NCBI RefSeq assembly: GCF_014863355.1
Contig: NZ_JACZEP010000017.1
Coordinates: 1-64,000, forward strand
Origin: Aminobacter carboxidus
GTDB taxonomy: Bacteria; Pseudomonadota; Alphaproteobacteria; Rhizobiales; Rhizobiaceae
Length of the DNA stretch: 64,000 nucleotides
Reading direction: 5' to 3'
The notes beneath the pieces were generated by a model, which did no database searches, was not told the DNA's origin, and saw only the letters and a program-made list of their open reading frames with translations. Of this stretch, positions 1 through 64,000 are shown piece after piece. The translations under genes and the position numbers were made by a program. Position 1 is the stretch's first letter. Every line of letters begins with the position of its first letter.

Positions 1-2
1 AC

Positions 3-1097
3 TTCATCGAATACAAGGGCTTCTGGCTGCCGCAGGAATTCGCCAAAGAGGGCGCCATCGAGGAATACTGGGCCTGCCGCACAAAGGCGGTGGTGATGGA
101 TCTGTCGGCGCTGCGCAAGTTCGAGGTGACGGGCCCCGATGCCGAAGCGCTGATGCAGTACACGCTGACCCGCGACGTCAAGAAGCTCGGCATCGGCCAG
201 GTCGTCTATACCGCCATGTGCTACGAGCATGGCGGCATGGTCGACGACGGCACGCTGCTCAGGCTCGGCAAAGACAATTTCCGCTGGATCTGCGGTGACG
301 ACTATTCCGGTGTCTGGCTGCGCGAGCAGGCGGAGAAGCTCGGCCTCAAGGTGCTTGTCCGCTCCTCGACCGACCAGATGCACAACATCGCGGTGCAGGG
401 CCCCAACAGCCGCGATATCCTCAAGGAGATCGTCTGGACGCCGCCGCACCAGCCGGCACTCAGCGAACTCGAATGGTTCCGCTTCACCATCGGCCGCATC
501 GGCGATGCCACTGGCGTTCCGATCGTGGTGTCGCGCACCGGCTACACCGGCGAACTCGGCTACGAGGTCTGGTGCCATCCGCGCGATGCCGAAACGGTCT
601 TCGACGCGGTCTGGGCAGCCGGCCAGCCGCATGGGCTGAAGCCGATGGGTTTTGCCGCGCTCGACATGGTGCGCATCGAGGCCGGCCTGATCTTTGCCAA
701 TTACGAGTTCTCCGACCAGACCGACCCGTTTGAAGCCGGCATCGGTTTCACCGTGCCGCTCAAGACCAAGACCGACGACTTCATCGGCCGCGAGGCGTTG
801 ATCCGGCGCAAGGACAACCCGATCCACAAGCTTGTCGGCCTCGACATCGACTCAAACGTCGCTGTCGGGCATGGCGACTGCGTCCATATCGGCCGTGCCC
901 AGATCGGCATCGTCACCTCGTCGATGCGCTCGCCGGTGCTTAACAAGAACATCGCGCTTGCCCGCGTCGAGGCGCACCATGCCAATACAGGCACCGAGGT
1001 CGAGGTCGGCAAGCTCGACGGCCAGCAAAAGCGCCTGCCGGCCAGGATCGTGCCTTTCGCCCATTATGATCCCAAGAAGGAACGCCCGAGGTCGTAA
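3..1097 (+). CDS. GcvT-family aminomethyltransferase / DMSP demethylase-like protein (5' partial)
   Basis: The reading frame is open from the window edge, so the N-terminus is missing; the first in-window ATG (90) is internal because homologous-looking sequence continues upstream of it. The protein has the folate-binding GcvT fold: an ALMQYTLTRD-like stretch near the start, the SRTGYTGELGYEVW motif in the middle, and a C-terminal barrel with FIGREAL. Family members move a one-carbon unit from glycine-like or methylated substrates to tetrahydrofolate, in the cytosol. Rhizobia have several such paralogues, so the exact substrate cannot be read from sequence. A strong terminator follows, marking it as the last gene of its unit. 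Confidence 0.85.
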   Translation, partial: FIEYKGFWLPQEFAKEGAIEEYWACRTKAVVMDLSALRKFEVTGPDAEALMQYTLTRDVKKLGIGQVVYTAMCYEHGGMVDDGTLLRLGKDNFRWICGDDYSGVWLREQAEKLGLKVLVRSSTDQMHNIAVQGPNSRDILKEIVWTPPHQPALSELEWFRFTIGRIGDATGVPIVVSRTGYTGELGYEVWCHPRDAETVFDAVWAAGQPHGLKPMGFAALDMVRIEAGLIFANYEFSDQTDPFEAGIGFTVPLKTKTDDFIGREALIRRKDNPIHKLVGLDIDSNVAVGHGDCVHIGRAQIGIVTSSMRSPVLNKNIALARVEAHHANTGTEVEVGKLDGQQKRLPARIVPFAHYDPKKERPRS

Positions 1098-1136
1098 GCG
1101 GTACCGCACCATCGCCGCAACGACGGCACACAACGC

Positions 1137-1164
1137 AAAAGCCCCGCAAACGCGGGGCTTTCTG
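1137..1164 (+). terminator. Rho-independent terminator after the GcvT-like gene
   Basis: A 7-bp GC-rich stem (GCCCCGC/GCGGGGC) with an AAAC loop lies 40 bp past the stop codon. It is flanked by A residues upstream and CTTTCT downstream. Confidence 0.85.
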
Positions 1165-1232
1165 TTGGTAGCCGCGGCTGATTTGGCTTATTCAGGTTCA
1201 CGGATGGTGGCGCGCGTTAGGCGAGGGGCATC

Positions 1233-1976
1233 GTGGACATATTTGCTTGGTCGCCGCTGGTCATGACGTTGCCCTTTATCGTTGTAGGGGCAGTAGCCTT
1301 TTTCCTTGGTACGGCGTTCCTGGCTGTTTTCGCCAGGCAGGCGGCGGGCAATCCGCTGACGATGCCGGTCGCAGCCTTCGTCGGCACCATCACCACGGCC
1401 TGGGCCTTGTCGCTGGGTTTCACCGCTGCCGACGTCTGGTCGGTCAATTCCCGCGCCAGCCAGGTGGCGAGCGAAGAGAGATCCTCGATGATGCGGCTTG
1501 CCGGCATGGCAAAGCCCGAGGCGCTCGCCTCCACCGAGCTCCTGGCAGGCCTCAAGGCCTACAAGGATGCGGTTGTCTCCGCGGAGTGGCAGAACGGAAA
1601 CCGCGCGCCCGAACTCGTGGTCGAGCAGGCCCTGCAAAGCATCCGCCTTGTCCTGATCGGTCTGGCGAAGGCCGGCCATCCCGATCCAGTCATCGCCCAG
1701 ATGGTGCAGGATTTTGACGAGCTGCAGGATGCCCGCAATTCGCGTCTCGCCATCGGTACGAGCTCGGTCAATCAGCTCAAATGGTATCTGGTGCTGTTTT
1801 TGACGATGCTGTCGGCGATCGTCGTCGGCGCGGTCCACGCTGACAGGCCACATGCGGGCAGGAAGGCGATCCTGATCTTTGCCGTCACCGCAGGTGTCAG
1901 CCTGTGGATCCTGGCTCTGCACGCCAACCCTTATGTCGGCGTTGCACAGGTGACATTGGGCGACGTCCGGCTCTAG
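1233..1976 (+). CDS. DUF4239 (bestrophin-like) membrane protein
   Basis: This 247-residue protein begins with GTG behind a GAGGGG-type ribosome site. It has hydrophobic segments at about residues 8-30, 42-60, 178-198 and 208-226, with a soluble helical middle containing the conserved SRASQVASEERSSMMRL stretch. This layout matches DUF4239 (bestrophin-like) proteins, which are inner-membrane proteins of unknown function common in rhizobia. No partner gene is apparent; it is transcribed alone after a terminator. Confidence 0.75.
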   Translation: MDIFAWSPLVMTLPFIVVGAVAFFLGTAFLAVFARQAAGNPLTMPVAAFVGTITTAWALSLGFTAADVWSVNSRASQVASEERSSMMRLAGMAKPEALASTELLAGLKAYKDAVVSAEWQNGNRAPELVVEQALQSIRLVLIGLAKAGHPDPVIAQMVQDFDELQDARNSRLAIGTSSVNQLKWYLVLFLTMLSAIVVGAVHADRPHAGRKAILIFAVTAGVSLWILALHANPYVGVAQVTLGDVRL

Positions 1977-2006
1977 CGAGGCCTGCCCAAGCCGTCACCT
2001 GGGCAG

Positions 2007-2120
2007 TCACCTCTTGCCGCGCACCGGCTCCGACGTCAGGCTGGCATAGGCGAGCGCTGCTGCGAAAAAGCCAAAGGCGGAAAGCACAGCGGCGACGATG
2101 ATGATGGTTTCGGTCGGCAT
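2007..2120 (-). CDS. Small single-span membrane protein (37 aa)
   Basis: ATG at 2120 is preceded by a GGAGAA ribosome site at good spacing. The product is one hydrophobic helix (TIIIVAAVLSAFGFFAAALAY) with a basic C-terminal tail ending RGKR. Short proteins of this shape are common beside envelope genes in rhizobia. The function is unknown. I favour it over non-coding sequence because of the ribosome site and clean membrane helix. Confidence 0.6.
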   Translation of the reverse strand: MPTETIIIVAAVLSAFGFFAAALAYASLTSEPVRGKR

Positions 2121-2214
2121 GTCATTTCTCCAATCTCGACATGCCCCGATATGACCCCTCTTGCAGGGACAGCGCCTTGATCTGGATCAACAGCCCCGGA
2201 CCGACTGCCTTCGG

Positions 2215-4305
2215 TTACGCGACGTGGCTGGCATCCGTTCGCTGCGGTCCCGCACTGTGGGTCGTAAGCCACGCCTCGGCCTGGCTGCCCGGCATCGGAA
2301 AGGCGATGCCGTAGCCCTGCACCGCGGGGCAGCCGAGATCATGCAGCCATGACAGCTCCACGTCGGTCTCCGCACCCTCGGCAACGATCGAGATGCCCAA
2401 GCCGCGCGCCAGTTCGATGATCGCCTTGACGATCTTGGAGTTGGCCGGGTTCTTGTGAATGTCGCGGACGAAGCGGCGGTCGATCTTCAGCCTGTCGACT
2501 TCGTTGGCGCTGATATGCGACAGCGAGGCGTAGCCGGTGCCGAAATCGTCGAGCTCGAGGCGGATCCCGGCCTTGCGCAGGCGCTTCAATGTCAGTCCGA
2601 TGCCGGAGTTCTCGTCGTCAAGCATCACCGACTCGACGATTTCGAGCGCCAGCAGCCGCGTCGGCAGCCCCTCCAGCTTAAGCAGGTCGAGCAGGTGGCC
2701 GGCGAAATCCGCCTCGCGCAGCTCCTGTGCCGAGACGTTGAGCGAGAGCCGGCCGAAGTCGATGCCGGCACGACGCCATTCAGCGCCGGTCCGGATCGCC
2801 TTGGCAAAGACGATGCGGCCGATGGCCGGCATCAGCCCGGCCTTTTCCGCCACCGGCAGGAACTCACCTGGGGCCACATTCCTGCCACGGGCTTCCCACC
2901 GCACCAGTGCCTCAATGCCGATGACCTTGCCGCCCTGCAACGAAACCTGGGGCTGAAAATGAACGGCGAAGGCCTCGCTGGCGACGGCGTCGCGCAGTTC
3001 GCGCTCGAGATTTGCCTTTTCCTCGAACTTGTCACGCAGCGTCGTTGCGAAAAGCTGGTAGCCGCCCCGGCCTTCGGCCTTGGCGAGATAGAGCGCCAGG
3101 TCGGCGTTGACGATCAGCTCGCTGACCGTGCCATTGCCATCGCGGAACAAGGCAATGCCGGCGCTGGCGCTTGGCTTCAGCGAGGTTCCGGCAAATTCCA
3201 GCGGCTGCTTGATGCCGGTGACGATCCGCGCCACCACATCGATGGCGTCTGCTTCGGAACCGACGTCATTTAGGATCACGGTGAACTCGTCACCGCCCAG
3301 GCGCACGCAAACGTCCGAATCGCGCACATTGGTCACCAGCCGCATCGCTGTCTCGATCAGCACGGCGTCGCCCGCGGCATGGCCCATTGTATCGTTGATG
3401 GTCTTGAAGTGGTCGAGGTCGAGATGGATGACGGCCATCATCTCGCCCTTGCGCTTGGCGGTGGCAAGGGCGGTTTCCATGTAGTCGTTGAGGAAGGCGC
3501 GGTTGTAGAGGCCGGTCAGCGCGTCGTGGTTGGCGGCGAAATTCATCTGGTCGCGCGCCTTGAGCAATTCGCTGGTGCAGGACACCACCCGACGCACCAG
3601 CGGCCTGAAGATCAGGACGGCCTCGGCCAGCAGCAAGAGCAGGGTCAGCACGAAGACGGTCAGGTGGATCTTCTCGACCGCAGCCCCCTTTTCGGCCGCT
3701 TCGGATGAAAACAGTCGCGTCAGCGTCTCGTATTCGCGTCGGACTTTTTCGGCAACATAGAGCCTGAGCGCGCTGAAATGGGCGGCGGCATCGTCGGGCA
3801 TCGGGGCTGACACGGAGGCGGGAAGCAGGTCGAGGAACGAGTTGACCGTGTGCGTGAGGATTCGCGTCGAGGCATCGATCTGGCCGGGGGCCTCGTCGAA
3901 GAGCTTTTGTGCGTCTTCGGACAACGCCATCTGGTGCAGCGGCGAGCGCACGTCAGGCGACCCCTCGCGCAGCAGCTTCTCGTTGGCCAGGAAGGTCTTG
4001 AGTGCGGCCTCAAGGTTCTGGCGCGCCTGGGTGCGCAGCCATTGTGCGTCGGCGGTATAGGCCTCTGTCGCGGTCAGCAAAATCCGTTGCGACAGCAATT
4101 GCTGGCGGGCGCCGAGCTCGATCAGCGCCGTCTTCTGGATGTTGGCCGAAATGACCGAGCTGAGCAGGAAGAAGCTGGCGGTGGCGAGCGAGCCGATCAG
4201 GATCAGCGCGGCGACGTAGGACGCCTTGGTCTTGTGCATCAATCCATGCGCGAGCTGCCGGTGCTCAGACCCGGGCTCGACCCAGCCGCGTTGCGACGTC
4301 TCCAT
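2215..4305 (-). CDS. Membrane-bound GGDEF-EAL cyclic-di-GMP protein
   Basis: This 696-residue signalling protein makes and/or breaks cyclic-di-GMP. The N-terminus has two membrane helices (about residues 32-52 and 215-237) around a helical periplasmic sensor resembling PilJ-type domains (RQQLLSQRILLTATEAY). The GGDEF domain follows with an intact RLGGDEF signature near residue 335, then an EAL domain with IEALVRW, DDFGTGYASLSH and DRLKIDRRFVRD. Both catalytic signatures look intact, so the net activity cannot be predicted. An internal ATG at 4239 is an alternative start. This is the last clearly intact host gene before the scarred junction. Confidence 0.93.
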   Translation of the reverse strand: METSQRGWVEPGSEHRQLAHGLMHKTKASYVAALILIGSLATASFFLLSSVISANIQKTALIELGARQQLLSQRILLTATEAYTADAQWLRTQARQNLEAALKTFLANEKLLREGSPDVRSPLHQMALSEDAQKLFDEAPGQIDASTRILTHTVNSFLDLLPASVSAPMPDDAAAHFSALRLYVAEKVRREYETLTRLFSSEAAEKGAAVEKIHLTVFVLTLLLLLAEAVLIFRPLVRRVVSCTSELLKARDQMNFAANHDALTGLYNRAFLNDYMETALATAKRKGEMMAVIHLDLDHFKTINDTMGHAAGDAVLIETAMRLVTNVRDSDVCVRLGGDEFTVILNDVGSEADAIDVVARIVTGIKQPLEFAGTSLKPSASAGIALFRDGNGTVSELIVNADLALYLAKAEGRGGYQLFATTLRDKFEEKANLERELRDAVASEAFAVHFQPQVSLQGGKVIGIEALVRWEARGRNVAPGEFLPVAEKAGLMPAIGRIVFAKAIRTGAEWRRAGIDFGRLSLNVSAQELREADFAGHLLDLLKLEGLPTRLLALEIVESVMLDDENSGIGLTLKRLRKAGIRLELDDFGTGYASLSHISANEVDRLKIDRRFVRDIHKNPANSKIVKAIIELARGLGISIVAEGAETDVELSWLHDLGCPAVQGYGIAFPMPGSQAEAWLTTHSAGPQRTDASHVA

Positions 4306-4542
4306 CCCGCTTCCTCCTCAAGAAGTTCCCCCGGGACGCGAAATTGCCGTTGAATGGTGAATTCGATGTAAATCTGGGGAGGTCCAAGATGTAATTCGGC
4401 AAGATATTGGCGGATTCCCAGTGTTTTCTCCCCGGATCGGGAAGTAAACGGGGGAAATGTACAAACTGGAACAAGTCTTCTTCGAAAGAGCTGTGCGGCC
4501 CCAGACGTGGCTCATTATTGAGAGCGAGCTAAATCCGCATCG

Positions 4543-4926
4543 TCATGATCTTCGAAGAATCCATCGAGAAACTGAGAAATTTAGGATGGTAGTTAGGCCT
4601 AGCGTGATGAAAAATGCTGTCACGGCGTTGCCAAGAGCGCGATCGAGAAGTTGAAGGCTTGCAAGCCCAGTCGATCTCCAATGGCGGTTCGACCGCCTAG
4701 GAAAACACGGTCGGGATAAAACACCATCACGAATGCAAGACCAGCTAGCCAAGCCACTGCGTACGAAACGCTTGGTGGAACGACCGTAAGACCAACAATG
4801 TAGATGAGGCTGGTAAGGACAGTATTGAGCGGACCCGCGACCAGGAAGCGGGCGGCATGATTTCCGCTTGCAACAAGGATGCAGTCGGTGACATCGATGG
4901 ATCGTGAGAAATTCTCAGCAAATTTG
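4543..4926 (-). pseudogene. GtrA-like membrane protein remnant, frameshifted
   Basis: Read leftward, one frame from about 4926 gives RFLVAGPLNTVLTSLIY followed by hydrophobic segments and YPDRVF, typical of the first half of GtrA-like four-helix membrane proteins. It stops at 4620. A second frame continues as NAVTAFFITLGLTTILNFSVSRW to 4543, which matches the end of the family. A frameshift near 4620-4650 joins them. I see no convincing start codon before the first stop at the 5' end. GtrA proteins help transfer lipid-linked sugars across the membrane. The gene is dead as sequenced. Confidence 0.55.
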
Positions 4927-4966
4927 GCGTAACTGGAGCAGAGGCTGCAGATTGACTAATTTTGCG

Positions 4967-5365
4967 ATGAATGACCTGCGTCGGTTGCATGAGCGCTATC
5001 AGGTGGAGATAAAGCAAGAAGTGCTCTCAACTCTTCGCTCGGGCTGGTGGCTCAATGGCAACAAAGGCGCTTTGGAACTCGCTTTGGCAGCAGTTGTTGC
5101 CTTGACGAAGCCGCAGGGGCGAGAAGTCCTGCTGGTGGCCAATGCTGGCGGCTACGCCAGTGGTGCCTGCTGGCGCAATGGGTTTGTGCCGCATTTTGTC
5201 GACGTCGAGCCGTACAGTCACTTGATGGACATCCATGCTGCTGTGGAAGCCGCCAGCAGTTTGACGGCGGCAATGGTTGTCACCCATCTCTATGGCAATG
5301 TCGCAGTAATCCCTGTTTCGCTAGACCAAACCGCAGACAATCGCAATCGCGGTAGCTGCGAGTAA
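4967..5365 (+). pseudogene. DegT/DnrJ/EryC1-type sugar aminotransferase remnant
   Basis: The first about 115 residues resemble the N-terminal part of PLP-dependent sugar aminotransferases: NDLRRLHERY, SGWWLNG, ALELALAAV, FVDVEP and VVTHLYGN in the correct order. The stretch normally found between LxG and ALELAL is missing, and the protein ends about 250 residues early in an unrelated tail, before the PLP-binding lysine. It is therefore an internally deleted and truncated relic. It lies back-to-back with the GtrA relic; both families belong to surface polysaccharide synthesis, suggesting remains of one locus. Confidence 0.65.
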
Positions 5366-5932
5366 GCGACAACCCCACAGTTCAAGGCCGTACCGCTTGA
5401 CATCTAGCCGAACTCGCCGCGCGTTGTGTAACGGTAGCCTGGGGTTTCGCAACTTGGGCGCGCCGTGCCGGGCTGCGCCGGAAGCGAGCGCCTGATGCTT
5501 GTGGCCGCCATCCTCTCAGGTGCCGAGGTGGCGCTGCCACAGCTCGGCGGCCTTCTGCCTATTCCTCCCGGTTGCAATCGGTTGGTCGCGGGCCTCGGGC
5601 TTGCGCAGGCGCTGCGAATTGCTGCGAGGTGGCCGTGATTCTTGGCAAGCAACAACGCATTCCAAAGTATTCTCGGCGATGGATCGCGACGTTGAAAACG
5701 GTCAAAATCTACAGTGTACAAGCAAAGGGAGGAAGTGGTGCCCAGACGCGGGGTGTCGGAGTTCAGGTTTTCCAGGTACTTAGCCCATGGTTAGGGCAAC
5801 GCGTTTCCACGTATTTCCCCGCAATTTCCCGAACCTTTTCGCCCTACCTACACTTGCGTTTGGCTTGCGTTTGGGGCGCGAAGAGGAATAAATGCCTGCC
5901 GTGCGGCGACCTCACACACTTAGGAGGCCGCT
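5366..5932. other. 567 bp without a supported gene
   Basis: No convincing gene. A short open frame on the plus strand around 5470-5640 encodes a hydrophobic, plausible-looking peptide (LMLVAAILSGAEVALPQLGG), but it lacks a start context and I recognise no family; it may be another relic. An 11-bp tandem repeat CTTGCGTTTGG occurs at 5853-5863 and 5864-5874, upstream of the next gene. Confidence 0.5.
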
Positions 5933-6181
5933 ATGGAAATGGAAGTCACGGCCCTCGTGGGGAAGGCCTATTACGAGATCACCCTCGACGATATCGCGGG
6001 GTGGTGGATCCTGGGTGGCAGGTGTGCCTGCTGCGGGCACCAAGGGCCGTTCAACCGCGCCAGGCTGGACAAACGAGCCCAGAACCGACTGCTGCGATTT
6101 GCTAGTCGGTTCTTGATCTGCACCCGGTGCCGGAACAAACAGCACAACCGCATCTACATCGCTGGTAAGATGCCGCGCTGA
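5933..6181 (+). CDS. Small protein with a CxxC...CxxC zinc-binding pattern (82 aa)
   Basis: ATG at 5933 is preceded by an AGGAGG ribosome site. The product has two cysteine pairs, CACCGHQG near residue 31 and CTRC near residue 65, separated by a basic segment (RARLDKRAQNRLLR). This suggests a zinc ribbon that may bind nucleic acid. It is the first gene of a three-gene set ending in the DNA ligase, with almost no spacing. I do not recognise a named family. Confidence 0.6.
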   Translation: MEMEVTALVGKAYYEITLDDIAGWWILGGRCACCGHQGPFNRARLDKRAQNRLLRFASRFLICTRCRNKQHNRIYIAGKMPR

Positions 6182-6183
6182 CG

Positions 6184-6357
6184 ATGGACGGCGGGGTTGC
6201 GATGTCCAAGATCGACGAGATCATGAAGCTGCTCTCCGAGGCCAAACGCTCGGCGGACGAAATCAACGAAGATACGCTGTCCTTTCAGATCGGGACGGCG
6301 CTGATGCTGGCTCAGGAGATTTCGTTGGGGCAGACCAGCAAAAGGCCGCGCCGCTGA
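6184..6357 (+). CDS. Small helical protein upstream of DNA ligase (57 aa)
   Basis: The frame starts 2 bp after the previous stop, and its TGA overlaps the ligase ATG by one base (TGATG), so the three genes are probably translated together. Residues 7-50 are predominantly helical and charged (SKIDEIMKLLSEAKRSADEI), with a basic RPRR end. An internal ATG at 6202 with GGGG upstream is an equally good start (51 aa). Function unknown. Confidence 0.5.
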   Translation: MDGGVAMSKIDEIMKLLSEAKRSADEINEDTLSFQIGTALMLAQEISLGQTSKRPRR

Positions 6358-7235
6358 TGGCGGCCGGCCCGTTCATTCCGTTCTGCTTTCCGATCGAGGT
6401 CGACAAGCCTCCCGAAGGCGCCCAGTGGACGCATGAAATCAAGTACGACGGCTACCGGACCCAGCTCCATCTCGGCGCGACCCCGCGCGCCTTCAGCCGC
6501 AACGGACACGACTGGTCCGCGAAATACAGACCAGTCCTTGCCGCCGCCGACTCGCTCGCTGGGGGCCGGGATGCCGTGATCGATGGCGAGATAGTCGTCC
6601 TGGATACGGACGGCCGACCTGATTTCCATGCCGTTGCAGGCGCGATCCGCTGGAAAGGCACGGATCTCGTATTCTTCGCGTTCGATCTCCTCCGGCTCGA
6701 TGGCGTCGATCTGCGCAAGGTACCTTGCCAGGAGCGGCGGGAACGACTGTTCGACATCGTCGGTTCCAGTCATCACGAAGTGCGCTTCAGCGATTCTTTC
6801 GAAGGTTCCGGCGCCGACCTATTCGCCAAGGTCGCCGAGATGGAGATCGAGGGGATTGTCTCCAAACGGCGGGCAAGTACCTATCGCGCCGGCGACAGCA
6901 CCGACTGGCAAAAGACCAAGGTCTATCATTTCGGGGAATATCTCGTTGTCGGCTACGAGCGCTCGCGCGGCCAGGCTCCGACGTTGCTGTTGGCCGGGGC
7001 TGATCTCCAGTATGTCGGCCGGGCGGTGCCGGCTGTGGGAGCCAAACAACGCGAGCAGCTATGGGAAGCGCTGGAGTTCCTGCAGGCCCCCAAGTTCGCA
7101 GCCTCCATTGGCAAGGCCAACAAGGTCGCGGTTGCGGTGCAGCCGATACTGCGGGTGACCGCGAAGCATTTGCCACGACGGGGCAAAGAAATGCTGCGGC
7201 ACGCCTCTGTGACAGAGGTGCTGACGCCGCAATAA
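6357..7235 (+). CDS. Stand-alone ATP-dependent DNA ligase (LigD/LigC ligase-domain type)
   Basis: This enzyme seals nicks using ATP. The adenylated lysine lies in motif I at residue 29 (KYDGYR). It is followed by DGEIVVLD, FFAFDLLRLDG, EGIVSKRR (motif IV) and WQKTKV (motif V), then an OB-fold C-terminus. At 292 residues it holds only the ligase core of LigD, without the polymerase and phosphoesterase parts; such enzymes act in Ku-dependent end joining in rhizobia. It is co-translated with two small upstream ORFs. A strong terminator follows. Its location in a scarred junction suggests carriage on an accessory element. Confidence 0.9.
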   Translation: MAAGPFIPFCFPIEVDKPPEGAQWTHEIKYDGYRTQLHLGATPRAFSRNGHDWSAKYRPVLAAADSLAGGRDAVIDGEIVVLDTDGRPDFHAVAGAIRWKGTDLVFFAFDLLRLDGVDLRKVPCQERRERLFDIVGSSHHEVRFSDSFEGSGADLFAKVAEMEIEGIVSKRRASTYRAGDSTDWQKTKVYHFGEYLVVGYERSRGQAPTLLLAGADLQYVGRAVPAVGAKQREQLWEALEFLQAPKFAASIGKANKVAVAVQPILRVTAKHLPRRGKEMLRHASVTEVLTPQ

Positions 7236-7240
7236 AAAGA

Positions 7241-7271
7241 GGCCCGCCGCGCACACGCGCAGGCGGGCCTT
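7241..7271 (+). terminator. Terminator hairpin after the DNA ligase
   Basis: An 8-bp perfect stem (GGCCCGCC/GGCGGGCC) encloses a GC-rich 13-nt loop directly after the stop codon. It is preceded by an A-run, so it could also serve leftward transcription. Confidence 0.7.
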
Positions 7272-7597
7272 CGAAATGCGGGATCATAGCCTTAAGGACG
7301 AACGGCTACGTGCTGTGCATTCTCAGAACTCAACCCAGGCGCTTTGGTTCCCGACGCCTCACCTTATTGGATTCAGGGAGACCTGCCGCTACCGGCTGGA
7401 AACGACAGGTCCGCTGCTTGGAGCGCGGCTGAGGGGGCACGCGCTCCGCCAAGACAATTTCCTACCGTCAAGTAAGTTCCCACTCGTTCCGAGGCGCCAA
7501 AGCTCAAGGTCGCGCCCATCAAACCTATCGGTGGATCAGAGCAACCAATATGGTGGGATTACGTTAAAGATGACCTGACGCATTGAGGGTGGCGTAT
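7272..7597. other. Intergenic region without a supported gene
   Basis: I see no open frame with a credible start and no tRNA-like fold. The final bases hold the GAGGGTGG ribosome site for the next gene. Confidence 0.5.
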
Positions 7598-7933
7598 ATG
7601 GTTATCAATACCGACGAATACAGTGTTTGGGTCGAGGGAAACGATCTATATTTCAGTGGGGTCATGCGCCTAGAGAACAAGGCCGCTCCGGAGATGTCGG
7701 CCCTGGTGCGGGACCTTCTGAACTCCCGGCCACCAACTATCACGGTACATCTGTCCGACCTCGAATTCCTCAACTCACAAGGCAGGAATATTCTGGCAAA
7801 GTTGGTGATTGAGGCCCGAAATCACCCTGAGGTTCGATTGGTGGTTCGGGGCAATAGCAATATCGCCTGGCAGGCAAGGGCGCTGCCAAATCTCAAGAAA
7901 TTGTATCCGGACTTAGTGCTGCTTATGGATTGA
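7598..7933 (+). CDS. slr1659-type STAS-like regulator (111 aa)
   Basis: The sequence fits the slr1659 superfamily, which resembles anti-sigma-factor antagonists. It has an N-terminal beta-rich half (VINTDEYSVWVEGNDLYFSG), the characteristic LEFLNSQGRNILAKLVIEAR core, and a C-terminal WQARALPNLKKLYP. In classical STAS proteins the loop serine before the helix is phosphorylated; here LNSQG keeps that serine. ATG 7598 is preferred because GAGGGTGG lies at correct spacing; GTG 7589 is an alternative. In bacteria these proteins usually sit with partner kinases or phosphatases, and none is visible here. Confidence 0.75.
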   Translation: MVINTDEYSVWVEGNDLYFSGVMRLENKAAPEMSALVRDLLNSRPPTITVHLSDLEFLNSQGRNILAKLVIEARNHPEVRLVVRGNSNIAWQARALPNLKKLYPDLVLLMD

Positions 7934-7935
7934 AA

Positions 7936-7974
7936 GCGAAGGCCTGCCGGAGGGCGACCTCGGCAGGCCTCGCT
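7936..7974 (+). terminator. Hairpin after the STAS-like gene
   Basis: A 10-bp perfect inverted repeat (AGGCCTGCCG/CGGCAGGCCT) lies 6 bp after the stop codon. It has no U-run, so it is a likely but not canonical terminator. Confidence 0.5.
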
Positions 7975-8156
7975 GCTAGAGCGCCTGACTTCGGGTCGTT
8001 GCCCTGCGCTCCATTAAAAGAACGCCTCGGCCTTGAATGTCGTTCCACGAAGGCCTGCGGGAGATGCAGAGGGGGGAGCGGACGTCAATAGTCAAATCTT
8101 GCGATAGCGAAGCCCATCGGCATTCGGCAGTCTTTGTTTCGAAAGGAGTGTCGAAC

Positions 8157-8378
8157 ATGAAGCCTATCTCGAGCATCCTGGCCGAGGATGAGACGACAAG
8201 GTGGAAGCTGGTCTTCAATATGGACAAACGGCATGTCTACGTCGGGACTGGACGTCCACCCTACAAGCGATTGTCGATCGACGAATTGCTGGCGTCCGAG
8301 CCGAGGGACCAATTGCAACGACAGGCACGCGACAAGCTCATGTCGAAGATATTGGACGCCATTTGTATGCTAGGTTAG
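8157..8378 (+). CDS. Hypothetical protein (73 aa)
   Basis: ATG at 8157 has a clear AGGAG ribosome site. The product begins MKPISSILAEDETTRWKLVF and has a basic middle (PPYKRLSIDELLASEPRDQL). I do not recognise the family. It is followed after 5 bp by another small ORF, with which it probably forms an operon. Confidence 0.55.
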   Translation: MKPISSILAEDETTRWKLVFNMDKRHVYVGTGRPPYKRLSIDELLASEPRDQLQRQARDKLMSKILDAICMLG

Positions 8379-8383
8379 CGCAA

Positions 8384-8662
8384 ATGACCCATCGCATGGA
8401 CTTCGCTGACGAGCTCGACAATGCAGCAGACCGGATCGCGGACATCAGCCGCGCCGATCTGCAGATTATGCTGCGACGGGCAGCTCTTAGATTGCGCAAC
8501 ACAGAGGGCATCGTGCTCGATGAGGATGTCAACGAGGCGGTCTATGCGCTCGCGGCCGATCTCAAGAAGACCAAGCAAGACCTGTTGCGGATCATGATCC
8601 GAGAATGGCTGGAGCACGGCGGATATCTGCCGGTAAGGGCTGAGGAAGAGGAGGCCAACTGA
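8384..8662 (+). CDS. Hypothetical helical protein (92 aa)
   Basis: It starts 5 bp after the preceding gene. The protein is almost wholly helical and charged, with a C-terminal DLLRIMIREWLEHGGYLPV that resembles the tail of ribbon-helix-helix proteins, but no clear DNA-binding strand is seen. Family unknown. Confidence 0.5.
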   Translation: MTHRMDFADELDNAADRIADISRADLQIMLRRAALRLRNTEGIVLDEDVNEAVYALAADLKKTKQDLLRIMIREWLEHGGYLPVRAEEEEAN

Positions 8663-8725
8663 ACTCGCAACCGATTTTAGAGTGGTGAGAGTGCTCTAGA
8701 ACGCAAAAAGGGCCTGCCAGGGGGG

Positions 8726-9115
8726 ATGATGGCCGACTATCGAGAGATATCTCAGACGTACGCACACGAGGCGATAAAGACGTGCCTTGCCCTAAACTCT
8801 GGTGCCGTAGGCATCTTGCTGACGCAGGCAGGTGAGCTACGCGGGCAAGGGCTCGCCGATGACGTTAGCTGGGCTTCGCTTTTTTGGACCATAGGAGCAG
8901 CCTTAGCAGCCTTTTGCTGGTTCCTTGGCTTCCTCTCAACCCGCTATGTCGACAAGAGTGAAAGGGAAGCCGACCGAGTTGGCAATCTCAACATGGCTAA
9001 TCTCTATCACGGGATTGGCTTTTGGGTGTTGCTGCTTTCTTTGGTCTTATTCTTGATAGGCGCGATCTGCATCGCCTTGGCATTGGGCATGGAAGTTCCG
9101 GCGACGGCGACGTGA
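8726..9115 (+). CDS. Small integral membrane protein (129 aa)
   Basis: It has two long membrane helices (about residues 48-70 and 97-122) separated by a charged loop (RYVDKSEREADRVGNL). A weaker hydrophobic stretch lies at residues 20-33. The start follows a GGGGG ribosome site, with a double ATG at 8726/8729. I see no recognisable family. It precedes the DUF2806 gene in the same direction. Confidence 0.6.
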   Translation: MMADYREISQTYAHEAIKTCLALNSGAVGILLTQAGELRGQGLADDVSWASLFWTIGAALAAFCWFLGFLSTRYVDKSEREADRVGNLNMANLYHGIGFWVLLLSLVLFLIGAICIALALGMEVPATAT

Positions 9116-9142
9116 CCGGACCTATTGCCTAAACGAAAAAAG

Positions 9143-9168
9143 GCCCCGCCACCTTTCGGTGACGGGGC
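9143..9168. terminator. Hairpin with A-run, best read leftward
   Basis: An 11-bp stem with one mismatch (GCCCCGCCACC pairs with GGTGACGGGGC) and a TTTC loop. The six A residues lie on the left, so the poly-U tail exists only on the minus strand; it may block leftward read-through from the prophage late region. Confidence 0.55.
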
Positions 9169-9237
9169 GGTCGCATGGGTATTGCTGGCCAAATCACCTT
9201 CGACCTATGATCACCGTCGGCAAACGGGGGATAGATA

Positions 9238-10293
9238 TTGGGTGACGAAAATACAAATGAAGAAATCGGTGTATCAGTTGAGCTGACGCCTACAGGCTTT
9301 ACAGCGAAGATCAAATCACGTTTTGCCTCGGGATTGGACCGATTCCTGGGAACCACATTCAACAGCAAGAGCTTGGCGGTTGAGGCTCAAAATGCTGAGG
9401 CAAAAGCGATTTCGGACGCGAAGATCAAGTTGATCAAGGCGGTAGGCGACCTCGGCGTTGAACGGCTGAAACATGACCCTGGATTTGCTGATAGGGCGAT
9501 AGACAGTTTTTTGCCGACAATCATACGTCGTCAGGAAAATAAGGAAGCAGTGCTCGAATTGGCACTCGAGGATCTGCGGCAGAACCCGCCTTCAGAACAG
9601 CAGGCAACGGCCGGAGACGACAAACTTGATGACGCATTTCTGAACCGCTTCGAGCGATATGCCGAAGATGCAAGTGAGGAAGTGCTGAGAGCGAAATGGG
9701 CAAAGGTACTCGCCTCTGAAATCAGAAAGCCTGGCACCTTCTCCACGAAAGTGCTTCGTACTGTAGACGAACTCGATGCGCCAACTGCTGAGCTGTTCGA
9801 AGCCTTTTGCCGCAACCGCCTGGGTGGCGTTGTCATCAGGTGCCTTTCTGGGAAATTGTCCTTTGCAGACGAAACAAGGCTAGTTTCCTCCGGGCTGCTT
9901 GTTGACCCTGGGATTGGAGGACAGCAGCGAACCTTCACTGAGAAGGTCGACGAAGGCGGGACAGCTCTCTGGCTAACGAGCGTTGAAATCGCAGTCGTAG
10001 GTATAGCTAAAGATACTCCCATTCCTAAAGGCGAACTTGTGCCCATAAAGAAATTGCCGGATGGGGTAGGAGTGCCTGTCTATGTCTTGACGGATGTAGG
10101 GACTGCCATCTCATCAATAATACCTGACAGCCAGGAACAGGCATTGGCCGCCTATATGACCAAGTTGGAGACCTTCTTAGCCCCGGCGGATGTTCGGGAA
10201 TATCGTCTCAACGAACATGGCGAGCTCGTGGTGAGGAACATCTGGCGTCATGATGCCACCTCCGGTCCGTTACCCAGTGACGGTACCGTCTGA
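9238..10293 (+). CDS. DUF2806-family protein, copy 1 (351 aa)
   Basis: This soluble protein is clearly homologous to the one encoded at 39476-40489. They share RFERYAEDAS, WAKVLASEIRKPGT, VLRTVDELDA and QENKEAVLELALEDLR in the same order. I assign both to DUF2806, whose function is unknown. The likely start is TTG 9238 behind GGGGG. The gene points rightward and ends 20 bp from the convergent end of the phage late operon. Base composition is visibly less GC-rich than the structural genes, which fits phage-carried cargo. Confidence 0.7.
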   Translation: MGDENTNEEIGVSVELTPTGFTAKIKSRFASGLDRFLGTTFNSKSLAVEAQNAEAKAISDAKIKLIKAVGDLGVERLKHDPGFADRAIDSFLPTIIRRQENKEAVLELALEDLRQNPPSEQQATAGDDKLDDAFLNRFERYAEDASEEVLRAKWAKVLASEIRKPGTFSTKVLRTVDELDAPTAELFEAFCRNRLGGVVIRCLSGKLSFADETRLVSSGLLVDPGIGGQQRTFTEKVDEGGTALWLTSVEIAVVGIAKDTPIPKGELVPIKKLPDGVGVPVYVLTDVGTAISSIIPDSQEQALAAYMTKLETFLAPADVREYRLNEHGELVVRNIWRHDATSGPLPSDGTV

Positions 10294-10313
10294 GTTGCAA
10301 TAAGTTGTTTATT

Positions 10314-10691
10314 TCACTGCGTACGCAGCAATTTCATGAAGGCATCCCACCAGTAGACCGCGAACCCAACGATCATTCCGGACAGGGATGCGCTGGCGAT
10401 GCCGGTGACGAACAAGGCGCCGATGCCGCGCTGCTTCCATTGTTTGACCTCGTCGGTGACCTTCTTGGCGTCGCCGAGGTCTTCGCGCACCTCAGCGACA
10501 TCGTGCTTGACCCCGACAAGGCTGGAACTGAGGTCGCCGACGTCGCGGACCAGGTCGTCTACCCGCCGGTGAATAGCGGACCGATGGTTGTCGGCGCGCT
10601 TGTTGCTATGCGCCATTTGTTGGCTGAGGTTCTGGACTTCGGCTCGCAATCTGCCGATCGCCTCCGAGATGTCATCGAGATTCGTCGTCAT
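10314..10691 (-). CDS. DUF1515-like coiled-coil membrane protein (125 aa)
   Basis: Residues 5-75 form heptad-like coiled coil (DDISEAIGRLRAEVQNLSQQ and VGVKHDVAEVREDLGD). One membrane helix follows at about residues 92-115. I place it with DUF1515, a family of about 130 residues found in rhizobial prophages. It is the last gene of the late operon, and its ATG overlaps the previous stop (TGATG). A role in lysis or superinfection control is possible but unproven. Confidence 0.6.
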   Translation of the reverse strand: MTTNLDDISEAIGRLRAEVQNLSQQMAHSNKRADNHRSAIHRRVDDLVRDVGDLSSSLVGVKHDVAEVREDLGDAKKVTDEVKQWKQRGIGALFVTGIASASLSGMIVGFAVYWWDAFMKLLRTQ

Positions 10692-11002
10692 CAGGGGCGC
10701 CCCGCCTCGTATCCGGACTTCACCTTGAGGTACCAGCCGTTGCAGCGGGCGCCACGGTCGTTGGCGCGGTCCAGGGCGTCGTCTGACCTCCGGATCACAA
10801 TCCGGGCCTCGACGCCGATACCGCGTGCCGCATAGGGCTCCCTGGCGCCGCAATCGGCAGGAGGGTTCGGGAGGATGACGCCGGCGTTGGCCCGGCCCGT
10901 CGTTTCAGCGGCCTGTCTCAGCGCGTGATCAGCGCATGAGAAACCGGAGATCATCGGCATCGAGACGACAAGCGCGACCCGAAGCAGCAAGCTGTGCCTC
11001 AT
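10691..11002 (-). CDS. Outer spanin candidate (Rz1-like, 103 aa)
   Basis: ATG 11002 lies inside the preceding gene, in another frame, giving a 74-bp overlap like Rz/Rz1. The product has a signal peptide (LLLRVALVVSMPMISGFSC) ending in a cysteine, though the lipobox is imperfect. A short periplasmic domain with three further cysteines follows. Outer spanins are small lipoproteins that join an inner-membrane partner to fuse the membranes at lysis. The assignment rests mainly on position and shape. Confidence 0.5.
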   Translation of the reverse strand: MRHSLLLRVALVVSMPMISGFSCADHALRQAAETTGRANAGVILPNPPADCGAREPYAARGIGVEARIVIRRSDDALDRANDRGARCNGWYLKVKSGYEAGRP

Positions 11003-11354
11003 ACTCGGCTTCCTTCTGCTGGTTGGTGACATCGAGCTCGGCCTCGCGGGCTTGCGCCGCCGCGAGCAGCTCCGCGAATCCTTCTGTGGCCGCACGGCCG
11101 GCGGCGAGCTGCCGCCGGGTTTCGGCGAGCTCGGCCTCGGCGGCGATGAGCTTGGCCTCCTGGACATACCCGGCAAGCGCGGCCTTGCGTTCCCTATCGA
11201 CGCGGCCGTCGGTGACGACCTCGAGCGCGGTACCAAGGATGGGGATGCCGCGGAGGGGGCCCAGCGGGATCCCCTCATAGATCACCAGCATGACGAGGAC
11301 TGCAGCAGCCGCGCCGGCGAGCGCGGAGATGGCGTCGCGGATCGTGGTGATCAT
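10929..11354 (-). CDS. Inner spanin candidate (Rz-like, 141 aa)
   Basis: One N-terminal membrane helix (about residues 10-28) is followed by a long coiled coil (RKAALAGYVQEAKLIAAEAE and onward) and the ending CRLDADDLRFLMR, a form common at the ends of phage Rz proteins. It follows the endolysin and holin candidate and overlaps the putative outer spanin. The start ATG overlaps the stop of the upstream gene by 4 bp. Confidence 0.65.
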   Translation of the reverse strand: MITTIRDAISALAGAAAAVLVMLVIYEGIPLGPLRGIPILGTALEVVTDGRVDRERKAALAGYVQEAKLIAAEAELAETRRQLAAGRAATEGFAELLAAAQAREAELDVTNQQKEAEYEAQLAASGRACRLDADDLRFLMR

Positions 11355-11680
11355 TCTTCACCCCCTTTCGGGGTGGGATCAGGCTGGACAACAACGACGG
11401 TCTGTTCCGGCGCCGGCGTTGGGGCCTGAGGCGGTTCAGAGTAGGGTCGGGCTGTTCTCGTCGTCAGGATCGCCGCGATATCCTGCGCGGTCGCAAACCC
11501 GGTGTAGCCGGTGATCAGCACCATCACGACGACCTGCCAGCCCCAAGCGAGGGTTTCGTTGAGGCGGGTGTCCTCGGCATCGATGAGCAGGAACAGCTGG
11601 CAACAAGCCCAGACCAGCACGGCATAGATGATGATCCGCCGCCATTTCCATGACGGCTCCCCGGTCTGTGGCTTCGCCAT
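11351..11680 (-). CDS. Holin candidate, two-helix membrane protein (109 aa)
   Basis: It has two membrane helices (about residues 15-34 and 45-68), a charged N-terminus (KPQTGEPSWKWRR) and a proline-rich cytoplasmic tail. It sits directly between the endolysin and spanin genes, the usual place for a holin, which forms the lesion through which endolysin reaches the cell wall. I rely on topology and context; there is no family signature. Confidence 0.55.
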   Translation of the reverse strand: MAKPQTGEPSWKWRRIIIYAVLVWACCQLFLLIDAEDTRLNETLAWGWQVVVMVLITGYTGFATAQDIAAILTTRTARPYSEPPQAPTPAPEQTVVVVQPDPTPKGGEE

Positions 11681-11681
11681 G

Positions 11682-12254
11682 TCAGGCCTCGTTCTGGGAA
11701 AGAGTGCCGGCAGCCGCCAGGCGCACCTTGCGGACGTTCGCGGGGCGGTTGATGTAGGCAGGCCGGATCACGCCGACACATTGCGCCTTGGGCTTGCGAC
11801 GGATGTTGAAGGCGTCGTCCTGGTTGGCACCAAGCATGTGGAAGTGGGTGTTATCCTCGCCGACATACATCGCGACGTGACCGCCGCCTGTGCGCTTGAA
11901 CACCAGGATGTCGCCAAGCATGGCGTCGGCGACAGGCACCTTCACCCAGCCGGCTCCACCGTTCGCCCACGCGAGCGCGGAGAGGTAGCTGGCGACAGGT
12001 TCCCGGCCGGCGCGGGTGGCCGCGATCGCCATGCCCAGACCGCACCACGGGATAGAGTCGTGTTCATAGAAGTCGGCCGCCCACTTGTTGTAAGCGGTCG
12101 GGTACGCCTTTCCGACTTCATCCGCCCACGCCAGAATCTGCGGGTTGTTCTTCGCGCCGGCGGTCTCCAGCGTCCCGTACAGCGACAGAGCGGCGACAAG
12201 CATTTTGGGCGCGGTCTCGCGAGCGAGCCACGCGTATTGCGCGGGCAGCGTCAT
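11682..12254 (-). CDS. Endolysin of the TIGR02594 (NlpC/P60-CHAP-like) type
   Basis: This 190-residue protein has the TIGR02594 features: an N-terminal LARETAP helix, NNPQILAWADEVG, the catalytic-cysteine segment SIPWCGLGMA (Cys near residue 71), GDILVFKR, and the histidine segment GGGHVAMYVGED, then LGANQDDAFNI. Such proteins cut peptidoglycan peptides and serve as endolysins in rhizobial and other proteobacterial phages. It lacks a signal peptide, so it needs the neighbouring holin candidate. Confidence 0.8.
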   Translation of the reverse strand: MTLPAQYAWLARETAPKMLVAALSLYGTLETAGAKNNPQILAWADEVGKAYPTAYNKWAADFYEHDSIPWCGLGMAIAATRAGREPVASYLSALAWANGGAGWVKVPVADAMLGDILVFKRTGGGHVAMYVGEDNTHFHMLGANQDDAFNIRRKPKAQCVGVIRPAYINRPANVRKVRLAAAGTLSQNEA

Positions 12255-12292
12255 GGCAGTTCCCTTCAGTGTTGGTGGGGTGGCAGGCGGCC

Positions 12293-12409
12293 TCAGTGGC
12301 CGCAGGTCAGCATCCCGCAGATCGCGGCGCGCTCGGCGTCGGGGTCGACGTGGTGGACGGACTGGCAGGCCGGCAGCAGCAGAACGAAGATGACGACAAG
12401 CGCTCTCAT
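12293..12409 (-). CDS. Very small lipoprotein (38 aa)
   Basis: The sequence MRALVVIFVLLLPACQS is a short lipoprotein signal with a lipobox-like LLPAC, followed by about 20 residues ending with two cysteines. The ATG overlaps the stop of the upstream gene (12406) by 4 bp. It may be a lysis or surface-exclusion lipoprotein; no family recognised. Confidence 0.5.
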   Translation of the reverse strand: MRALVVIFVLLLPACQSVHHVDPDAERAAICGMLTCGH

Positions 12410-12915
12410 GGCGAGACGGTGCGGAACGGATTGAACATCGCCTTGATCATGTGCCGGCGGCCGTCGTTGGCGCTCCAATGCCAGCCCACCCAGATCTTGA
12501 TGAAGCGGTTGCCAGGCAGCATCTGGTCGCGCCGATACGAGAAGTAGCGGCGCCCGTTAGCAGCCTGCATGACGACGAGGCGAGAGACGGTTCGGCCGCG
12601 ATCGAAATCGACGACGCCGCTGTCGGAAACGATCAGCACGCCGGCGGTGTCGAAACCGAGAACGTAGGCGTCGAACCCATAACCCGGGTTTCGCCAGAGC
12701 CACCAGCACGCCGTCTTGAAACGACCCCAGACCGTCGACGGCTTGTCGACGAAGCCATAGATGTCGTCGTCGTGGGTGTGGACGGAGGCAAAGACGCCGG
12801 GCAGCCGCTGGAGGTTGGCGACTGCAGCCCATCCCGCCCAGATCGGCGCGGTGATCATCACGAACAAATTGAAGGCGAGCGAAAGCGGCGCCATCAGGAG
12901 ATAGCGGACATACAT
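12406..12915 (-). CDS. DUF7338-like phage membrane protein (169 aa)
   Basis: An N-terminal membrane helix (about residues 8-33) precedes a soluble domain with WLWRNPGYGFDAYVLGFD and a basic C-terminus that includes KIWVGWHW. I recognise the layout as the DUF7338 type of phage protein that sits near lysis genes. Function unknown. It is first in the leftward lysis cluster, after the rightward glycosylation cargo. Confidence 0.55.
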   Translation of the reverse strand: MYVRYLLMAPLSLAFNLFVMITAPIWAGWAAVANLQRLPGVFASVHTHDDDIYGFVDKPSTVWGRFKTACWWLWRNPGYGFDAYVLGFDTAGVLIVSDSGVVDFDRGRTVSRLVVMQAANGRRYFSYRRDQMLPGNRFIKIWVGWHWSANDGRRHMIKAMFNPFRTVSP

Positions 12916-13063
12916 GGCAAGTTCCTCTTTGGGCGTGCGCCGTCATTCCCGCAGGGTGCGGGTCAGGCGTGCGAAATTCGAAGACGGTTGAAACGTAGCA
13001 ATTGCAACCAAAGTGTATAGGCGATAACACCAACCTTGGGTTTGACTTGGGGTTGGGGTGGGA

Positions 13064-13723
13064 ATGTTTAGCGAAAGCTATCCGGAGTTCATGTTGCGTT
13101 GGTATCTATATCGGCGGTGGAGGCGGCCGCCGAACCCGACGCGGAAGGCGGAATTCACTTTCTACAAGCTGATGAATTCTTCACCTCGTGGCGGACTGTT
13201 CATCGATCTCGGTGCCAATGTTGGCGATGTGACCAACCGTGCGCTTGGTTACGGGATGCGCGTGATCGCTTTCGAGCCTGATCCGGTGGCGCGACGGGTC
13301 CTCACCGAGCGATTTAGCGGCAACGATCGGGTCACGATCATCCCGAAGGCCGTCGGTGCTTCTGCGCGAACAGCTATGTTTTATCAGCGGCCCGATATCG
13401 CCAATGTTGGCAAGACACAGTCGTCGTCGCTGCTTGAGACCCACGAGCATGCTAGTGGCAGCCAGCTTGAGGTGGAAGTGATTGACTTGGTGCAATTTCT
13501 CCGAGACCTGCGCGAGCCCGTTTCGGTGATAAAGATGGACATCGAGGGTGCAGAGGTCGAATGTTTGGAAGTGCTATTCGAGTCAGGCATTTATCGTAAC
13601 ATTGGCAGCATGTTGGTCGAAACGCACGACCGTCTATTTCCGCATCTGTCAGGGCGCTTAGACCGAATTCGAGACCGGATCGCAGCAGAGCAGCTATCTC
13701 ATATCTCCCTGGATTGGGGTTGA
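13064..13723 (+). CDS. FkbM-family SAM methyltransferase (phage cargo)
   Basis: The motif I variant FIDLGANVGDVT near residue 47, AFEPDP, and the late motif KMDIEGAEVECLE identify the FkbM family, which O-methylates sugars or other small hydroxyls using S-adenosylmethionine. It is about 220 residues and full-length. GTG 13058 is an alternative start. It points rightward against the leftward late operon and overlaps the glycosyltransferase start by one base, so the pair is co-translated. Codon use looks less GC-rich than the phage core. The pair probably changes the host surface or a virion protein. Confidence 0.88.
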   Translation: MFSESYPEFMLRWYLYRRWRRPPNPTRKAEFTFYKLMNSSPRGGLFIDLGANVGDVTNRALGYGMRVIAFEPDPVARRVLTERFSGNDRVTIIPKAVGASARTAMFYQRPDIANVGKTQSSSLLETHEHASGSQLEVEVIDLVQFLRDLREPVSVIKMDIEGAEVECLEVLFESGIYRNIGSMLVETHDRLFPHLSGRLDRIRDRIAAEQLSHISLDWG

Positions 13724-14484
13724 TGCGGCGCTATGTCATCAATCTTGATCGAGATACTGCGCGACTAGCATGGATGACAGACGCGTTCCGAAGGGTGGGA
13801 CTTTGTTTTGAACGCTATGCCGCAGTAAATAAGGATCAGCTGTCTGACGAAGCAGTCAGTCGCGCGTCGGGGAACGCTGGCTGGTCACGAGGAGAGATCG
13901 CCTGTTTCCTGAGCCATGTCGCTGTCTGGAAGCAGATTGCCTTAGGTGCCGAACCCTATGCCGCAATCTTTGAAGACGACGTGCACCTCTCCCCTAATGC
14001 TGCGTTCTTCCTGACCGAGACATCTTGGATTCCGCCGGATGTGGATCTGATCAAACTTGAGACCACGCTTAATCCGGTTCGTGTCGGAGAGCGGAAATTC
14101 GACTTCGCAGGCCACGGCCTGGTCAAGTTACAGAGCTTCCACAACGGATCCGCTGGTTACATCATCTCTCGGCAGCACGCCGCGCTGTTGGCGGCTTCCG
14201 CAGATCAGATCGATAGACCGGTAGATGACTTTATTTTTGACTTGCACAAAGCGACTTGCTGGCAGCTTTCACCAGCTATTTGCATTCAAGACATGTTTCT
14301 GCCCGGAAGTGGTAAGATAGCCAGCACGCTTGAACAGGGAAGGCAGGACGCCCGAGGCGCAAAGCGCCTCAAGACACGCCAGTCATTTCTCCAGAAGCTC
14401 GTGCGCGAAACGAAGCGACTGGTCTCAAAAGTGATGGGCCAGCGTCGCGCAGTCATCCCATTTGCTATCCTGCCTAACAGCTAA
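13723..14484 (+). CDS. Glycosyltransferase family 25 protein (phage cargo)
   Basis: The sequence starts RRYVINLDRDTARLAWM and has the GT25 signature EIACFLSHVAVWKQIA, then the catalytic/metal FEDDVHL motif, and later GSAGYIISRQHA and the VDDFIF motif. GT25 enzymes add sugars to lipopolysaccharide or to proteins. ATG 13723 overlaps the FkbM stop (TGATG). With FkbM it forms a two-gene cassette that could cause serotype conversion, blocking superinfection, or decorate the adjacent tail fibre. Confidence 0.88.
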   Translation: MRRYVINLDRDTARLAWMTDAFRRVGLCFERYAAVNKDQLSDEAVSRASGNAGWSRGEIACFLSHVAVWKQIALGAEPYAAIFEDDVHLSPNAAFFLTETSWIPPDVDLIKLETTLNPVRVGERKFDFAGHGLVKLQSFHNGSAGYIISRQHAALLAASADQIDRPVDDFIFDLHKATCWQLSPAICIQDMFLPGSGKIASTLEQGRQDARGAKRLKTRQSFLQKLVRETKRLVSKVMGQRRAVIPFAILPNS

Positions 14485-14493
14485 GGCGCTTTC

Positions 14494-14835
14494 TCACGGC
14501 CAGTCGAGAGCCGGCAGATCGGCAATAAACTCAGCTACTGTCGGCTGCGGACGCTGTCCGCCCTCGACCTTTTCGAGCTCGGAGTAGGCATAGGTCCAGA
14601 CCGCGTCACGCCAAGCGACGAACGCGAGGGCCTCAACAGCCCACTGCGCATTGGTACTGCCGACGTAGGTCGAAAGAGATACCGCCCCATCGTACCGGCG
14701 CTCACGGGCCTTTACGTCAAGCAACGCGACAATGGCCGCCGTATAGTCGGATTCGATCGGCGCGGGAGCCGGCGGTGCTTGCCAATCGCTATCTTGAATT
14801 TCATCTCCGGACAGCAAGTCGATGGTTCTGAGCAC
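14494..14835 (-). CDS. Tail fibre-associated (assembly chaperone-like) protein (113 aa)
   Basis: It starts 3 bp after the tail fibre gene. The C-terminal half (AQWAVEALAFVAWRDAVWTYAYSELEKVEGGQRP) matches the pattern of small phage proteins that accompany tail fibres and assist folding. No catalytic motif. The assignment rests on pattern and position. Confidence 0.55.
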   Translation of the reverse strand: MLRTIDLLSGDEIQDSDWQAPPAPAPIESDYTAAIVALLDVKARERRYDGAVSLSTYVGSTNAQWAVEALAFVAWRDAVWTYAYSELEKVEGGQRPQPTVAEFIADLPALDWP

Positions 14836-14838
14836 GGT

Positions 14839-16125
14839 TCATACCTCGTAGGTGACGTTAAGGGATCCGGCGTCGAATGTGTTAGTGCCGGCAACAGTCG
14901 TGATACGAACCCGATCAAGCGGCGCCGAAAGCGCCTTTGATCCGCCACCAACTGATACGTAAGCAGCATCGCTGAGCCCGGTGGTTATGGATGCAGCCCA
15001 AGTGTTGGTTGCCAAATCTTCGCGGGTCAGTTCGATGCTGCCATGGATAGTCGCGGCAGCAGAGTTGTTCGTGTGAACGATGAAGCCCGTCGAATGAGCA
15101 TTCGTGATAACGGCATTGGTTATACCGCTTGTGCAACCACCATAGCCCGACGTTTCGATACCGCCGCTATCCCCAAGCTGGACAATCACAAGCGACGTAC
15201 CATTCGTTGAGACGCCGCTGAAATTGATCGTTATCTTTTTTGCATTGGTGGGAATGCTGGTTACATCGATCGCGGTGCCGGAAGTCGTGGCGATGTTGGT
15301 GCCACCCGCGATCCCGTCAGCCCATTCCGGAGCAGTTGCTCCAGCATTCATCTGATACTTCTGGCCGGCTGTTCCCTTCGCCAATCTGGCCTTGGCCTTG
15401 GCAGCAGTGAAATATTCGGTGTCGCCGGCTGCCGTGCTTGCCGGGATCGGCACGAACAGCTGAGTTCCTGCACCGTCACCGATCGCCAACACGTTGTCGT
15501 CGGTGTCCCACTCGACCTGGCCCTCACCGGTCGGCGTAGCCGTGGTGGCCTGTTTCAGCACAAGGAACGACGGATTGACGAGGATCCATGCACCGGCTGC
15601 AGAGTTCGCAGCGGTGTCGTAATTCAAGATGTAGCGGCCGCCGTCTAGAATATCTCCGGCCGCAAGAGCCACGTCGGCCCCGCCGACCATCTTTCGGATT
15701 GCCTTTGCACCGATGCTGGAGATGTTGAGAGTTGCCGCTGCTGTATTGTTCGATGCGGCCTCGAATGTGACGACGTCGAGGTCAACATAGGCCGTCATTG
15801 CGACAGCCAACGTCAGCGTCAAAGCGTTCGCAGCGCCACCGGCAAGCAGGAAGCTCATCTTCTCGCCGGAGTTGACGGCCCACGTCTGGTTGGTGGTGGT
15901 GTCGATGGCGAATACAGTGATCCAATTGGTGCCGTCATAGAACTTGTACAGCCAGATCGGATCGAGCGTATCGTCAACCCAGCGGAGGCCGGCGGTCACA
16001 TACGATGGCGCCGTCGGCCCCTTGTTGCCACTGTGTACTGCATCTCGCCACCCCATTAGGTCGGTCGCCAGTGCGGTTCCGCTCTTCGTGGTCGGGTTGA
16101 TCGTTCCGAAATCAGATTGGCTCAT
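14839..16125 (-). CDS. Tail fibre / receptor-binding protein
   Basis: This is a 428-residue, Ala/Thr/Gly/Asn-rich, beta-strand-rich protein. The N-terminal half has short repeats typical of fibre shafts, including WAVNSGEKMSFLLAG and GTAGQKYQMNAGATAPEW, the latter common in trimeric phage fibres. The C-terminal end (SAPLDRVRITTVAGTNTFDAG) is a beta-sandwich-like head. Its ATG overlaps the tip-protein stop by 4 bp. It probably determines host binding. Confidence 0.75.
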   Translation of the reverse strand: MSQSDFGTINPTTKSGTALATDLMGWRDAVHSGNKGPTAPSYVTAGLRWVDDTLDPIWLYKFYDGTNWITVFAIDTTTNQTWAVNSGEKMSFLLAGGAANALTLTLAVAMTAYVDLDVVTFEAASNNTAAATLNISSIGAKAIRKMVGGADVALAAGDILDGGRYILNYDTAANSAAGAWILVNPSFLVLKQATTATPTGEGQVEWDTDDNVLAIGDGAGTQLFVPIPASTAAGDTEYFTAAKAKARLAKGTAGQKYQMNAGATAPEWADGIAGGTNIATTSGTAIDVTSIPTNAKKITINFSGVSTNGTSLVIVQLGDSGGIETSGYGGCTSGITNAVITNAHSTGFIVHTNNSAAATIHGSIELTREDLATNTWAASITTGLSDAAYVSVGGGSKALSAPLDRVRITTVAGTNTFDAGSLNVTYEV

Positions 16126-19100
16126 AGAATGATGCTCCCGTAGCCCTTGGCGACGTAGTCCATGGTTCGCTGCACAGGTGTGCCCACTGAGTTGAAATAT
16201 TGGATGTGGAACCCGGATGGCCCCTTGGCGGTGATCGCCTTGCGGTCGCCGGTGGCCATATCCTGGTCATTGGTTCCGATGCCGTGCAGAGCCCGGAAGG
16301 GCGGGTTGAAAGCGACGTCGAGGCCAATGGCTGGAACGACGAGATCGTCACCCGCGATGACACGATCCGGCATGTCGATCTGCACCCGCAAGGTACGGAC
16401 GGCCGGCGTTATGAAACTGAAATCTGCGGCACCGTCTTCAGCGGCCTTGCCTTCGAGCAACAACCGGAACCTGAATGCCCGGGTGGTAATGTCGCCAACG
16501 GTAAAGGCGCGCCAGGGGCTCCACAGGTCCAGGATGGGATCGACGCTGGTATCGGACACCTCGAGCGTGACTTCCCATTCCTCAGGTTCGGAATCGTCGA
16601 GTGCGGTGACGTCCGCAAGCGTTGTCCAGCCAGCCATCACGTTCGACAGGTTCTCACCCGTGGCATCGATCAGCGCTGTTACCCGACTGGTGAAGACGTC
16701 GCCAAGGTCAAGGATTTCGGCGAACTCGTAGGAACCCGAGACTGCCACACCTACCGAGTCAGGATCGCCATCGCCTTCAGCCATTGAAACAACGGAACTC
16801 AGCGTTTCCCATTTCGAGATCACGTTGGCGGCGAGAAGCCGAAGCACCCCGCCTGATACCTCGACATTGGTTTTCACGCCGGCAAAGGCCGGTTCCTCGG
16901 TGAGAACCTCGACGACGTTGAGTCCAGCGATTTCGGACACACCGGTTTGCACAAGCGCCGCGTTGGCGCTTCTGACGCCAGTCGGATATGCCGCCTTGAT
17001 CAGATAGGTGCCGATCATCGTCGGCACCTGGACACTGGTACCCGAGACCGACGGGATAAGCGGCGTCGCCGAATTCCACTCCACGGTGAGGCCGTCTATG
17101 GAAACGAACCTGATCTCATAAGTGATCGCGGGACCAACGACCGGCGCCCAACTCAGTGTGGCGAGATCCCCGAGGACGCTGATCCTGAAGTTGGTGACGT
17201 CCGGCGGCGCGTTGAGCAGGGTGTCGATCGCGATGGCGCCGGAGTTGTTGAAACGCGACGGATCGCCCGTGATGAACCGGCAGCGGATCCTGAAGGAATA
17301 GAGGCCGGGGGCCAGCCCGGTGATCCGTGTCGTTGTCAGAGGCGCCAGAACGACAGGGGCGGCACGCCATTGCGGTGTAACCTCGCTTTCGTTCCGGTAC
17401 TCGATCTCATAGGACTGGACGCGGCCGAGTGTCGGCGCCGTCCAGAACAGATGAACCGACGCCAGCGATCCCTCGGCTTCGCCTTCGATCTGGAAGAAGT
17501 TCGAGGGTGGTTGTGTGAACGGATCGAACGGCGTCGTGATGTTGCTTTCGAACGCCGGTATGACGCCGGTGTCGGCCTGAGAGATCCCAGGTGCATCATC
17601 GACGAGGGTGATCCTCGCCGTCATGTCCTCTTGGGGTTCGATGGCGAGGACGCGGTAGACCCCGGTTTCGCGCCCGGCTTCGCCGAACGTGAAGAGATCG
17701 CCCGTAGCCGGCAGATCACCGGTCCCGTCGAGCAGAAGTGTAGTGGTCTCGCCTGATGCACCGGGCAGCAGCGATCGCACCAAGAACGTGCCATCGGCCA
17801 GCCTGATGCGAATCTGGTAGAGTTTGTCGCTTTCAAGCGTGACGAGCTCGTCGATCCCAATGGATTGGGCGCCGACATCTATCGACTTGACGCGGCCGCT
17901 GATGATGCCGACCAGCATGACATCATGGGCGACGCGGACCCGGTCAGCACGGGTGCAGAGCAGGTTCTCGAAATCGACGTTGAGGGTATAGGTCTCGGGC
18001 CGGAGACGGAGCTGAGCGATATGGAAGCGGCCATGTTTCCATATCAGGTCGGGATGCGTGACCCCTGGGAACTCGATGCCTTCGAACCTGGTCGCGTTGG
18101 CGGCGGTGTAGCCGTCGTCGTAAACGATGCGCTCGTCTTCCTTCCACTTCGCCTTTTCGTTGATGAAGCGGATCCGCCAAGCGTGCGGCAGTTCCCTGAA
18201 TTCGTGGGTGGCCTCGAAACCCCAGCTGTTGCGGGGCGTAAACATCTGGACGATGGGGGTATCGAGTTCATCCCAGACAACCGACCAGAGGCCATCCTTG
18301 AAGATCGGCACCGCTCTGCCGGCGGCGCAGATATCGGCGAGGGTATCGAACACCGATGCGGCGGCGACGCGGGGATGATCGAACGTCCATTTGTTGGCGA
18401 CGCAGTATGTATGCCAGTTCTGTAAGGCGACGAGGTCAATCGCAGCGTCGGCGACAGTTCGCGCGTTCGCGGCGCCCTGCAGCACGTGCCGGAAGTGGTC
18501 GGCCGGGTTCCTGGATGGCTGGTTGTCAATCCAAGCCACACCATTCCAGGACTTCACCAGCGAGGTGACAACACCGTTCAGCGTGTCCAATGATCCGTTG
18601 AGCTGCGAGGTCGCCTTGATCTTGATCGCAGTGATGCACAACGGCTTCGAGAACGTCAGCGGCGCCCCGGTGCGGAAGCCGCGCAGCGCGGTCCAGACCA
18701 CGGTTTCGATGACGCGATAACCGGGGTCATCGGGATAGTCGCCGTTGACCTTCTGGACTTCGACCTCGTACTGGCCGGCGACGAGCCCGGAAACTTTCGA
18801 ATTCTTCCGGATCGTATCCTGCGATTTCGCGTTGACGGTGACACCTGGCATGTCGGTCCATGGGACCGTATCAACGAGCCGGTACCGGGCGGCGAGGGTG
18901 ACCGTATAGTATTGCTGGCGGCCGCGATCATCGGTGGCACCGACGCCGTTCGGGAAGACGAAGTCGAGCGAGATCTCGTTGACGTTCTCCGCGGTGGTGC
19001 GGCTCTGCCAGCCGTCGGCGTGCTTGAGATCGACGGATAGCGGCTCCTCGACGACCTGGCGCGGATAGAGCGTGATCGGGGCGTCGCCGACATATCCGTT

Positions 19101-19805
19101 GCGGGTCTCGACCTCGACCTCATCGAATGAGGATAGCAGGGTTTCCCCGATCTTGATGTCTTCGACCTGAAGCGGCCCGTACCCCCAGACGAACAGCAGC
19201 CGCAGATACTGCGTTTCCCCGTTCGATTCAGTGTAGGGCAGGGCTCCATAATACGGGGTCACTCTATGCTTGCCGAGGATCACCGGGACGGGTTCATAGG
19301 GGGCGGCCTGATTGCGGGATCCCGTAAGCGAATAGCTTTGCTTGGGCTGCGATAGCTGCGGTGGCCTCGGCGCAAACAGCGCGTTGAGCAGCAACTTCAC
19401 GCCAAAGCTGAGTCCGGCCATGATCAGCTTGCCGATGAAGCCGAGACCGCCGATGAATGCGGTAAAACCGGCGAACGCCGCCGACAGCGCTGCAAAAATC
19501 GGGGCGAAGAAGCCCTGCACGACGGGCCGCAGCGTAACCGTCGTCCCGGGCTTCGGTCGGACCAGATGCCAGTTCACGGCCTCGACCGGATGGCCGGCGA
19601 GATGGACCACGAAATCGGAGGCGACGGACCTGCAGTCCCTGTGGGCGACGACAGTATCGACGATCTCTGCGATCGTTGCGCCCGCCGACGCCCGGAGTTC
19701 GACCCGTTCGATACGCAGCGGGTGCAGGGCGGCGACGACGCGGATGTCATCGTTGGTGCCAAGGATCTCGCCGATCAGCGCGGCGGGTACCGGCATCATG
19801 GTCAT
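16122..19805 (-). CDS. Tail tip / host-specificity protein (TipJ-like, 1227 aa)
   Basis: The region around residues 165-195 (PVILGKHRVTPYYGALPY) is the recognisable core of lambda J/TipJ-type tip proteins. The N-terminus has a ubiquitin-like stretch and a hydrophobic glycine-rich segment (about 95-145) that may insert into the membrane. Fibronectin-III-like repeats lie at about 755-950 (YEIEYRNESEV, YSFRIRCRF). It is placed between the NlpC/P60 tail protein and the fibre, as in lambda-like tails, and forms the distal tip. Confidence 0.85.
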   Translation of the reverse strand: MTMMPVPAALIGEILGTNDDIRVVAALHPLRIERVELRASAGATIAEIVDTVVAHRDCRSVASDFVVHLAGHPVEAVNWHLVRPKPGTTVTLRPVVQGFFAPIFAALSAAFAGFTAFIGGLGFIGKLIMAGLSFGVKLLLNALFAPRPPQLSQPKQSYSLTGSRNQAAPYEPVPVILGKHRVTPYYGALPYTESNGETQYLRLLFVWGYGPLQVEDIKIGETLLSSFDEVEVETRNGYVGDAPITLYPRQVVEEPLSVDLKHADGWQSRTTAENVNEISLDFVFPNGVGATDDRGRQQYYTVTLAARYRLVDTVPWTDMPGVTVNAKSQDTIRKNSKVSGLVAGQYEVEVQKVNGDYPDDPGYRVIETVVWTALRGFRTGAPLTFSKPLCITAIKIKATSQLNGSLDTLNGVVTSLVKSWNGVAWIDNQPSRNPADHFRHVLQGAANARTVADAAIDLVALQNWHTYCVANKWTFDHPRVAAASVFDTLADICAAGRAVPIFKDGLWSVVWDELDTPIVQMFTPRNSWGFEATHEFRELPHAWRIRFINEKAKWKEDERIVYDDGYTAANATRFEGIEFPGVTHPDLIWKHGRFHIAQLRLRPETYTLNVDFENLLCTRADRVRVAHDVMLVGIISGRVKSIDVGAQSIGIDELVTLESDKLYQIRIRLADGTFLVRSLLPGASGETTTLLLDGTGDLPATGDLFTFGEAGRETGVYRVLAIEPQEDMTARITLVDDAPGISQADTGVIPAFESNITTPFDPFTQPPSNFFQIEGEAEGSLASVHLFWTAPTLGRVQSYEIEYRNESEVTPQWRAAPVVLAPLTTTRITGLAPGLYSFRIRCRFITGDPSRFNNSGAIAIDTLLNAPPDVTNFRISVLGDLATLSWAPVVGPAITYEIRFVSIDGLTVEWNSATPLIPSVSGTSVQVPTMIGTYLIKAAYPTGVRSANAALVQTGVSEIAGLNVVEVLTEEPAFAGVKTNVEVSGGVLRLLAANVISKWETLSSVVSMAEGDGDPDSVGVAVSGSYEFAEILDLGDVFTSRVTALIDATGENLSNVMAGWTTLADVTALDDSEPEEWEVTLEVSDTSVDPILDLWSPWRAFTVGDITTRAFRFRLLLEGKAAEDGAADFSFITPAVRTLRVQIDMPDRVIAGDDLVVPAIGLDVAFNPPFRALHGIGTNDQDMATGDRKAITAKGPSGFHIQYFNSVGTPVQRTMDYVAKGYGSIIL

Positions 19806-20203
19806 GCGGCGGCCTGGTACCGGAAGAAGCCGAGGACGCGCCGGCGCAACCGGAACGACCGATAGTTCTCGATGATCGAGCCCGCACCGCGCTCGATATG
19901 GAGAACCCTCGAACCGCCGATGATGACGCCGATATGGCGGGGACGCCCGCCGATCGACATCAGCAAGGCATCGCCGGGCACCTCGTCGCCGTCAGGGATT
20001 TCGGTCCAGCATTCCCGGCGACCTTCGATCAACTCGGCAACGGCGGCGCCATCGGCTGCGGTCATGTAGTCGTCGCGAAAGCTCGGCAGCACGATGCCAA
20101 AACGCTCCGCGTAGACCATAGCGAGGAGGCCCCAGCAGTCGACACCGCTGCGATCGCGGCCCCGGTCCAGCCAGGGCAGTCCGACGAAATCATCGAGATT
20201 CAT
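19802..20203 (-). CDS. NlpC/P60 tail-tip peptidase (lambda K-like, 133 aa)
   Basis: The catalytic cysteine is in DRSGVDCWGLL (about residue 23) and the histidine in RPRHIGVII (about residue 89). It is the size of the NlpC/P60 domain alone. These tail enzymes cut peptidoglycan cross-links during DNA entry. The stop and the next start overlap by 4 bp. Confidence 0.85.
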   Translation of the reverse strand: MNLDDFVGLPWLDRGRDRSGVDCWGLLAMVYAERFGIVLPSFRDDYMTAADGAAVAELIEGRRECWTEIPDGDEVPGDALLMSIGGRPRHIGVIIGGSRVLHIERGAGSIIENYRSFRLRRRVLGFFRYQAAA

Positions 20204-20207
20204 GTGA

Positions 20208-20711
20208 TCAGAACAATCCTGGGAAGCCGCTGGGGTTGAACGTTTCGGCTGGATAGGGCTCGTCGGTCAGCGCGTCGATTGAGAGCTCGAGCGTGATGAC
20301 GTTAGCGTTGTATTGGGCACGCACGATCTCGAAATCGGGGTAACCGATCTCGACGTCGTCTGGGGACGAAGCCAAGACGAGCTCGAGCTTTCCGAGGCCT
20401 GGGTTCGCGATACCCCTGATCTTCTCCACGATCTGCCGGCTGACGTTTTCAATCATCAGGCGAGCCGTTGGCGCGCGTTCCCCGAGATCATCGGGCAACG
20501 ACACCACCATCGGGCAAAACGTGTAGGTATCGCCCCGACTCGAGGTCCCATAGGTCAGCGGTTCATCCGAAAGCCGTTCCGTCGGATCGCTGCTGAGGAG
20601 CAGTGGCGTCGGAAACGAGGGATGCGTGATCGTGAGTAGTCCGACCATGATCTCGCCGGTCTCCTGCGCGTTCATGGCCTGCCGCATCGTCATCGAGACG
20701 ACGCGGCTCAA
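20208..20711 (-). CDS. DUF1833-like tail tip protein (lambda L-like position)
   Basis: This 167-residue, beta-rich protein has MTMRQAMNAQETGEIMVGLLTI and PTARLMIENVSRQIVEKIR. I recognise DUF1833, which in lambda-like tails stands where L sits and links tail tip pieces. No cysteine cluster for a metal centre is seen, unlike lambda L. Confidence 0.65.
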   Translation of the reverse strand: MSRVVSMTMRQAMNAQETGEIMVGLLTITHPSFPTPLLLSSDPTERLSDEPLTYGTSSRGDTYTFCPMVVSLPDDLGERAPTARLMIENVSRQIVEKIRGIANPGLGKLELVLASSPDDVEIGYPDFEIVRAQYNANVITLELSIDALTDEPYPAETFNPSGFPGLF

Positions 20712-21064
20712 GGCATCACCTCGAGGTCGAGCGAGGCCACGAAGGTGTCACCGCCTGGGCTCGTCCATACCGGCAGGTTGGCGGCAAAACGAACAAGGAT
20801 CGGATCACGGGTCAACGGATCCGGAAAGGTGAACGGCAACGTCCCCTTGATCAGCGTCGTTTTCACGAAGTTGTCGAGGATCGCCCGTTGGGCCCCGGAC
20901 ATCATCATGCGGCCCTGCAGTGGCCCCGGCATCGCCGACGAACGCAGCCGCACCTTTGGTGGTCCAACATCGGGTTGGGTCCGAAGCCTGCCATCGCCTT
21001 GGGCCTCCGAATAGCCGTCGGCCAGAAGATACTGCGGCAGTGTCGCCGGCCACACGTCGACCAT
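20708..21064 (-). CDS. Tail tip protein (lambda M-like position, 118 aa)
   Basis: It begins VDVWPATLPQYLLADGYSE and contains LRSSAMPGPLQGRMMMSG and a PFTFPDPLTR segment, as in small phage proteins between tape measure and DUF1833 genes. It overlaps neighbours at both ends. A structural tip role is inferred from position. Confidence 0.6.
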   Translation of the reverse strand: MVDVWPATLPQYLLADGYSEAQGDGRLRTQPDVGPPKVRLRSSAMPGPLQGRMMMSGAQRAILDNFVKTTLIKGTLPFTFPDPLTRDPILVRFAANLPVWTSPGGDTFVASLDLEVMP

Positions 21065-24000
21065 TACCGCCTCTTCAGGGTTTCGCGCGCCCCGAACTGG
21101 CTGCGCAGCGTCGAGTTCGCCGCGGTGCCGCGACGGGACAGTTTGTCGGCAACGACGCGGTCGACGAGGATGTCGATCGAGGTCGTTCCATCGGCGTTCT
21201 CCTGGGTCTGGGCTTCGACTTGGGCGCCGGCGATGTTGTTGATGTTGATGTTCACCTTGTTGCCGCCCCCGACGACCTGGCGGGCATGTTCAAACGACTT
21301 GAAGACAGGTTCGCCTCGGCGGAGGATCGCGGGGACCTCGTCGCCGGCGATACCCCCGTTATGGTAGCGAGGGGCGCCTATGAAGACGCGCGGATCGACC
21401 CCTGAACGGAAGCTAGTCGCGTAGCCGGCGACGCCGCCTTCATGGAACAGCCCCCACGACCCCGACAGGATGTCGGCGGTAGCCAGGGGCGAGATCCCAC
21501 TCATGAAATTGAAGGCGCCGCCGGCGCCACCAAACATGCCGGCGAGGTTCTGGAACCACGACGACCCACCACCCTGTGCCGACGACATGAAGGTCTGGAT
21601 CTGCTGCGAAAGTCCGGCGAGGCTACCAGTGGTCTGCTGAAGGCCTTGGGCGGCCTGGTTGCCGGCGACCCCGGTGCGCATCATGCCCGAAGTCGCCTTA
21701 TCAGCGGTGCCCCCGAACTTCTGCAGGGCCTGCTCCGCACCCTCGAGACGGCCCGAGAAGTTATGGGCGCCCTCCGGGTTCTGCCACGAGAAACCGCGCG
21801 GCCGCTCGAAACCAGCAAACGCCGCGGTGGCGCCCTTGACATCCTTGCTGTTCATCAAGGCGCTGAGCGACCGGCTCTCCGTGGTCTGGAGTTCCTTCCA
21901 AGCAAATTTGAGCTGGCTCTGGACGTCGCCCAAATTTCCCTTGCCGCCGATGGCATTGAATAGTGCCGAGGAACGATCGTTGTGCTGGAACAGGCCGAAG
22001 GCGTTGCCGCCGTCGCCTACCGCAAGCGGATTGAAGGCAGATTCAGCCTTCACGTTCCCCATGATGCCGGCGATCTGATGGGGCTGGAGGCCCTTGCCGG
22101 CAAAGAAGTTCCAGACCTGGCCGGCGACACCACCGCCGGCGACATTCGAATTCGCCGGCGAGAACAAGCGAGAGACATTCGAGCTCGAGGTGACGTCGCG
22201 TAGGGCACCCCAAGGATCCGCGCCTGAACCTCCGCCGCCTGATTTTCCACCGAGGCCGATGGCACCGAGGATGGCGCCAACGATACCGGAGCCGGAGCCG
22301 CCTGAGGCACCGCCGACACCGCCCACGATAGAATTGACGAGCGAGTTCACGAGTTTGTCGATGACGCTGTCCAATGCCTTGTTGAGGGCGTTGAGGATCG
22401 CGTTGCCGAGAGCTTTTCCGAAGGAATCGCCCTGCATCAGGCCGGCTTGGAAATCATCAAAGAAGCCGCGAATGCCGGCGCGCAGCGCATCGATGCGCTG
22501 GTTCTCACGGATCGCGTTGGCGACGTCGGAGTTGAGATCTACGGGCAGACCGGCACCACGCAGGCGCGACGCAATTGCCTGGTCGCCAGATGTGCGGAAC
22601 AGCTGCTCTCGCTCGAACTGGATCTCACGCATAAGGTTAGTGCGTGCGATCTCATCGGCATAGCGGCCGTATTCCGCCGCTTTCTGCTTGATGAGTTCGA
22701 TCTCTTTCTGGTCGGCCTCGACGCCGTTGCGCGCGGCTTCTTCGCGCAGCTTCGAAGTCAGATCGTACTCCATACGGAGCCGGGCGACCTCGCCGACGGT
22801 CTGGCCGATCAGGCTGATTTCGAGCTGCTGCGATGCGAGGGTCTCTTCGAGCGAGCGTGCGCGTTCCCGGCGCGCCTCGGCTAGCCCCTTTTCGGCTTCA
22901 GCGAGCGCGAGCTTGCCGGCGATATCGATCCGATCCGCCCGCGCCGCCGCGCTTTCGTTGTCGTTGTACTGCGCCCCGGCGGCGGCGCGTGCTGCTCCCG
23001 CCTTTTCGGCCGGGGACCTCGCCAGCAAGCTCTGTAGCTGCGCCTCGGCAGCGGCACGACGGCGAGCCGCCGTAATGGCCTCCTGGGCTTCGAACAGCGC
23101 GAAGTTGCCCATGTCGTCGCGGTTGGTCTGCCCGCGCGACAACAACATTCCGTTGGGGCCACGATCGTTGAAGAGCCGCTTCAACTCGCGATCGGCGGCC
23201 TGGATCGCTTCGGCGAGATCCTTGAATGGTGCCAGCGCCGCAATAGCATCGGCAGCGATCGCCTTGATGCCGGCGTTCGACGAGGTCTGCCCGATCTCCT
23301 CAAGATGCTTGATGAGCCCGAGCACGTCGGGGCGGCCCTGGATCGTTGCCTTCTGCAAGGCCTCGAAGTCGATCTGCAGGGTCTTGAACAGTGTGGTGCC
23401 GCGAAATTCGCGGGCGCCGAAACCGGTAAGATCGAGGTTCTTGTTGATAGCCGACGTCACGGCTTCGCCGATCCCGCCACCGCCGAACATCGTTGTCTTG
23501 TTGGCTTCGCGGAGCCGCTTCACCAGCTCGGTGAGGTTGTTCTCGAGCCCGAATGTGACCGAACCGGTGCTTTCGCGGCCGTACTTGCTCCGCTCGTCGG
23601 CGGCTTCGCCCCAGAGGTCTCGGACCCGGCCGATGGCTTTCTCGTGTTCTTTGAGGACGTCATCGAGCGATTTCGTTTCGGCCTTCGACGTCGAGAAGTA
23701 CTGGATCGCCGCGGCCGCAGCACCGACGAGACCAATGGTGATCAGCGAAACCGGGCTGACAATGGAAAGCAGGGCGGCACCAAGAGTGCGTGCCGCGCCA
23801 GCGGCGCCCTGCTGTCCCAGAACGGCTGAAAGCTGGGTACCTTGCTGCAACGCGATTTGCAGCGGCGACATCCCCATCGCCGAGGTGACCGCGATGTCCT
23901 GGAACTGGGCCGCAACGTTCGAGGTGTTGAACTGGTTGACGGAGCCACGCCTGTTCTGATTGGCGGCAACGATTGGTGTATCAGCAATCGTCGAGTTGAG

Positions 24001-24402
24001 CCGCTGCTGGGCCTGCCGAACCGCGTCGAGATCCACGATCTGTTTCTGGCGCAGCGCCGAGATCACCCGCGCCGCATCCTGCTGGTTCGTAACCCCGCGT
24101 TTCACCGCGGAATCCGCTGTCAGCATCGCACGATCGAGCTCGCGCGCCGCTGCGACCTCGGCCCGGGTAACCGGATCGATTGAGGCTCGGAGCCGATCCC
24201 ATGATTGCGCAACACGTCCGATCGAAGCCGACTGCACCATGAGCATGTCGGTGGCCTTGCCGGCGCCGGCGGCCAGCTTGTCCTCACGATCCCTCAACCG
24301 ATCGACAGCTGCCTGGGCAACAGCCATGGCTCGGACGTATTCCGCCGAACCCTGTTGCGCACCGCGCGCATCGATAGTGAGTTCGGTTACGACCTGGTTC
24401 AC
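21064..24402 (-). CDS. Tape measure protein with tail-lysozyme domain (1112 aa)
   Basis: It is long, helical and Ala/Gln/Arg-rich. The N-terminus (ELTIDARGAQQGSAEYVRAM) is typical of tape measures; a central hydrophobic region lies at about 190-230 and coiled coils at about 430-620. Residues about 790-930 form a phage tail lysozyme domain (HQIAGIMGNVKAESAFNP, FGLFQHND), with the catalytic glutamate likely in NVKAES. Tape measures set tail length and open the cell wall. It begins next to the frameshift ORF stop, as expected. Confidence 0.92.
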   Translation of the reverse strand: MNQVVTELTIDARGAQQGSAEYVRAMAVAQAAVDRLRDREDKLAAGAGKATDMLMVQSASIGRVAQSWDRLRASIDPVTRAEVAAARELDRAMLTADSAVKRGVTNQQDAARVISALRQKQIVDLDAVRQAQQRLNSTIADTPIVAANQNRRGSVNQFNTSNVAAQFQDIAVTSAMGMSPLQIALQQGTQLSAVLGQQGAAGAARTLGAALLSIVSPVSLITIGLVGAAAAAIQYFSTSKAETKSLDDVLKEHEKAIGRVRDLWGEAADERSKYGRESTGSVTFGLENNLTELVKRLREANKTTMFGGGGIGEAVTSAINKNLDLTGFGAREFRGTTLFKTLQIDFEALQKATIQGRPDVLGLIKHLEEIGQTSSNAGIKAIAADAIAALAPFKDLAEAIQAADRELKRLFNDRGPNGMLLSRGQTNRDDMGNFALFEAQEAITAARRRAAAEAQLQSLLARSPAEKAGAARAAAGAQYNDNESAAARADRIDIAGKLALAEAEKGLAEARRERARSLEETLASQQLEISLIGQTVGEVARLRMEYDLTSKLREEAARNGVEADQKEIELIKQKAAEYGRYADEIARTNLMREIQFEREQLFRTSGDQAIASRLRGAGLPVDLNSDVANAIRENQRIDALRAGIRGFFDDFQAGLMQGDSFGKALGNAILNALNKALDSVIDKLVNSLVNSIVGGVGGASGGSGSGIVGAILGAIGLGGKSGGGGSGADPWGALRDVTSSSNVSRLFSPANSNVAGGGVAGQVWNFFAGKGLQPHQIAGIMGNVKAESAFNPLAVGDGGNAFGLFQHNDRSSALFNAIGGKGNLGDVQSQLKFAWKELQTTESRSLSALMNSKDVKGATAAFAGFERPRGFSWQNPEGAHNFSGRLEGAEQALQKFGGTADKATSGMMRTGVAGNQAAQGLQQTTGSLAGLSQQIQTFMSSAQGGGSSWFQNLAGMFGGAGGAFNFMSGISPLATADILSGSWGLFHEGGVAGYATSFRSGVDPRVFIGAPRYHNGGIAGDEVPAILRRGEPVFKSFEHARQVVGGGNKVNININNIAGAQVEAQTQENADGTTSIDILVDRVVADKLSRRGTAANSTLRSQFGARETLKRR

Positions 24403-24798
24403 TTACGGCTCCGACTGTGATGCGGCACGCGCCGCCATGAACTCGTGATCGAGCATCTCGATCATCTCGATTTCCCACGGCGTGAACCGGAAACCGGTCA
24501 GCCGTTGGAATGCTTCGATCTCGGTATAGGTGAGGAGAGAGGGACCAAAACCGTTGGTGCCTCGACGATTGGACAGCCGGTTGAACCGGCCCCAGAGATA
24601 GACGAGGCACCATGGCAGCGGGGGGAGATCGAGCTCCTGCTCAAGCTGCTCCCGGCGCTCCGGAGTACGGGCTCGATCGAGGAGGCCCTCGATGTGGCTC
24701 CGCGCCGAGACGCCGTCTTTATCCGGCGCGGTGATTTCGAAGTATGCCTTGGCGTGGACCTCTAGGGCTTCGGCAAGGCTTTCGTAAAAGCCTTTTCG
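24403..24798 (-). CDS. Tail assembly chaperone, frameshift extension (GT-like)
   Basis: This frame is open from 24798 to a TAA at 24403 and encodes a convincing protein (KGFYESLAEALEVHAKAYFE, WGRFNRLSNRRGTNGFG, RFTPWEIEMIEMLDHEF) but has no usable start codon in its first two thirds. It overlaps the end of the upstream chaperone ORF in the -1 frame. The slip must occur between the -1-frame TGA (24799-24801) and the 0-frame TAG (24762-24764). This is the G/GT arrangement upstream of a tape measure gene. Confidence 0.75.
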   Translation of the reverse strand, partial: RKGFYESLAEALEVHAKAYFEITAPDKDGVSARSHIEGLLDRARTPERREQLEQELDLPPLPWCLVYLWGRFNRLSNRRGTNGFGPSLLTYTEIEAFQRLTGFRFTPWEIEMIEMLDHEFMAARAASQSEP

Positions 24799-25229
24799 TC
24801 ACCGATGACATCGACGAGCTGCCCCAAAGCCCACCCCATCTTAGGGTGCAGGAACACCTTGTAGGCGGCTTCTTCCGAATAGATGATCGGATCCGGCGAG
24901 ATAAATGCGAGCTTCACCGGCGTCCAGCCGACGATGCGGCTGACAATCCAACCGATGTTTTCTCGCTTCTGCTCCTCGGGCTCACGTTCCTCGGCCTTGA
25001 TCTTCCTGCCATTGAGCTGCTGGGCCTCAAGGTTGGCCCGGCGCTTCAGATTCTTGCGAGCGAGTTCGTTCGACCAAGCGACGGCGTTTGGATGGCTTTC
25101 ATCCGCGATTTCGATGAACCAGCCGGAACCCATCGTGGTGCCTGGCTTCAGAACTTCGTACCGGATGACATCCACCGGAACGATGCCGGTGAGGTCGACG
25201 AAGCCAGCATTCGTCTCAATTTTCGTCAT
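24762..25229 (-). CDS. Tail assembly chaperone (G-like, 155 aa)
   Basis: ATG 25229 follows an AAGGAT ribosome site. The protein is mixed alpha/beta: VDVIRYEVLKPGTTMGSGWF, a charged helix (RKNLKRRANLEAQQLNGRK), and KVFLHPKMGWALGQLVDVIG near the end. Its place between the tail tube and tape measure genes is that of G. Near its end lies GACGAAAAGGCTTTTACG, where a -1 slip would produce the longer GT protein. Confidence 0.75.
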   Translation of the reverse strand: MTKIETNAGFVDLTGIVPVDVIRYEVLKPGTTMGSGWFIEIADESHPNAVAWSNELARKNLKRRANLEAQQLNGRKIKAEEREPEEQKRENIGWIVSRIVGWTPVKLAFISPDPIIYSEEAAYKVFLHPKMGWALGQLVDVIGDEKAFTKALPKP

Positions 25230-25325
25230 GGTGGTTATCCTTTGTGGGAAGGGTGGCGAGGCGACACCCACATGCCGCCCCGCCCATCGCATGCGACTTC
25301 GTCCAGCTGTGGGGCCGGATCTCGG

Positions 25326-25601
25326 TTAGGGCTTGCGGCGCCCGCGTCCCGCGACGGCGATGCGGTTCTCGGGATCGTCCGACGCATTCGGGTCGAGCGG
25401 TGGCAATGCGGCTCGTTCTTCGTCGGTGAGGTTCAAAGGCTCTCCAGGCAAGGCCCTGGCGGTCTCGCTGATCTCGATCGAGGCGAGGTCCGCGACACGG
25501 CGGGGTGGCCAACTCACAGCGAGGCCAGATGCCTGGCCGTCGACGATGGCGGCGCGCAGCGCCTCAGCGGCGTCACGGATGGCCTTTTCCTTGGGTTTCA
25601 T
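25326..25601 (-). CDS. Small phage tail-region protein (91 aa)
   Basis: ATG 25601 has a purine-rich ribosome site (AAGAAAG). It is a helical N-terminus (KPKEKAIRDAAEALRAAI) with an acidic-proline segment and a basic RGRRKP end. No family recognised. It sits between tail tube and chaperone genes. Confidence 0.5.
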   Translation of the reverse strand: MKPKEKAIRDAAEALRAAIVDGQASGLAVSWPPRRVADLASIEISETARALPGEPLNLTDEERAALPPLDPNASDDPENRIAVAGRGRRKP

Positions 25602-25651
25602 GGTGATTATCTTTCTTGTAGGGTTGAACGACCCGTTGGAGACCACGCGAA

Positions 25652-25966
25652 ATGGCCCGCAGATCATTGCTGATGTCGGCTTTGACGGCCCTGATCGTCC
25701 TCGGAAGCTCGCCTGGCGAGGCAAAGAACCCACCTCGAGGTGATGTCGACGCCCTCGCTCTGCTCGCAATGGCGCCGCAGATTTGCGGCATCAACACCAA
25801 GGCCAGGTGGGATGCCGCGATGGTCGAGACCGCCGCGAAGTACGACCTCACGATCCCGGTTCTCACCACGAAGGTGAAAAAGGCGATGGGCGAGCTGCGG
25901 CGGGGATTCGCTAAATATCCGGGGACGTTGTCCGGGCAGTGTGCCGCGATCAGGCGAACTCAGTAG
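25652..25966 (+). CDS. Small secreted protein, antisense cargo (104 aa)
   Basis: It points rightward inside the leftward tail operon. Residues 1-24 are a standard signal peptide (RRSLLMSALTALIVLGSSPGEA). The mature part is about 80 residues with two cysteines (QICG and GQCA) that could form a disulphide, and is otherwise helical. It ends 5 bp from the convergent tail tube stop. The signal peptide and opposite direction suggest lysogenic expression as cargo rather than a virion gene. No family recognised. Confidence 0.55.
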   Translation: MARRSLLMSALTALIVLGSSPGEAKNPPRGDVDALALLAMAPQICGINTKARWDAAMVETAAKYDLTIPVLTTKVKKAMGELRRGFAKYPGTLSGQCAAIRRTQ

Positions 25967-25970
25967 TCAA

Positions 25971-27206
25971 TCAGGTCGCGTTGCTGACCTGGATCTTGAT
26001 CTGGGTGGCGTCGTAGGCGCCGCCCCTGTTGTCGATGCCGACGAGTGCCGGCGGAACCGAGATCGTCTGGGTACGTGGGCCGCCTGCCTTGGCGAGCGCC
26101 GACTTGTCGACGGAGCCCAGCGTGAAGTTGGGGACATGGATCGAAACGAAACTGGCTGGTGCCGCTTCGTTCTCCTGTGCCAGGACGTGCAGCGACAGTG
26201 GGTTCTCGTCGATGAAGTCGGCAACGGTTAGAAGATCCTTGCGGAGCATCGACAGGTTCATCGAGACCGTCTCGGAGCCGGTGAACACATCTGGCGCGTA
26301 TGGCGACGAGCTGATGACATCAGGCGACATCGCTTGGTTGTTGACCGAAAGGTCGAACGAAGTCAGGTCGATGAAGTCGACACCACCCATGCGGACAACG
26401 GCTTCGACGACTGCGAGAGGTTCGCCGGTCGATGTCACCGGCGCCGTGAAATGGGGCGACGAACCCGATGCCAGGGCTTCGAACTGCCCGGTGCCAACCC
26501 ATGAGGTGTCGAGCTGCAGCAGCCCGTTTGGCCCCATGGAGAGCCGGAACGAGCTCCACACCGCATCGGTGAACAGCTCGGACTGGTCGAGGTCGTATTC
26601 GTGCTCCTCGATCGTGAAATAGCGCTTCACCAGCGCGCCGGCGCCCGGATTCACGAGGACACGGCCGGTGCGGGTGACCGTGAACGCGGTATCGGCGACG
26701 GCATTGACGGTCAGGGTCTCCGCCACGGTGATCGTGCTTGCCGTCAGACCGGTGATCCGGAGATTGCGGCTGTTGTTGCCGGCCGAGGAATGGCCGGTGA
26801 GAACGAAGACGTCGCCGACCTTCAGGCCAGCGGTGATCCAGGAGCCAGCGGAGGCAACGATAGTATTGGCGCCGGTGGTGATGCTGGTCAGTCCCGCGCT
26901 GGCCTCGGTGATCGCGAGATTGGCGGTGCCCCAGGTCCCGCGCATCACTGCTTCGAAGATGTCATCGAAGCCGCCGATGGAAAGCTCGCTCGAATACTGG
27001 CCGTTGGACTTCTGGAGGCCGTGACGGCCCCGCGTCGACAGACCGTCGCGACGGACCTCCTGGCTTTCGATCGGGGCTTTCGACAGCCGGCCGCCTTGGC
27101 CGCCGGTCTGACGGATGACCTTCGCGGATCCACCGCTGGCCTGCTGGCCAAGTCCTGCCTGGACCTTGGAGGCCGCGTAGCCGTTCCAATTCTCTGAATA
27201 TGACAT
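25971..27206 (-). CDS. Major tail tube protein (411 aa)
   Basis: The N-terminus carries a flexible Gly/Gln-rich arm, then GFDDIFEAVMRGTW, typical of tail tube folds. Alternating strand regions follow, including an inserted Ig-like domain of roughly 80 residues (TSITTGANTIVASAGSW to TAFTVTRTGRV), and then SFRLSMGPNGLLQLD. It lies between the terminator-like gene and chaperones, in the normal order. At 411 residues it is longer than the usual 150-300, owing to the insertion. Confidence 0.8.
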   Translation of the reverse strand: MSYSENWNGYAASKVQAGLGQQASGGSAKVIRQTGGQGGRLSKAPIESQEVRRDGLSTRGRHGLQKSNGQYSSELSIGGFDDIFEAVMRGTWGTANLAITEASAGLTSITTGANTIVASAGSWITAGLKVGDVFVLTGHSSAGNNSRNLRITGLTASTITVAETLTVNAVADTAFTVTRTGRVLVNPGAGALVKRYFTIEEHEYDLDQSELFTDAVWSSFRLSMGPNGLLQLDTSWVGTGQFEALASGSSPHFTAPVTSTGEPLAVVEAVVRMGGVDFIDLTSFDLSVNNQAMSPDVISSSPYAPDVFTGSETVSMNLSMLRKDLLTVADFIDENPLSLHVLAQENEAAPASFVSIHVPNFTLGSVDKSALAKAGGPRTQTISVPPALVGIDNRGGAYDATQIKIQVSNAT

Positions 27207-27233
27207 GATGTTGGGGCTCCTTGGAGGTGCGGA

Positions 27234-27686
27234 TCAGCCGCGATGCCAGTACGTGAAGTCGACGGTCGCAGTGACGCGGAACCAGTTCCCGTCATCGGAT
27301 CCGCTGTCGCCGTCGTCGACCTGCGGTGAAAGAGTGCGGATGTAGGATCCGGCACCGTCGTCGTAGAATTTCGCGGCTCGGAAGATTTCACCGATGGCCA
27401 CAGCGTACTGATTGGCGGTGGCCTCGCCGCTACCAACCGGGGCGAAGACATGGACGTAGATCGTGCCGGGATACCGCCAGCCACGATTGCCTGGGGTTCC
27501 GAAAGTCCAGATCCCGCTTCCGAGCCCGACGACCTCAAGTTGGATCCACGGCTGCAGAACGCCGTCGACATCTACCGGTGGCCATGGAAGCGCCGGCTGC
27601 TCGTTCTGGAAAGTGATCCGAGTCGTCGACCAGTTTGCCTCGAGCCGCGCGCGGATCGCGGCCTTGGCACCTGCGTAGTCCGCCAT
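27234..27686 (-). CDS. Tail terminator-like protein (150 aa)
   Basis: It starts DYAGAKAAIRARLEANW and continues with paired strands (WIQLEVVGLGSGIW, GTIYVHVFAPVGSG) ending TVDFTYWHRG. This is the pattern of lambda U / DUF4128-like tail terminators that cap the tube and attach it to the head. The order (connectors, this gene, tail tube) supports the call. Confidence 0.65.
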   Translation of the reverse strand: MADYAGAKAAIRARLEANWSTTRITFQNEQPALPWPPVDVDGVLQPWIQLEVVGLGSGIWTFGTPGNRGWRYPGTIYVHVFAPVGSGEATANQYAVAIGEIFRAAKFYDDGAGSYIRTLSPQVDDGDSGSDDGNWFRVTATVDFTYWHRG

Positions 27687-27687
27687 G

Positions 27688-28281
27688 TCAGCGTTCCGTG
27701 ATTACGAGGACGGGATACCGGAGGTCCCGGGCTTTCGAGCCGCGCACGGCGCCTCCGACGACGGCCCGGAAAGTGAAGACGACACTGGCCATGTTGCCGA
27801 AGCGGCCCTGCACGATCTTGGCGGCCTCCTGATAGACACGCGAGGTGCCGGGCACCCGCATCGTCATCGCCCCGACCTCGATCTTGCGGCTGTACGGCAG
27901 CGGGTTGCTGATCGAGACCTCGTCGCCTGGGTGCCAGCCCTTCAGGTTCGCCACTGCGGCGCCATTCAAGAATAGCTGGTGCGCGATACGGTACTCGCCG
28001 CTGAGGACCGGCGATCGGTCGAAAAGGGTTTCCATCGCGAACTGTGCCACGATGTCGAGGCGCGGATAGACGTAATGGATGATGCCGTCCGCCTCGACGC
28101 TCTCCTCGGCGGCGCCAAGCCGGCCGTCGACGAACCGCTGGAATGACGTCGGGAGCGGATCGGTCTGCATGACGCGTGCATGCTCGCGTTTGGCAACCTT
28201 GATGATCTGCTTCCGGGTCTCCTCGAGCGTGGCCTGCGTCGCGATCCGGAACTGCTGGCCGATGCTGGTATTGCGAGCCAT
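27688..28281 (-). CDS. Tail completion protein, HK97 gp10 / minor-tail-Z-like (197 aa)
   Basis: It has an N-terminal helix (RIATQATLEETRKQIIKVAKREHARVM) and a basic C-terminal beta region (WHPGDEVSISNPLPYSRKIE). Its position immediately before the tail terminator and after the small connector matches the tail completion protein. Its ATG overlaps the upstream stop by 1 bp. Confidence 0.6.
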   Translation of the reverse strand: MARNTSIGQQFRIATQATLEETRKQIIKVAKREHARVMQTDPLPTSFQRFVDGRLGAAEESVEADGIIHYVYPRLDIVAQFAMETLFDRSPVLSGEYRIAHQLFLNGAAVANLKGWHPGDEVSISNPLPYSRKIEVGAMTMRVPGTSRVYQEAAKIVQGRFGNMASVVFTFRAVVGGAVRGSKARDLRYPVLVITER

Positions 28282-28604
28282 CAGCCCCGCACCTGCAGTT
28301 CGATTCGGACAAGCGTGTCGTCGATCGTGATCGGATTCGGCGCGATGATCCGGCGCGGGGCCCCATCAACAACAACGAACCCGTTTTGTGGTGGCACCCC
28401 GAAGACTTCGAGCCCGGTTGGTGACAGCACGACCTTGCTATCACCCTGCTGGATGATCCCGGCGATCTCGTCGGGCTTGTAAAAGCGCACGCGCGCCCGA
28501 ACCGTGACCTGGCCAACCGCGGTGTTGGTCTTACGCAGCTTGACCGTGGAGCCAGCCGCGAGCAGCGCGGCGTCGAGTTCCGCGATCATTTCAGCCGGGG
28601 TCAT
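28281..28604 (-). CDS. Head-tail stopper-like connector (107 aa)
   Basis: A small beta-rich protein: TPAEMIAELDAALLAAG helix, then strands including ARVRFYKPDEIAG and GFVVVDGAPRRII. The position between the gp6-like adaptor and tail completion protein, and the size, fit the stopper (gpFII/gp16-like). No decisive motif. Confidence 0.55.
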   Translation of the reverse strand: MTPAEMIAELDAALLAAGSTVKLRKTNTAVGQVTVRARVRFYKPDEIAGIIQQGDSKVVLSPTGLEVFGVPPQNGFVVVDGAPRRIIAPNPITIDDTLVRIELQVRG

Positions 28605-28610
28605 GGGCGA

Positions 28611-29258
28611 CTACGCGATTGCGATGTTGCGGTAGCGTGCGAGCTGGCCCGACACGACATCTGGAACCGCCCCTTCGCTGGACTGGCCAGGGACCGAGCC
28701 AACCCACCATGTCTTTTCGGTCTTCAGCACATCAGGGACGTCGACGACTTCGCTCTTAAGCGCGGGGTCGCGTTTGGATTCAAGCCATGCGAGGCGAACA
28801 AAATCCATGGCCGCCTGCTTCAGATCTCCCGGCACTTCGCCAAATCCTGCCTTGTAGACGACGGCAACTTTCGTGGCACACCAACGGACAGGCAGGTCGC
28901 CGCAGAGCTTCGTGAAGACGCCGGACTCAGGATCAGCCTCGTATTCCGCCGCATCCATCAGAACTGCGTCGGCGGTAACGGAAACGATCTCGATGTTGTG
29001 CCGTCGCGACAACACGAGCTCGTCGCAGCGGACCTTGCGAAATGTTTCGGTCAACGTTTCCTGCCAGAGGGTGGGCTCGCCACCAGATCCGATGGCGATG
29101 CCACATTCCGTCATGATCGACGCAGCGACCTGGAGCCCAAGCGAGGTTAGAGCGGTATCCTGTCCGGCACCGGTCACGCCGGCGGCCGAGCGCAACTCTT
29201 CGATCGTGAGCAGCGCCAGGCTCGTAGCCGGCGTGGTAATGGACAGGCTGGAGCGCAT
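28611..29258 (-). CDS. Head-tail adaptor (HK97 gp6-like, 215 aa)
   Basis: ATG 29258 directly follows the upstream stop. The helical opening (LLTIEELRSAAGVTG), the strand VYKAGFGEVPGDLKQAAMDFVRLAW and the C-terminal tail match the DnaT/gp6-like connectors that form a ring beneath the portal. KAGFGEVPGDLKQA is a hallmark of this family. Confidence 0.75.
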   Translation of the reverse strand: MRSSLSITTPATSLALLTIEELRSAAGVTGAGQDTALTSLGLQVAASIMTECGIAIGSGGEPTLWQETLTETFRKVRCDELVLSRRHNIEIVSVTADAVLMDAAEYEADPESGVFTKLCGDLPVRWCATKVAVVYKAGFGEVPGDLKQAAMDFVRLAWLESKRDPALKSEVVDVPDVLKTEKTWWVGSVPGQSSEGAVPDVVSGQLARYRNIAIA

Positions 29259-29259
29259 G

Positions 29260-29679
29260 TCAGATCGACGCCGTGAGTGCCGCGACGATGATCTCAATCG
29301 CAGCCGGCTTGTTCTTGGCGGTTGAGATATCGATCGACTTTTCGGAGGCGAATGCCTCGAGCTCGGCTCTGGTCATCTTGCCGAAATCGGTGCCGTCGTC
29401 CCCCGGCTCGTCGGTTCCGTTGGCCTGGTCGGGCTCTTCGTCACCGCCCCCAGGTTCGGAATAGATCGAGCCGGCGCGCGACCATCCGATAACGGCATGC
29501 GCGGCTTCGGCGTCGGCCGCGGTCGCAAACTGCGCTTTGTCGCGCTTGACCCACCGAACTGCGGTGTGGGGATCGAGATCGTACGACTTGCCTTCGTCGT
29601 AGCGCTCCTCGAGGGGCGTCCCTGCTCTGTTGTCGTCAAGAACCGCGAGCGCGATAAAGATGACACCAATCTTGTCCAT
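29260..29679 (-). CDS. Phage head-region protein with C-terminal HeH/SAP-like motif (139 aa)
   Basis: The middle is acidic and low-complexity (GGGDEEPDQANGTDEPGDD). The last about 35 residues (MTRAELEAFASEKSIDIS followed by KPAAIEIIVAAL) look like a helix-extended-helix motif often found at the ends of small phage head proteins. It lies between capsid and connector genes. Function unknown. Confidence 0.6.
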   Translation of the reverse strand: MDKIGVIFIALAVLDDNRAGTPLEERYDEGKSYDLDPHTAVRWVKRDKAQFATAADAEAAHAVIGWSRAGSIYSEPGGGDEEPDQANGTDEPGDDGTDFGKMTRAELEAFASEKSIDISTAKNKPAAIEIIVAALTASI

Positions 29680-29735
29680 CGTCTGTCTCCATAAGGGTTA
29701 GGGCGCCCCGAGAATGGGACGCCCGGATCGAGGTG

Positions 29736-30182
29736 TTACTCGACCGTCTCGATTACAGAGGCAGCCTGGGCGGCCGGCGAATATCGGGCGCGCATGCCGA
29801 GAACGATGGCGCCGGAATCGCTGGTGGCAGTGGCCGTAGTCATCGAGAGACGGACATGGGTGAAGCCGTTGGAACGATCGAGCTCCTCGGCGCGCATATT
29901 GATGAGCGCCTGCTTGTTCGACTTGTCGGTGCCGGCCTGCGTCAGCTGGGTAATTGCCTTGCCGGTGACGTCCTTGGCGCCGGTACCCGAACTGTCAGAC
30001 GCCTGCTGCAGCTTGGCGTCGATCGTGGCGCTGGTGCCGAGGTCGCCGGCCATGATGATTGCGAGAAGACCGCCATAGGTCGCCATGTCGATCCAGCCGG
30101 TGGTGAGCGTGCCTGCCGCGTTGGCATCGGGGTCGATGACACCGACCACGGAGGTCTGCTCGCTAAGAAGAGCGTTGAACAT
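29736..30182 (-). CDS. Putative head decoration/structural protein (148 aa)
   Basis: A Ala/Thr-rich, beta-rich protein (GTLTTGWIDMATYGGLLAII, THVRLSMTTATATSDSGAIV). It is immediately downstream of the major capsid gene, where decoration proteins often lie. No family signature; structural role inferred. Confidence 0.5.
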   Translation of the reverse strand: MFNALLSEQTSVVGVIDPDANAAGTLTTGWIDMATYGGLLAIIMAGDLGTSATIDAKLQQASDSSGTGAKDVTGKAITQLTQAGTDKSNKQALINMRAEELDRSNGFTHVRLSMTTATATSDSGAIVLGMRARYSPAAQAASVIETVE

Positions 30183-30210
30183 TGGAGTTCACTCCAGATT
30201 GAGTTGATCG

Positions 30211-30244
30211 GGGGAAAGGGCCGCCGGCGTGATGCCGGCAGCCC
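30211..30244 (-). terminator. Terminator-like hairpin after the capsid gene
   Basis: Stem GCCGGC/GCCGGC extended by GGGC/GCCC, followed on the minus strand by TTTCCCC. It lies 11 bp past the capsid stop and could trim expression of downstream genes relative to capsid. Confidence 0.6.
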
Positions 30245-30254
30245 GGAGGAGCGG

Positions 30255-31556
30255 TTAGCGGGCCTCGAGCGTGACGTAGGGGCTGAGGGTGTCGCTCCCC
30301 TTGAACGGGGTCAGAGGCGATTCCCAGACCGGCTGTCCGTCGATACGGACGACGAACCTGAAGGCAGTCTCGTCAGTGATGAACTTGACGTGGATCGAGG
30401 TGGCCTTCTTGGCGGCGCCCTTGTCGATCATCAGGTATTCCTTCAGATCCATAAGAACGATGTCACCCTTGTCGCCTGGGGCCGAGTTGAACTCGGTGGG
30501 GATGACCGGGCGACCCATCAACAGGCCATAGTCGTTGTTGTTGTTCTGGCCACCCGGCGGCACGTAGACGACGGGGGGCAGGGCGATGCCGCCGACATTC
30601 TCGGTACCAGCGACATTCTTGATCTTGACGTTCATCTGGTACAGCTGGGGCTCCAACTGCTGATTGATCGTCCAGATCGCGTTCTTCCGGCTGCGGACCC
30701 AGAGGCGAGCCCACATCTTGAGGATGTTCTCAGCGACAAGGCTGTCGGCGACCTGACTGCCTTCCTTGGAGACGGTGACGAGCGCAGGCGATTTCGTCAC
30801 GCCGAGCGGCATGCCGGCACCGGTGCCTTCGAAGACCGCCCAGTCGATCTTGAACGCGAATTCTTCCTCGAAGGCCTCGTTGATGATTGCCTCGAGGGAG
30901 GTGGCGTCTTCGAGGTTCTCGTCGGTGGCGTAGAGCAGGCCGGTGAGCTTGTGCAGGCGCAGATCCATCTGCCGGAACTGCAGCTGCGAAGCGGTCTTCT
31001 GTGCACCTTCGCCGGTCCAGAACGCCTGGATGCCGCCGAAACGGGAACCATTGGCGCGGCTGGTTTCCTTGACCGCATTCATCCTGAGGCCATTGGAGTT
31101 CGGGCCGAGCGGAATTTTCCGGGTACGACTGGCGAGATCCGACCTCTCGTAGGCCTTCTTGAGCAGTTCGGAGGTGAAATCCTGCTGCACAAGGAAGCCG
31201 CCGTCGGGGCCGCTGCCTTCGTTCTGGCCGCTCGCCGCGCCAATGCTCTGCCAGACGAGGCGGGGATCGCGTTCGCCACCGTTGCCAGCGCGGGCCACGG
31301 CAAGCAGCTGCTCGCCGAAGGAATCGAAGCTGCCAGCCTCCGAAGGATCCTGGCGAGGAGCGGCAGGAACCGCGGTTGAGCCCTTCAGCGCCTGGGCACG
31401 TTCCATCGACTTGATCTGCCGATCGAGATTCTCGACATTGGTCGCCGCTGCGTCGAAGGCGGTCTGATCGGCTTCGGCTTCAGGGGTTCCGAGAGCAATC
31501 AGGGCATCATATGCCGTCGCCCGGTTCTGGCGAAGGCTCGCTAGGTCTTTGGACAT
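30255..31556 (-). CDS. Major capsid protein, HK97 fold (433 aa)
   Basis: The first about 70 residues are a helical scaffolding-like delta domain (DLASLRQNRATAYDAL, NLDRQIKSMERAQAL). A mature capsid domain follows with GPDGGFLVQQDFTSELLKKAYERSDL, TSLEAIINEAFEEEFAFKID, GTGAGMPLGV and LMGRPVIPTEF, the standard HK97-fold signature order. The S49 protease encoded next to it would remove the delta domain. It is separated from the protease gene by a terminator-like hairpin. Confidence 0.93.
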   Translation of the reverse strand: MSKDLASLRQNRATAYDALIALGTPEAEADQTAFDAAATNVENLDRQIKSMERAQALKGSTAVPAAPRQDPSEAGSFDSFGEQLLAVARAGNGGERDPRLVWQSIGAASGQNEGSGPDGGFLVQQDFTSELLKKAYERSDLASRTRKIPLGPNSNGLRMNAVKETSRANGSRFGGIQAFWTGEGAQKTASQLQFRQMDLRLHKLTGLLYATDENLEDATSLEAIINEAFEEEFAFKIDWAVFEGTGAGMPLGVTKSPALVTVSKEGSQVADSLVAENILKMWARLWVRSRKNAIWTINQQLEPQLYQMNVKIKNVAGTENVGGIALPPVVYVPPGGQNNNNDYGLLMGRPVIPTEFNSAPGDKGDIVLMDLKEYLMIDKGAAKKATSIHVKFITDETAFRFVVRIDGQPVWESPLTPFKGSDTLSPYVTLEAR

Positions 31557-31579
31557 CGGGATCTCCTATTCTGTCCATG

Positions 31580-31600
31580 AAAAAGGGCGCCGAAGCGCCC
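31580..31600 (-). terminator. Intra-operon terminator between protease and capsid genes
   Basis: On the minus strand a perfect 6-bp stem (GGGCGC/GCGCCC) with a TTCG loop is followed by TTTTTC. It stands in the 71-bp gap between the protease stop and the capsid start, and may attenuate or be crossed by an antiterminated polymerase. Confidence 0.7.
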
Positions 31601-31627
31601 GCTCGTCGTCGGCCTTCGCCGCCGAAT

Positions 31628-32515
31628 TCACTGCTTGAGGTTGGCCAGCTTCCGCTGGTTGGCGACAGCGCGCCGCATCGCGGTCAGGGTCGCGTCGTAG
31701 CTCTGCACACGGTCGGCCATGCCGGCCGCAACCGCATCGGATCCGACTTTGACGCCACCCCTGCCGAAATCGCTGAGGACCTTTTCGGCGGAGACATTTC
31801 GTCCACGGGCGACAGCCGTCACGAACTGCTTTTCGATGGCGTCAAGCGTGCCACGGATCTCGGCAAGCCCTTCTTCCGCGGTTGGATCCGGGCGCTTGTT
31901 CGGCGCATTCGAACTGACGATTTCGAGATCGAGATAGCCGTCACGATCCGCCGCGACCTGCTTCGACATCCCGATGACGACGCCGAGCGAGCCGACCAGG
32001 CCGGTCTTATCGATGACAATTTCGGGGGCCGCGCTCCCGATCCAGTACGCGGCGGAACATGCCTGTCCTGAAACGAAAGCGACGGTCTGCTTCTTTTTGC
32101 TGCCGGCCGCGACTGTATCGGCGAAGGCACTGATGCCGGATACGGCGCCACCCGGGCTGTCGATCATCAGCATAATGGCGCCGACGTCCGGGTTTGCCAG
32201 AGCGGTCCGATGGTCGTTCTGCAACATCGTGACCGATGTCGCGCCTGACATTTCTGTCATCATGTTGGCCCGGGGAAAGATGGGCCCCACCACGGGCAGG
32301 ACTGCGACCCCGTCGATTAGATAGGCGCGCTGGGCACCGGGAAGACGCTGGGCCCCAGGTCCTGCCATGAGATCATAGTCGCGTTTCTGCCAATCGCCGG
32401 CACCGGCGACCTCCGGGGCGCCGTGGTTGCGCTGCGCCAGAGCCGCAATGAGCGGCAACCAGCCGGGAACGATGGCCCACGGGTCCGCCGTGAGCGCCTG
32501 CAGTGCACGATTCAT
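31628..32515 (-). CDS. Head maturation protease, S49 (SppA/ClpP-fold) family
   Basis: ATG 32515 with an AGGA site gives 295 residues. The S49 signatures are VGAIMLMIDSPGGAVSG and the nucleophile region VSGQACSAAYWIGSAA with GLVGSLGVVIG. It cleaves the capsid delta domain during head maturation. The order portal-protease-capsid is typical of HK97-like phages. Confidence 0.92.
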   Translation of the reverse strand: MNRALQALTADPWAIVPGWLPLIAALAQRNHGAPEVAGAGDWQKRDYDLMAGPGAQRLPGAQRAYLIDGVAVLPVVGPIFPRANMMTEMSGATSVTMLQNDHRTALANPDVGAIMLMIDSPGGAVSGISAFADTVAAGSKKKQTVAFVSGQACSAAYWIGSAAPEIVIDKTGLVGSLGVVIGMSKQVAADRDGYLDLEIVSSNAPNKRPDPTAEEGLAEIRGTLDAIEKQFVTAVARGRNVSAEKVLSDFGRGGVKVGSDAVAAGMADRVQSYDATLTAMRRAVANQRKLANLKQ

Positions 32516-32525
32516 CTTGAGATCC

Positions 32526-33860
32526 TCAGTTGATGGCGCCGAAGCGGCTGATGTCCTTGGGGGTCGGGCGGACAATCATGGATTTCCGAGACGGATCCTC
32601 GGGTTCATCGATGTCATCGGCCGTGTTTTTGTCGGCCGGTGTCATATTCATGGGCGTTAGGTACGTTTTGCCCTGTCCGTCGGGCAGATCGTCCATGTTT
32701 TCGCGACCACGGATGTCATCTGCGTTCAACCAGCCCCATTGTCTGCCAATCGCATAGGCTCGATACCGGCTATGGATGTCGCCTCGCATCAAGCCATCGA
32801 GATTGAACTCGATGTAGTATTCCTCGCGCTCATCGACCGAGAGGCAGGCGATTTCGAGGGCGGATTGAATAGCCTCCGCAAGCGAAGACACCGGCCCGGT
32901 GACATAATCGATGCCCTGGTGCTCGATATTGTTGTTGGTGGCCCGGTCGAGGATCCCGATCTTGTGCGGCGGCACCCCATACATCGTGCAGCACTGGACG
33001 GCCTGCTCCTTGCGCGTCTCGTTCAGCTGGCTGTCCTGCGGGTTTGTGCTGAATTCCTTCAGCTTCATGCCCAGCTCGAGGATCGCCACCTTGAACGAGT
33101 TGTCGAGACCGGAATAGGCGCGCTCGATGCCCGTCCTGATGCGTTTGGCCACCGCATCGTTCGGTAGCTTCTTGTCCATCTCGAGCGCGATCGAGGGGCG
33201 AGCACCATTGGCGAAAAATCGAGCAGCAAACCGTTCCGCGGCGAGCGCGAGGGCAATGGTTTCCGGATGTTGGTCGATCGGAGAGATGCCGTCGACACCG
33301 CCCCACATTCCGTTGGCGGTGGAGCCCCTGTAAGGCGCGTGGATCACATCCTGCCAGGATAGATCGCGTTCATAGCCGTTCTTGCCCTGGATATCGAAGA
33401 ACGGTTCTGTGTCATCGGCCCACCGGGTTGTGGTCTGGCCATGCTTGAGCAGCGTGATCCTTTCTACTGATCCTCGTTCGTTGCGCCAGACCCTGGAATG
33501 GCCCTTGCCGTAGGAGAGTGCGTTCGCAACGAGGGCGCGCCGCCAAGCGAAGGAGCTCAACCATGGCGCCGGCGATTCTTTCAATCGTGCGTACAGCGGA
33601 TGGCTCTCGGCTTTGATCCGCGTCCCGTTGCTCATCTTGCGGTAAAGGATAAGGGGGACCTTGGCCAAATCTTCCGACAGAACTTGGATGCATGCCGAGA
33701 TGCCCGGAACCGTGAGTGCATCGCCAGTCGTGATCCGGAGCCCGGTGGCGCTGACAAAACCGCCGAAGATCCCATTGAGGAATTCTTCCTCGGTCACATC
33801 GCGATATCGCTCCTGATCGGACGCTGACGGCCCACCGAGCAGACTTGACCAAAGCTTCAT
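32526..33860 (-). CDS. Portal protein, HK97 family (444 aa)
   Basis: The family hallmarks appear in order: DALTVPGISACIQVLSEDLA, LLKHGQTTTRWAD, VIHAPYRGS, FFANGARPSIALEMD, NETRKEQAVQCCTMYGVPPHKIGIL and NADDIRGRENM. It forms the twelve-subunit ring at the head vertex through which DNA passes. ATG 33860 is preferred to the upstream frame start because homology begins at WSSLLGG. Confidence 0.93.
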   Translation of the reverse strand: MKLWSSLLGGPSASDQERYRDVTEEEFLNGIFGGFVSATGLRITTGDALTVPGISACIQVLSEDLAKVPLILYRKMSNGTRIKAESHPLYARLKESPAPWLSSFAWRRALVANALSYGKGHSRVWRNERGSVERITLLKHGQTTTRWADDTEPFFDIQGKNGYERDLSWQDVIHAPYRGSTANGMWGGVDGISPIDQHPETIALALAAERFAARFFANGARPSIALEMDKKLPNDAVAKRIRTGIERAYSGLDNSFKVAILELGMKLKEFSTNPQDSQLNETRKEQAVQCCTMYGVPPHKIGILDRATNNNIEHQGIDYVTGPVSSLAEAIQSALEIACLSVDEREEYYIEFNLDGLMRGDIHSRYRAYAIGRQWGWLNADDIRGRENMDDLPDGQGKTYLTPMNMTPADKNTADDIDEPEDPSRKSMIVRPTPKDISRFGAIN

Positions 33861-33861
33861 G

Positions 33862-34044
33862 TCAACGCGCCCTGACCGTGCCCAGCACGGCAATGGTGAA
33901 GAGCATCAAGCCGGAAGCCGCAAAGCCAAGCGGGGGATAATGCAGCCAGCCGCCGACCCCGACGAGGGCGGAACCAACGAGCGCGACGACAAGGCGCGCG
34001 ATGTCGGCGACGTCGCCACCTCGATTTTTCGGCTCATCGACCAT
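33862..34044 (-). CDS. Small two-helix membrane protein (60 aa)
   Basis: It fits exactly between terminase and portal genes with 1-5 bp spacing. It has two membrane helices (about residues 15-35 and 38-57) after a charged start (DEPKNRGGD). Small membrane proteins occupy this place in several rhizobial prophages. Function unknown. Confidence 0.6.
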   Translation of the reverse strand: MVDEPKNRGGDVADIARLVVALVGSALVGVGGWLHYPPLGFAASGLMLFTIAVLGTVRAR

Positions 34045-34048
34045 GTTT

Positions 34049-35839
34049 TCACGCCCATACTGGAATGTCGTAGTCTTCGGGGAGGACGTCGCCGTCCATC
34101 GGCTCAGGGTTTTTGACCATTACGGTGGCTGAATCGAAAAGCGCCATGACAGGGTCGATCTTGGCATCGCCGGCGTTCTGCTTAGTCGCCCGGATCGCCG
34201 TCGCCGTGGGCTCGATCTGCAAATTCGACACCGCCCATGGCATCAACAGACCGCCGCAATGACGGAGGAGACCTTTGGCGAGACGCCGCTCCGAGGTCTT
34301 GATGGCATTCATCATGCCGAAACCTTGGGGGACGCCGTGAAGCAGGCCGTTTTCTTCGGTGACATCCTTGGCGGCAAGAAGTTCGACGAGCTCGCCGAGC
34401 CCCGCAGGATCGACGCCAACACCGCCCAGCAGCCCGCGTTCCTTCACCATGCCAATAATCTCGACGATTGAGCCGAGGTCGATCAGATCATCACCGACGA
34501 TGGTGAGTTCGCCGGCTTTCTCGAAGCCCAGCAACTGCGTCGCTATGGACTGCCTGCGCGTCAGCACACCGTTGTGGCACCAGGCATGGCTCCACGACAG
34601 CCAGCGCTTCATCTTCTGGACGACCTTGCGGCCGAGGATCTCGAACTCGACTTCGATCTCGTCGGGTTCCCGGCCGAGCACGTTGAAGCCGTAGAGATCG
34701 TCGAGGCCGCCGCCGTCGGCGCCGCAAACCACGCATTCGCAGCGATCGAGCAGCGCATATAACGCCTCGAACGGTGACCGCGCATAGATCGCGGCGAGCT
34801 CTGGATCGACAGCGCGCTCCCAGTGATCGGCGCCGGGCCAACGGTTGGCCCTGAGGTTCATGCCGATCTCGACATTGAGATGCTTCGCCAGAAATGTCCG
34901 GCGCGTATCAGGCGAGCTCGCCTTCTTGAGTTCGTCCTCGAGCCATTCTTGGCTCACCGACCGGTTCATATTCGGGTTCGTGATACCGAAATTCTTCGGA
35001 TCGAGGTACCCTTGGGCTTTCAGGATGTGCGCCGGGAACTCGTAGAGGACGCCGAGGCTCTTCGGATCCACGATCTTGCCGTCGCGGACGTCGCGGTAAT
35101 AGTCCAGCTTGGCCTTGAAGACGCCGGCCGGCGGCGCATCGGAATGCGTCGTCAGATAGATGACGAACCCTTCCGGTCTCGACACCAGGCCGCCGGTGGC
35201 TTCGCGTAACATGGCATCGGCGCCGAGGCGTTTGCCGAAGATCCAGAGCTCGTCGACGAGGACGAAGGCGGCCTTCTTGCCGCCGACGGTGTCGGTATCG
35301 GCAGCGACAACCTTGAGCACCGCCTTAGTGAGGCGGTGCGTGATCTGGCGGAAGTTGTCCTGGATCTGCAGCAGATCCATCAGCTCAGGATCGGCGCGCA
35401 CCATATCGGCGGCCGGCTTGTACGAGTTGTTTGCGATCTCCAGCGTCGGCGCCAGAATCAGCAATTCCGCGGAATGCCGCCAGTTCCTGATCAGCGCGGT
35501 CAACATGATGCCGGCGGCGATCGTCGACTTCGCGTTTTTCTTGCTGATCAGCAGGAAGAATTCGCGGATCAGCCGTTTGGCGTTGACCGGGTCGTAAGCC
35601 CCGAACACCGCCCTGACGAAGTCGAAAACCCATTCCTCGCAGGCCTCTCCGAACGTTGGAGCGCGGGTTTCACCGGTTAAGGGATCTACGACATGAGGGG
35701 CGTCGACGATCTTGAGGGACTTGAAGACGGCAAGGGCGGCCTCGGCCTCATCGGGGAATAGCGGCTCAAACGGGATCAGCGTCTCGCCGGCAATGATCCT
35801 GCGTTCCCAATCGACGCAGGACGTATCCCAGTGCTTCAC
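34049..35839 (-). CDS. Terminase large subunit (596 aa)
   Basis: This packaging motor has a Walker A variant SKKNAKST near residue 98, Walker B AAFVLVDELWIF near residue 192, a coupling TTHSD motif, and a C-terminal RNaseH-like nuclease with acidic residues in CGADGGGLDDL, GVDPAGLGE and KIDPVMALFDSA. It is of the HK97 type, consistent with portal, protease and capsid. It overlaps the small terminase by 4 bp. Confidence 0.93.
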   Translation of the reverse strand: MKHWDTSCVDWERRIIAGETLIPFEPLFPDEAEAALAVFKSLKIVDAPHVVDPLTGETRAPTFGEACEEWVFDFVRAVFGAYDPVNAKRLIREFFLLISKKNAKSTIAAGIMLTALIRNWRHSAELLILAPTLEIANNSYKPAADMVRADPELMDLLQIQDNFRQITHRLTKAVLKVVAADTDTVGGKKAAFVLVDELWIFGKRLGADAMLREATGGLVSRPEGFVIYLTTHSDAPPAGVFKAKLDYYRDVRDGKIVDPKSLGVLYEFPAHILKAQGYLDPKNFGITNPNMNRSVSQEWLEDELKKASSPDTRRTFLAKHLNVEIGMNLRANRWPGADHWERAVDPELAAIYARSPFEALYALLDRCECVVCGADGGGLDDLYGFNVLGREPDEIEVEFEILGRKVVQKMKRWLSWSHAWCHNGVLTRRQSIATQLLGFEKAGELTIVGDDLIDLGSIVEIIGMVKERGLLGGVGVDPAGLGELVELLAAKDVTEENGLLHGVPQGFGMMNAIKTSERRLAKGLLRHCGGLLMPWAVSNLQIEPTATAIRATKQNAGDAKIDPVMALFDSATVMVKNPEPMDGDVLPEDYDIPVWA

Positions 35840-36261
35840 CGGTTATCGACGACCAGTTTTGGCGGCTCCGGTGGCGCATATTTGCCGCCGACACGACCAG
35901 CTGCGGCCTGACGTTCCTCCTTCTTGCCCAGCTTCGGCGCCCGCTCCTGCGGGACCGGCTTCGTACCCGACCTGGCACCAACGGCTTCGGCGGCGGAGGC
36001 GACGCGAGTCATCTCCTCCAGCTTCTTCTGAGCGGTTACGTTGCCCTTCTTGGCTTCGCGATAGAGGAGACCGATGACCTCAGCCCGCTTCTTGGCGACG
36101 CCATTGGCGAGCTCCTCTTCGAAGTACTTTTCGAGCGTTGGTGTCGAGCAGCCGATCGCGCGGGCGCACTCGTCCTTCGACATCCCGCACGACACCAGCT
36201 CTTCCACCTTGCGACGAAGCGCCGGCGTCGGCTTGAACGGCGGCCGACCACGTCCAGCCAT
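35836..36261 (-). CDS. Terminase small subunit-like HTH protein (141 aa)
   Basis: An N-terminal helix-turn-helix (VEELVSCGMSKDECARAIG then STPTLEKYFEEEL) is followed by a helical segment and a Lys/Pro-rich tail. It binds the packaging site and hands DNA to the large subunit. ATG 36261 is chosen because GGAG is 9 bp upstream, while the earlier ATG 36267 is too close to it. Confidence 0.78.
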   Translation of the reverse strand: MAGRGRPPFKPTPALRRKVEELVSCGMSKDECARAIGCSTPTLEKYFEEELANGVAKKRAEVIGLLYREAKKGNVTAQKKLEEMTRVASAAEAVGARSGTKPVPQERAPKLGKKEERQAAAGRVGGKYAPPEPPKLVVDNR

Positions 36262-36310
36262 GTGCATGCACTCCGAAAGGATGGGTTATTTTGGCCGTTT
36301 CAGCCAAACC

Positions 36311-36368
36311 GGCCCGTTTTTCCGGGCCCTCGAAAAAATTGTGCGAATGACCCCCATGCGGTTGGGGG
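36311..36368. other. Dyads upstream of terminase, candidate cos region
   Basis: Two perfect inverted repeats lie close together: GGCCCG/CGGGCC at 36311-36328, and CCCCCA/TGGGGG at 36351-36368, which is followed by CCCC. The site immediately precedes the small terminase and lies near an HNH gene, the usual cos location in HK97-like phages. No cut position can be assigned. Confidence 0.35.
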
Positions 36369-36440
36369 CCCCGGAAGTGCCAGAGATTGACACCCCCCCT
36401 CCCTTATGGGCGATGGTTCGGCCCTCACGGGGGAGATGAC

Positions 36441-36899
36441 ATGATCGATAGCTTCAAAGAGTTTTTGGACAAGGACCAGCAGGCACGGCCGAAGTCACTG
36501 GTGGCTTGGTACGCCGAAGGCGATGAACGAGCCGCAGCTCTTGCGCAGGGCCTCATTGAAGAGGGCCATACCTACTCATTTAAGAAAGGCTATCACGCTC
36601 GCTTTGATCGCGCTGTCGCACCAAATCAACAAGACCACCTACATGTTATGCTGAGGAACAACGATGTCTGCGTCATCAACAAGGACGGCACGGCCAGTCA
36701 CAAGTCAGATCTCAGTAGATTGCCGGGGCATGTGAAGGATTCAATTCGTCGACTCGGCGTAGTGATGATCAAAGAAAGCGGTCAGCTGGTCGAGCAAGCA
36801 GCCGTTGTGCTGAGATTCACTGTACCCAGAAGCGTCATGACACAGTTCAAAATCAAGTTCCTAGCGACGACCGTCAAAAGGTCTGCTTCATCCGTTTAG
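36441..36899 (+). CDS. Hypothetical soluble protein, rightward cargo (152 aa)
   Basis: ATG 36441 has a GGGGGAG ribosome site. The protein has VAWYAEGDERAAALAQGLIEEGHTYSF, a basic middle and VHVMLRNND-like strands (HLHVMLRNNDVCVI). I do not recognise a family. It diverges from the packaging genes and overlaps the convergent HNH gene end by 26 bp, with lower GC content than its neighbours. Confidence 0.55.
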   Translation: MIDSFKEFLDKDQQARPKSLVAWYAEGDERAAALAQGLIEEGHTYSFKKGYHARFDRAVAPNQQDHLHVMLRNNDVCVINKDGTASHKSDLSRLPGHVKDSIRRLGVVMIKESGQLVEQAAVVLRFTVPRSVMTQFKIKFLATTVKRSASSV

Positions 36900-37206
36900 C
36901 CCGAGCAGCCGCAGTCTTCTTGGTGTGCGATGCCCCGCATCTCAACAACACGTTCTTGGGATCAAGCGGGGCGCCGCCGTCTTGGAGCTCAACGATGTGA
37001 TCACCGAAGACGCGCATGCCTGGCTTGTGGGTTCTGCCGTTGCAATGCGGGTCCTCACAGATCCGACCACGAGTAGCGATGAGGGACGACATCAGCGCAC
37101 GCCATTCTGTGGAGAGATAGAAGGCGTCAGCCGTCTTCGCTGGAGGACGAACCGTACGGGTGTCCATGGTGCGCAGCGTTGGAGCGATCATGCGGAGCTT
37201 TGCCAT
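36874..37206 (-). CDS. HNH endonuclease near terminase (110 aa)
   Basis: A compact HNH domain: CEDPHCNG with two cysteines, VFGDHIVELQDGG containing the DH pair, PLDPKNVLLRC with the Asn, and SHTKKTAA with the final His. HNH proteins beside terminase genes in HK97-like phages (HK97 gp74-like) nick DNA and stimulate packaging. ATG 37206 is the start; upstream extension is not protein-like. Confidence 0.85.
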   Translation of the reverse strand: MAKLRMIAPTLRTMDTRTVRPPAKTADAFYLSTEWRALMSSLIATRGRICEDPHCNGRTHKPGMRVFGDHIVELQDGGAPLDPKNVLLRCGASHTKKTAAARAKRMKQTF

Positions 37207-37771
37207 GATCCATTTCTTCCTAGCACTGACCTTTAGATCGTAGAGCGCTTCCTCGATGCCGGGTCGGCCTTGAGGCCGCCCGGAGGCAGGCGATATCAAA
37301 CCTTGGCGTCTACGCGAGGGAAGGGGTCGCGAGAGACCCGAAACCTTTTTCGAGGCGCTGTCAAATCGGCCGGGAATGTCCGGGAAATGTCCTGGGTTTG
37401 TCCGATCCTGAAAAGGCGATTTCGGCTTGACGAGATCTGTGATTCTGCCACGCAAGCGCACTTTTCGTCGACGGCTCGCGGCCTGTGGACGGATGTGAAC
37501 AATGGTAACGATTGCGTAGGCTGCCTCGCCTTAGTCCCGATTGCTGGTAGATTCTAATGGCGATTCGGATTGTCCGAATTGCAAGGCCCGAACCAAGGGT
37601 GTCTCACCACCCAAGGCCGGGCCTTCTTAGTGACCATGGCGATCCTCTCCGGGATCGCCTTGGCCTCGAAGAACTGGCTGTTACCAATCCTCCCGCTTAC
37701 AACGGGGACGGTAGCATCAGGGCTAGATGCTGGGCAACCCGGATAGGACGCTTTCCAAAAAGGAAACGTCC
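37207..37771. other. 565-bp intergenic region between divergent HNH genes
   Basis: No supported gene. On the minus strand at about 37370-37405 GGACA-based repeats resemble the end of the primase gene (see findings). Promoters for both HNH genes must lie here. Confidence 0.45.
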
Positions 37772-38128
37772 ATGAATAGACCAAGCCTGCATGACCTTCT
37801 CCAGCGGATTGCCGTCTGGAGCAAGGGCGAACTCATTCTCGGTGAAGACCCTGCCATCTGGAGGTGCGATTGCTTCGGCAATCGTATCTGCTGGCACGAC
37901 TACGGCGACAGGGCATCGATCCACGGATGGGAGAAAGACCACATCATCCCCAGGGCTGCTGGTGGATCCGACGAGATCTTCAACCTTCGTCCTCTTCACC
38001 ATAGGCTGAATGCAAGCCTGGGGGGCGGCCTCGGCCAGTTCCTTAAGGATTGGCCGAAGCTGAATCCTGAAGAGGGTGGGTTGGCTACCCTTCTTAACGG
38101 CGGCCTGTTCTCGTCGGCACGCAAGTAA
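37772..38128 (+). CDS. Second HNH endonuclease (118 aa)
   Basis: ATG 37772 follows AAGGAAAC. The domain reads CDCFGNRICWHDYG, then WEKDHIIPRAAGGSDEIFNLRPLHHRLNAS, the classical HNH core with DH, N and H. It may be a homing-type nuclease or a packaging factor; it is divergent from the terminase-side HNH gene. A perfect hairpin follows. Confidence 0.8.
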   Translation: MNRPSLHDLLQRIAVWSKGELILGEDPAIWRCDCFGNRICWHDYGDRASIHGWEKDHIIPRAAGGSDEIFNLRPLHHRLNASLGGGLGQFLKDWPKLNPEEGGLATLLNGGLFSSARK

Positions 38129-38138
38129 CATCAGTCAC

Positions 38139-38162
38139 GGATGGGGCGTCAGCGCCCCATCC
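38139..38162. terminator. Bidirectional hairpin between convergent genes
   Basis: A perfect 10-bp stem (GGATGGGGCG/CGCCCCATCC) with a TCAG loop lies between the HNH stop (38128) and the convergent HTH stop (38180). Confidence 0.75.
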
Positions 38163-38179
38163 AACTTCTCGGGAAAATA

Positions 38180-38437
38180 TCAGCGCCGCCCCATCCTCTT
38201 GTCGACCAGGGCGCCGAACTCAGCATAGGTCATGCCAGCAGTCCGGAGCACAGCCGCGATGACTTCCATCGACGGCCACCGTTTTTGGCCGCGAATGACG
38301 CGCTTCGATTTGTTGAAGGCGGTGGAATCGAACCCCGAGACTATCGCTAGACGGGATGCCGACATCTGGCTTGCGGCAGCGATCTCGTCGATCGCGGCCC
38401 AGACCGCTTCGTTTTGCCAGTCAAGTTGCTCTGTCAT
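38180..38437 (-). CDS. HTH regulator resembling a repressor DNA-binding domain (85 aa)
   Basis: The core MSASRLAIVSGFDSTAFNKS followed by RWPSMEVIAAVLRTAGMTYAEFGALV is the DNA-binding half of rhizobial S24-type phage repressors, without the peptidase half. ATG 38437 has AGGA at 8 bp. It may be a truncated second repressor or an antagonist at a second switch near 39 kb. Confidence 0.72.
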   Translation of the reverse strand: MTEQLDWQNEAVWAAIDEIAAASQMSASRLAIVSGFDSTAFNKSKRVIRGQKRWPSMEVIAAVLRTAGMTYAEFGALVDKRMGRR

Positions 38438-38504
38438 CCCACCGTCCTGCATGCGCACGTCGGCACATCATGAAAACGGAAAGGATGAGAAGCGGTTAAC
38501 TAAT

Positions 38505-38531
38505 TGCGGATGCAGGATTTGAACCTGCGAC
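38505..38531 (-). tRNA. tRNA 3'-end fragment (T-arm plus acceptor strand), not a whole tRNA
   Basis: Read leftward, GTCGCAGGTTCAAATCCTGC is a perfect T-arm, followed by the acceptor-like ATCCGCA. The 20-bp T-arm equals what I recall of initiator tRNA-fMet in proteobacteria. There is no D-arm or anticodon arm upstream (38532-38600), so this is only a 3' fragment, the kind used as phage attachment cores. Confidence 0.55.
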
Positions 38532-38574
38532 GCAAGTGATGGAAGGATGACGGCGTCAATGGGAGGCGTGGCTC

Positions 38575-38763
38575 ATGTCGTCGAAGTCGGGGTTCACCAA
38601 GGAAGAAGTCGAGGCCGAGCATGCCCGAAGGCGGCGCGCAAGGACCGCCGAAACGCACCAGAACTTCAAGTTCCAGTGCATCCATTGTGGCTGCACGTTC
38701 GGTCCCGGTAGCGGCGGGAATACCTCGGTTCCGCTATGCGATCACTGCCTGCACAGCGACTGA
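38575..38763 (+). CDS. Small zinc-ribbon protein (62 aa)
   Basis: ATG 38575 has a GGGAGG ribosome site. A charged helix (KEEVEAEHARRRRARTAE) precedes CIHCGCTF and PLCDHCL, a four-cysteine zinc ribbon. It is the kind of small DNA- or RNA-binding phage regulator found near switches. A terminator follows at 38922. Confidence 0.6.
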   Translation: MSSKSGFTKEEVEAEHARRRRARTAETHQNFKFQCIHCGCTFGPGSGGNTSVPLCDHCLHSD

Positions 38764-38921
38764 TCAGGACGGCTGGACCGCTCGCTTCCCACCCCGACTT
38801 GGCGCCGGATTCGGTGGTATAGGCACTCGCAACGACTGTAAAATCGCTTTCGAGTGCTCCCACGCCTTGCCGGCGCGCTCACGGGCCATAGCCTCGTCCG
38901 TCCACCGTCCTGACAAATGAA

Positions 38922-38958
38922 AAGCCGCCCGGATGAAGTCCGAGCGGCTTCAATTTTT
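38922..38958 (+). terminator. Rho-independent terminator
   Basis: Stem AAGCCGC/GCGGCTT with CAATTTTT after it, downstream of the zinc-ribbon gene. Confidence 0.75.
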
Positions 38959-38959
38959 A

Positions 38960-39004
38960 CCACGGTTTTCGTGGTTTTCATTTGCACTCCCACGGTTTTC
39001 GTGG
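38960..39004. promoter_or_regulatory. Two identical 15-bp palindromes 30 bp apart (operator pair)
   Basis: CCACGGTTTTCGTGG occurs at 38960-38974 and again at 38990-39004. The arms CCACG/CGTGG are perfect. The 30-bp period equals three helical turns, so two dimers would sit on the same DNA face. The pair is upstream of the 22-codon ORF and the XRE-like gene. Confidence 0.6.
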
Positions 39005-39054
39005 GATAACAAATCACCGAAGCAATCCCGCTTCGGCAGGACTAGGAGGAACCC

Positions 39055-39123
39055 ATGAGCGCAAAGCTCACCTTCCAAGTCCGGATCGGCAAGTGGAGAC
39101 TGACAATCTCCATTAGCCGGTAA
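39055..39123 (+). CDS. 22-residue ORF with a near-perfect ribosome site
   Basis: An AGGAGG followed by AACCC precedes the ATG. The product, starting MSAKLTFQVRIGKW, is short, basic and amphipathic. It is too short for homology recognition. It could be a leader peptide for the downstream XRE-like gene or a genuine small phage protein. A GC-rich stem region (CCGG...AGAG/CTCT...CCGG) follows the stop. Confidence 0.45.
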   Translation: MSAKLTFQVRIGKWRLTISISR

Positions 39124-39193
39124 CTCCGGGGGCCGGGGAGAGCTAGCACCTCTCTCCGGTTCCTGAATATAGACCACACCAGAGGAGGCTTCA

Positions 39194-39475
39194 ATGACCA
39201 CCCGCACAGCGGTCGGCCCCGACGACATCGAGAACACGCGCAAGATGTTCAAGCTCACCCAGCCTGAAATGGCCGAGGCCATGAACGTCCCGCTGCGCAC
39301 ATACGAAGACCTGGTGGCATCGCGAGTGAACTGGCGCCCCATTCATCGCCGCGCCGCCGAGATGGCGCTTCTCACCCTTGCACGTAGTAAGTCCGAGGCC
39401 GGGCTGCTCCCAGATCACCTCAGAGAACTTGTCCTTGAGCTCAATGAGTTGTTGGCCAAAGGCGCACAGCGATAG
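39194..39475 (+). CDS. XRE/Cro-like HTH protein (93 aa)
   Basis: The HTH core is TRKMFKLTQPEMAEAMNVPLRTYEDL, with the turn around QPEMAEAMNVP. The rest is helical and ends with a Leu-rich segment (HLRELVLELNELLAK) suited to dimerisation. It lies downstream of the twin palindromes, which may be its own operator, and forms a second small control point in the prophage. Confidence 0.72.
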   Translation: MTTRTAVGPDDIENTRKMFKLTQPEMAEAMNVPLRTYEDLVASRVNWRPIHRRAAEMALLTLARSKSEAGLLPDHLRELVLELNELLAKGAQR

Positions 39476-40489
39476 TCATGTGATGCGCTGGTAAGTGTCA
39501 CCTCTTAGCTCGTACTTTATGATGGACTCCGGCGGGCTCACTATCGCCCTCAAAGCTACCTCCAACCGATCGATAGTTGATCGTTGGTTGTCGTCAAGAA
39601 TTGCCGAAATCGCCTTTCCTGCGTCTGTAAGAAAATACGCCATGTATGATATTGCGCCGTCGTCCTCGGCTAACAGATCGGTCTCGAAAGGACTACCCAA
39701 TGTTATTGTTGCAGTCTTAAGTATTGCGATGGCGTAATCACCCAGGTTTCCATACCAAATTTCAGCGCCGGCTGTGCTGTTCTTGCTTACCAGTCGCCGC
39801 CGGAGACCGAATGTGCCCGGATCCATCATCAGGTCAGCTGAAAGTAGTTTCTGCAACTCAGCTACGTCCAGAGCGGGCACTAAGCATGACGGGATAATAT
39901 CGGCGATCCGAGACCTACAAAGGGTTTCAAATAGCGTTGCAGTCACCGAATCCATTTCGTCGACGATGCGCAGGACTTTGTTGGAAACAGTACCTGGTTT
40001 TCTGACTTCTGTCGCTAAGATGCGACCCCAGCGCGCCCGTAGCTCATCGGTTGATGCGTCTTCCGCGTAGCGTTCAAAGCGATTCAGAAAAGTTTCATCC
40101 AGCTTTTCAGTTCCGGACGTGGCCTCTTGCTCGGTCGGCGGCTTATGGCGCAAGTCTTCTAGAGCTTGTTGGACAACGGCATCCTTGTTTTCTTGCCTGG
40201 CGAATACTGTGCCCAGGCGGGTACGCATTGCCCGATCCGCGAAATCAGGATCCACTTTCATCTTTTCGATGCCAACTTGGGTCAGGGCCTCGATTTCACG
40301 CACACGGGCAGCTGAAAGTGCGCGCGATTCAGCTGTCTTCGCTTCAATCGGCGCGTTCGCAAGGTCGATAAAATTCCCGCAAAGCCTATCGAAGGCTGCT
40401 ACAAACCTGCTCTTTGCACTCGCCTTGACACCTCTTTCGGTCAGTTCCGCCGAAATAGCTGTTTCCCTGTCCAAGTGGTCTTCCGCCAT
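39476..40489 (-). CDS. DUF2806-family protein, copy 2 (337 aa)
   Basis: A paralogue of the protein at 9238-10293: both have QENKDAVVQQALEDL-like, RFERYAEDAS, VRKPGTVSNKVLRI and VDEMDSVTA segments in the same order. The N-terminus AISAELTERGVKASAKSRFV matches ISVELTPTGFTAKIKSRFA-type sequence in copy 1. It is leftward, convergent with the XRE-like gene (stops 1 bp apart), and lower in GC than the replication genes. Unknown function; position in phage cargo suggests a lysogeny-related trait. Confidence 0.7.
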   Translation of the reverse strand: MAEDHLDRETAISAELTERGVKASAKSRFVAAFDRLCGNFIDLANAPIEAKTAESRALSAARVREIEALTQVGIEKMKVDPDFADRAMRTRLGTVFARQENKDAVVQQALEDLRHKPPTEQEATSGTEKLDETFLNRFERYAEDASTDELRARWGRILATEVRKPGTVSNKVLRIVDEMDSVTATLFETLCRSRIADIIPSCLVPALDVAELQKLLSADLMMDPGTFGLRRRLVSKNSTAGAEIWYGNLGDYAIAILKTATITLGSPFETDLLAEDDGAISYMAYFLTDAGKAISAILDDNQRSTIDRLEVALRAIVSPPESIIKYELRGDTYQRIT

Positions 40490-40576
40490 GATTCCCCCTC
40501 CAATTGAGAGGACAATACGGCGATAGAGGATGTCTGAACAACAACAGTAGTTGAATGAAAGGTTCAGATACTGCGA

Positions 40577-41272
40577 CTAGGCTTTCTTCCGTTTCTGCTT
40601 CTCCCGTTGGCGCCGGCGCTCGTTGCGTTTGGCGGCCCAGGAGAAGTCGTCGAATTCGGGTGAAAGAACCTTCGCGAAGGCGCCATCGGCGAGCCAGGAA
40701 TTCAGGGTGTCCCGTTCGCCCGCATCTTCCGCGATCGTATGCGAAACATCGTCGATTTCATGGGTGCGAAGCAACTCCCCGGAATCGCCGGTTTCGCTAT
40801 TGTGGGAACCCTTGCGCGCCAGAATGGCCGCGATTTGCTCCAAAGCCCGGTTTTTCCTGTCGCGACCGGTGTTGGGATGGATGCCCTCTGTCTTAAAACA
40901 CCAGCTCCGGAAGGATTTGCCACCAACCTTCGAACGGGCCCAGGCCAGCAGAGCACGACGTTCCTTGTCGTTGCCAACCGATGTCAGCCAGTCATGGATC
41001 GCCTCGAGCTCCGTGATCTCATGCGCCGACGGCAACACCCCGATCCGCTCCCAGAACGCCTTGCGCTCCTCGGCGAGGGGATCGGCGCCATCGACGAGCT
41101 GGTCACCATCTTCCTTACCCCAGCCGTTCTTGTCGGCACGGCTATGCACATATGGCAGCGGCAACGAGCGGACCAGCGCCGGGCCCACATGCTCGCGGGT
41201 CGCCCGATCGATCTCGGCGGCGCGTATGAAGTGCTCCGCGATATCTCCGATGTTCATTCCGGTCGTACTCAC
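40577..41272 (-). CDS. Phage regulatory-type protein, possibly DUF6362 (231 aa)
   Basis: The GTG start overlaps the upstream stop (GTGA); ATG 41257 is an alternative. A central region (ITELEAIHDWLTSVGNDKERRALLAWARSKVGGKSFRSWC then RKNRALEQIAAIL) looks like the DUF6362 type, which has a sigma-like or RinA-like HTH. The C-terminus is strongly basic (RNERRRQREKQKRKKA). It is the last gene of the leftward early operon, where late-gene activators often lie. Confidence 0.5.
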   Translation of the reverse strand: MSTTGMNIGDIAEHFIRAAEIDRATREHVGPALVRSLPLPYVHSRADKNGWGKEDGDQLVDGADPLAEERKAFWERIGVLPSAHEITELEAIHDWLTSVGNDKERRALLAWARSKVGGKSFRSWCFKTEGIHPNTGRDRKNRALEQIAAILARKGSHNSETGDSGELLRTHEIDDVSHTIAEDAGERDTLNSWLADGAFAKVLSPEFDDFSWAAKRNERRRQREKQKRKKA

Positions 41273-41703
41273 TTCGTCCGCCTGTCGTCGAAGAGATCGA
41301 ACTGGCCGGCATTCTGCCCGAATCTTCTAAATATTCGCTCGTAGACCATGCCGCCGAGCGCGGTGCGTTGCGGGACGAACCCGCGGAGGTCCTGGCAGAT
41401 GAATTGGAGCTCGCCGACGGGCATCGCATCCCAGGTCTGCAACCAGTCATCGGCGCGGTTTTCGACGATGCCGGCGCAAGCCCTGATGAGATCCGACGCC
41501 ATCCACAACCCGACCTCGTCGAGCAACACCTTGTTGTTCGCGGTTTCGGCAAGGGTGGTCAGCACCAGCCGGAGATGGCCTTCACCGTACCGACGCAGGA
41601 TCCGTTCCAGTGTGGCCACGGCCCGGGTTTCCCCGATCTCCGGGTAGCGGTGGCCATCAATGATCCTGATCCCAAATTCGGCGCAGAGGTCGTGAACTGT
41701 CAT
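41269..41703 (-). CDS. Phage hypothetical protein (144 aa)
   Basis: A helical protein with ATLERILRRYGEGHLRLVLTTL, NNKVLLDEVGLWMASDL and a FDLFDD end. It is coupled at both ends by 4-bp overlaps. The pattern is common in rhizobial phages, but no function is known to me. Confidence 0.6.
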   Translation of the reverse strand: MTVHDLCAEFGIRIIDGHRYPEIGETRAVATLERILRRYGEGHLRLVLTTLAETANNKVLLDEVGLWMASDLIRACAGIVENRADDWLQTWDAMPVGELQFICQDLRGFVPQRTALGGMVYERIFRRFGQNAGQFDLFDDRRTK

Positions 41704-42035
41704 CGGCGCCGCCTCCGCTCCACAACGAATGTACGGCCACCGCGATCACGGGGCTGATCAGGTCCGAAAACCTTGTGGCGCTCCGCTGCTATCGCGGCGT
41801 CACGATCGGCCAGCCAGGTCTCGACCCCAAGGGGATCAGCTCCCACGAACGGCGCATCGGCATCGCGCCTCTGCACCAAGGCAGCTTTCCCGGCTTGCAC
41901 CGCGGCCCAGGCCGAAGGGAATTGTTCGGGCCGACCGTCGGCACCATCCAGCAACCGGTCCGGGATGCCGTCACGGCGATAGACCGCGCAGTAGTAGCCA
42001 GGGAACCCGATTGCCTCGACACGGAGATCGCTCAA
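41700..42035 (-). CDS. Phage hypothetical protein (111 aa)
   Basis: Begins DLRVEAIGFPGYYCAVYRRDG and has a basic end (VVERRRRR). Both ends overlap neighbours by 4 bp. A small nucleic-acid-binding role is possible; no family recognised. Confidence 0.55.
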   Translation of the reverse strand: MSDLRVEAIGFPGYYCAVYRRDGIPDRLLDGADGRPEQFPSAWAAVQAGKAALVQRRDADAPFVGADPLGVETWLADRDAAIAAERHKVFGPDQPRDRGGRTFVVERRRRR

Positions 42036-44278
42036 AGCAGGATCTCCTGGTCGGAATCGATCATATCGGCGAGACCGGGCGAGATCGGTGGTGGCGAGAA
42101 TGTCTCGGAAATGTCCGGGCTTTGTCCTGTATTTGTCCGGTTCCGCATGTCATCGGGGAACGTGTGTGGGAAGCCCCTGATCGGTTTCCCGGTCCACCAC
42201 ACCAATGCAGCCTTCTCCGAGGTCCGCTTGAACGCGATGACCTGATGCTTGATCAAATAGCTGGTGTTGCGTTCAAACGCTTTACGGATCTTTGCTCGAG
42301 CCGCGATCTTGTCGTTCTCGCTGGCATCCATCTCGACGGCGACGTCGAGGAAGTGCCCGAAGTCGACGACATGTTTCCCGACGGCCTCCGGTGGCCCATC
42401 CTTCTCCTCGGCGACGAACCGGCCGTATTTCTTGATGGCTCGGAACATCGGGATCAGCAGGGCTTCCTCGGTGGGGCGCACCGAGTAGCCGAACTGCTGT
42501 TGCTCCTTCTTGAGGGCATCCTTTTCGGAGACCGTGAGGACAACACAGCTGGTGATCGGTTTCGAGGTCTTCGGGTTCTCGCCGACCTCAACCGATGCAA
42601 GCGTGAACGGAATCTTCAAGCCGTCTTCGTCGTCTTTCTGCTTCGCCAGCCGGGCGGTACGGATCCTGGTGTTGTCATCCATGGTGATCACAACGACGGT
42701 GTCGACGTTGGCGTGGATGCTGGTATGGCCACGCAGCTTTTTGCCATCCGCATTCATGTGATGGACCAAGCAGACGTGGACGCCGCATTCGTGCTCGATG
42801 CGGGCGATGTTCGCGAGAACCACCGACATGTCCTTACCGGAGTTCTCGTCGGCGCCGATCGTGGCCGTCGCCAACGTATCGATGAAGACGACGCGCAGCG
42901 GCACCGACATCGTGATCTTTATGGCCTTGATGGTAGCGATCAGCTTGTCGGTGTCGCCTTCGCGGGCGAAGAGGTCGACCTTGGCTGGTAGGACAACAAG
43001 GGGGATATCCTCGTCGTCGTCGACCTTGAAGTGCTTCCGATAGGCCTTCTGACGCTTCTTCATACCGAGGCCACCTTCGCCGGCCTGGTAGATGACGCCG
43101 CCACGCTCGACGGCGTGGCCGAAGAATTCTTGGCCGCGACCGATGCAGTATGCGGCATGAAGGGCGAAGAATGATTTCCCTGATCCCGATGGTCCCCCGA
43201 ATACCGAGCGACCGCGGGCCGTCAGCAAGCCGTCGATGACGTAGTCGTACTCGAGCCCGGGCCCGTCGATCTCGTCGTGATAATACGCCCCGAACTCGCG
43301 TGGTCGCACCGGGGTCCAATGCGGTGCCTTCTTGAGCAGAACCGCAAACTTTTCGGCGGTGCCACCGTGCTGGTCTTTCCAGTCGGTGACATCCGCCTTC
43401 GGTGGGCAATCTTTCCAGTGCAGGGCAAGGTCGAGGACGCGGACCGATTTCGCCCGTGGTTTCAGGCCGGCGCCACGCAGCAGAGTGCGTTGTCTCGAGG
43501 AGTCGTCGTTGTCGCCGCATATGATAACGTCGGCTCCATCGAGATCCTCGTCGAAGCTCTCCTGCCAGTACTTGGCGCCACCAGCATTAGTGGTCGCTAC
43601 GAAGCCCCAAGCCCGCAGGGTTTCGACGTCTTTTTCACCCTCGGCGAGGATGACGGGTTTTCCTTCGGCCTTCGCCTGGAGGACCTCGTCGCGGCGATAC
43701 AGCCAGCGTGGGGCCTCCGGGAACTGTTCCTCGGTTTCGTAATGCTTGCCCTCCTTGGCCTTGAACCAGTCGCCCGACTTGATCTTGCCGTAGAGGCCTT
43801 CCTGCAGTGCCCAGATCCAGCCCTTGCCCGATGGATGCGGACGCCGTTGCATGTACCGGCGTGGTGCCGTCTTCGCGAATTTCAGAATCTCATAGGCGAG
43901 GCGGCCGCGATCATCGAAATACTCGAATGTCGCCACTGGCCAGGTGTCCATGAACCCGGCGAACTTGCCCTGTGGTGATGTCCCATCGGCGGCGCCGTTC
44001 GGACGCTCCCGGCGTTCCAGATAGCCTTGCTCTTGCAACCATTCGACGGCTTCCGGTTTCTCGAAGCCCTTGAAGGCGCGGAGGAGGTCGAGAACGCCGC
44101 CGCCGGTCTGATCCTCGTGGTCGTGCCATGTGTTCTTGACGAGATCGACGGAGAAGCTGCCGTTTTTACCCCAGCGCAGCTCCGTCTTCGACGACAGCGC
44201 GCGGTTGGGGTCCCCGATGAATTCGGGCAGGATCTTGAGCGCGACTGGCTCGATATGCACATTGAAGTCCGATGACAT
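42032..44278 (-). CDS. Toprim primase / RepA-like AAA helicase fusion (748 aa)
   Basis: The N-terminus has a CHC2-like fold without zinc cysteines (GSFSVDLVKNTWHDHEDQTG). A Toprim domain follows at about 250-310 (ILAEGEKDVETL and ICGDNDD). The C-terminal RecA-like helicase has Walker A FGGPSGSGKSF near residue 385, then IYQAGEGGLG, Walker B VVFIDTLATAT and VCLVHHMNADGKKLRGHTS. It would prime and unwind DNA for phage replication. ATG 44278 is preferred because homology starts there, though its AGGAG is 13 bp away. Confidence 0.88.
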   Translation of the reverse strand: MSSDFNVHIEPVALKILPEFIGDPNRALSSKTELRWGKNGSFSVDLVKNTWHDHEDQTGGGVLDLLRAFKGFEKPEAVEWLQEQGYLERRERPNGAADGTSPQGKFAGFMDTWPVATFEYFDDRGRLAYEILKFAKTAPRRYMQRRPHPSGKGWIWALQEGLYGKIKSGDWFKAKEGKHYETEEQFPEAPRWLYRRDEVLQAKAEGKPVILAEGEKDVETLRAWGFVATTNAGGAKYWQESFDEDLDGADVIICGDNDDSSRQRTLLRGAGLKPRAKSVRVLDLALHWKDCPPKADVTDWKDQHGGTAEKFAVLLKKAPHWTPVRPREFGAYYHDEIDGPGLEYDYVIDGLLTARGRSVFGGPSGSGKSFFALHAAYCIGRGQEFFGHAVERGGVIYQAGEGGLGMKKRQKAYRKHFKVDDDEDIPLVVLPAKVDLFAREGDTDKLIATIKAIKITMSVPLRVVFIDTLATATIGADENSGKDMSVVLANIARIEHECGVHVCLVHHMNADGKKLRGHTSIHANVDTVVVITMDDNTRIRTARLAKQKDDEDGLKIPFTLASVEVGENPKTSKPITSCVVLTVSEKDALKKEQQQFGYSVRPTEEALLIPMFRAIKKYGRFVAEEKDGPPEAVGKHVVDFGHFLDVAVEMDASENDKIAARAKIRKAFERNTSYLIKHQVIAFKRTSEKAALVWWTGKPIRGFPHTFPDDMRNRTNTGQSPDISETFSPPPISPGLADMIDSDQEILL

Positions 44279-44336
44279 CAGAGCATGCGCTCCTGATGTC
44301 GTGGGGTCACAACTGAACTGAATCGTGTTCTCTCGC

Positions 44337-44621
44337 TCACCGCCGCTCCACCTCGATCTTGCGACCCTTCTTGAAGATCGCGCCGAACTGAGCTTCGGCT
44401 TTGGAGCGCATCGGAGATGCTTTGTCACCACTGCCGACGATGTCGCCCTGCAGATGTGATCGAAGTGCCCGCCAGGCCATCGCCTCGGCCTCGAACTCGG
44501 TGGGGTAGAGCTGAGCGATGCCGTTGATGCACACCGGTTCCCATGCCGCTTTGTGGACCTTCCGGAAATGACCTTCGAAGCCGCCCCTCACCGGGACCGC
44601 GCGTGCGTTGACTTCGTTCAT
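44337..44621 (-). CDS. Small phage protein before the primase (94 aa)
   Basis: ATG 44621 follows a strong GGAGGAT site that lies in one arm of an inverted repeat. The protein has GHFRKVHKAAWEPVCING and a helix ending MAWRALRSHL. Unknown function. Confidence 0.55.
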   Translation of the reverse strand: MNEVNARAVPVRGGFEGHFRKVHKAAWEPVCINGIAQLYPTEFEAEAMAWRALRSHLQGDIVGSGDKASPMRSKAEAQFGAIFKKGRKIEVERR

Positions 44622-44626
44622 GCCGA

Positions 44627-44652
44627 TATCCTCCGATACTGATCAGAGGATA
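44627..44652 (-). promoter_or_regulatory. Inverted repeat that can sequester the ribosome site of the 44621 gene
   Basis: TATCCTC (44646-44652 on the minus strand reading) and GAGGATA (44627-44633) are perfect 7-bp complements with a 12-nt loop. The second arm is the Shine-Dalgarno of the downstream gene. Confidence 0.4.
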
Positions 44653-44718
44653 CGGGTGGTCGCGGGGGTGTAGACTTACCGCGGGCGATCGCCTTCACCG
44701 GGACACCTCCGACATGCT

Positions 44719-45414
44719 ATGGCTGGAGGCATGGGCGGGTGGGAAAAACACGGAAACTGGGCGGTGCCTGCGTTTTTGACGCTGGTCGGGCTTTTGCTCC
44801 TTTACGGATATCTCAACTACCATCTCGACTACGACGACGTCTGCCATGCCGGCGAAGGAAGCCTCAGTTGCTTCCGCGAATGGGCCAGCACAATCGTTGG
44901 AACGCTGGCAGTCCTCTTCGGCGGCGCCACTCTCATCTACCTCTACCGGCAGAACGAGGAGCAGAAGAAACAGACGTCGTTCGTGCTCGGCGACGATGAC
45001 CCTTCGCTCGATGTCATCGAGCACCTCAAGGAAAAGGACACGCTCGTAATCCGCATAGTAAACTGGAACAGACGTGCGGTTTTCGTCCGGGAGATTGTCG
45101 TCTCCACCAAGTCCAAACCCGCCAACATGGAAGACCAAGTCGCATTCTTCAGTGCAGAAAATGAGAAGGGCGAGATCGAAAGCAATTCGCTGCCACTCCA
45201 AATTAAGGGGTGGGAAGACCGCCAGCAAAGGCCTGGATTCGCCAGGATCGACCTTCTCTTGCTCCGACAAAAGGCGGGCACTGAAGCCGGCTGGATGGCC
45301 GACAAGGCTGTGCCGTTTCCACCGGATGCTGTCGTCACGGTGACAGTCCAGATGCTCGGCAACGTACATCGCATCTTCGAGATCGAAGCGGATGCCTTTC
45401 CGAAAGTGGGATGA
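44719..45414 (+). CDS. Membrane-anchored protein, rightward cargo (231 aa)
   Basis: Two N-terminal membrane helices (about residues 14-34 and 58-80) flank a short acidic loop with two cysteines. A soluble beta-rich domain follows (TLVIRIVNWNRRAVFVREIVV). It opposes the leftward early operon. Its topology (membrane anchor, cytoplasmic beta domain) fits a lysogeny cargo protein such as superinfection exclusion, but no family is recognised. An ATG at 44731 is an alternative start. Confidence 0.6.
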   Translation: MAGGMGGWEKHGNWAVPAFLTLVGLLLLYGYLNYHLDYDDVCHAGEGSLSCFREWASTIVGTLAVLFGGATLIYLYRQNEEQKKQTSFVLGDDDPSLDVIEHLKEKDTLVIRIVNWNRRAVFVREIVVSTKSKPANMEDQVAFFSAENEKGEIESNSLPLQIKGWEDRQQRPGFARIDLLLLRQKAGTEAGWMADKAVPFPPDAVVTVTVQMLGNVHRIFEIEADAFPKVG

Positions 45415-45461
45415 TCTCACCGCATCGGAACCCGAAAACTCAACTGGCACTGGCATGATGA

Positions 45462-47297
45462 TCAGGCGACCTCTTCCTCGGTGATCTCGGCGAAGTCGGG
45501 ATCGTCATCGAGGGTTGGGGCAACGATGGCCGGCCGCTTACCCGGACCGGAGTAGGTCGGGGCGCGCAGCTCGGGTGGAAGCCAGCCTGTCTGCGGGACG
45601 TTCGCAAGCGCGAACTCGACGAGCTCGGCCTTCTTCAGCTTCTCGGCCTTGCGGGCCTCGTCGTCATTGATGGCTTCGCGGATGGCCTCGATCACGAAGG
45701 GCTTCGATGCGCCACCGAAGTAATCAGGTGCGTCGAACGTCGCGCGCAACGCGGTGGTCAGTAGGTCGGGCTGGATCGAAGCGGCGAGCGGCGCCGCGTT
45801 GCTATCGAAGGGCAGCTTGCCGTTGTGAGGTCTTTCCATGTGCACGGCGTCGCCGGCGCACCCGGCCGCCACCTGAAACAGCTCCTGGTCCGACATCACG
45901 GACAGACGCGAGAACACGCTGGCAAATGTCTCCTTGTCCTCGCCGCGCACCTTGGCAAACCCTTCATGATAGACGCGGACCGGACTGTCGGTGTGCAGAT
46001 GACGATGCGTGATGAAGCCGGCGAGCAGCGCAACCAAACCTACGCGCGGCTCTTGCTGTAGCGCCTGGCGCACCGCCAGCGTGGCCTGCGCGCTCAGACG
46101 CTGATGCAGTGCATTCGAGATCGTCGGCGGACCCTTCTCCTTCGGCTCGTCGGACGCTGATGACGCCTTCTTCTCCGCTTGCGGTTTCACGACGCCGCGC
46201 ACGATCTCGACGTCACCATGATAGCCGATCTTGACGACGCTACCGGCTTTGGCGAGCTGATCAGGCGTCCACTGCCGGCCGGCGATCGCGGTTTGAAGGC
46301 GAGCGAGTTCACCGGCAGTGCCGTCGGTTCCCTTGGCCACCGCCTTTTCAAGTTTCTTGATCAGCTTCTTTTCGTCAGCCGTCGCCTGGCCGTCGCCGGG
46401 TTTCTCGCGCTTCCAACTGTGCTCCCAGTAATAGCCTAGGTCGGAGTTGGTGCTGACCCAGGACCAGCCTTCTGCCTTCAGCCCGTCAAGCTTTGCCTTG
46501 ATCGATTCTTCAGCGACACGATGCATCAGGGCTTTGTCGGCCACGATGTGGTCATCACCGAATAGATCAGTGGTTACCGCGCCGCCGGCCGCCTTGTAGG
46601 CGTCGAGGCCGGCGATCTTGACCCACTTCTTGATATCGTCGTCGGCGCCGCCGAACGCGCGCATGACTGCATGGCTGTGCAGATTGCGATCCTTCGTCAG
46701 CTTGTTGAAGACGCGCTCCTGCTCCGCGATCGACGGCGCCAATGTAAAGGCGCGAACGGTCTCGACGCCGCTCCCGCGCTCGTTGAATATGCCTGAGCGC
46801 CAGGCATCAAGGATCACTGGCGACAGCCTCCCCAACGCCAGCATCCGCTTCACCCGCTTGGGATCGATGCCGAAACGGCTGGCAATCTGCCCTTCGTCGA
46901 GACCGCGGTCGGCGAGCTCGCGGAAGGTTTCGTAGGTATCGGCCTCATGCTGGGGGAGGCGGATGAAGTTCTCGGCCTGGCTGATCTCGCGGGCGGTGGT
47001 GTCGTCGTCCTCACCGATCAGGACCGGGACCTGGAAGCAATCGTCGACCGGGACACCGGCGGCGCTATCGCCGTCGACGGCGAGCTCGCAGAGCACGCGG
47101 TGCCGGCGGCTGCCGGCGATGATCTTGTATTTGCCGTCGTCACCACGGCGGACGCGTAGCGATTGCGCGACGCCATGGGCACGGATCGAAGCCTTGAGCT
47201 CGTCGATGCCTTCGTCATTGCGGGTGCGGCGGGCGTTGATGGCATCGTCGGGCATCAAGTCGACGAGATCCACGGTCATGCTGATTGTACCGGTCAT
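45462..47297 (-). CDS. ParB/RepB/Spo0J-domain protein (611 aa)
   Basis: The ParB N-terminal domain is clear: NARRTRNDEGIDELKASI, YKIIAGSRRHRVL, and the AENFIRLPQHEADTYE box. It is followed by a KorB-like HTH (GLDEGQIASRFGIDPKRVKRM). A long C-terminal region is unassigned but contains a charged coiled coil (KKLIKKLEKAV). ATG 47297 has AAGGAA. Phage ParB-like proteins may partition an episomal form, regulate genes or act as nucleases. It is coupled with a SANT-like protein and a HerA-like ATPase. Confidence 0.85.
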   Translation of the reverse strand: MTGTISMTVDLVDLMPDDAINARRTRNDEGIDELKASIRAHGVAQSLRVRRGDDGKYKIIAGSRRHRVLCELAVDGDSAAGVPVDDCFQVPVLIGEDDDTTAREISQAENFIRLPQHEADTYETFRELADRGLDEGQIASRFGIDPKRVKRMLALGRLSPVILDAWRSGIFNERGSGVETVRAFTLAPSIAEQERVFNKLTKDRNLHSHAVMRAFGGADDDIKKWVKIAGLDAYKAAGGAVTTDLFGDDHIVADKALMHRVAEESIKAKLDGLKAEGWSWVSTNSDLGYYWEHSWKREKPGDGQATADEKKLIKKLEKAVAKGTDGTAGELARLQTAIAGRQWTPDQLAKAGSVVKIGYHGDVEIVRGVVKPQAEKKASSASDEPKEKGPPTISNALHQRLSAQATLAVRQALQQEPRVGLVALLAGFITHRHLHTDSPVRVYHEGFAKVRGEDKETFASVFSRLSVMSDQELFQVAAGCAGDAVHMERPHNGKLPFDSNAAPLAASIQPDLLTTALRATFDAPDYFGGASKPFVIEAIREAINDDEARKAEKLKKAELVEFALANVPQTGWLPPELRAPTYSGPGKRPAIVAPTLDDDPDFAEITEEEVA

Positions 47298-48166
47298 TTC
47301 GGGTTCCTTTCGTCGGTGGGGAGCTCGTCGGCGACAAGCGCAACGAACGCGAACTTCTCGACCTTGCGGAGATCGATGTGCTCGAGGTGGTCGATGATGA
47401 AGCGGCGGAGGTCTGCGGGCTTGATGTCCCAGGAACTGCCGCCCTGCTGGGGCAACCTTTTGTCGACACGTTTTGTTGCCGGCAGACCCCATTCGATGAT
47501 CCAGCGGGTCATCGTTTTCCCGTCGATGCCGAGCAGCTTCGCCGCTTGCGTGGCCGAGAGCTCTTCGCGGGTCGCACGGCGGGACAAACTGAGGCGTTTG
47601 GCTTTCACGATGATCGACGTCGGTGATCGTTTGAAGCCATGTTCCCGGAAGATTTCGGCGCATCTTTCGGGATTATGCAACGGCACTTTCGACATCAGCG
47701 CGAGCTCGGCCGCAGTCCATTGCGGTTCCTTCTTGTGCGGCATCACAAGACACAGCGCGGTCGCGCGCTTCGTTACCCACCAGCGTGGGAGCTGCCACTT
47801 GTCTGCAAAGGCGTTGCATTCCCCACGCTTCTTGCCGTCGCCGTTTTGATAGAAGGCCCGCAGTGCGTCATCGAAGCCGGCAGGCACATCGATCTTCGCG
47901 GACCTCACCGTTGACTTGTCGGACCCGGTTCCAGCGGGAGCACTGAGACCCATCTTGTGCGCGACCTGGTAGACACCGCTCGGTGTGCGGTGAGAACCGA
48001 GATGGGCTAGGCAAGCCGCACAACCACCCTTTGGAAAATGCTCGCGAATGATCTCGCGTTCGGCGTCAGTCCAAAAACGGCTGCTGTGCTTGCCGGGAAC
48101 GTACGGCTTGGAAAGCCGGGGCTCTGGAATTGTCGGCCGCGCGAATGAAACCGGTGTCAAAGACAT
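47294..48166 (-). CDS. SANT/Myb-like DNA-binding protein (290 aa)
   Basis: Residues about 30-75 (RFWTDAEREIIREHFPKGG then PSGVYQVAHKMGL) form a Myb/SANT-like domain. A second region (WTAAELALMSKVPLHNPERCAEIF) repeats the same pattern, and a third helix-turn-helix-like stretch (SATQAAKLLGIDGKTMTRWIIEWGL) follows. It may have three DNA-binding units. It overlaps the ParB-like gene by 4 bp. Confidence 0.65.
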   Translation of the reverse strand: MSLTPVSFARPTIPEPRLSKPYVPGKHSSRFWTDAEREIIREHFPKGGCAACLAHLGSHRTPSGVYQVAHKMGLSAPAGTGSDKSTVRSAKIDVPAGFDDALRAFYQNGDGKKRGECNAFADKWQLPRWWVTKRATALCLVMPHKKEPQWTAAELALMSKVPLHNPERCAEIFREHGFKRSPTSIIVKAKRLSLSRRATREELSATQAAKLLGIDGKTMTRWIIEWGLPATKRVDKRLPQQGGSSWDIKPADLRRFIIDHLEHIDLRKVEKFAFVALVADELPTDERNPK

Positions 48167-49512
48167 GCCAGCATGCCTTTCTCGATACGGGCGGCGCGAT
48201 CCTCGCCGTCACCCATGAATTCGAGAGCACCGAACTGGTCCAGCAAGGCGAGGCCCGCGGCGATATCTTCGGCGGTGCTCTGCAGTCCCGCTGGCATGTC
48301 CGATACACGGGCGCCGCTGGGTGCGATCGCCTTCAACTCCGCATAGATCCTGCCAGCAACGGCAAACGCGGGATCGCGGATGAATGCCCGGATCGCCTTG
48401 AGGCTTGGGATCAGCGCGTTCTCGTCCCGGATTTCGTCATCCTCGGCGGAGGCCTCCATAAGCGCCTCGAGGTCGAGCAGCTGCGCGGCCTCCTCTGCGT
48501 CGATATCGTCTGGAGCACTGAGCGCTGGTCTGGCGCCGCGATGGTGGGTTTCGACGCCGCCGACGCGGAGCACTGCAGGGGATCTCGAAAATGCCGGCCC
48601 GACGGCAACGAAGTCGCCGGGTTCCAGCATGGGCAACCTATCGAATGCCTTGCTGGCATCCCAACCAATCGTTTCGGCGGCACGTCGGATGTCGAGATCG
48701 AGGGTGTTCAATCCGACGACGAAGTTGTGCATCTCGGAAACGACAGACTTCGCCATGCGAGCCAGGCGTTGCGTCGCCAGGATCCCGCAGAGACCACGCT
48801 TGCGGCCTCGGCTCATCAAATCTGTGACGGCACCAATGGCTGCCTTTCGGACCGACGTCGCCGCGGTTGACTGTCCGCCGAAGGGAGCGAAGAGATGAGC
48901 CTCGTCGACAAACACAAGGCAGGGATGCCAGTGGGCGCGCGGCGCATTGATCAGGGATTCAAAGAATGCAGCGATCGCCTGCAACTGGCCTTCTCGATCC
49001 AACTCGGACATGTCGATGAGGACGGATAGCCGATGGGCCCGGATCCGAGCGCCGAGCAGCGCGAGCGCGGCGGTGTCGAGCTTATGCGCTTCGACATGAA
49101 AATGGCCGTAGCGTTCCGCGATGGATTTGAACTCTCCTTCGGGGTCGATGATGATCTGCTGGACCCGGCCGTGGGTTTGTTCGATCAGCCGGCGAAGCGT
49201 CCAGGATTTGCCGGCCCCCGAGGTTCCCTGCACCAGCATGCGACCATCGAGAAGTCGGGCGAGATCGATTCCGATGATCTCGCCGAGTTCGGTAGCGCCC
49301 ATCACGACATCTGCGGATTTGGCTTGGCCTGCCGGTGCGGTTTCACGATCAGGGATGGTGACGTTGCCGACGCCGCTTTCCGCGGCAAGCAGAGAGCCAA
49401 GACGCCGATCGGCTGGGCTCAACTTGGCCATATCCTCAGGTTTCGGAAACACGAGCCCGAACGCCCGGCTAATCGGACGCTCCGGTGTTTGTCTGATTTC
49501 AGCATGCAGCAT
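48157..49512 (-). CDS. HerA/DUF87-like ATPase (451 aa)
   Basis: Walker A is VQGTSGAGKSW near residue 92, Walker B is PCLVFVDEAHLF near residue 196, and RGRKRGLCGILATQR supplies the sensor/arginine finger region. HerA-type ring motors move DNA. ATG 49512 is selected for a GGGAGG ribosome site 7 bp upstream. Its partners in the operon are ParB-like and SANT-like proteins, suggesting a DNA segregation or translocation function; the usual NurA nuclease partner is not seen. Confidence 0.8.
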   Translation of the reverse strand: MLHAEIRQTPERPISRAFGLVFPKPEDMAKLSPADRRLGSLLAAESGVGNVTIPDRETAPAGQAKSADVVMGATELGEIIGIDLARLLDGRMLVQGTSGAGKSWTLRRLIEQTHGRVQQIIIDPEGEFKSIAERYGHFHVEAHKLDTAALALLGARIRAHRLSVLIDMSELDREGQLQAIAAFFESLINAPRAHWHPCLVFVDEAHLFAPFGGQSTAATSVRKAAIGAVTDLMSRGRKRGLCGILATQRLARMAKSVVSEMHNFVVGLNTLDLDIRRAAETIGWDASKAFDRLPMLEPGDFVAVGPAFSRSPAVLRVGGVETHHRGARPALSAPDDIDAEEAAQLLDLEALMEASAEDDEIRDENALIPSLKAIRAFIRDPAFAVAGRIYAELKAIAPSGARVSDMPAGLQSTAEDIAAGLALLDQFGALEFMGDGEDRAARIEKGMLACL

Positions 49513-49708
49513 CAGAAACCTCCCTTGCTGATCGGGTTGCGGTGAGGTCCCGCCAATCTTTGGCGCCCTCGATGTCATCACGAGCTTCATCGTCGAGCTC
49601 GGTGGCCATCCGGTCGGCCATGGCGCGCAGCGCGCCGACCTGCGATGATGCCAAGCCGTCGATCATTTGTTCCCAGGCAAGACCAACAGCTGCGAGCTCA
49701 CTGCGCAT
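49499..49708 (-). CDS. Small helical phage protein (69 aa)
   Basis: Helical, starting MRSELAAVGLAWEQMIDGL. It overlaps genes on both sides by 11-14 bp, as is usual in this operon. Unknown function. Confidence 0.5.
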   Translation of the reverse strand: MRSELAAVGLAWEQMIDGLASSQVGALRAMADRMATELDDEARDDIEGAKDWRDLTATRSAREVSDAAC

Positions 49709-50189
49709 CGCGAATCTCCGGGGCGGCGAGGATGGCGGCGCCGACGCGGTAGGCCTCGAGCGCGGCGGACAACTTGGTGATGACGCCGGTTTCTTTGATG
49801 AGGTCGCGATCGCCGGAGAGACCGCGGTTCGCGAGATCGTGAGCTTCGGCGAGACCAAAGGTGAGCTGGACAGTCTCGGTGCCGGCGTCGAGCTTGGCTA
49901 CCTCGATGCCGTTGGCACCGGCCCGGGCGATGCGCTCCGCGTTCTGCCCGTTGATCTTCCACCGCCAGAATACTGGGTTGTCGGGTCGCGTCGTCGACTG
50001 CGGCTCCCCGGTCTGGACGAGTGTGATGCCGAGCTCGGAGAGAAGGCGGATCAAATGGTCGGCACGGAGCCTGACTTGCTCGCAGCCACCATCGTTGTCG
50101 AACCGAATCCAGTCTTCCCAGAGCGGCCGGATCAAGCCGAGGCGTTCGCGGCGCATCGCCTCTGCGAGGATGTCGCGGACCTCCCTCAT
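49698..50189 (-). CDS. Phage hypothetical protein (163 aa)
   Basis: ATG 50189 overlaps the previous stop (ATGA), preferred over ATG 50201. Contains RPLWEDWIRFDNDGGCEQVRL, RADHLIRLLSELGI and EAYRVGAAILAAPE. No family recognised. Confidence 0.55.
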   Translation of the reverse strand: MREVRDILAEAMRRERLGLIRPLWEDWIRFDNDGGCEQVRLRADHLIRLLSELGITLVQTGEPQSTTRPDNPVFWRWKINGQNAERIARAGANGIEVAKLDAGTETVQLTFGLAEAHDLANRGLSGDRDLIKETGVITKLSAALEAYRVGAAILAAPEIRDAQ

Positions 50190-50335
50190 GGCCATTGCCA
50201 TGTGAAAGCGATGACGAGCGGTCCGGCATGGAAAGCCACGCTGGTGTCCCCCCAGGCCAAGTCACGTTCGTAGCTGACGGCGAAAGGCAGCGCACACACG
50301 TTGCTGATGCCGATCGAGATCTTGAAACTTGTCAT
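50186..50335 (-). CDS. Very small phage protein (49 aa)
   Basis: Starts MTSFKISIGISNVCAL and ends VIAFTWQWP, giving a beta-like pattern. Overlaps of 4 bp with both neighbours argue that it is translated. Confidence 0.5.
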   Translation of the reverse strand: MTSFKISIGISNVCALPFAVSYERDLAWGDTSVAFHAGPLVIAFTWQWP

Positions 50336-51054
50336 CGTGGCGCCCTCACATTTTTCCGGTACCGCGGTTCGAAACCCTTGGGCACGAACCGGTAGCCGCG
50401 GCCCCAGACGGTCTCGACGACATCCAGGCCGCCGTTCATCTCGACGAGCTTCCGTCTCAACTTGCAGATCAGGACATCGATGATCTTCCGTTCCGGCTCG
50501 TCCTCGCCGCCGTAGAGGCGGTCCATGAGCTCGTCCTTTGACAGCGCGCGTTCGGGCTCCCGGGCCAGCGCCATCATCACCCTGGCTTCCGTAGTGGTGA
50601 GGTGCTGCTTCTTGCCGCCGCCCTCGACGTTCCCGGTTTCGGCATCGAGGACGCAGCCAGGCATCTGGATGATGAGGTGGTCGTTGTAGACGCCGCGCCG
50701 CGCCAGCATCTTGAGGCGGGCCATGAACTCGTTGCGGTCGATCGGCGCCGGCTGGACGTCGTCGGCGCCGCATCTCAAGATCAGCGACATCGGACCGGGA
50801 TGTGCCTCCTGCTTGTCGAGCAACACGAACAGGATGTTGCGGACACCAGCTTTGCGGTAATTCCGACAGGTCAATGCCGCGAAGCTTGAATAGGTGGCTC
50901 GGATCACACCGATGGCATCGGGATCCCGGTAGAGCGCGGAGCAAAATTCTGGTGGGAGTGGCTGGCCGTCGGATTCGAAGCCGGCATCTTCGGCAGCGGA
51001 GCGCAGCGAATGCTCGATGTCACGTGATGGCGCGAGGACGATGACGCGTTTCAT
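50332..51054 (-). CDS. CtrA-like response regulator with a degenerate receiver (240 aa)
   Basis: The C-terminal winged helix is a close match to CtrA, the alphaproteobacterial cell-cycle master regulator: LTTTEARVMMAL, KDELMDRLYGGEDEPE, IIDVLICKLRRKL and ETVWGRGYRF. The N-terminal domain keeps receiver-like length and the GADD segment (residues 96-99), but the acidic pocket at residues 8-10 is APS, the phospho-acceptor segment near residue 51 reads VIRATYSS without Asp, and the lysine segment reads QPAPID. It should therefore bind DNA without phosphorelay control, perhaps competing at CtrA sites. Confidence 0.87.
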   Translation of the reverse strand: MKRVIVLAPSRDIEHSLRSAAEDAGFESDGQPLPPEFCSALYRDPDAIGVIRATYSSFAALTCRNYRKAGVRNILFVLLDKQEAHPGPMSLILRCGADDVQPAPIDRNEFMARLKMLARRGVYNDHLIIQMPGCVLDAETGNVEGGGKKQHLTTTEARVMMALAREPERALSKDELMDRLYGGEDEPERKIIDVLICKLRRKLVEMNGGLDVVETVWGRGYRFVPKGFEPRYRKNVRAPR

Positions 51055-51173
51055 CTCGCACCACCGAAGATCACGAACGTGATGAACGCGACCGATGCCA
51101 CGAACAGCATGATGCAGAGCGCGGGTGGGAGATTGTTGGTGCGGCGGACTCGGCCGCCAAGCGGACGGGTCAT
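51051..51173 (-). CDS. Small single-span membrane protein (40 aa)
   Basis: A basic start (TRPLGGRVRRTNN) precedes one membrane helix (LCIMLFVASVAFITFVIF). Its stop overlaps the CtrA-like ATG by 4 bp, so the two are translationally coupled. Unknown function. Confidence 0.55.
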   Translation of the reverse strand: MTRPLGGRVRRTNNLPPALCIMLFVASVAFITFVIFGGAR

Positions 51174-51487
51174 GCCAAGACCTCATCGGTTGGAGCCTGA
51201 GCCTTTCTGAGGACCGCGAGGCGCTTCTCATCGACCGGCCTGAACCGATACGCTCCGAAGGGGATCTCACCGAGTTCGGGGTCGTTGGAGGGACGGAGGA
51301 CCTCGACGAGCAATATTCCGAGCTCGTCGAGTGGCCGGCCGAAAATCGTCAACAGGAGAACGTCGGGCTCGGTGACTGCGCGAACCGTGTAGACATGCCC
51401 TCGGACGATCTCCTTGACGCCAAGCGCGTTTTGCTTGGCGTCATCGACGCAGATGACAAGCATCCCTGGACGAGGATCCCAATCCAT
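51170..51487 (-). CDS. Phage hypothetical protein, SH3-like (105 aa)
   Basis: The opening PGMLVICVDDAK and GHVYTVRAV and the PFGAYRFRPVDEKRL motif resemble small SH3-like beta-barrel phage proteins. Overlaps the next ORF by 4 bp. Function unknown. Confidence 0.55.
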   Translation of the reverse strand: MDWDPRPGMLVICVDDAKQNALGVKEIVRGHVYTVRAVTEPDVLLLTIFGRPLDELGILLVEVLRPSNDPELGEIPFGAYRFRPVDEKRLAVLRKAQAPTDEVLA

Positions 51488-52146
51488 CAGAACCGCTCCG
51501 GGATTGCTGGCTTCGCATAGCGATCGGCGAGACGCTCGGCCTCACGCTTCCGTCGCTCTGCGGCCAGGAACAGCGGATCGACAGGCGGTGCATTCTTCGG
51601 ATCGACGAGGAGGCAACCGCAGTACCAGATCGCCAGCGCATCGGTGCGATCGAAGCCCTTGTCGGCCTCGGCCTCTTCCGGGGTCACCCAGCTGAGATCG
51701 ATGCACTTCTGACGCACCAAAGGTTTGGCGACGTCATCCTTGGGCTTCTTCGGCAGGAACTTTGAGCGGACCGTGGAGAGCCAAAGGCGATGCTCCCCAC
51801 GTTCTTCCTTGACGACCAGGTCGCGGTTACGAACCCCGAGCAGACGCGACGTCGCAACGATGACGCCGATCAGCCCGTTTTTCATTTCCGAGGTTTCGTA
51901 ATTGGTGGTGTGCTTGACGCCGGTGTCGGGGAGGGCCCGTTCGACGACCACATAATCCGCCGGATAAGTGGTCAGGAATTCGGTTGTCCACCGCATCGCG
52001 CCCAACATGACGTTGGCGTAACTGGCGCCGGCGCCGGACTTCGCGAAGAACTGTGAACCTGATCTAGGGGTCTCGCCGATCGGACCATATGCCCAGCCGA
52101 AATGCGCGGCGGCATCGATTGCAAGAATGCGCGGGGTCGTCATCAT
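51487..52146 (-). CDS. RuvC-like RNaseH-fold nuclease (219 aa)
   Basis: Catalytic acidic residues appear as ILAIDAAAHFGWAYG (Asp near residue 10), YVVVERAL (Glu), and the C-terminal ADKGFDRTDALAIW (paired Asp). This is the RuvC-type Holliday junction resolvase pattern; phage versions debranch DNA for packaging. The Lys/Arg-rich tail suits DNA binding. Confidence 0.8.
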   Translation of the reverse strand: MMTTPRILAIDAAAHFGWAYGPIGETPRSGSQFFAKSGAGASYANVMLGAMRWTTEFLTTYPADYVVVERALPDTGVKHTTNYETSEMKNGLIGVIVATSRLLGVRNRDLVVKEERGEHRLWLSTVRSKFLPKKPKDDVAKPLVRQKCIDLSWVTPEEAEADKGFDRTDALAIWYCGCLLVDPKNAPPVDPLFLAAERRKREAERLADRYAKPAIPERF

Positions 52147-52251
52147 AGCCTCGTAAATTGATGGCCGCTGCTTTCCCGGCCTGGTCAGAAGGTTTCCAGT
52201 CGTTTGGACGGTCGGCTGCTACCTACAAGCGGCCACTCCGTTGATCGGGGC

Positions 52252-52273
52252 GACCGGGTTTTGGGACCCGGTC
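52252..52273. other. Perfect hairpin in a 217-bp gap of the early operon
   Basis: GACCGGGT and ACCCGGTC form an 8-bp perfect stem with a TTTGGG loop. There is no U-tail in either direction. It lies in the largest gap of the operon (52147-52363) and could be a processing site, attenuator or small RNA structure. Confidence 0.45.
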
Positions 52274-52363
52274 AGGGCGCTGCACGTTGACGTTTCTCGG
52301 CTTTGCCAGCAGCACCCATGGCGTCGTTAAAACCGCCGCCCCTTCTCGGTCCGCTCGCGCGGA

Positions 52364-52867
52364 TCAGTTCGGCTGCAGCGCAGCCTTGTCCCAGTCTTCG
52401 TCGCTCATCGAATTCTTAACGGCGTTGACCACCGCGGCCGTGGTCTCGTCCTGCTTCTCAGGGTCGGCTTCCTCGCGGGCAACTGCCGCGGCGCCGAGCC
52501 CGAAGTTGGCGAAGTCGTCACCAAGGGCGGTCCGGATATCGACTGCGAACTCGCGGTCGTCATCCTCGAGATCGTCGACCTTGCCCTCGGCGCGTTCAAG
52601 CATGGCTTCGGCCTTGCGCTTGATCTTCTGGGCGTCGGTAATCGCTCGGATGATGCCCTTGTTGACGCCCTGCTTCTTGGCGTCGGCGAGCAGCGTCTTC
52701 TGATCGGCATCGACTTCCTTCTGGATCGCCCGCTTCTTCACCTTGAAATCGGCGTCGAGGAGCCGGAGCTTTTCCTCTCGGATCTGCTCGAGGCGATCGA
52801 ACTCCTCGACGAAAGAGGCCGCTTCTTTGGAAGATGCCCGGTTTGGACGTTCATGAATCGCGGTCAC
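52364..52867 (-). CDS. Coiled-coil protein with a GapR/DUF2312-like segment (167 aa)
   Basis: GTG 52867 follows AAGGAAG. Residues 18-85 (SFVEEFDRLEQIREEK, ADAKKQGVNKGIIRAITDAQ) parallel the GapR pattern of FVERIERLEEEK and EAK-x-G-x-x-x-K-x-x-R-x-I, with extra sequence between. GapR is a DNA-clamping, overtwist-binding protein needed for alphaproteobacterial replication. The C-terminal acidic half is unrelated. Overlaps the GcrA-like gene by 4 bp. The GapR link is weak. Confidence 0.55.
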   Translation of the reverse strand: MTAIHERPNRASSKEAASFVEEFDRLEQIREEKLRLLDADFKVKKRAIQKEVDADQKTLLADAKKQGVNKGIIRAITDAQKIKRKAEAMLERAEGKVDDLEDDDREFAVDIRTALGDDFANFGLGAAAVAREEADPEKQDETTAAVVNAVKNSMSDEDWDKAALQPN

Positions 52868-53490
52868 GCGAACTTCCTTTCAGCCGAGCGGAGCTCGGCG
52901 CGCTGGCGTTGGCTGTATTCGGCATGGGAAAGCCGTTGATGTGCGCCGCAGTAGCTGCGTTCGGGCTCTTTATCGGCGCCGCAGCACAGCAGGCCTTTGC
53001 CTTCGATCCCGTCGACCGGCCACTTGCAGCCGGTGTTCACCGCGAAATGGACTGGGAGCACGCCGGGAATCGGATCGAAGGCGTTCTTGGTGGCGATGAC
53101 GACACCAGGCGAAGCGGCCCGCTGCTCGGCTCGGGCCTTGAAATCGAAGGGGTGGGGATTGTTGGGGCCGCGCATTGGGGCGGCCTCGACGGTACCGGCG
53201 GCGCTTTTCCGCAGGACCTTGTCCCGCTTCGGCGCTGTGGCCCGTGGTGTTCCTTTTGCTGGAGCCTTGCCGGCACGTTTGGCACGCGCCGCCTTTGGCT
53301 CCGGGCCCGGAGTCCGTGGCTTCAGTTTCAACGCGCCCTTGGCGCGCAACGATGCCGCAATGGTGCCGATGGCGCTCCTGGACGTCGCACCAAGGCGTTC
53401 CGCAATGGCGCTATAGGTGAGACCCTTCGCCAGAAGAGGCTGGACGGCGGCTTCCTTCGCCTTCCTGTCCATGTAGATCCAAGCCGTCAT
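52864..53490 (-). CDS. GcrA-family cell-cycle regulator homologue (208 aa)
   Basis: The N-terminal HTH (PLLAKGLTYSAIAERLGATSRSAIGTI, residues 19-44) and the C-terminal cysteine region (Cys155-Lys-Trp-Pro, Cys169-Cys170-Gly, Tyr180-Cys181 and His184) give the GcrA architecture. An Ala/Lys/Pro-rich linker joins them. GcrA is a sigma-70 cofactor that activates promoters carrying GANTC sites methylated by CcrM. The first helix lacks the usual MSWTDERVELL beginning and reads TAWIYMDRKAKEAA. It overlaps its neighbours by 4 bp at both ends. Confidence 0.85.
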   Translation of the reverse strand: MTAWIYMDRKAKEAAVQPLLAKGLTYSAIAERLGATSRSAIGTIAASLRAKGALKLKPRTPGPEPKAARAKRAGKAPAKGTPRATAPKRDKVLRKSAAGTVEAAPMRGPNNPHPFDFKARAEQRAASPGVVIATKNAFDPIPGVLPVHFAVNTGCKWPVDGIEGKGLLCCGADKEPERSYCGAHQRLSHAEYSQRQRAELRSAERKFA

Positions 53491-53960
53491 CTGGCGTCTC
53501 CGCCAGTTCCGGATAGATCCAGTGCGCCAGCGAGTCGGCCCAGAGCACGCATTTGGTGGCCATCCAGCGGCGCGCCTTCCGCGGCAAGATGAGCTGCCAG
53601 AATGTTCGCCGTGGCGGCGAGTTTAAGCTTGGCACGTCTGGCCTCCTGGATCGCGCGCAGTTCCTGCAGCGCGAGAACTTCGTGATAGTCGGCCCGACGG
53701 GCTTCGCCATAAAACCACGATTTGACGCGGTTCCAAGTCAGGTCCTTCAGACGATGAGAGAATTCCTTGTTGGTCAGGCCTTCATAGACCGCCGAGATCT
53801 GGTCTTTCCAGTTCCCATTCGGCGCGATGATGCCGGCGATGTCGCGTGTGAGGCCTTGGGCGATCGCTACGCTAGACATGATGCGACCGCCCTGGCATCG
53901 GCGCTCCGAAAATAATTCTGAGCGCTCCGAAGAGCTTTCCGAGAGGTCCGAACCGTTCAT
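53487..53960 (-). CDS. Phage hypothetical protein (157 aa)
   Basis: GGAG at 8 bp supports ATG 53960; ATG 53879 is weaker. The middle (YEGLTNKEFSHRLKDLTWNRVKSWFYGEARR) is helical and basic like a DNA-binding unit that responds to promoter DNA, and the end is helical (ALGRLAGALDLSG). No family recognised. Confidence 0.6.
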   Translation of the reverse strand: MNGSDLSESSSERSELFSERRCQGGRIMSSVAIAQGLTRDIAGIIAPNGNWKDQISAVYEGLTNKEFSHRLKDLTWNRVKSWFYGEARRADYHEVLALQELRAIQEARRAKLKLAATANILAAHLAAEGAPLDGHQMRALGRLAGALDLSGTGGDAR

Positions 53961-54113
53961 TGCTATCTCTCCATCCAGCGACGGACTTGGAGAAACGCGA
54001 TGAACGGACAGACGAAAAACACCGAGCCACCACCAACTGGGAAAGCGAGGGGCCCACCAAGCCGGCGAGATGCCAGCGGGAAATGCGGAGCGGTGTAGAA
54101 GCTGCGGACAACA

Positions 54114-54332
54114 TCACCCGGTGACCTCAGGGGTCGCAGGGTTCAGGTCATAAAAATCATTAGGGCTGACCTGCCCATTCGTTATTTCAGTAATTTTCCT
54201 CATTTGATCGGGCCTGGGCACGCGTTCGCCGCGAAGCCACTTTCGAAGGCCGGAAACCGAACAATCGCCGACACGTTCGGCCATCTGTTCGTGGGTCAAA
54301 CCATTCTGCTCGATGAAATCGGAAAGTTTCAT
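54114..54332 (-). CDS. Cro-like HTH protein (72 aa)
   Basis: A Cro/YdaS-type fold: LSDFIEQNGLTHEQMAERVG, then SGLRKWLRGERVPRPDQMRKI. It diverges from the S24 repressor with a short shared intergenic region containing the TTCCC-N6-GGGAA operator, 10 bp upstream of its ATG. It is the first gene of the leftward early operon. Confidence 0.82.
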   Translation of the reverse strand: MKLSDFIEQNGLTHEQMAERVGDCSVSGLRKWLRGERVPRPDQMRKITEITNGQVSPNDFYDLNPATPEVTG

Positions 54333-54342
54333 TCCTATAGAC

Positions 54343-54358
54343 TTCCCCATAATGGGAA
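54343..54358. promoter_or_regulatory. Operator candidate O1 (TTCCC-N6-GGGAA)
   Basis: TTCCCCATAATGGGAA has perfect 5-bp arms and a 6-bp spacer. It lies between the divergent Cro-like and repressor genes. A half-site, TTTTGGGGAAGGCT, follows at 54373-54386 and is repeated exactly at O3. Confidence 0.65.
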
Positions 54359-54417
54359 AGATTGCAAGCAGATTTTGGGGAAGGCTCGCACCTGTGGTGC
54401 ATGGTAGAAATCCCGTT

Positions 54418-55149
54418 ATGGGTAATCAGCTCAAAAAAATCCGCGAATCCAAAGGGATGACGCACGATGATGCCGCGGCCGCTATGGCGATCTCGCGCGG
54501 CCAGTACATCAAGCTCGAGCGCGGGGAGCGGCGCCTCAACGAAGATTACATTCTGCGAGCATCGCGGGCGTTCGGTGTCCCTGTCCAGTTGGTGATCTCT
54601 GACGACGACGAGTGGTCAGGTGATGACGAACTGCCCTCGGCGCCGATCGGCGCCAACTTCCTGCCCTTCGCCGGCACAACGCAGGCCGGCGTCTTCGTCG
54701 ATGTTGAGCTGCATGCCAACCACGAGCCCCAGGCTGTCGCGATCTCTCCGGATCCTCGGTACCGGCGCGCCAGGCAGTATGTCTGGCAGGTCCTCGGTGA
54801 TTCCATGAACAAGGCTGGGATCCACGACGGCATGTTCGCCGTGGGTGTCGACTACGTGGACTTCGTGGCTCATTACCGGCCGATCGAAACCGGCGATATC
54901 GTAGTGGTTGAGCGCATGCGCTTCGGTGGCCAGGAGCGGGAGCGCACCATCAAACGGTACTGGGAAGAGCCTACCGGCGTCGCCCTGCTGCCGGAGTCGA
55001 CGAACCCCCACCACAAGCCGATCATGATCCCGAAGGACGGCATCGTCGAAGGCGAAGAGATCCGCATCATCGCCTATGTGACCGGATCTTATAGCCTGTT
55101 CGGTAAAGCGATCTTTGACCTCGACGAAGGTCAGAAAATCCACCTCTGA
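54418..55149 (+). CDS. S24-family phage repressor (cI/LexA-like, 243 aa)
   Basis: The XRE HTH (IRESKGMTHDDAAAAMAISRGQYIKLERG) is followed by an S24 peptidase: a likely self-cleavage Ala90-Gly91 (TTQAGVF), Ser129 in VLGDSMN and Lys179 in RTIKRY. It keeps the lysogenic state and should be inactivated by RecA-dependent self-cleavage after DNA damage. ATG 54418 is the start; upstream in-frame ATGs fall inside operator sequence. It controls two early operons via shared operators. Confidence 0.9.
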   Translation: MGNQLKKIRESKGMTHDDAAAAMAISRGQYIKLERGERRLNEDYILRASRAFGVPVQLVISDDDEWSGDDELPSAPIGANFLPFAGTTQAGVFVDVELHANHEPQAVAISPDPRYRRARQYVWQVLGDSMNKAGIHDGMFAVGVDYVDFVAHYRPIETGDIVVVERMRFGGQERERTIKRYWEEPTGVALLPESTNPHHKPIMIPKDGIVEGEEIRIIAYVTGSYSLFGKAIFDLDEGQKIHL

Positions 55150-55505
55150 TTTCGATCTGCCGTTCTTGACAAGTGGCTGCGCGCGGTTCACCCGCGCGCG
55201 CTCGCCGTCGCGCAATCGCGCGGAAGACAGATATAAACCTTCAAGCTATAGCTCTACGTTTCTAGGTTCTCTCTACGTTCGAACCTAGCGCGAAACCTTC
55301 ACCGATTCCGTGTCCCGCTGCTGTGCCGTGTGGGTGCTGACGCACCCACTGCGTTGTGGCTCTACGATTCAATTTCGGAGTTTACGCGCGCGCATGTTTG
55401 CCTTTTCGGGGCGATTGGGGTCTAAAAAATATTCCCCAATATGGGTTTTAATGGCTTGACGACTTTCCCGTTTTGGGGAAGGCTATGGGGCAGAGGAGAA
55501 ATCCG
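55150..55505. other. 356-bp control region upstream of the right early operon
   Basis: No gene is apparent. Dyads are densely packed: AGCTATAGCT (55244-55253), CTAGGTTC/GAACCTAG (55262-55269 and 55281-55288), GTGGGTGC/GCACCCAC (55330-55349), then operators at 55432 and 55465. A GC-rich region at 55181-55225 may end repressor transcription. Two GATTC (GANTC) sites lie at 55304 and 55366. Confidence 0.6.
55432..55480 (+). promoter_or_regulatory. Operators O2/O3 overlapping the right early promoter
   Basis: O2 TTCCCCAATATGGGTT (55432-55447) and O3 TTCCCGTTTTGGGGAA (55465-55480) match O1 of the repressor/Cro region. A TTGACG -35 box at 55456-55461 lies between them, so repressor on O3 would cover the spacer and -10 of the promoter. 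Confidence 0.65.
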
Positions 55506-55661
55506 ATGCCAAACCCAGCACCACGACGTGACCCCGAAACCGACGACCTGGCCGGACTGCTGTCCGACCTCGGAAAGCTGCTCTTCGCTTTCCTGATCTT
55601 CCCGGCGAGCTGGCTGGTTCTGTCCGCTTGCGTCGCCGACGCGATCAAAGGTGGGTTTTGA
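55506..55661 (+). CDS. Small membrane protein, first in the right operon (51 aa)
   Basis: ATG 55506 has an AGAGGAGA ribosome site. A charged N-terminus (RRDPETDDLAGLLSDLG) precedes one membrane helix (LLFAFLIFPASWLVLSACVA). Its stop overlaps the methyltransferase start (TGATG). Unknown function. Confidence 0.6.
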   Translation: MPNPAPRRDPETDDLAGLLSDLGKLLFAFLIFPASWLVLSACVADAIKGGF

Positions 55662-56413
55662 TGGCCCGCGTCACCAAGATCAGCGAGAGCGTGCTCGCCG
55701 TGCTGAGCGCTGCCAGCTTCGACGGTCCCCGCATGACGCTAGCCGGTGCCCTGGACCGCAAGCTCTATGCCGACACCGCGAAGGTGATCGAGGCCGCCGG
55801 CGGAAAGTGGAACCGTGCCGCGAAAGCCCACGTGTTCCCGGAAGGCGATGCCGCCGACCAGGTCGAGCCCATCATTCTGACCGGTGAGATCGTGCGACCG
55901 CAGGACATGGGGCAATTCGACTCGCCACCGACCGTGGTCCAACGAGTGGTCGAGCTCGCCGACATCAACCGCGGCATGTCCGTCCTCGAGCCAAGTGCCG
56001 GCATAGGGAACCTAGCCCATGCTGCTGACGCTTGTGGTGGCAAAGTCACAGCCTTCGAAGTTGATGAAAAGCGAGCTGCAAAGCTTGGCAATTTCGTTGT
56101 CCACGTTGCTGATTTTTTGACCATCGAGCCGACGGCCTCGTTCAACCGCGTCGTTATGAACCCACCGTTTGCTCCGGCGCAGGCGGACATCGACCACGTT
56201 CTCCATGCCCTGCAGTTCCTGAAACCGGACGGCCGCTTGGTGTCCGTGATGTCGGCGGGCGTCATGTTTCGCAGCAGTGCCAAGACAATCGGCTTCCGGG
56301 CGCTCGTTGACCATAGAGGCGGTACGATCTCTAGGCTGCCCGAGGGCTCGTTCCGCGCCAGTGGCACCGACGTCAACACCTGTATCGTGGTGATCCCAGG
56401 GGAGGCGGCATGA
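55661..56413 (+). CDS. DNA adenine-type methyltransferase (250 aa)
   Basis: Class I SAM-dependent methyltransferase: motif I VLEPSAGIGNLA near residue 108, and the catalytic NPPF motif (VVMNPPFAP) near residue 165, characteristic of N6-adenine or amino-N methylation. The N-terminal about 90 residues are predicted to recognise DNA. It differs from CcrM (no DPPY). It may protect phage DNA or alter GANTC/other signals; the target sequence cannot be read from here. Confidence 0.8.
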   Translation: MARVTKISESVLAVLSAASFDGPRMTLAGALDRKLYADTAKVIEAAGGKWNRAAKAHVFPEGDAADQVEPIILTGEIVRPQDMGQFDSPPTVVQRVVELADINRGMSVLEPSAGIGNLAHAADACGGKVTAFEVDEKRAAKLGNFVVHVADFLTIEPTASFNRVVMNPPFAPAQADIDHVLHALQFLKPDGRLVSVMSAGVMFRSSAKTIGFRALVDHRGGTISRLPEGSFRASGTDVNTCIVVIPGEAA

Positions 56414-56595
56414 ACGCGCCCTCGATCATCCCCAGTCTCGACGATCTCCGCAGCAGCCTCGAACTCGCCGAACGCGCTGAGGCCTGCGCCGACATGATCG
56501 ACGACTTCCAGCGGCGCGCCGTCGAGCTGCCTGCAGCGAAACGCCGCGTCACCGAGCTGCGTGACCAAATCTCCCGCCTCGAGGAAACGTTCTGA
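56410..56595 (+). CDS. Small coiled-coil protein (61 aa)
   Basis: Helical with heptads (LDDLRSSLELAERAEACAD and RRVTELRDQISRLEE). Overlaps the methyltransferase by 4 bp and the next ORF by 1 bp. Confidence 0.55.
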   Translation: MNAPSIIPSLDDLRSSLELAERAEACADMIDDFQRRAVELPAAKRRVTELRDQISRLEETF

Positions 56596-56921
56596 TGAGC
56601 GAGCTCGCCGATCTCTCGCATGTATCCGATAGCCAGCTTCGCGCCTGGGCAGATTTCCGGGTGATCTCGTCGGCCCGCTACGTCGATGAGATGGCCAGGC
56701 GCGGAAAGGTCTATTCCCAGATCGAGGCGCCCCCGCTCGATTACGAACTCGCTACCGATCTCGATCTCGAGCTTGAACTCGACTTTCCCGAGCTCGCGAT
56801 CGCTGATGCCGACGACTGCCCACCCTTCGAAGCCCAATCGATGTTTTCAGTCATCGGCTGGCTCAGTCTGGGCGCCGGCGCCGTCGTTGTCGCCGCCTTG
56901 TTTGCGGTCGCGTTGTCATGA
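56595..56921 (+). CDS. Membrane protein with C-terminal anchor (108 aa)
   Basis: A soluble acidic region (DLDLELELDFPELAIADADD) precedes a single C-terminal membrane helix (SVIGWLSLGAGAVVVAALF). Possibly tethers a phage process to the membrane. No family recognised. Confidence 0.55.
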   Translation: MSELADLSHVSDSQLRAWADFRVISSARYVDEMARRGKVYSQIEAPPLDYELATDLDLELELDFPELAIADADDCPPFEAQSMFSVIGWLSLGAGAVVVAALFAVALS

Positions 56922-57112
56922 CGGCCGCCCCAGAGATGACCCCGCGGCTTTCGGACCAGCAGCTCCACGAGCTCGCCGACGACGCCTTCACCATCCTCAA
57001 TTGGGCGAAGCGCCAGCGCTTCAACAAGGATCGCCAAGTCGAAGAGCTGATCCGAACCTTCGAGGTCCGCCTCGGATACCGCGCGCCCGTCATCGGCGAG
57101 GCGAAGCCATGA
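56918..57112 (+). CDS. Small phage protein (64 aa)
   Basis: Helical with HELADDAFTILNWAKRQRFNKD. Coupled by a 4-bp overlap on both sides. Unknown. Confidence 0.5.
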   Translation: MTAAPEMTPRLSDQQLHELADDAFTILNWAKRQRFNKDRQVEELIRTFEVRLGYRAPVIGEAKP

Positions 57113-57255
57113 TCCAGATCACCATCTTCGCGCTGACGATGCCGCCGTCCCCGATGTTCGAGCAGAAATTCGCCGATCCGGTCGACGCCGATCGGTACGA
57201 GGCCTTCTGGCGCCGGCTCGGCCAGTGCCATATCCGCCGGCAGGTGCGGCCATGA
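57109..57255 (+). CDS. Very small phage protein (48 aa)
   Basis: Starts MIQITIFALTMPPSPMFEQK; ATGA overlaps at both ends support translation. Unknown. Confidence 0.5.
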   Translation: MIQITIFALTMPPSPMFEQKFADPVDADRYEAFWRRLGQCHIRRQVRP

Positions 57256-57524
57256 TCGACATCGCCCCGACCACAGAAGTCGAGACCAGGAAACGCGATC
57301 TCGCGATTGCAGCTGCATCGCAGGCGGCCGACGCGCTGGCCGAGTTGCTGCGCTACGCCCGTGAAGGCGACGGCTCTATGTCTGGCCCTTTCGGTACTGA
57401 TGTTGTCGAGCAGTTGCTCGACGCGGCGAAGATGGCGGCCGAAATCGAAGGCTGGCCCAACCGCGATGAAGAACGCGACCAGGTCTATGGGGCGCTCGTC
57501 AAGTTTCTTGAAGGGTGGGCGTGA
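57252..57524 (+). CDS. Small helical phage protein (90 aa)
   Basis: IAAASQAADALAELLRYARE and ERDQVYGALVKFLEGW give a two-helix protein. ATG 57252 overlaps the previous stop. Unknown. Confidence 0.5.
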   Translation: MIDIAPTTEVETRKRDLAIAAASQAADALAELLRYAREGDGSMSGPFGTDVVEQLLDAAKMAAEIEGWPNRDEERDQVYGALVKFLEGWA

Positions 57525-57817
57525 TGGAGAGCCCGTTCACCCGCTTCACCGACAGCGAAGTCCGCGACATGCTGCACAGCGCTGGGCTGCCGGCGGCGCT
57601 CGACGCCGCCAATGTCGCTAGCCTTGGCCTTACCCGTATCATGACGCAGCGCCAGCGCGTGCTGGCAGCTTTCGCTGACAACCCTGACGTCGATGCGATC
57701 TTTGCAGCATTGGGCCGGCAGGTGCCGAAATCCAGCATTAGGTCCTACCTCTGCCGCGCGGTTCCGAACGGCGAATGGCGGCAGCGCAACAAGCGCGGAT
57801 CGGGCAGGGCGGCATGA
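57524..57817 (+). CDS. Small phage protein with HTH-like C-terminus (97 aa)
   Basis: The end (AAFADNPDVDAIFAALGRQVPKSSIRSYLCRA) looks like a compact helix-turn-helix. ATG 57524 overlaps the previous stop (TGATG). Function unknown. Confidence 0.5.
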   Translation: MESPFTRFTDSEVRDMLHSAGLPAALDAANVASLGLTRIMTQRQRVLAAFADNPDVDAIFAALGRQVPKSSIRSYLCRAVPNGEWRQRNKRGSGRAA

Positions 57818-58767
57818 CCATCCAGATAATCCGCCCCGCGGATCGCTCGGCCTGGCTTGCTGCCCGTGGCGTTGACGTCACCGCCAGCGTCGCCGGCACG
57901 CTCTTCGGTGTCGATCCCTACCGGACCCCATACGAACTCTGGGCCGAAAAGACCGGCCGGCTTTCTCCCGACGAGGAGGAAAGCGAGGCGATGGAACGCG
58001 GCAACCTCATGGAGCCTGTCGTCGTCGAGATGGTCAGGAAGCGGTACCCGGAATGGACCGTCACCTATGAGAACGACCGCGCCTATTACCGCGACCCCGA
58101 ACGTCGGATCGGGGCGACACCAGATGCCTTTCTTGTCAGGCCGGATCGCTTCGGCACCGGCAACATGCAGATCAAGACGGTTTCTCAGGATGCCTTCGAG
58201 AAGTACTGGCTGGATCCTGATAGCGGCGAAGTGGTGCCGCCGCTCTGGATCGCGGTTCAGACCATCACCGAGGCGCAGCTGACCGGTTGCCCATGGGCAT
58301 GCGTCGCGCTTGTTGTCCTGACCGTGCGCGGCACCCTGAAGCTGCACGTCATCGATATCCCGATCGTTCTCAAGCTCTGGAACCGCCTCGTCGAGAAGGT
58401 CGGGATGTTCTGGGCGATGGTCAACAGCGGCCAGGAACCGGAGCCGGACTGGCAGCGCGACGGGCCCGTGGTGCTCGACATCTACCGCAACAGCATGCCG
58501 GAACGCCGGGATCTCACCGATCGTCAGGATATCGATGAACTCGTCGGCATCTACGTCGACGCGAAAGCAAAGGTGGCTGAGAACGCCGCCGTCGCGGATC
58601 GGATCCGGCCCCAGATCATCTACGCCCTCGGCACCGCCGAGATCGGCCAGACCGTGAACTGGCAGATCACCGCCCGATCCTCGGTACGTACCGGAGATTT
58701 CGGCGAACCGATCAAGACGCGCGTGCTGCGCGTCAAACCACAGGAGATCCATAGTGGAAGTTTATGA
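57814..58767 (+). CDS. YqaJ-type phage recombination exonuclease (317 aa)
   Basis: YqaJ (lambda-exonuclease-like, PD-(D/E)xK) signatures: VTASVAGTLFGVDPYRTPYELWAEKTG, ERGNLMEPVVVEM, and the active-site segment ATPDAFLV...MQIKTV. It degrades one strand of broken DNA to produce 3' single strands for recombination. It is followed by a coiled-coil protein and a putative annealing protein, the standard phage recombination trio. Confidence 0.86.
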   Translation: MTIQIIRPADRSAWLAARGVDVTASVAGTLFGVDPYRTPYELWAEKTGRLSPDEEESEAMERGNLMEPVVVEMVRKRYPEWTVTYENDRAYYRDPERRIGATPDAFLVRPDRFGTGNMQIKTVSQDAFEKYWLDPDSGEVVPPLWIAVQTITEAQLTGCPWACVALVVLTVRGTLKLHVIDIPIVLKLWNRLVEKVGMFWAMVNSGQEPEPDWQRDGPVVLDIYRNSMPERRDLTDRQDIDELVGIYVDAKAKVAENAAVADRIRPQIIYALGTAEIGQTVNWQITARSSVRTGDFGEPIKTRVLRVKPQEIHSGSL

Positions 58768-59527
58768 CGCCCCATCCATCGCCGGGCCAGGGCACAACCT
58801 TGCCTCGGTTACCGACATCCTGAAAGACCGGTTCGTTGGGCTCATCGACGAGGTCGAGGACCTCGCCAACCAAGCGAACGCGGCACGCGATGCCCTCGGG
58901 ACCCCGCCCACGGTCACAACCGACGAACAGCGCGACCAGCTGACCAAGCTCGGCCTCGATGCCCACAAGCTCGGGAAACGGCTCGATGAGACCAAGCTGG
59001 CGACAACGAAGCCGCTGCGCGATGAGGTCGCCGAAACGAACGGCTTCTTCCAGACGCTTGCCACCCGTCCGGACAAGATCAAGACCGCGTTCCAACAGCT
59101 GGTCGGTACCTACGATGAGGCCAAACGCGCCGAGGAACGCCGCAAGGCCGCCGAGGTGGCCGAACAGGCCCGCCAGGAGGCGCAGCGCAAGCTCGAAGAA
59201 GCGGCGGCATCCAGCCACGGCGTGATGAGCGATGTCGTGCTGAAGGAAGCGTCGGACGCCGAGCACCGCGCCGCAGTGCTCGAGAACGCAGCGTTGTCCG
59301 CCGGCAGCGGCCCGACGCGGACCGAAGGCGGCACGATCAGCCGTGTGACGAAGTGGGATTTCCGCATCGTCGAAGCCGCCAAGATCGATCTCAACAAGCT
59401 GCGCGCCCATTTCTCGATCACCGACATCGAGAAGGCAGTCCGTGCCCACGTCCGCGCCAACCGCGATACCGCACCGATCGCCGGCGTCGAGATCTTCCCA
59501 GATACCAAAACCCAGTTCCGCGGCTGA
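58754..59527 (+). CDS. Recombination-locus coiled-coil protein (257 aa)
   Basis: GTG 58754 start. A long coiled coil (EAKRAEERRKAAEVAEQARQ) sits centrally; the N-terminus reads VTDILKDRFVGLIDEVEDLA. The C-terminal third (AAKIDLNKLRAHFSITDIEKAVRAHV and TAPIAGVEIF) resembles accessory proteins between phage exonuclease and annealing protein genes. Role inferred from context. Confidence 0.6.
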   Translation: MEVYDAPSIAGPGHNLASVTDILKDRFVGLIDEVEDLANQANAARDALGTPPTVTTDEQRDQLTKLGLDAHKLGKRLDETKLATTKPLRDEVAETNGFFQTLATRPDKIKTAFQQLVGTYDEAKRAEERRKAAEVAEQARQEAQRKLEEAAASSHGVMSDVVLKEASDAEHRAAVLENAALSAGSGPTRTEGGTISRVTKWDFRIVEAAKIDLNKLRAHFSITDIEKAVRAHVRANRDTAPIAGVEIFPDTKTQFRG

Positions 59528-59556
59528 TCGAGCCCCGGCAATAGGAGACCAATGCG

Positions 59557-60729
59557 ATGAACACCCCAACGCGTACGCCGGCGCACGACCGCGAAACCGG
59601 TGAAATCGTTCAGCCCGGGAATCTGCCAGCCAGCTACCAGGCCGGCAATCAGAGCCTTGCGGTCCAACTCGCGATGGCCGAGCTCAATCAGGACGTCGTC
59701 ACGGCGAGGTCATTTCCGCGCTCCGTCTCCACGGTGATGCGCAACATTACCGAGCTCGTCATGCTGGACGAGCAGACCGCGAAGGAATGCGTGTATGCGG
59801 TGCCGCGCGACGGCAAGACCATTCGCGGTCCCAGCATCAGGCTCGCCGAGATCATCGCCAGTCAGTGGGGCAACTGCCACTGCGCTTCCCGTGTCGTTCA
59901 TATCGACCGGATCGAAAAGTACGTCGAATCCGAAGGCATCTTTCACGACCTCGAAACGGGCTTGAAGCGGACGGCAAGGACGCGCAAGGCGATCGCGAAG
60001 CGTGATGGTGGTGTCTACAGCCTCGACATGGTCATGACCGCCGGCAATGCGGCGGCCTCAATCGGCATGCGCGAGGCGATCCTCAAAGGCGTCCCGAAAG
60101 CGGTCTGGCGGCAGGCCTACGAGCATGCCGAGAAGGTCATCCGTGGAGATGTTACCACCTTGGCGGAGCGCCGCGGTGACGCAATGAAAGCGCTGCTCGG
60201 TCTCGGTGTAACAGCCGAACGTGTCTTCGCCGCGATCAACGTTGCTGGCCTCGAAGAGATCGGTCTCGATGAATTGGCCGACCTCTTCACGATGTACCAG
60301 GGCGTCAAAAATGGCGACACGAACGTCGACGAGGTGTTCCCGTCTCCGAAGCAGAAGGGTGATGAGCCTGCGACTCTGAAAGGCAAGCTGGACAAGCTCG
60401 CCGGCGACGATGTCGACAAGAACAAGAATGCCGCCGATGCGGCCAAGAAATCGGAGGCTGGTTCGTCCCCCGCCGCCTCCGACAAGCCCGGTAAGGCTGG
60501 CCCTGCGGCCACCGGGCAGCAGCCGTCGTCCGACTCCTCCCCCGAGTCGGACGACGGCGATCTCATCGCGGATGCCAACCGCAAGGGCCGCGCCGCCTAT
60601 CGCAAGAACATGAACCGCAAGGCCAATCCGTTCAGGGAAGGTGCGGAACGTGACGCCTGGCTGGCCGGCTACAATGACGAAGCCGCCAAAGATGGCGACA
60701 ACAGCCCCGAACCTGGTTCGGAGGACTGA
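59557..60729 (+). CDS. Putative single-strand annealing protein with RMF-like tail (390 aa)
   Basis: The N-terminal domain contains RGPSIRLAEIIASQWGNCHC and FHDLETGLKRT, a pattern of phage proteins next to recombination exonucleases. A low-complexity Ala/Lys/Ser/Pro linker spans about 270-335. The last about 50 residues (GRAAYRKNMNRKANPF and RDAWLAGYNDEA) match the short ribosome-modulation-factor pattern (G-x-A, NPY/F, WL-x-GW/Y). The annealing role is inferred from neighbours. Confidence 0.55.
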   Translation: MNTPTRTPAHDRETGEIVQPGNLPASYQAGNQSLAVQLAMAELNQDVVTARSFPRSVSTVMRNITELVMLDEQTAKECVYAVPRDGKTIRGPSIRLAEIIASQWGNCHCASRVVHIDRIEKYVESEGIFHDLETGLKRTARTRKAIAKRDGGVYSLDMVMTAGNAAASIGMREAILKGVPKAVWRQAYEHAEKVIRGDVTTLAERRGDAMKALLGLGVTAERVFAAINVAGLEEIGLDELADLFTMYQGVKNGDTNVDEVFPSPKQKGDEPATLKGKLDKLAGDDVDKNKNAADAAKKSEAGSSPAASDKPGKAGPAATGQQPSSDSSPESDDGDLIADANRKGRAAYRKNMNRKANPFREGAERDAWLAGYNDEAAKDGDNSPEPGSED

Positions 60730-60732
60730 TCG

Positions 60733-61044
60733 ATGTCCCAGACCTCACGGTTTGGCCTCGGGCTCCCAGAGGCCACGGAAACGGGCAGCATCGAGTACGT
60801 CCGTGCTGTTCTCGATCCCCAGATCGACGAGCTGCAGAACCAGCTCGACCTCCTGCAGGGTGTCCGTCGCGCGATCGCGGGAACATTCGGGATCGATCGG
60901 CGAGGGGACGAGGCCGGTAAGTTCGGCCAGCTCGCCGACGCCGCAAAACGCGCCGAATACGAAGGTGGCGGCGAACGCAGTTCCGATGCCGAAGGCCGTC
61001 TGGTCCCCCGAGGTCGTGTCGAACGGCCGAGGATCGCATCATGA
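60733..61044 (+). CDS. Small phage protein (103 aa)
   Basis: Contains a helical YVRAVLDPQIDELQNQLDLL segment and a charged end (GRLVPRGRVERP). ATGA overlap with the next gene. Unknown. Confidence 0.5.
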   Translation: MSQTSRFGLGLPEATETGSIEYVRAVLDPQIDELQNQLDLLQGVRRAIAGTFGIDRRGDEAGKFGQLADAAKRAEYEGGGERSSDAEGRLVPRGRVERPRIAS

Positions 61045-61190
61045 GTGCCGCGGTTGTGACGTTCCGCGTCCACTTCAAGGATGGCCTCTCCATCGATTTC
61101 GACGCCGCTGATGCCAAGGCCGCGCGGGCCGAGGCCGAGAAACAGCACCCCGCTCTCATCAGGAAGATCAAGGTCGTGAGGGAAAAATGA
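61041..61190 (+). CDS. Very small basic phage protein (49 aa)
   Basis: Reads VTFRVHFKDGLSIDFDAAD with a Lys-rich end (RKIKVVREK). Overlaps both neighbours by 4 bp. Unknown. Confidence 0.5.
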   Translation: MSAAVVTFRVHFKDGLSIDFDAADAKAARAEAEKQHPALIRKIKVVREK

Positions 61191-61546
61191 CCCAGGAAAT
61201 CGAAGCGGTCAGCATCGACACTTATCGCGCCGGGATGCGTCAGCTGATGTCAGCGGCGGGGCCGGGCACCATACCGAATATGACCAAAGATGGCGTCGTC
61301 GATGTTCCCTATGCCGCCGGCGACCTGCTTTTGGCCAACGAGCAAGGCAATCTGATCTGCGGGCCTGTCAGCGTGCCAGGCGCCATCGATCTAGCCGAAC
61401 GGATCCTCGAAGGCGAACAGCGCGCGATTACGCATCCCCTGACGCTTTTCACCCTCGCAATGGCGCTGGCCGGCTTCCGGATCGAGCTCGATCCGGAGGC
61501 GGCTGTCATCGACATGCACCAATCACCGGAGCCCGACCCCAAATGA
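61187..61546 (+). CDS. Phage hypothetical protein (119 aa)
   Basis: Contains DLLLANEQGNLICGPVSVPG and a Leu/Phe-rich helix (HPLTLFTLAMALAGF). Overlaps neighbours. Unknown. Confidence 0.5.
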   Translation: MTQEIEAVSIDTYRAGMRQLMSAAGPGTIPNMTKDGVVDVPYAAGDLLLANEQGNLICGPVSVPGAIDLAERILEGEQRAITHPLTLFTLAMALAGFRIELDPEAAVIDMHQSPEPDPK

Positions 61547-62253
61547 AGTACGCTGTCATCGATACAGAAACAAACGGCCTCTTTCGTTTCAAGGATGCCG
61601 CCGGCGTTCCGGTCCCCGCCGACGATCCGTCTCAGCCACGTCTTGCCCATCTCGGCATCATCCTGGTCGACGAGCAGCTCCGGGAAGAGCGTGCCATTGA
61701 TCTGTACGTCCGGCCCGACGGCTGGAAGATGGAGCCCGACGCGTTTGCGGTAAACGGGCTCACCGACGAGTTCCTTGCCGAGAACGGCGCCGATGTTCTC
61801 GACGTCCTCGACCAGTATGTCCGGGTCATCGACGCCGGCTACGTCATCGTCGCCTTCAATGCCCAGTTCGACTGCAAGCAAATGCGCGGCGAACTCCGCC
61901 GTGCCGGCCTCGATGACAGGTTCGAGCAGACCCCGAACATCTGCGTCATGCGCGCCTCGACGGCGCTGAAGATCAAGAAGGCCTCCGGCAAAGGCGGTTT
62001 CCCTTCGCTATCTGATGTCTGCGCCCATTTCGGCATCGATCATAAAGCCGTCCATACCGCCGGCGGCGACGCACGTGCCGCCCTCGAGATCTTCCGTCGG
62101 CTTCACGCCGCCGGCGCGCTACCCACCGCACGCGTTCACTACTCGAAGACGCCGCCGCTGCATGCCACGGAACCGCCGGAAGGTCTGTCCGGAAAACAAG
62201 CGTCGATCGTCATCGTCGACGAAGTCGAAGCCTCGGTTCCAGAGCGCTTCTGA
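61543..62253 (+). CDS. DEDDh 3'-5' exonuclease (DnaQ/RNase T-like, 236 aa)
   Basis: ExoI motif IDTETNG (Asp7, Glu9), ExoII NAQFD and ExoIII HTAGGDA give the catalytic DEDDh set. This trims 3' ends of DNA or RNA and may serve replication or recombination. The start overlaps the previous gene by 4 bp. Confidence 0.86.
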   Translation: MKYAVIDTETNGLFRFKDAAGVPVPADDPSQPRLAHLGIILVDEQLREERAIDLYVRPDGWKMEPDAFAVNGLTDEFLAENGADVLDVLDQYVRVIDAGYVIVAFNAQFDCKQMRGELRRAGLDDRFEQTPNICVMRASTALKIKKASGKGGFPSLSDVCAHFGIDHKAVHTAGGDARAALEIFRRLHAAGALPTARVHYSKTPPLHATEPPEGLSGKQASIVIVDEVEASVPERF

Positions 62254-62696
62254 TGAGGCTCTCAGCAATCATCGTACGGCTCGCCGAACTCGGCATCAAG
62301 TTGCCGGTCCAGACCCATGTCGACGACAGCACCACGATCGCGGATGCCGACGGCAGTGAAATCTGTGTCATCGATCCCAACCACCAGCGCGACGACAGCA
62401 CGGTCTTCGAGATCACTGCCCTCCTCGTCGGACTCATAAATGTGGCTTCGACGCCGGTTGCCAAGACGAGCTTAGACCCGTCCGACATCGGCGCCGAGGC
62501 CGTCGATATTGCCAACGAGCTTGGGGCGGTACTCCAAGGCAGGAACACAGCCGCTTGCTTCATCGCTCTCTCGATGGTGCTCGGTGCCTCGGCGGCCATG
62601 GCTGAGCGCCCGGACTTCGACGGCATGATGAAACGGATCGAGACCGGCGCCCGCGACAGCTTCCTTCGCACCATGCGGGAGCAAGGCCGTGGATAA
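62253..62696 (+). CDS. Phage hypothetical protein (147 aa)
   Basis: Two helical blocks (LSAIIVRLAELGI and GAEAVDIANELGAVLQG, FIALSMVLGASAAMAE). A membrane role is possible but weak. Unknown. Confidence 0.5.
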   Translation: MRLSAIIVRLAELGIKLPVQTHVDDSTTIADADGSEICVIDPNHQRDDSTVFEITALLVGLINVASTPVAKTSLDPSDIGAEAVDIANELGAVLQGRNTAACFIALSMVLGASAAMAERPDFDGMMKRIETGARDSFLRTMREQGRG

Positions 62697-62877
62697 GCCG
62701 AAAATCGACATTCTCGATATGCCTGAGAACCCGACGCCGACAGAGCTAGGCGCTTGGGCGGCCTCGCTGGACGATCTCCCCCACACATTCAGCCTGGGGT
62801 TGGTCCGGGAGATGTTCAAGGAACGGCGAGCCGCTCGTCTCCGCGAGGTCGCGGCGTCTGGAGGGGCAAATGGCTGA
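62689..62877 (+). CDS. Small phage protein (62 aa)
   Basis: GTG start; LGAWAASLDDLPHTFSLGLVREMFKERRAARL. Overlaps the following exonuclease by 8 bp. Unknown. Confidence 0.5.
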   Translation: MDKPKIDILDMPENPTPTELGAWAASLDDLPHTFSLGLVREMFKERRAARLREVAASGGANG

Positions 62878-63658
62878 GCCATTCACCCTGATCCGCGTCG
62901 TCGATACCGAAACCACTGGCATCGATGATCCCTGCGAGATGGTCGAGGTCGGCTGGACCGATGTTCGCCTGTTCCCAACCGGCTGGGAGATCGAACGCGG
63001 TCCCCAAAGCGTCCTCGTCAATCCTGGTATGGCGATCTCGTTTCCGGCGATGGCCGTCCATCACATCACGGATGAGCAGGCCGCGAGCGGGATATCGCCG
63101 TCCCAGGCGAAGCAGCATGTCCGCGCCGGCGCCGATATCTTGTGCGCCCACAACTCGGCCTTCGATAGCCGCTTCATCGGAACCGATCGGCCGTGGATCT
63201 GCACTTTCAAGGCGGCACGGACAGCCTGGCCGGATATGCAATCCCATGGCAACAGCTCGATCCGGTACGAGCGGGGCCTCTGCCTCGGTGATGACCGCAG
63301 CCAGCCGTCGCACCGCGCCGGCCCCGATACCTGGGTGACTGCCCACATCCTGCTCGACCTCCTCAAGATCTATCAACCCGAAACCCTGATCGAGATGACG
63401 GGGAGGCCGGTCACCTTGATCAAGGTCGGATTTGGCGAGCACTTCGGAAAGCGCTGGTCCGACGTTCCAGACAAATACCTCGATTGGATCCTGAACAAGT
63501 CGAGCATGCCGTCGGATCCGAACCGCGAGGACGACGTCCACACCGCGCGTCTTGAGGTCAGCAAGCGCGCCGCAAAGGCCTCGACATCATCGGCGCCGAC
63601 ATCGGCGGCGTCCACTCACGATCCCGATGCCTGGCGTAAAGAAATGGAGCGGTTCTGA
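62870..63658 (+). CDS. DEDDh exonuclease with DUF3820-like C-terminus (ExoX-like, 262 aa)
   Basis: Motifs are VDTETTG (Asp12, Glu14), HNSAFDSRF and HRAGPDTW. The C-terminal FGEHFGKRWSDVPDKYLDW is the DUF3820 signature found in ExoX-like and phage exonucleases. It is a second exonuclease one small pair of genes after the first, implying different substrates. A low-complexity Ser/Thr/Ala tail ends the protein. Confidence 0.86.
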   Translation: MAEPFTLIRVVDTETTGIDDPCEMVEVGWTDVRLFPTGWEIERGPQSVLVNPGMAISFPAMAVHHITDEQAASGISPSQAKQHVRAGADILCAHNSAFDSRFIGTDRPWICTFKAARTAWPDMQSHGNSSIRYERGLCLGDDRSQPSHRAGPDTWVTAHILLDLLKIYQPETLIEMTGRPVTLIKVGFGEHFGKRWSDVPDKYLDWILNKSSMPSDPNREDDVHTARLEVSKRAAKASTSSAPTSAASTHDPDAWRKEMERF

Positions 63659-63909
63659 TGGGCTACTTTCTCGCAGTCGCGTTGTCGTCGTTCTGGTCGT
63701 TCCTCGGTACCCTGATCATCCTGCTGATCGTCTTCATCGTGATCATGGGGCTGTTGGGCGTTGTCCTCCGGACCCGCAGTCAGCGCCGGAGCATGACCGA
63801 GACCGACATCATCAAGATCGTCCGTGGAGGTTTCGACGTCGGCAAGTTCGACGCCCAGATATCGCGCTTGATCAAGCGCAACCAACAGCGCGGGGGACGA
63901 GATGGCTGA
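63658..63909 (+). CDS. Membrane protein with basic tail (83 aa)
   Basis: Two short hydrophobic stretches (GYFLAVALSSFWSFLGTLIILL and FIVIMGLLGVV) are followed by RTRSQRRS and a Lys/Arg tail. Unknown. Confidence 0.55.
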   Translation: MGYFLAVALSSFWSFLGTLIILLIVFIVIMGLLGVVLRTRSQRRSMTETDIIKIVRGGFDVGKFDAQISRLIKRNQQRGGRDG

Positions 63910-64000
63910 CTTTCGTCAGTGGTCGCCCCAGCAGGCATCCGCGCTCGATGCGGTGGCGCGTTGGTACGGCAGCGGCCTCGATCGCAAGCAAGTCTTCCGC
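63902..64000 (+). CDS. N-terminus of a probable DNA helicase (3' partial)
   Basis: The frame reads WSPQQASALDAVARWYGSGLDRKQVFR to the window edge, which matches the Q-motif start of RecD/UvrD-like helicases (SPQQ...AL). The rest is outside the window. Confidence 0.55.
   Translation, partial: MADFRQWSPQQASALDAVARWYGSGLDRKQVFR

Follow-up and report, generated by a model that had tools for sequence, protein, structure and literature searches.

Single cell-cycle regulators of Alphaproteobacteria are already known to have phage copies, and the question raised by the locus studied here is what a phage might do with three of them together. The 64,000-nt stretch of DNA that we analysed (referred to as the window) is a prophage in Aminobacter, and a preliminary description had pointed to look-alikes of CtrA, GcrA and GapR in its early region, proposing that they act on host cell-cycle promoters or gate the phage's own transcription.

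Gene order of the early region

The three genes were recovered as open frames exactly where they had first been placed, all on the minus strand (Table 1), and the gene overlaps together with the position beside the divergent cI/cro genes argue that the triad probably belongs to one operon, as originally proposed. The gene directly upstream of the GcrA gene is present again in many relatives and its product gives a weak PHROG match to a family of unknown function, while one stretch of the gap between the GapR-like and RuvC-like genes is found again in several relatives. The true start of the CI-like repressor is probably located downstream of 54350.

The only Rfam match over 49500-54700 is to atpB and lies below the threshold (15.4 bits vs 37.4). 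No promoter-like site was detected in a sigma-70 scan of 50000-54700 (0.8 expected), and the three terminator-like sites in the same interval (4.1 expected) are all on the other strand. A near-identity search of 45400-54400 against plasmids gave no match.

Table 1 Features of the prophage early region, from its replication end to the repressor genes
Feature	Coordinates	Strand	Remarks
Primase-helicase	42032..44431	-	replication end of the early region
Large protein, ParB N-terminal domain	45462..47663	-	listed start perhaps too far upstream
HerA/FtsK-type ATPase	48157..49590	-	
167-aa protein, unknown function	49698..50201	-	in many relatives after the CtrA-like gene
CtrA-like protein, 240 aa	50332..51054	-	pseudo-receiver (1-121) and CtrA-type winged helix (about 128-225)
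Hydrophobic 40-aa open frame	51051..51173	-	stop overlaps the ctrA-like start (ATGA), read from sequence
105-aa protein, unknown function	51170..51487	-	
RuvC-like resolvase	51487..52146	-	phrog_159, E 1.9e-5
Gap between GapR-like and RuvC-like genes, 217 bases	52147..52363	-	perfect 8-bp inverted repeat
GapR-like protein, 167 aa, GTG start	52364..52867	-	predicted long helix and two shorter ones, C-terminal extension
GcrA-family protein, 208 aa	52864..53490	-	helix-turn-helix and sigma-interaction-type C-terminal domain
Small protein, 157 aa	53487..53960	-	directly upstream of the GcrA gene, 4-base overlap
Cro-like repressor, operon head	54114..54350	-	transcriptional repressor families; 'Cro' assigned by position
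CI-like repressor with UmuD-like part	54313..55149	+	divergent from the operon

The CtrA-like protein

The receiver had been described as lacking the acidic pocket, the phospho-acceptor and the lysine, and this is seen in the alignment to the host's own CtrA, where D8, D9, D51, S79 and K101 of the host protein correspond to P, S, I, L and A, respectively. The acceptor aspartate, the second acidic residue and the lysine are all gone in each of the 17 aligned CtrA-like copies. The receiver fold is retained in the AF2 prediction (mean pLDDT 87.1), and among the copies the mean pairwise identity is 58% in the alpha4-beta5-alpha5 stretch compared with 34% over receiver residues 1-91. The gene is under purifying selection (dN/dS 0.076-0.167, five pairs). 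Using the predicted model, Foldseek returned CosR, an OmpR-type regulator working without phosphorylation, at rank 1 and HP1043, the entry of which is titled phosphorylation-independent orphan regulator, at rank 30; GlnR was also returned, and all three appear among ordinary OmpR-family regulators. Of the available pseudo-receiver structures (26 domains), 15 are reported to be dimeric without phosphorylation, mostly via the alpha4-beta5-alpha5 face (PMC12632262).

The C-terminal part matches Pfam Trans_reg_C (65.3 bits), and the top NCBIfam model for the protein is CtrA with 103.3 bits compared with 71.4 for PhoB, both scores being far below the whole-protein cut-offs (for the CtrA equivalog 350 bits, which the CtrA of the host exceeds with 420.9). 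When checked for being an ordinary OmpR-type domain, the winged helix grouped with CtrA and not with six other OmpR-type regulators from the same genome (100/99), in a tree that is based on 85 columns, has several long branches and does not demonstrate a single clade of phage copies (2 changes). An ordinary OmpR/PhoB regulator as the identity of the protein is excluded by the NCBIfam ranking and the tree. In relatives CtrA ranked first in four of the five proteins tested, the exception being L014, for which PhoB leads with 71.6 bits and CtrA is fourth with 56.7.

In 15 of the 17 copies, 59-88% of the recognition helix positions are the same as in host CtrA; in the lineage comprising L014 and L043 the helix is altered (29% identity to host) although the triad is retained. 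From the recognition helix we infer that the CtrA-like protein may bind TTAA-N7-TTAA.

The GcrA-family and GapR-like proteins

The assignment to the GcrA family agrees with the Pfam GcrA score (47.4 bits, cut-off 26.9). A profile of nine rows, i.e. the window protein and eight relatives, matched the solved GcrA structure (7ye1) over its DNA-binding domain as well as over its sigma-binding domain, the two matching stretches having i-E values of 2.6e-9 and 4.4e-12, and C155-x-W157, C170, C181 and H184 are invariant in all nine. With 19.9 bits the window protein is below the NCBIfam GcrA equivalog cut-off of 280 bits and its recognition segment differs from that of the host protein; judged by sequence, it is a divergent family member and not the host orthologue.

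For the GapR-like protein, 'partly matching' had been a fair description since the Pfam GapR score (9.7 bits, E 0.83) is under the cut-off of 22.6; the corresponding score in the relative L078 is 20.2 bits. In a profile-profile comparison, host GapR was matched with a probability of 93.9 and a score of 44.4, a score reached by none of 150 column shuffles (maximum 22.2) and none of 150 heptad-keeping shuffles (maximum 21.1), and that the window protein is a probable distant GapR homologue is thus statistically supported. A mere coiled coil resembling GapR is excluded by the heptad-keeping and reversed controls. Helices are predicted at 13-65, 70-98 and 102-114 in an AF2 model of moderate quality (mean pLDDT 71.9, pTM 0.36), and GapR is described as forming a tetrameric ring from a long N-terminal helix together with two shorter helices (PMC6853979). 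Foldseek gave no match with this moderate-quality model, and when the GapR-like profile was searched against PDB sequences, all four matches were unrelated (E 0.23 or worse). In tblastn searches against 50,697 phage records (E 0.01) neither the GapR-like nor the GcrA-like window protein had a match; matches to host GapR occur in 148 of these records and matches to host GcrA in 29.

Conservation of the triad in relatives

With the window GapR-like protein as sole query five contigs were found, and all five carry the three genes. Conservation extends further: GcrA, GapR-like and CtrA-like genes follow each other in this order on one strand in 20 of 24 non-duplicate loci, which is more than chance, and one member is missing in each of four loci out of 28 (L047, L078, L079 and L129). 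As a control, built on canonical GapR and not on the GapR-like family, we inspected the best 80 of at least 514 confirmed canonical phage GapR loci; within the fetched flanks, many of which end early at contig ends, a GcrA-like gene was near 13 of these, a CtrA-like gene near only 2 and both near 1. The low CtrA-like count led us to reject that GapR and CtrA occur together merely as common alphaproteobacterial phage genes. Chance open frames or misread motifs are excluded by the family matches, selection and synteny. That related viruses have these three genes in an identical order suggests that the virus uses the triad to override or exploit the host cell cycle.

CtrA boxes and GANTC sites on phage DNA

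Allowing up to one mismatch, TTAA-N7-TTAA is absent from the 64 kb window (2.2 expected) and occurs 6 times vs 11.5 expected over 22 sequences, among which two pairs are the same phage. GANTC is found 91 times in the window vs about 373 expected, and three host stretches likewise have fewer sites than expected (12 vs 18.6, 4 vs 18.3 and 5 vs 17.8). As the window has no boxes and the relatives show no enrichment, the targets of the CtrA-like protein would be in the host, if its specificity is kept. The early proposal is supported in part: the grouping of the C-terminal domain with CtrA and the recognition-helix match make a phosphorelay-independent CtrA acting on host promoters plausible, whereas self-gating, in its simplest form, is unsupported by the box counts.

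Comparison with known systems

Phage precedents exist for each single part of the triad. Roseophage RDJLphi1 (HM151342; PMC6363796) also has a CtrA-type winged helix (46% identical over residues 141-223), with a weak GapR match (22 bits) about 3.5 kb away; its CtrA is described as having no receiver and as flanked by GafA-like and rcc01866-like genes, whereas the window protein has a full pseudo-receiver and its gene accompanies GcrA and GapR-like genes. GcrA-family proteins proposed to steer host replication are reported for Caulobacter phage phiCbK (PMC3556154) and Agrobacterium phage Atu_ph08 (PMC6630229), where the accounts of these homologues, unlike the situation in the window, mention no CtrA-like partner; in Atu_ph08 GapR adjoins the GcrA gene and the 9 kb examined contain no CtrA-like gene. 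GapR/DUF2312 of Erythrobacter phage R34L1 (PMC12185513) and T4 DsbA, reported as a GapR homologue (PMC7824862), are phage-borne DNA-binding proteins of the same type, compared with which the window protein is about twice as long, with its first helix extended and a C-terminal part present, and scores below the Pfam cut-off.

A literature search found no report of a CtrA-like, GcrA and GapR-like triad, and one on Rhodobacter phage CtrA and receiver-domain CtrA homologues found nothing relevant. The OmpR-type regulators HP1043, ChxR and GlnR are reported to be phosphorylation-independent, as we propose for the CtrA-like protein. These and CosR are bacterial genes, none of them known to derive from CtrA, unlike the CtrA-like protein, a phage derivative of CtrA.

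Discussion

Our preferred explanation, to which we assign about an even chance, is that the triad is conserved in temperate rhizobial phages as a cassette that overrides the cell cycle, its products presumably appearing early in lytic growth. With its dead receiver and its retained fold and alpha4-beta5-alpha5 dimer face, the CtrA-like protein would be a phosphorylation-independent CtrA that dimerises without CckA-ChpT and sits on host CtrA boxes, either activating or excluding host CtrA. With both GcrA domains kept, the GcrA-like protein may be a sigma-70 cofactor that holds sigma-70 RNA polymerase at particular promoters. The GapR-like protein, encoded upstream of the RuvC-like, HerA-like, ParB-like and primase-helicase genes, would act as a DNA-topology protein, most likely clamping overtwisted DNA in phage replication. 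The explanation is more tentative, and falls somewhat short of an even chance, when formulated as a takeover in which a CtrA that cannot be phosphorylated captures the CtrA regulon of the host outside CckA-ChpT, and in which the derivatives of GcrA and GapR turn sigma-70 polymerase and fork topology towards replication of the phage. Against the override cassette are the L014/L043 recognition helix, the divergent GcrA recognition segment, the sub-cut-off Pfam score and moderate AF2 model without Foldseek match of the GapR-like protein, and the loci missing one member; a different DNA motif for the CtrA-like protein would explain the missing boxes equally well.

It is conceivable, but in our view unlikely, that these host-derived regulators now serve only phage promoters and replication, having acquired their own DNA specificities and leaving the host cycle untouched. 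The triad being in one operon with phage replication genes and the one lineage with a changed recognition helix are in keeping with this, and the receiver-less RDJLphi1 CtrA, given its reported neighbours (PMC6363796), fits phage-internal regulation. Since canonical CtrA boxes are missing from the window such a role would need another motif, and the helix match to host CtrA in all but two copies is unexpected if specificity has drifted freely.

As a special case of the override cassette, the CtrA-like protein may be dominant-negative, pairing with host CtrA via the alpha4-beta5-alpha5 face or occupying boxes without activation, such that CtrA control is lifted and the host stays replication-competent. 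We consider this rather doubtful: the dead receiver next to a kept dimer face and recognition helix, and the replication-type genes elsewhere in the operon, speak for it, but activation and blocking are not separated by the present evidence.

That phage lytic transcription is tied to a host cell-cycle phase via its own CtrA boxes and GANTC sites is very improbable given the counts above, even though CtrA-box-rich regions are reported for most pilus-tropic alphaproteobacterial phages examined (PMC9437464).

A conserved three-regulator operon, in which the CtrA has lost phosphorylation control and is under purifying selection, would amount to a natural experiment in cell-cycle rewiring. The override cassette offers a testable constitutive CtrA, and it points to cell-cycle takeover as a strategy favoured by selection in the phages of rhizobia.

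Conservation and gene order of the three regulator genes

The prophage in the window carries genes for CtrA-like, GapR-like and GcrA-like proteins in one operon. We report that this triad is real and, because it is conserved, a stronger observation than a first reading of the sequence could tell. With the GapR-like protein as sole query, five viral contigs were found, all with the three genes. A scan with a 9-row GapR-like alignment gave 13, of which 12 have all three; eight of the 13 had already been found by three single-protein scans, and of the five new ones four carry the triad, the exception being L060, which has no CtrA-like gene. Named genomes contributed five loci (Aminobacter niigataensis, three Mesorhizobium species and one Hyphomicrobiales MAG; all three genes in four). 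Among 394 whole genomes of the family, including that of the window, 10 have a GapR-like match and seven of these the triad, one at a contig end; at least two of the 10 are identical with named ones. The CtrA-like alignment as query yielded 74 loci, 16 of them above 200 bits, with a GapR-like gene in 16/16 and a GcrA-like gene in 15/16. The other 58, which include receiver-less forms and regulators with an intact phosphorylation site, have some GapR match in 14 cases and some GcrA match in 13, several of them weak.

For gene order, 28 loci were drawn from these scans, excluding second copies of represented contigs, L060 (apparently L047 again), the weak locus L080 and the 58 distant loci. The order GcrA, GapR-like, CtrA-like on one strand was found in 24 of the 28 and, after removal of four loci with a CtrA-like protein ≥97% identical to that of another, in 20 of 24; many of these loci had also gone into the profiles used, and the counts are no independent test of membership. 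As a base rate, the best 80 of at least 514 confirmed canonical phage GapR loci include two with a CtrA-like gene, 13 with a GcrA-like gene and one with both.

Prophage context

The contig, 82,886 bases long and covered by the window from base 1 to 64000, belongs to a 6.29 Mb genome. PHROGs matches to tail fibre J, tape measure, major head protein, protease, portal and large terminase (all minus strand), and to two repressors, a RecE-like exonuclease and a primase-helicase, point to a siphophage-like temperate prophage. Beyond the window, contig bases 67,931-69,208 (L081:3931-5208) hold a frame that we take to be recombinase-like, called by eye from a motif. Several operon neighbours overlap by 1-4 bases, as read from the sequence (53490/53487, 52867/52864, 51487, 51173/51170, 51054/51051 and 50335/50332), and the operon, judged solely by its position, would be made early.

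Features of the window, with the operon genes in order of transcription
Feature	Position	Strand	Remark
Repressor	54313-55149		PHROGs match
Cro-like gene	54114-54350	minus	head of operon; PHROGs repressor match
157-aa protein		minus	
GcrA-like	52864-53490	minus	208 aa
GapR-like	52364-52867	minus	167 aa
Gap	52147-52363	minus	inverted repeat
RuvC-like		minus	
105-aa protein		minus	
40-aa frame		minus	hydrophobic
CtrA-like	50332-51054	minus	240 aa
49-aa frame		minus	
167-aa protein		minus	
HerA-like		minus	
ParB-like		minus	
Primase-helicase		minus	farther along
DUF2806 protein	9238-10293	plus	near left end
DUF2806 protein	39476-40489	minus	between structural and early genes
phrog_192 match	61543-62253		DNA polymerase exonuclease subunit
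phrog_192 match	62870-63658		adjacent gene, same family

The gap between the GapR-like and RuvC-like genes contains an inverted repeat that is perfect over 8 bp (9 bp in the relative L046). Some relatives also have a recurring stretch similar to GACCAGGCCGGGAAAGCAGCGGCC or GGRCGGAGAGACGYCC, in which stem changes are apparently matched. An Rfam search covering the gap gave no family above cut-off; the element is possibly a regulatory RNA or an operator.

A CtrA-like protein with a pseudo-receiver

The CtrA-like protein has an OmpR-family effector domain (65.3 bits), and the comparisons with host CtrA bear out the preliminary description of its winged helix as CtrA-type rather than ordinary OmpR-type. 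The highest-scoring of all NCBIfam models is CtrA (103.3 bits), followed by PhoB (71.4); CtrA is also first for the relatives L009, L012, L018 and L020, and in L014 PhoB (71.6 bits) exceeds CtrA (56.7). The closest non-self match in its own genome (41% identity over residues 93-222, 95.1 bits; runner-up 47.7) is the true host CtrA (NCBIfam CtrA 420.9 bits, cut-off 350). In a tree of 85 effector-domain columns, phage and host CtrA stand together, apart from six further regulators encoded in the genome (100/99); a single clade of the phage copies is unsupported in it. Identity to host CtrA is 15% in residues 1-91, 37% in alpha4-beta5-alpha5, 48% in the winged helix and 76% in the recognition helix, the last being 59-88% in 15 of 17 phage copies and 29% in two. 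These two, L014:7978-8721 and L043:9482-10225, have a changed recognition helix and retain the triad; it is possible that the DNA target has shifted in their lineage.

The described loss of receiver residues also holds: none of the 17 aligned copies has the acceptor aspartate, the second acidic residue or the lysine, and two (L014 and L043) keep D at the first acidic position. When the 16 strongest viral loci were aligned pairwise, neither the acceptor aspartate nor the lysine was present in any, and in one (L128) a D aligned to the second acidic position. Even so, structure prediction gives the receiver a complete fold (mean pLDDT 87.1), and the five pairs compared have dN/dS values of 0.076, 0.112, 0.139, 0.138 and 0.167 (from our own Nei-Gojobori-type script). 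Because the residue losses accompany a predicted intact fold and low dN/dS, we conclude that the protein is a selected pseudo-receiver CtrA rather than a decaying copy. Foldseek matched the model to OmpR regulators, both ordinary (MtrA, KdpE, PrrA) and atypical (CosR, HP1043, GlnR); normalised to query length, the TM-scores of the matches listed are ~0.33-0.51. Many pseudo-receivers are described as dimerising unphosphorylated, chiefly via alpha4-beta5-alpha5 (PMC12632262).

Divergent GcrA-like and GapR-like proteins

Assignment of the GcrA-like protein to the GcrA family is upheld by Pfam (47.4 bits, cut-off 26.9), and a nine-row profile matches both the DNA-binding and the sigma-interaction part of solved GcrA (7ye1), as well as the shorter chains 5yix and 5yiu. 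With 19.9 bits against the NCBIfam GcrA cut-off of 280, it is a divergent member of that family. Its dN/dS (0.136-0.473, five pairs) lies mostly above the CtrA-like and GapR-like values.

The GapR-like protein is the most conserved triad member, with a mean column identity of 63% (18 rows) compared with 55% for CtrA-like (17 rows) and 26% for GcrA-like (18 rows), and a dN/dS of 0.118-0.227 (five pairs). The partial GapR match of this coiled-coil protein falls below the Pfam cut-off (9.7 bits); seven of nine members have weak Pfam GapR matches (best E 0.01), and the shorter relative L078 reaches 20.2 bits (cut-off 22.6). Because hhalign of 18 GapR-like against 13 rhizobial GapR rows scored 44.4 (probability 93.9), above the reversed alignment (19.5) and the maxima of two sets of 150 shuffles, by column (22.2) and with heptads kept (21.1), we conclude that it is, by sequence, a distant GapR homologue. 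The predicted helices (one long and two shorter; mean pLDDT 71.9, pTM 0.36) may correspond to the GapR layout described in PMC6853979. In L079:8001-8438 and L078:7995-8450, part of the long first helix is absent; these short forms seem to be intermediate between the long form of the phages and the GapR of the host.

Related phages

Individual phage homologues are described for GcrA in the phiCbK group (PMC3556154), in Atu_ph08 (PMC6630229) and, as an entry in a table, in phiLM21-like prophages (PMC12429752); for CtrA in RDJLphi1, whose protein lacks a receiver (PMC6363796); and for GapR in Erythrobacter phage R34L1 (PMC12185513) and as T4 DsbA (PMC7824862). A tblastn search with host GapR hits 148 phage records, several of them carrying the annotation DUF2312 or UPF0335; this is at odds with the R34L1 paper, which states its GapR to be the first in a phage genome (PMC12185513).

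Other phages pair two of the three. Rhodobacter phage RcSalem (L113, MW677524) has a canonical GapR (Pfam 100.3 bits; 4145-4405) under the annotation 'DsbA-like'; a DUF6456-CtrA winged-helix fusion (4638-5243) follows ~230 bases downstream, separated from it by one small gene. GapR/CtrA proximity thus occurs in a phage group other than that of the window. Canonical GapR and GcrA genes adjoin in Agrobacterium phage Atu_ph08 (L270; 1027-1422 and 1426-2013), with no CtrA-like gene within the 9 kb examined. Phage Ssp-JY42 (L272, PP438432; 3885-4879) has a gene that matches CtrA-like weakly (18.6 bits) and whose start is overlapped by a GcrA gene, and RDJLphi1 (L112) has a weak GapR match (22 bits; 9967-10218) ~3.5 kb from its ctrA. 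We found no earlier report of a conserved triad with the pseudo-receiver form in the open-access literature.

Predicted DNA targets

GANTC sites number 91 in the window versus about 373 expected, a four-fold deficit; three host stretches also have fewer than expected. The CtrA motif TTAA-N7-TTAA is described as conserved across Alphaproteobacteria, and phages with regions rich in such boxes are known (PMC9437464); the pattern here is the opposite. With at most one mismatch, the window has none (2.2 expected); together with 21 relatives the total is six (11.5 expected), two pairs among these 22 sequences being one phage each. The suggestion that the phage gates its own transcription is thus disfavoured. 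The best supported reading is a putative override of the cell cycle of the host by the triad, and, if the specificity of CtrA is kept, the targets of the CtrA-like protein would lie mainly on the host chromosome.
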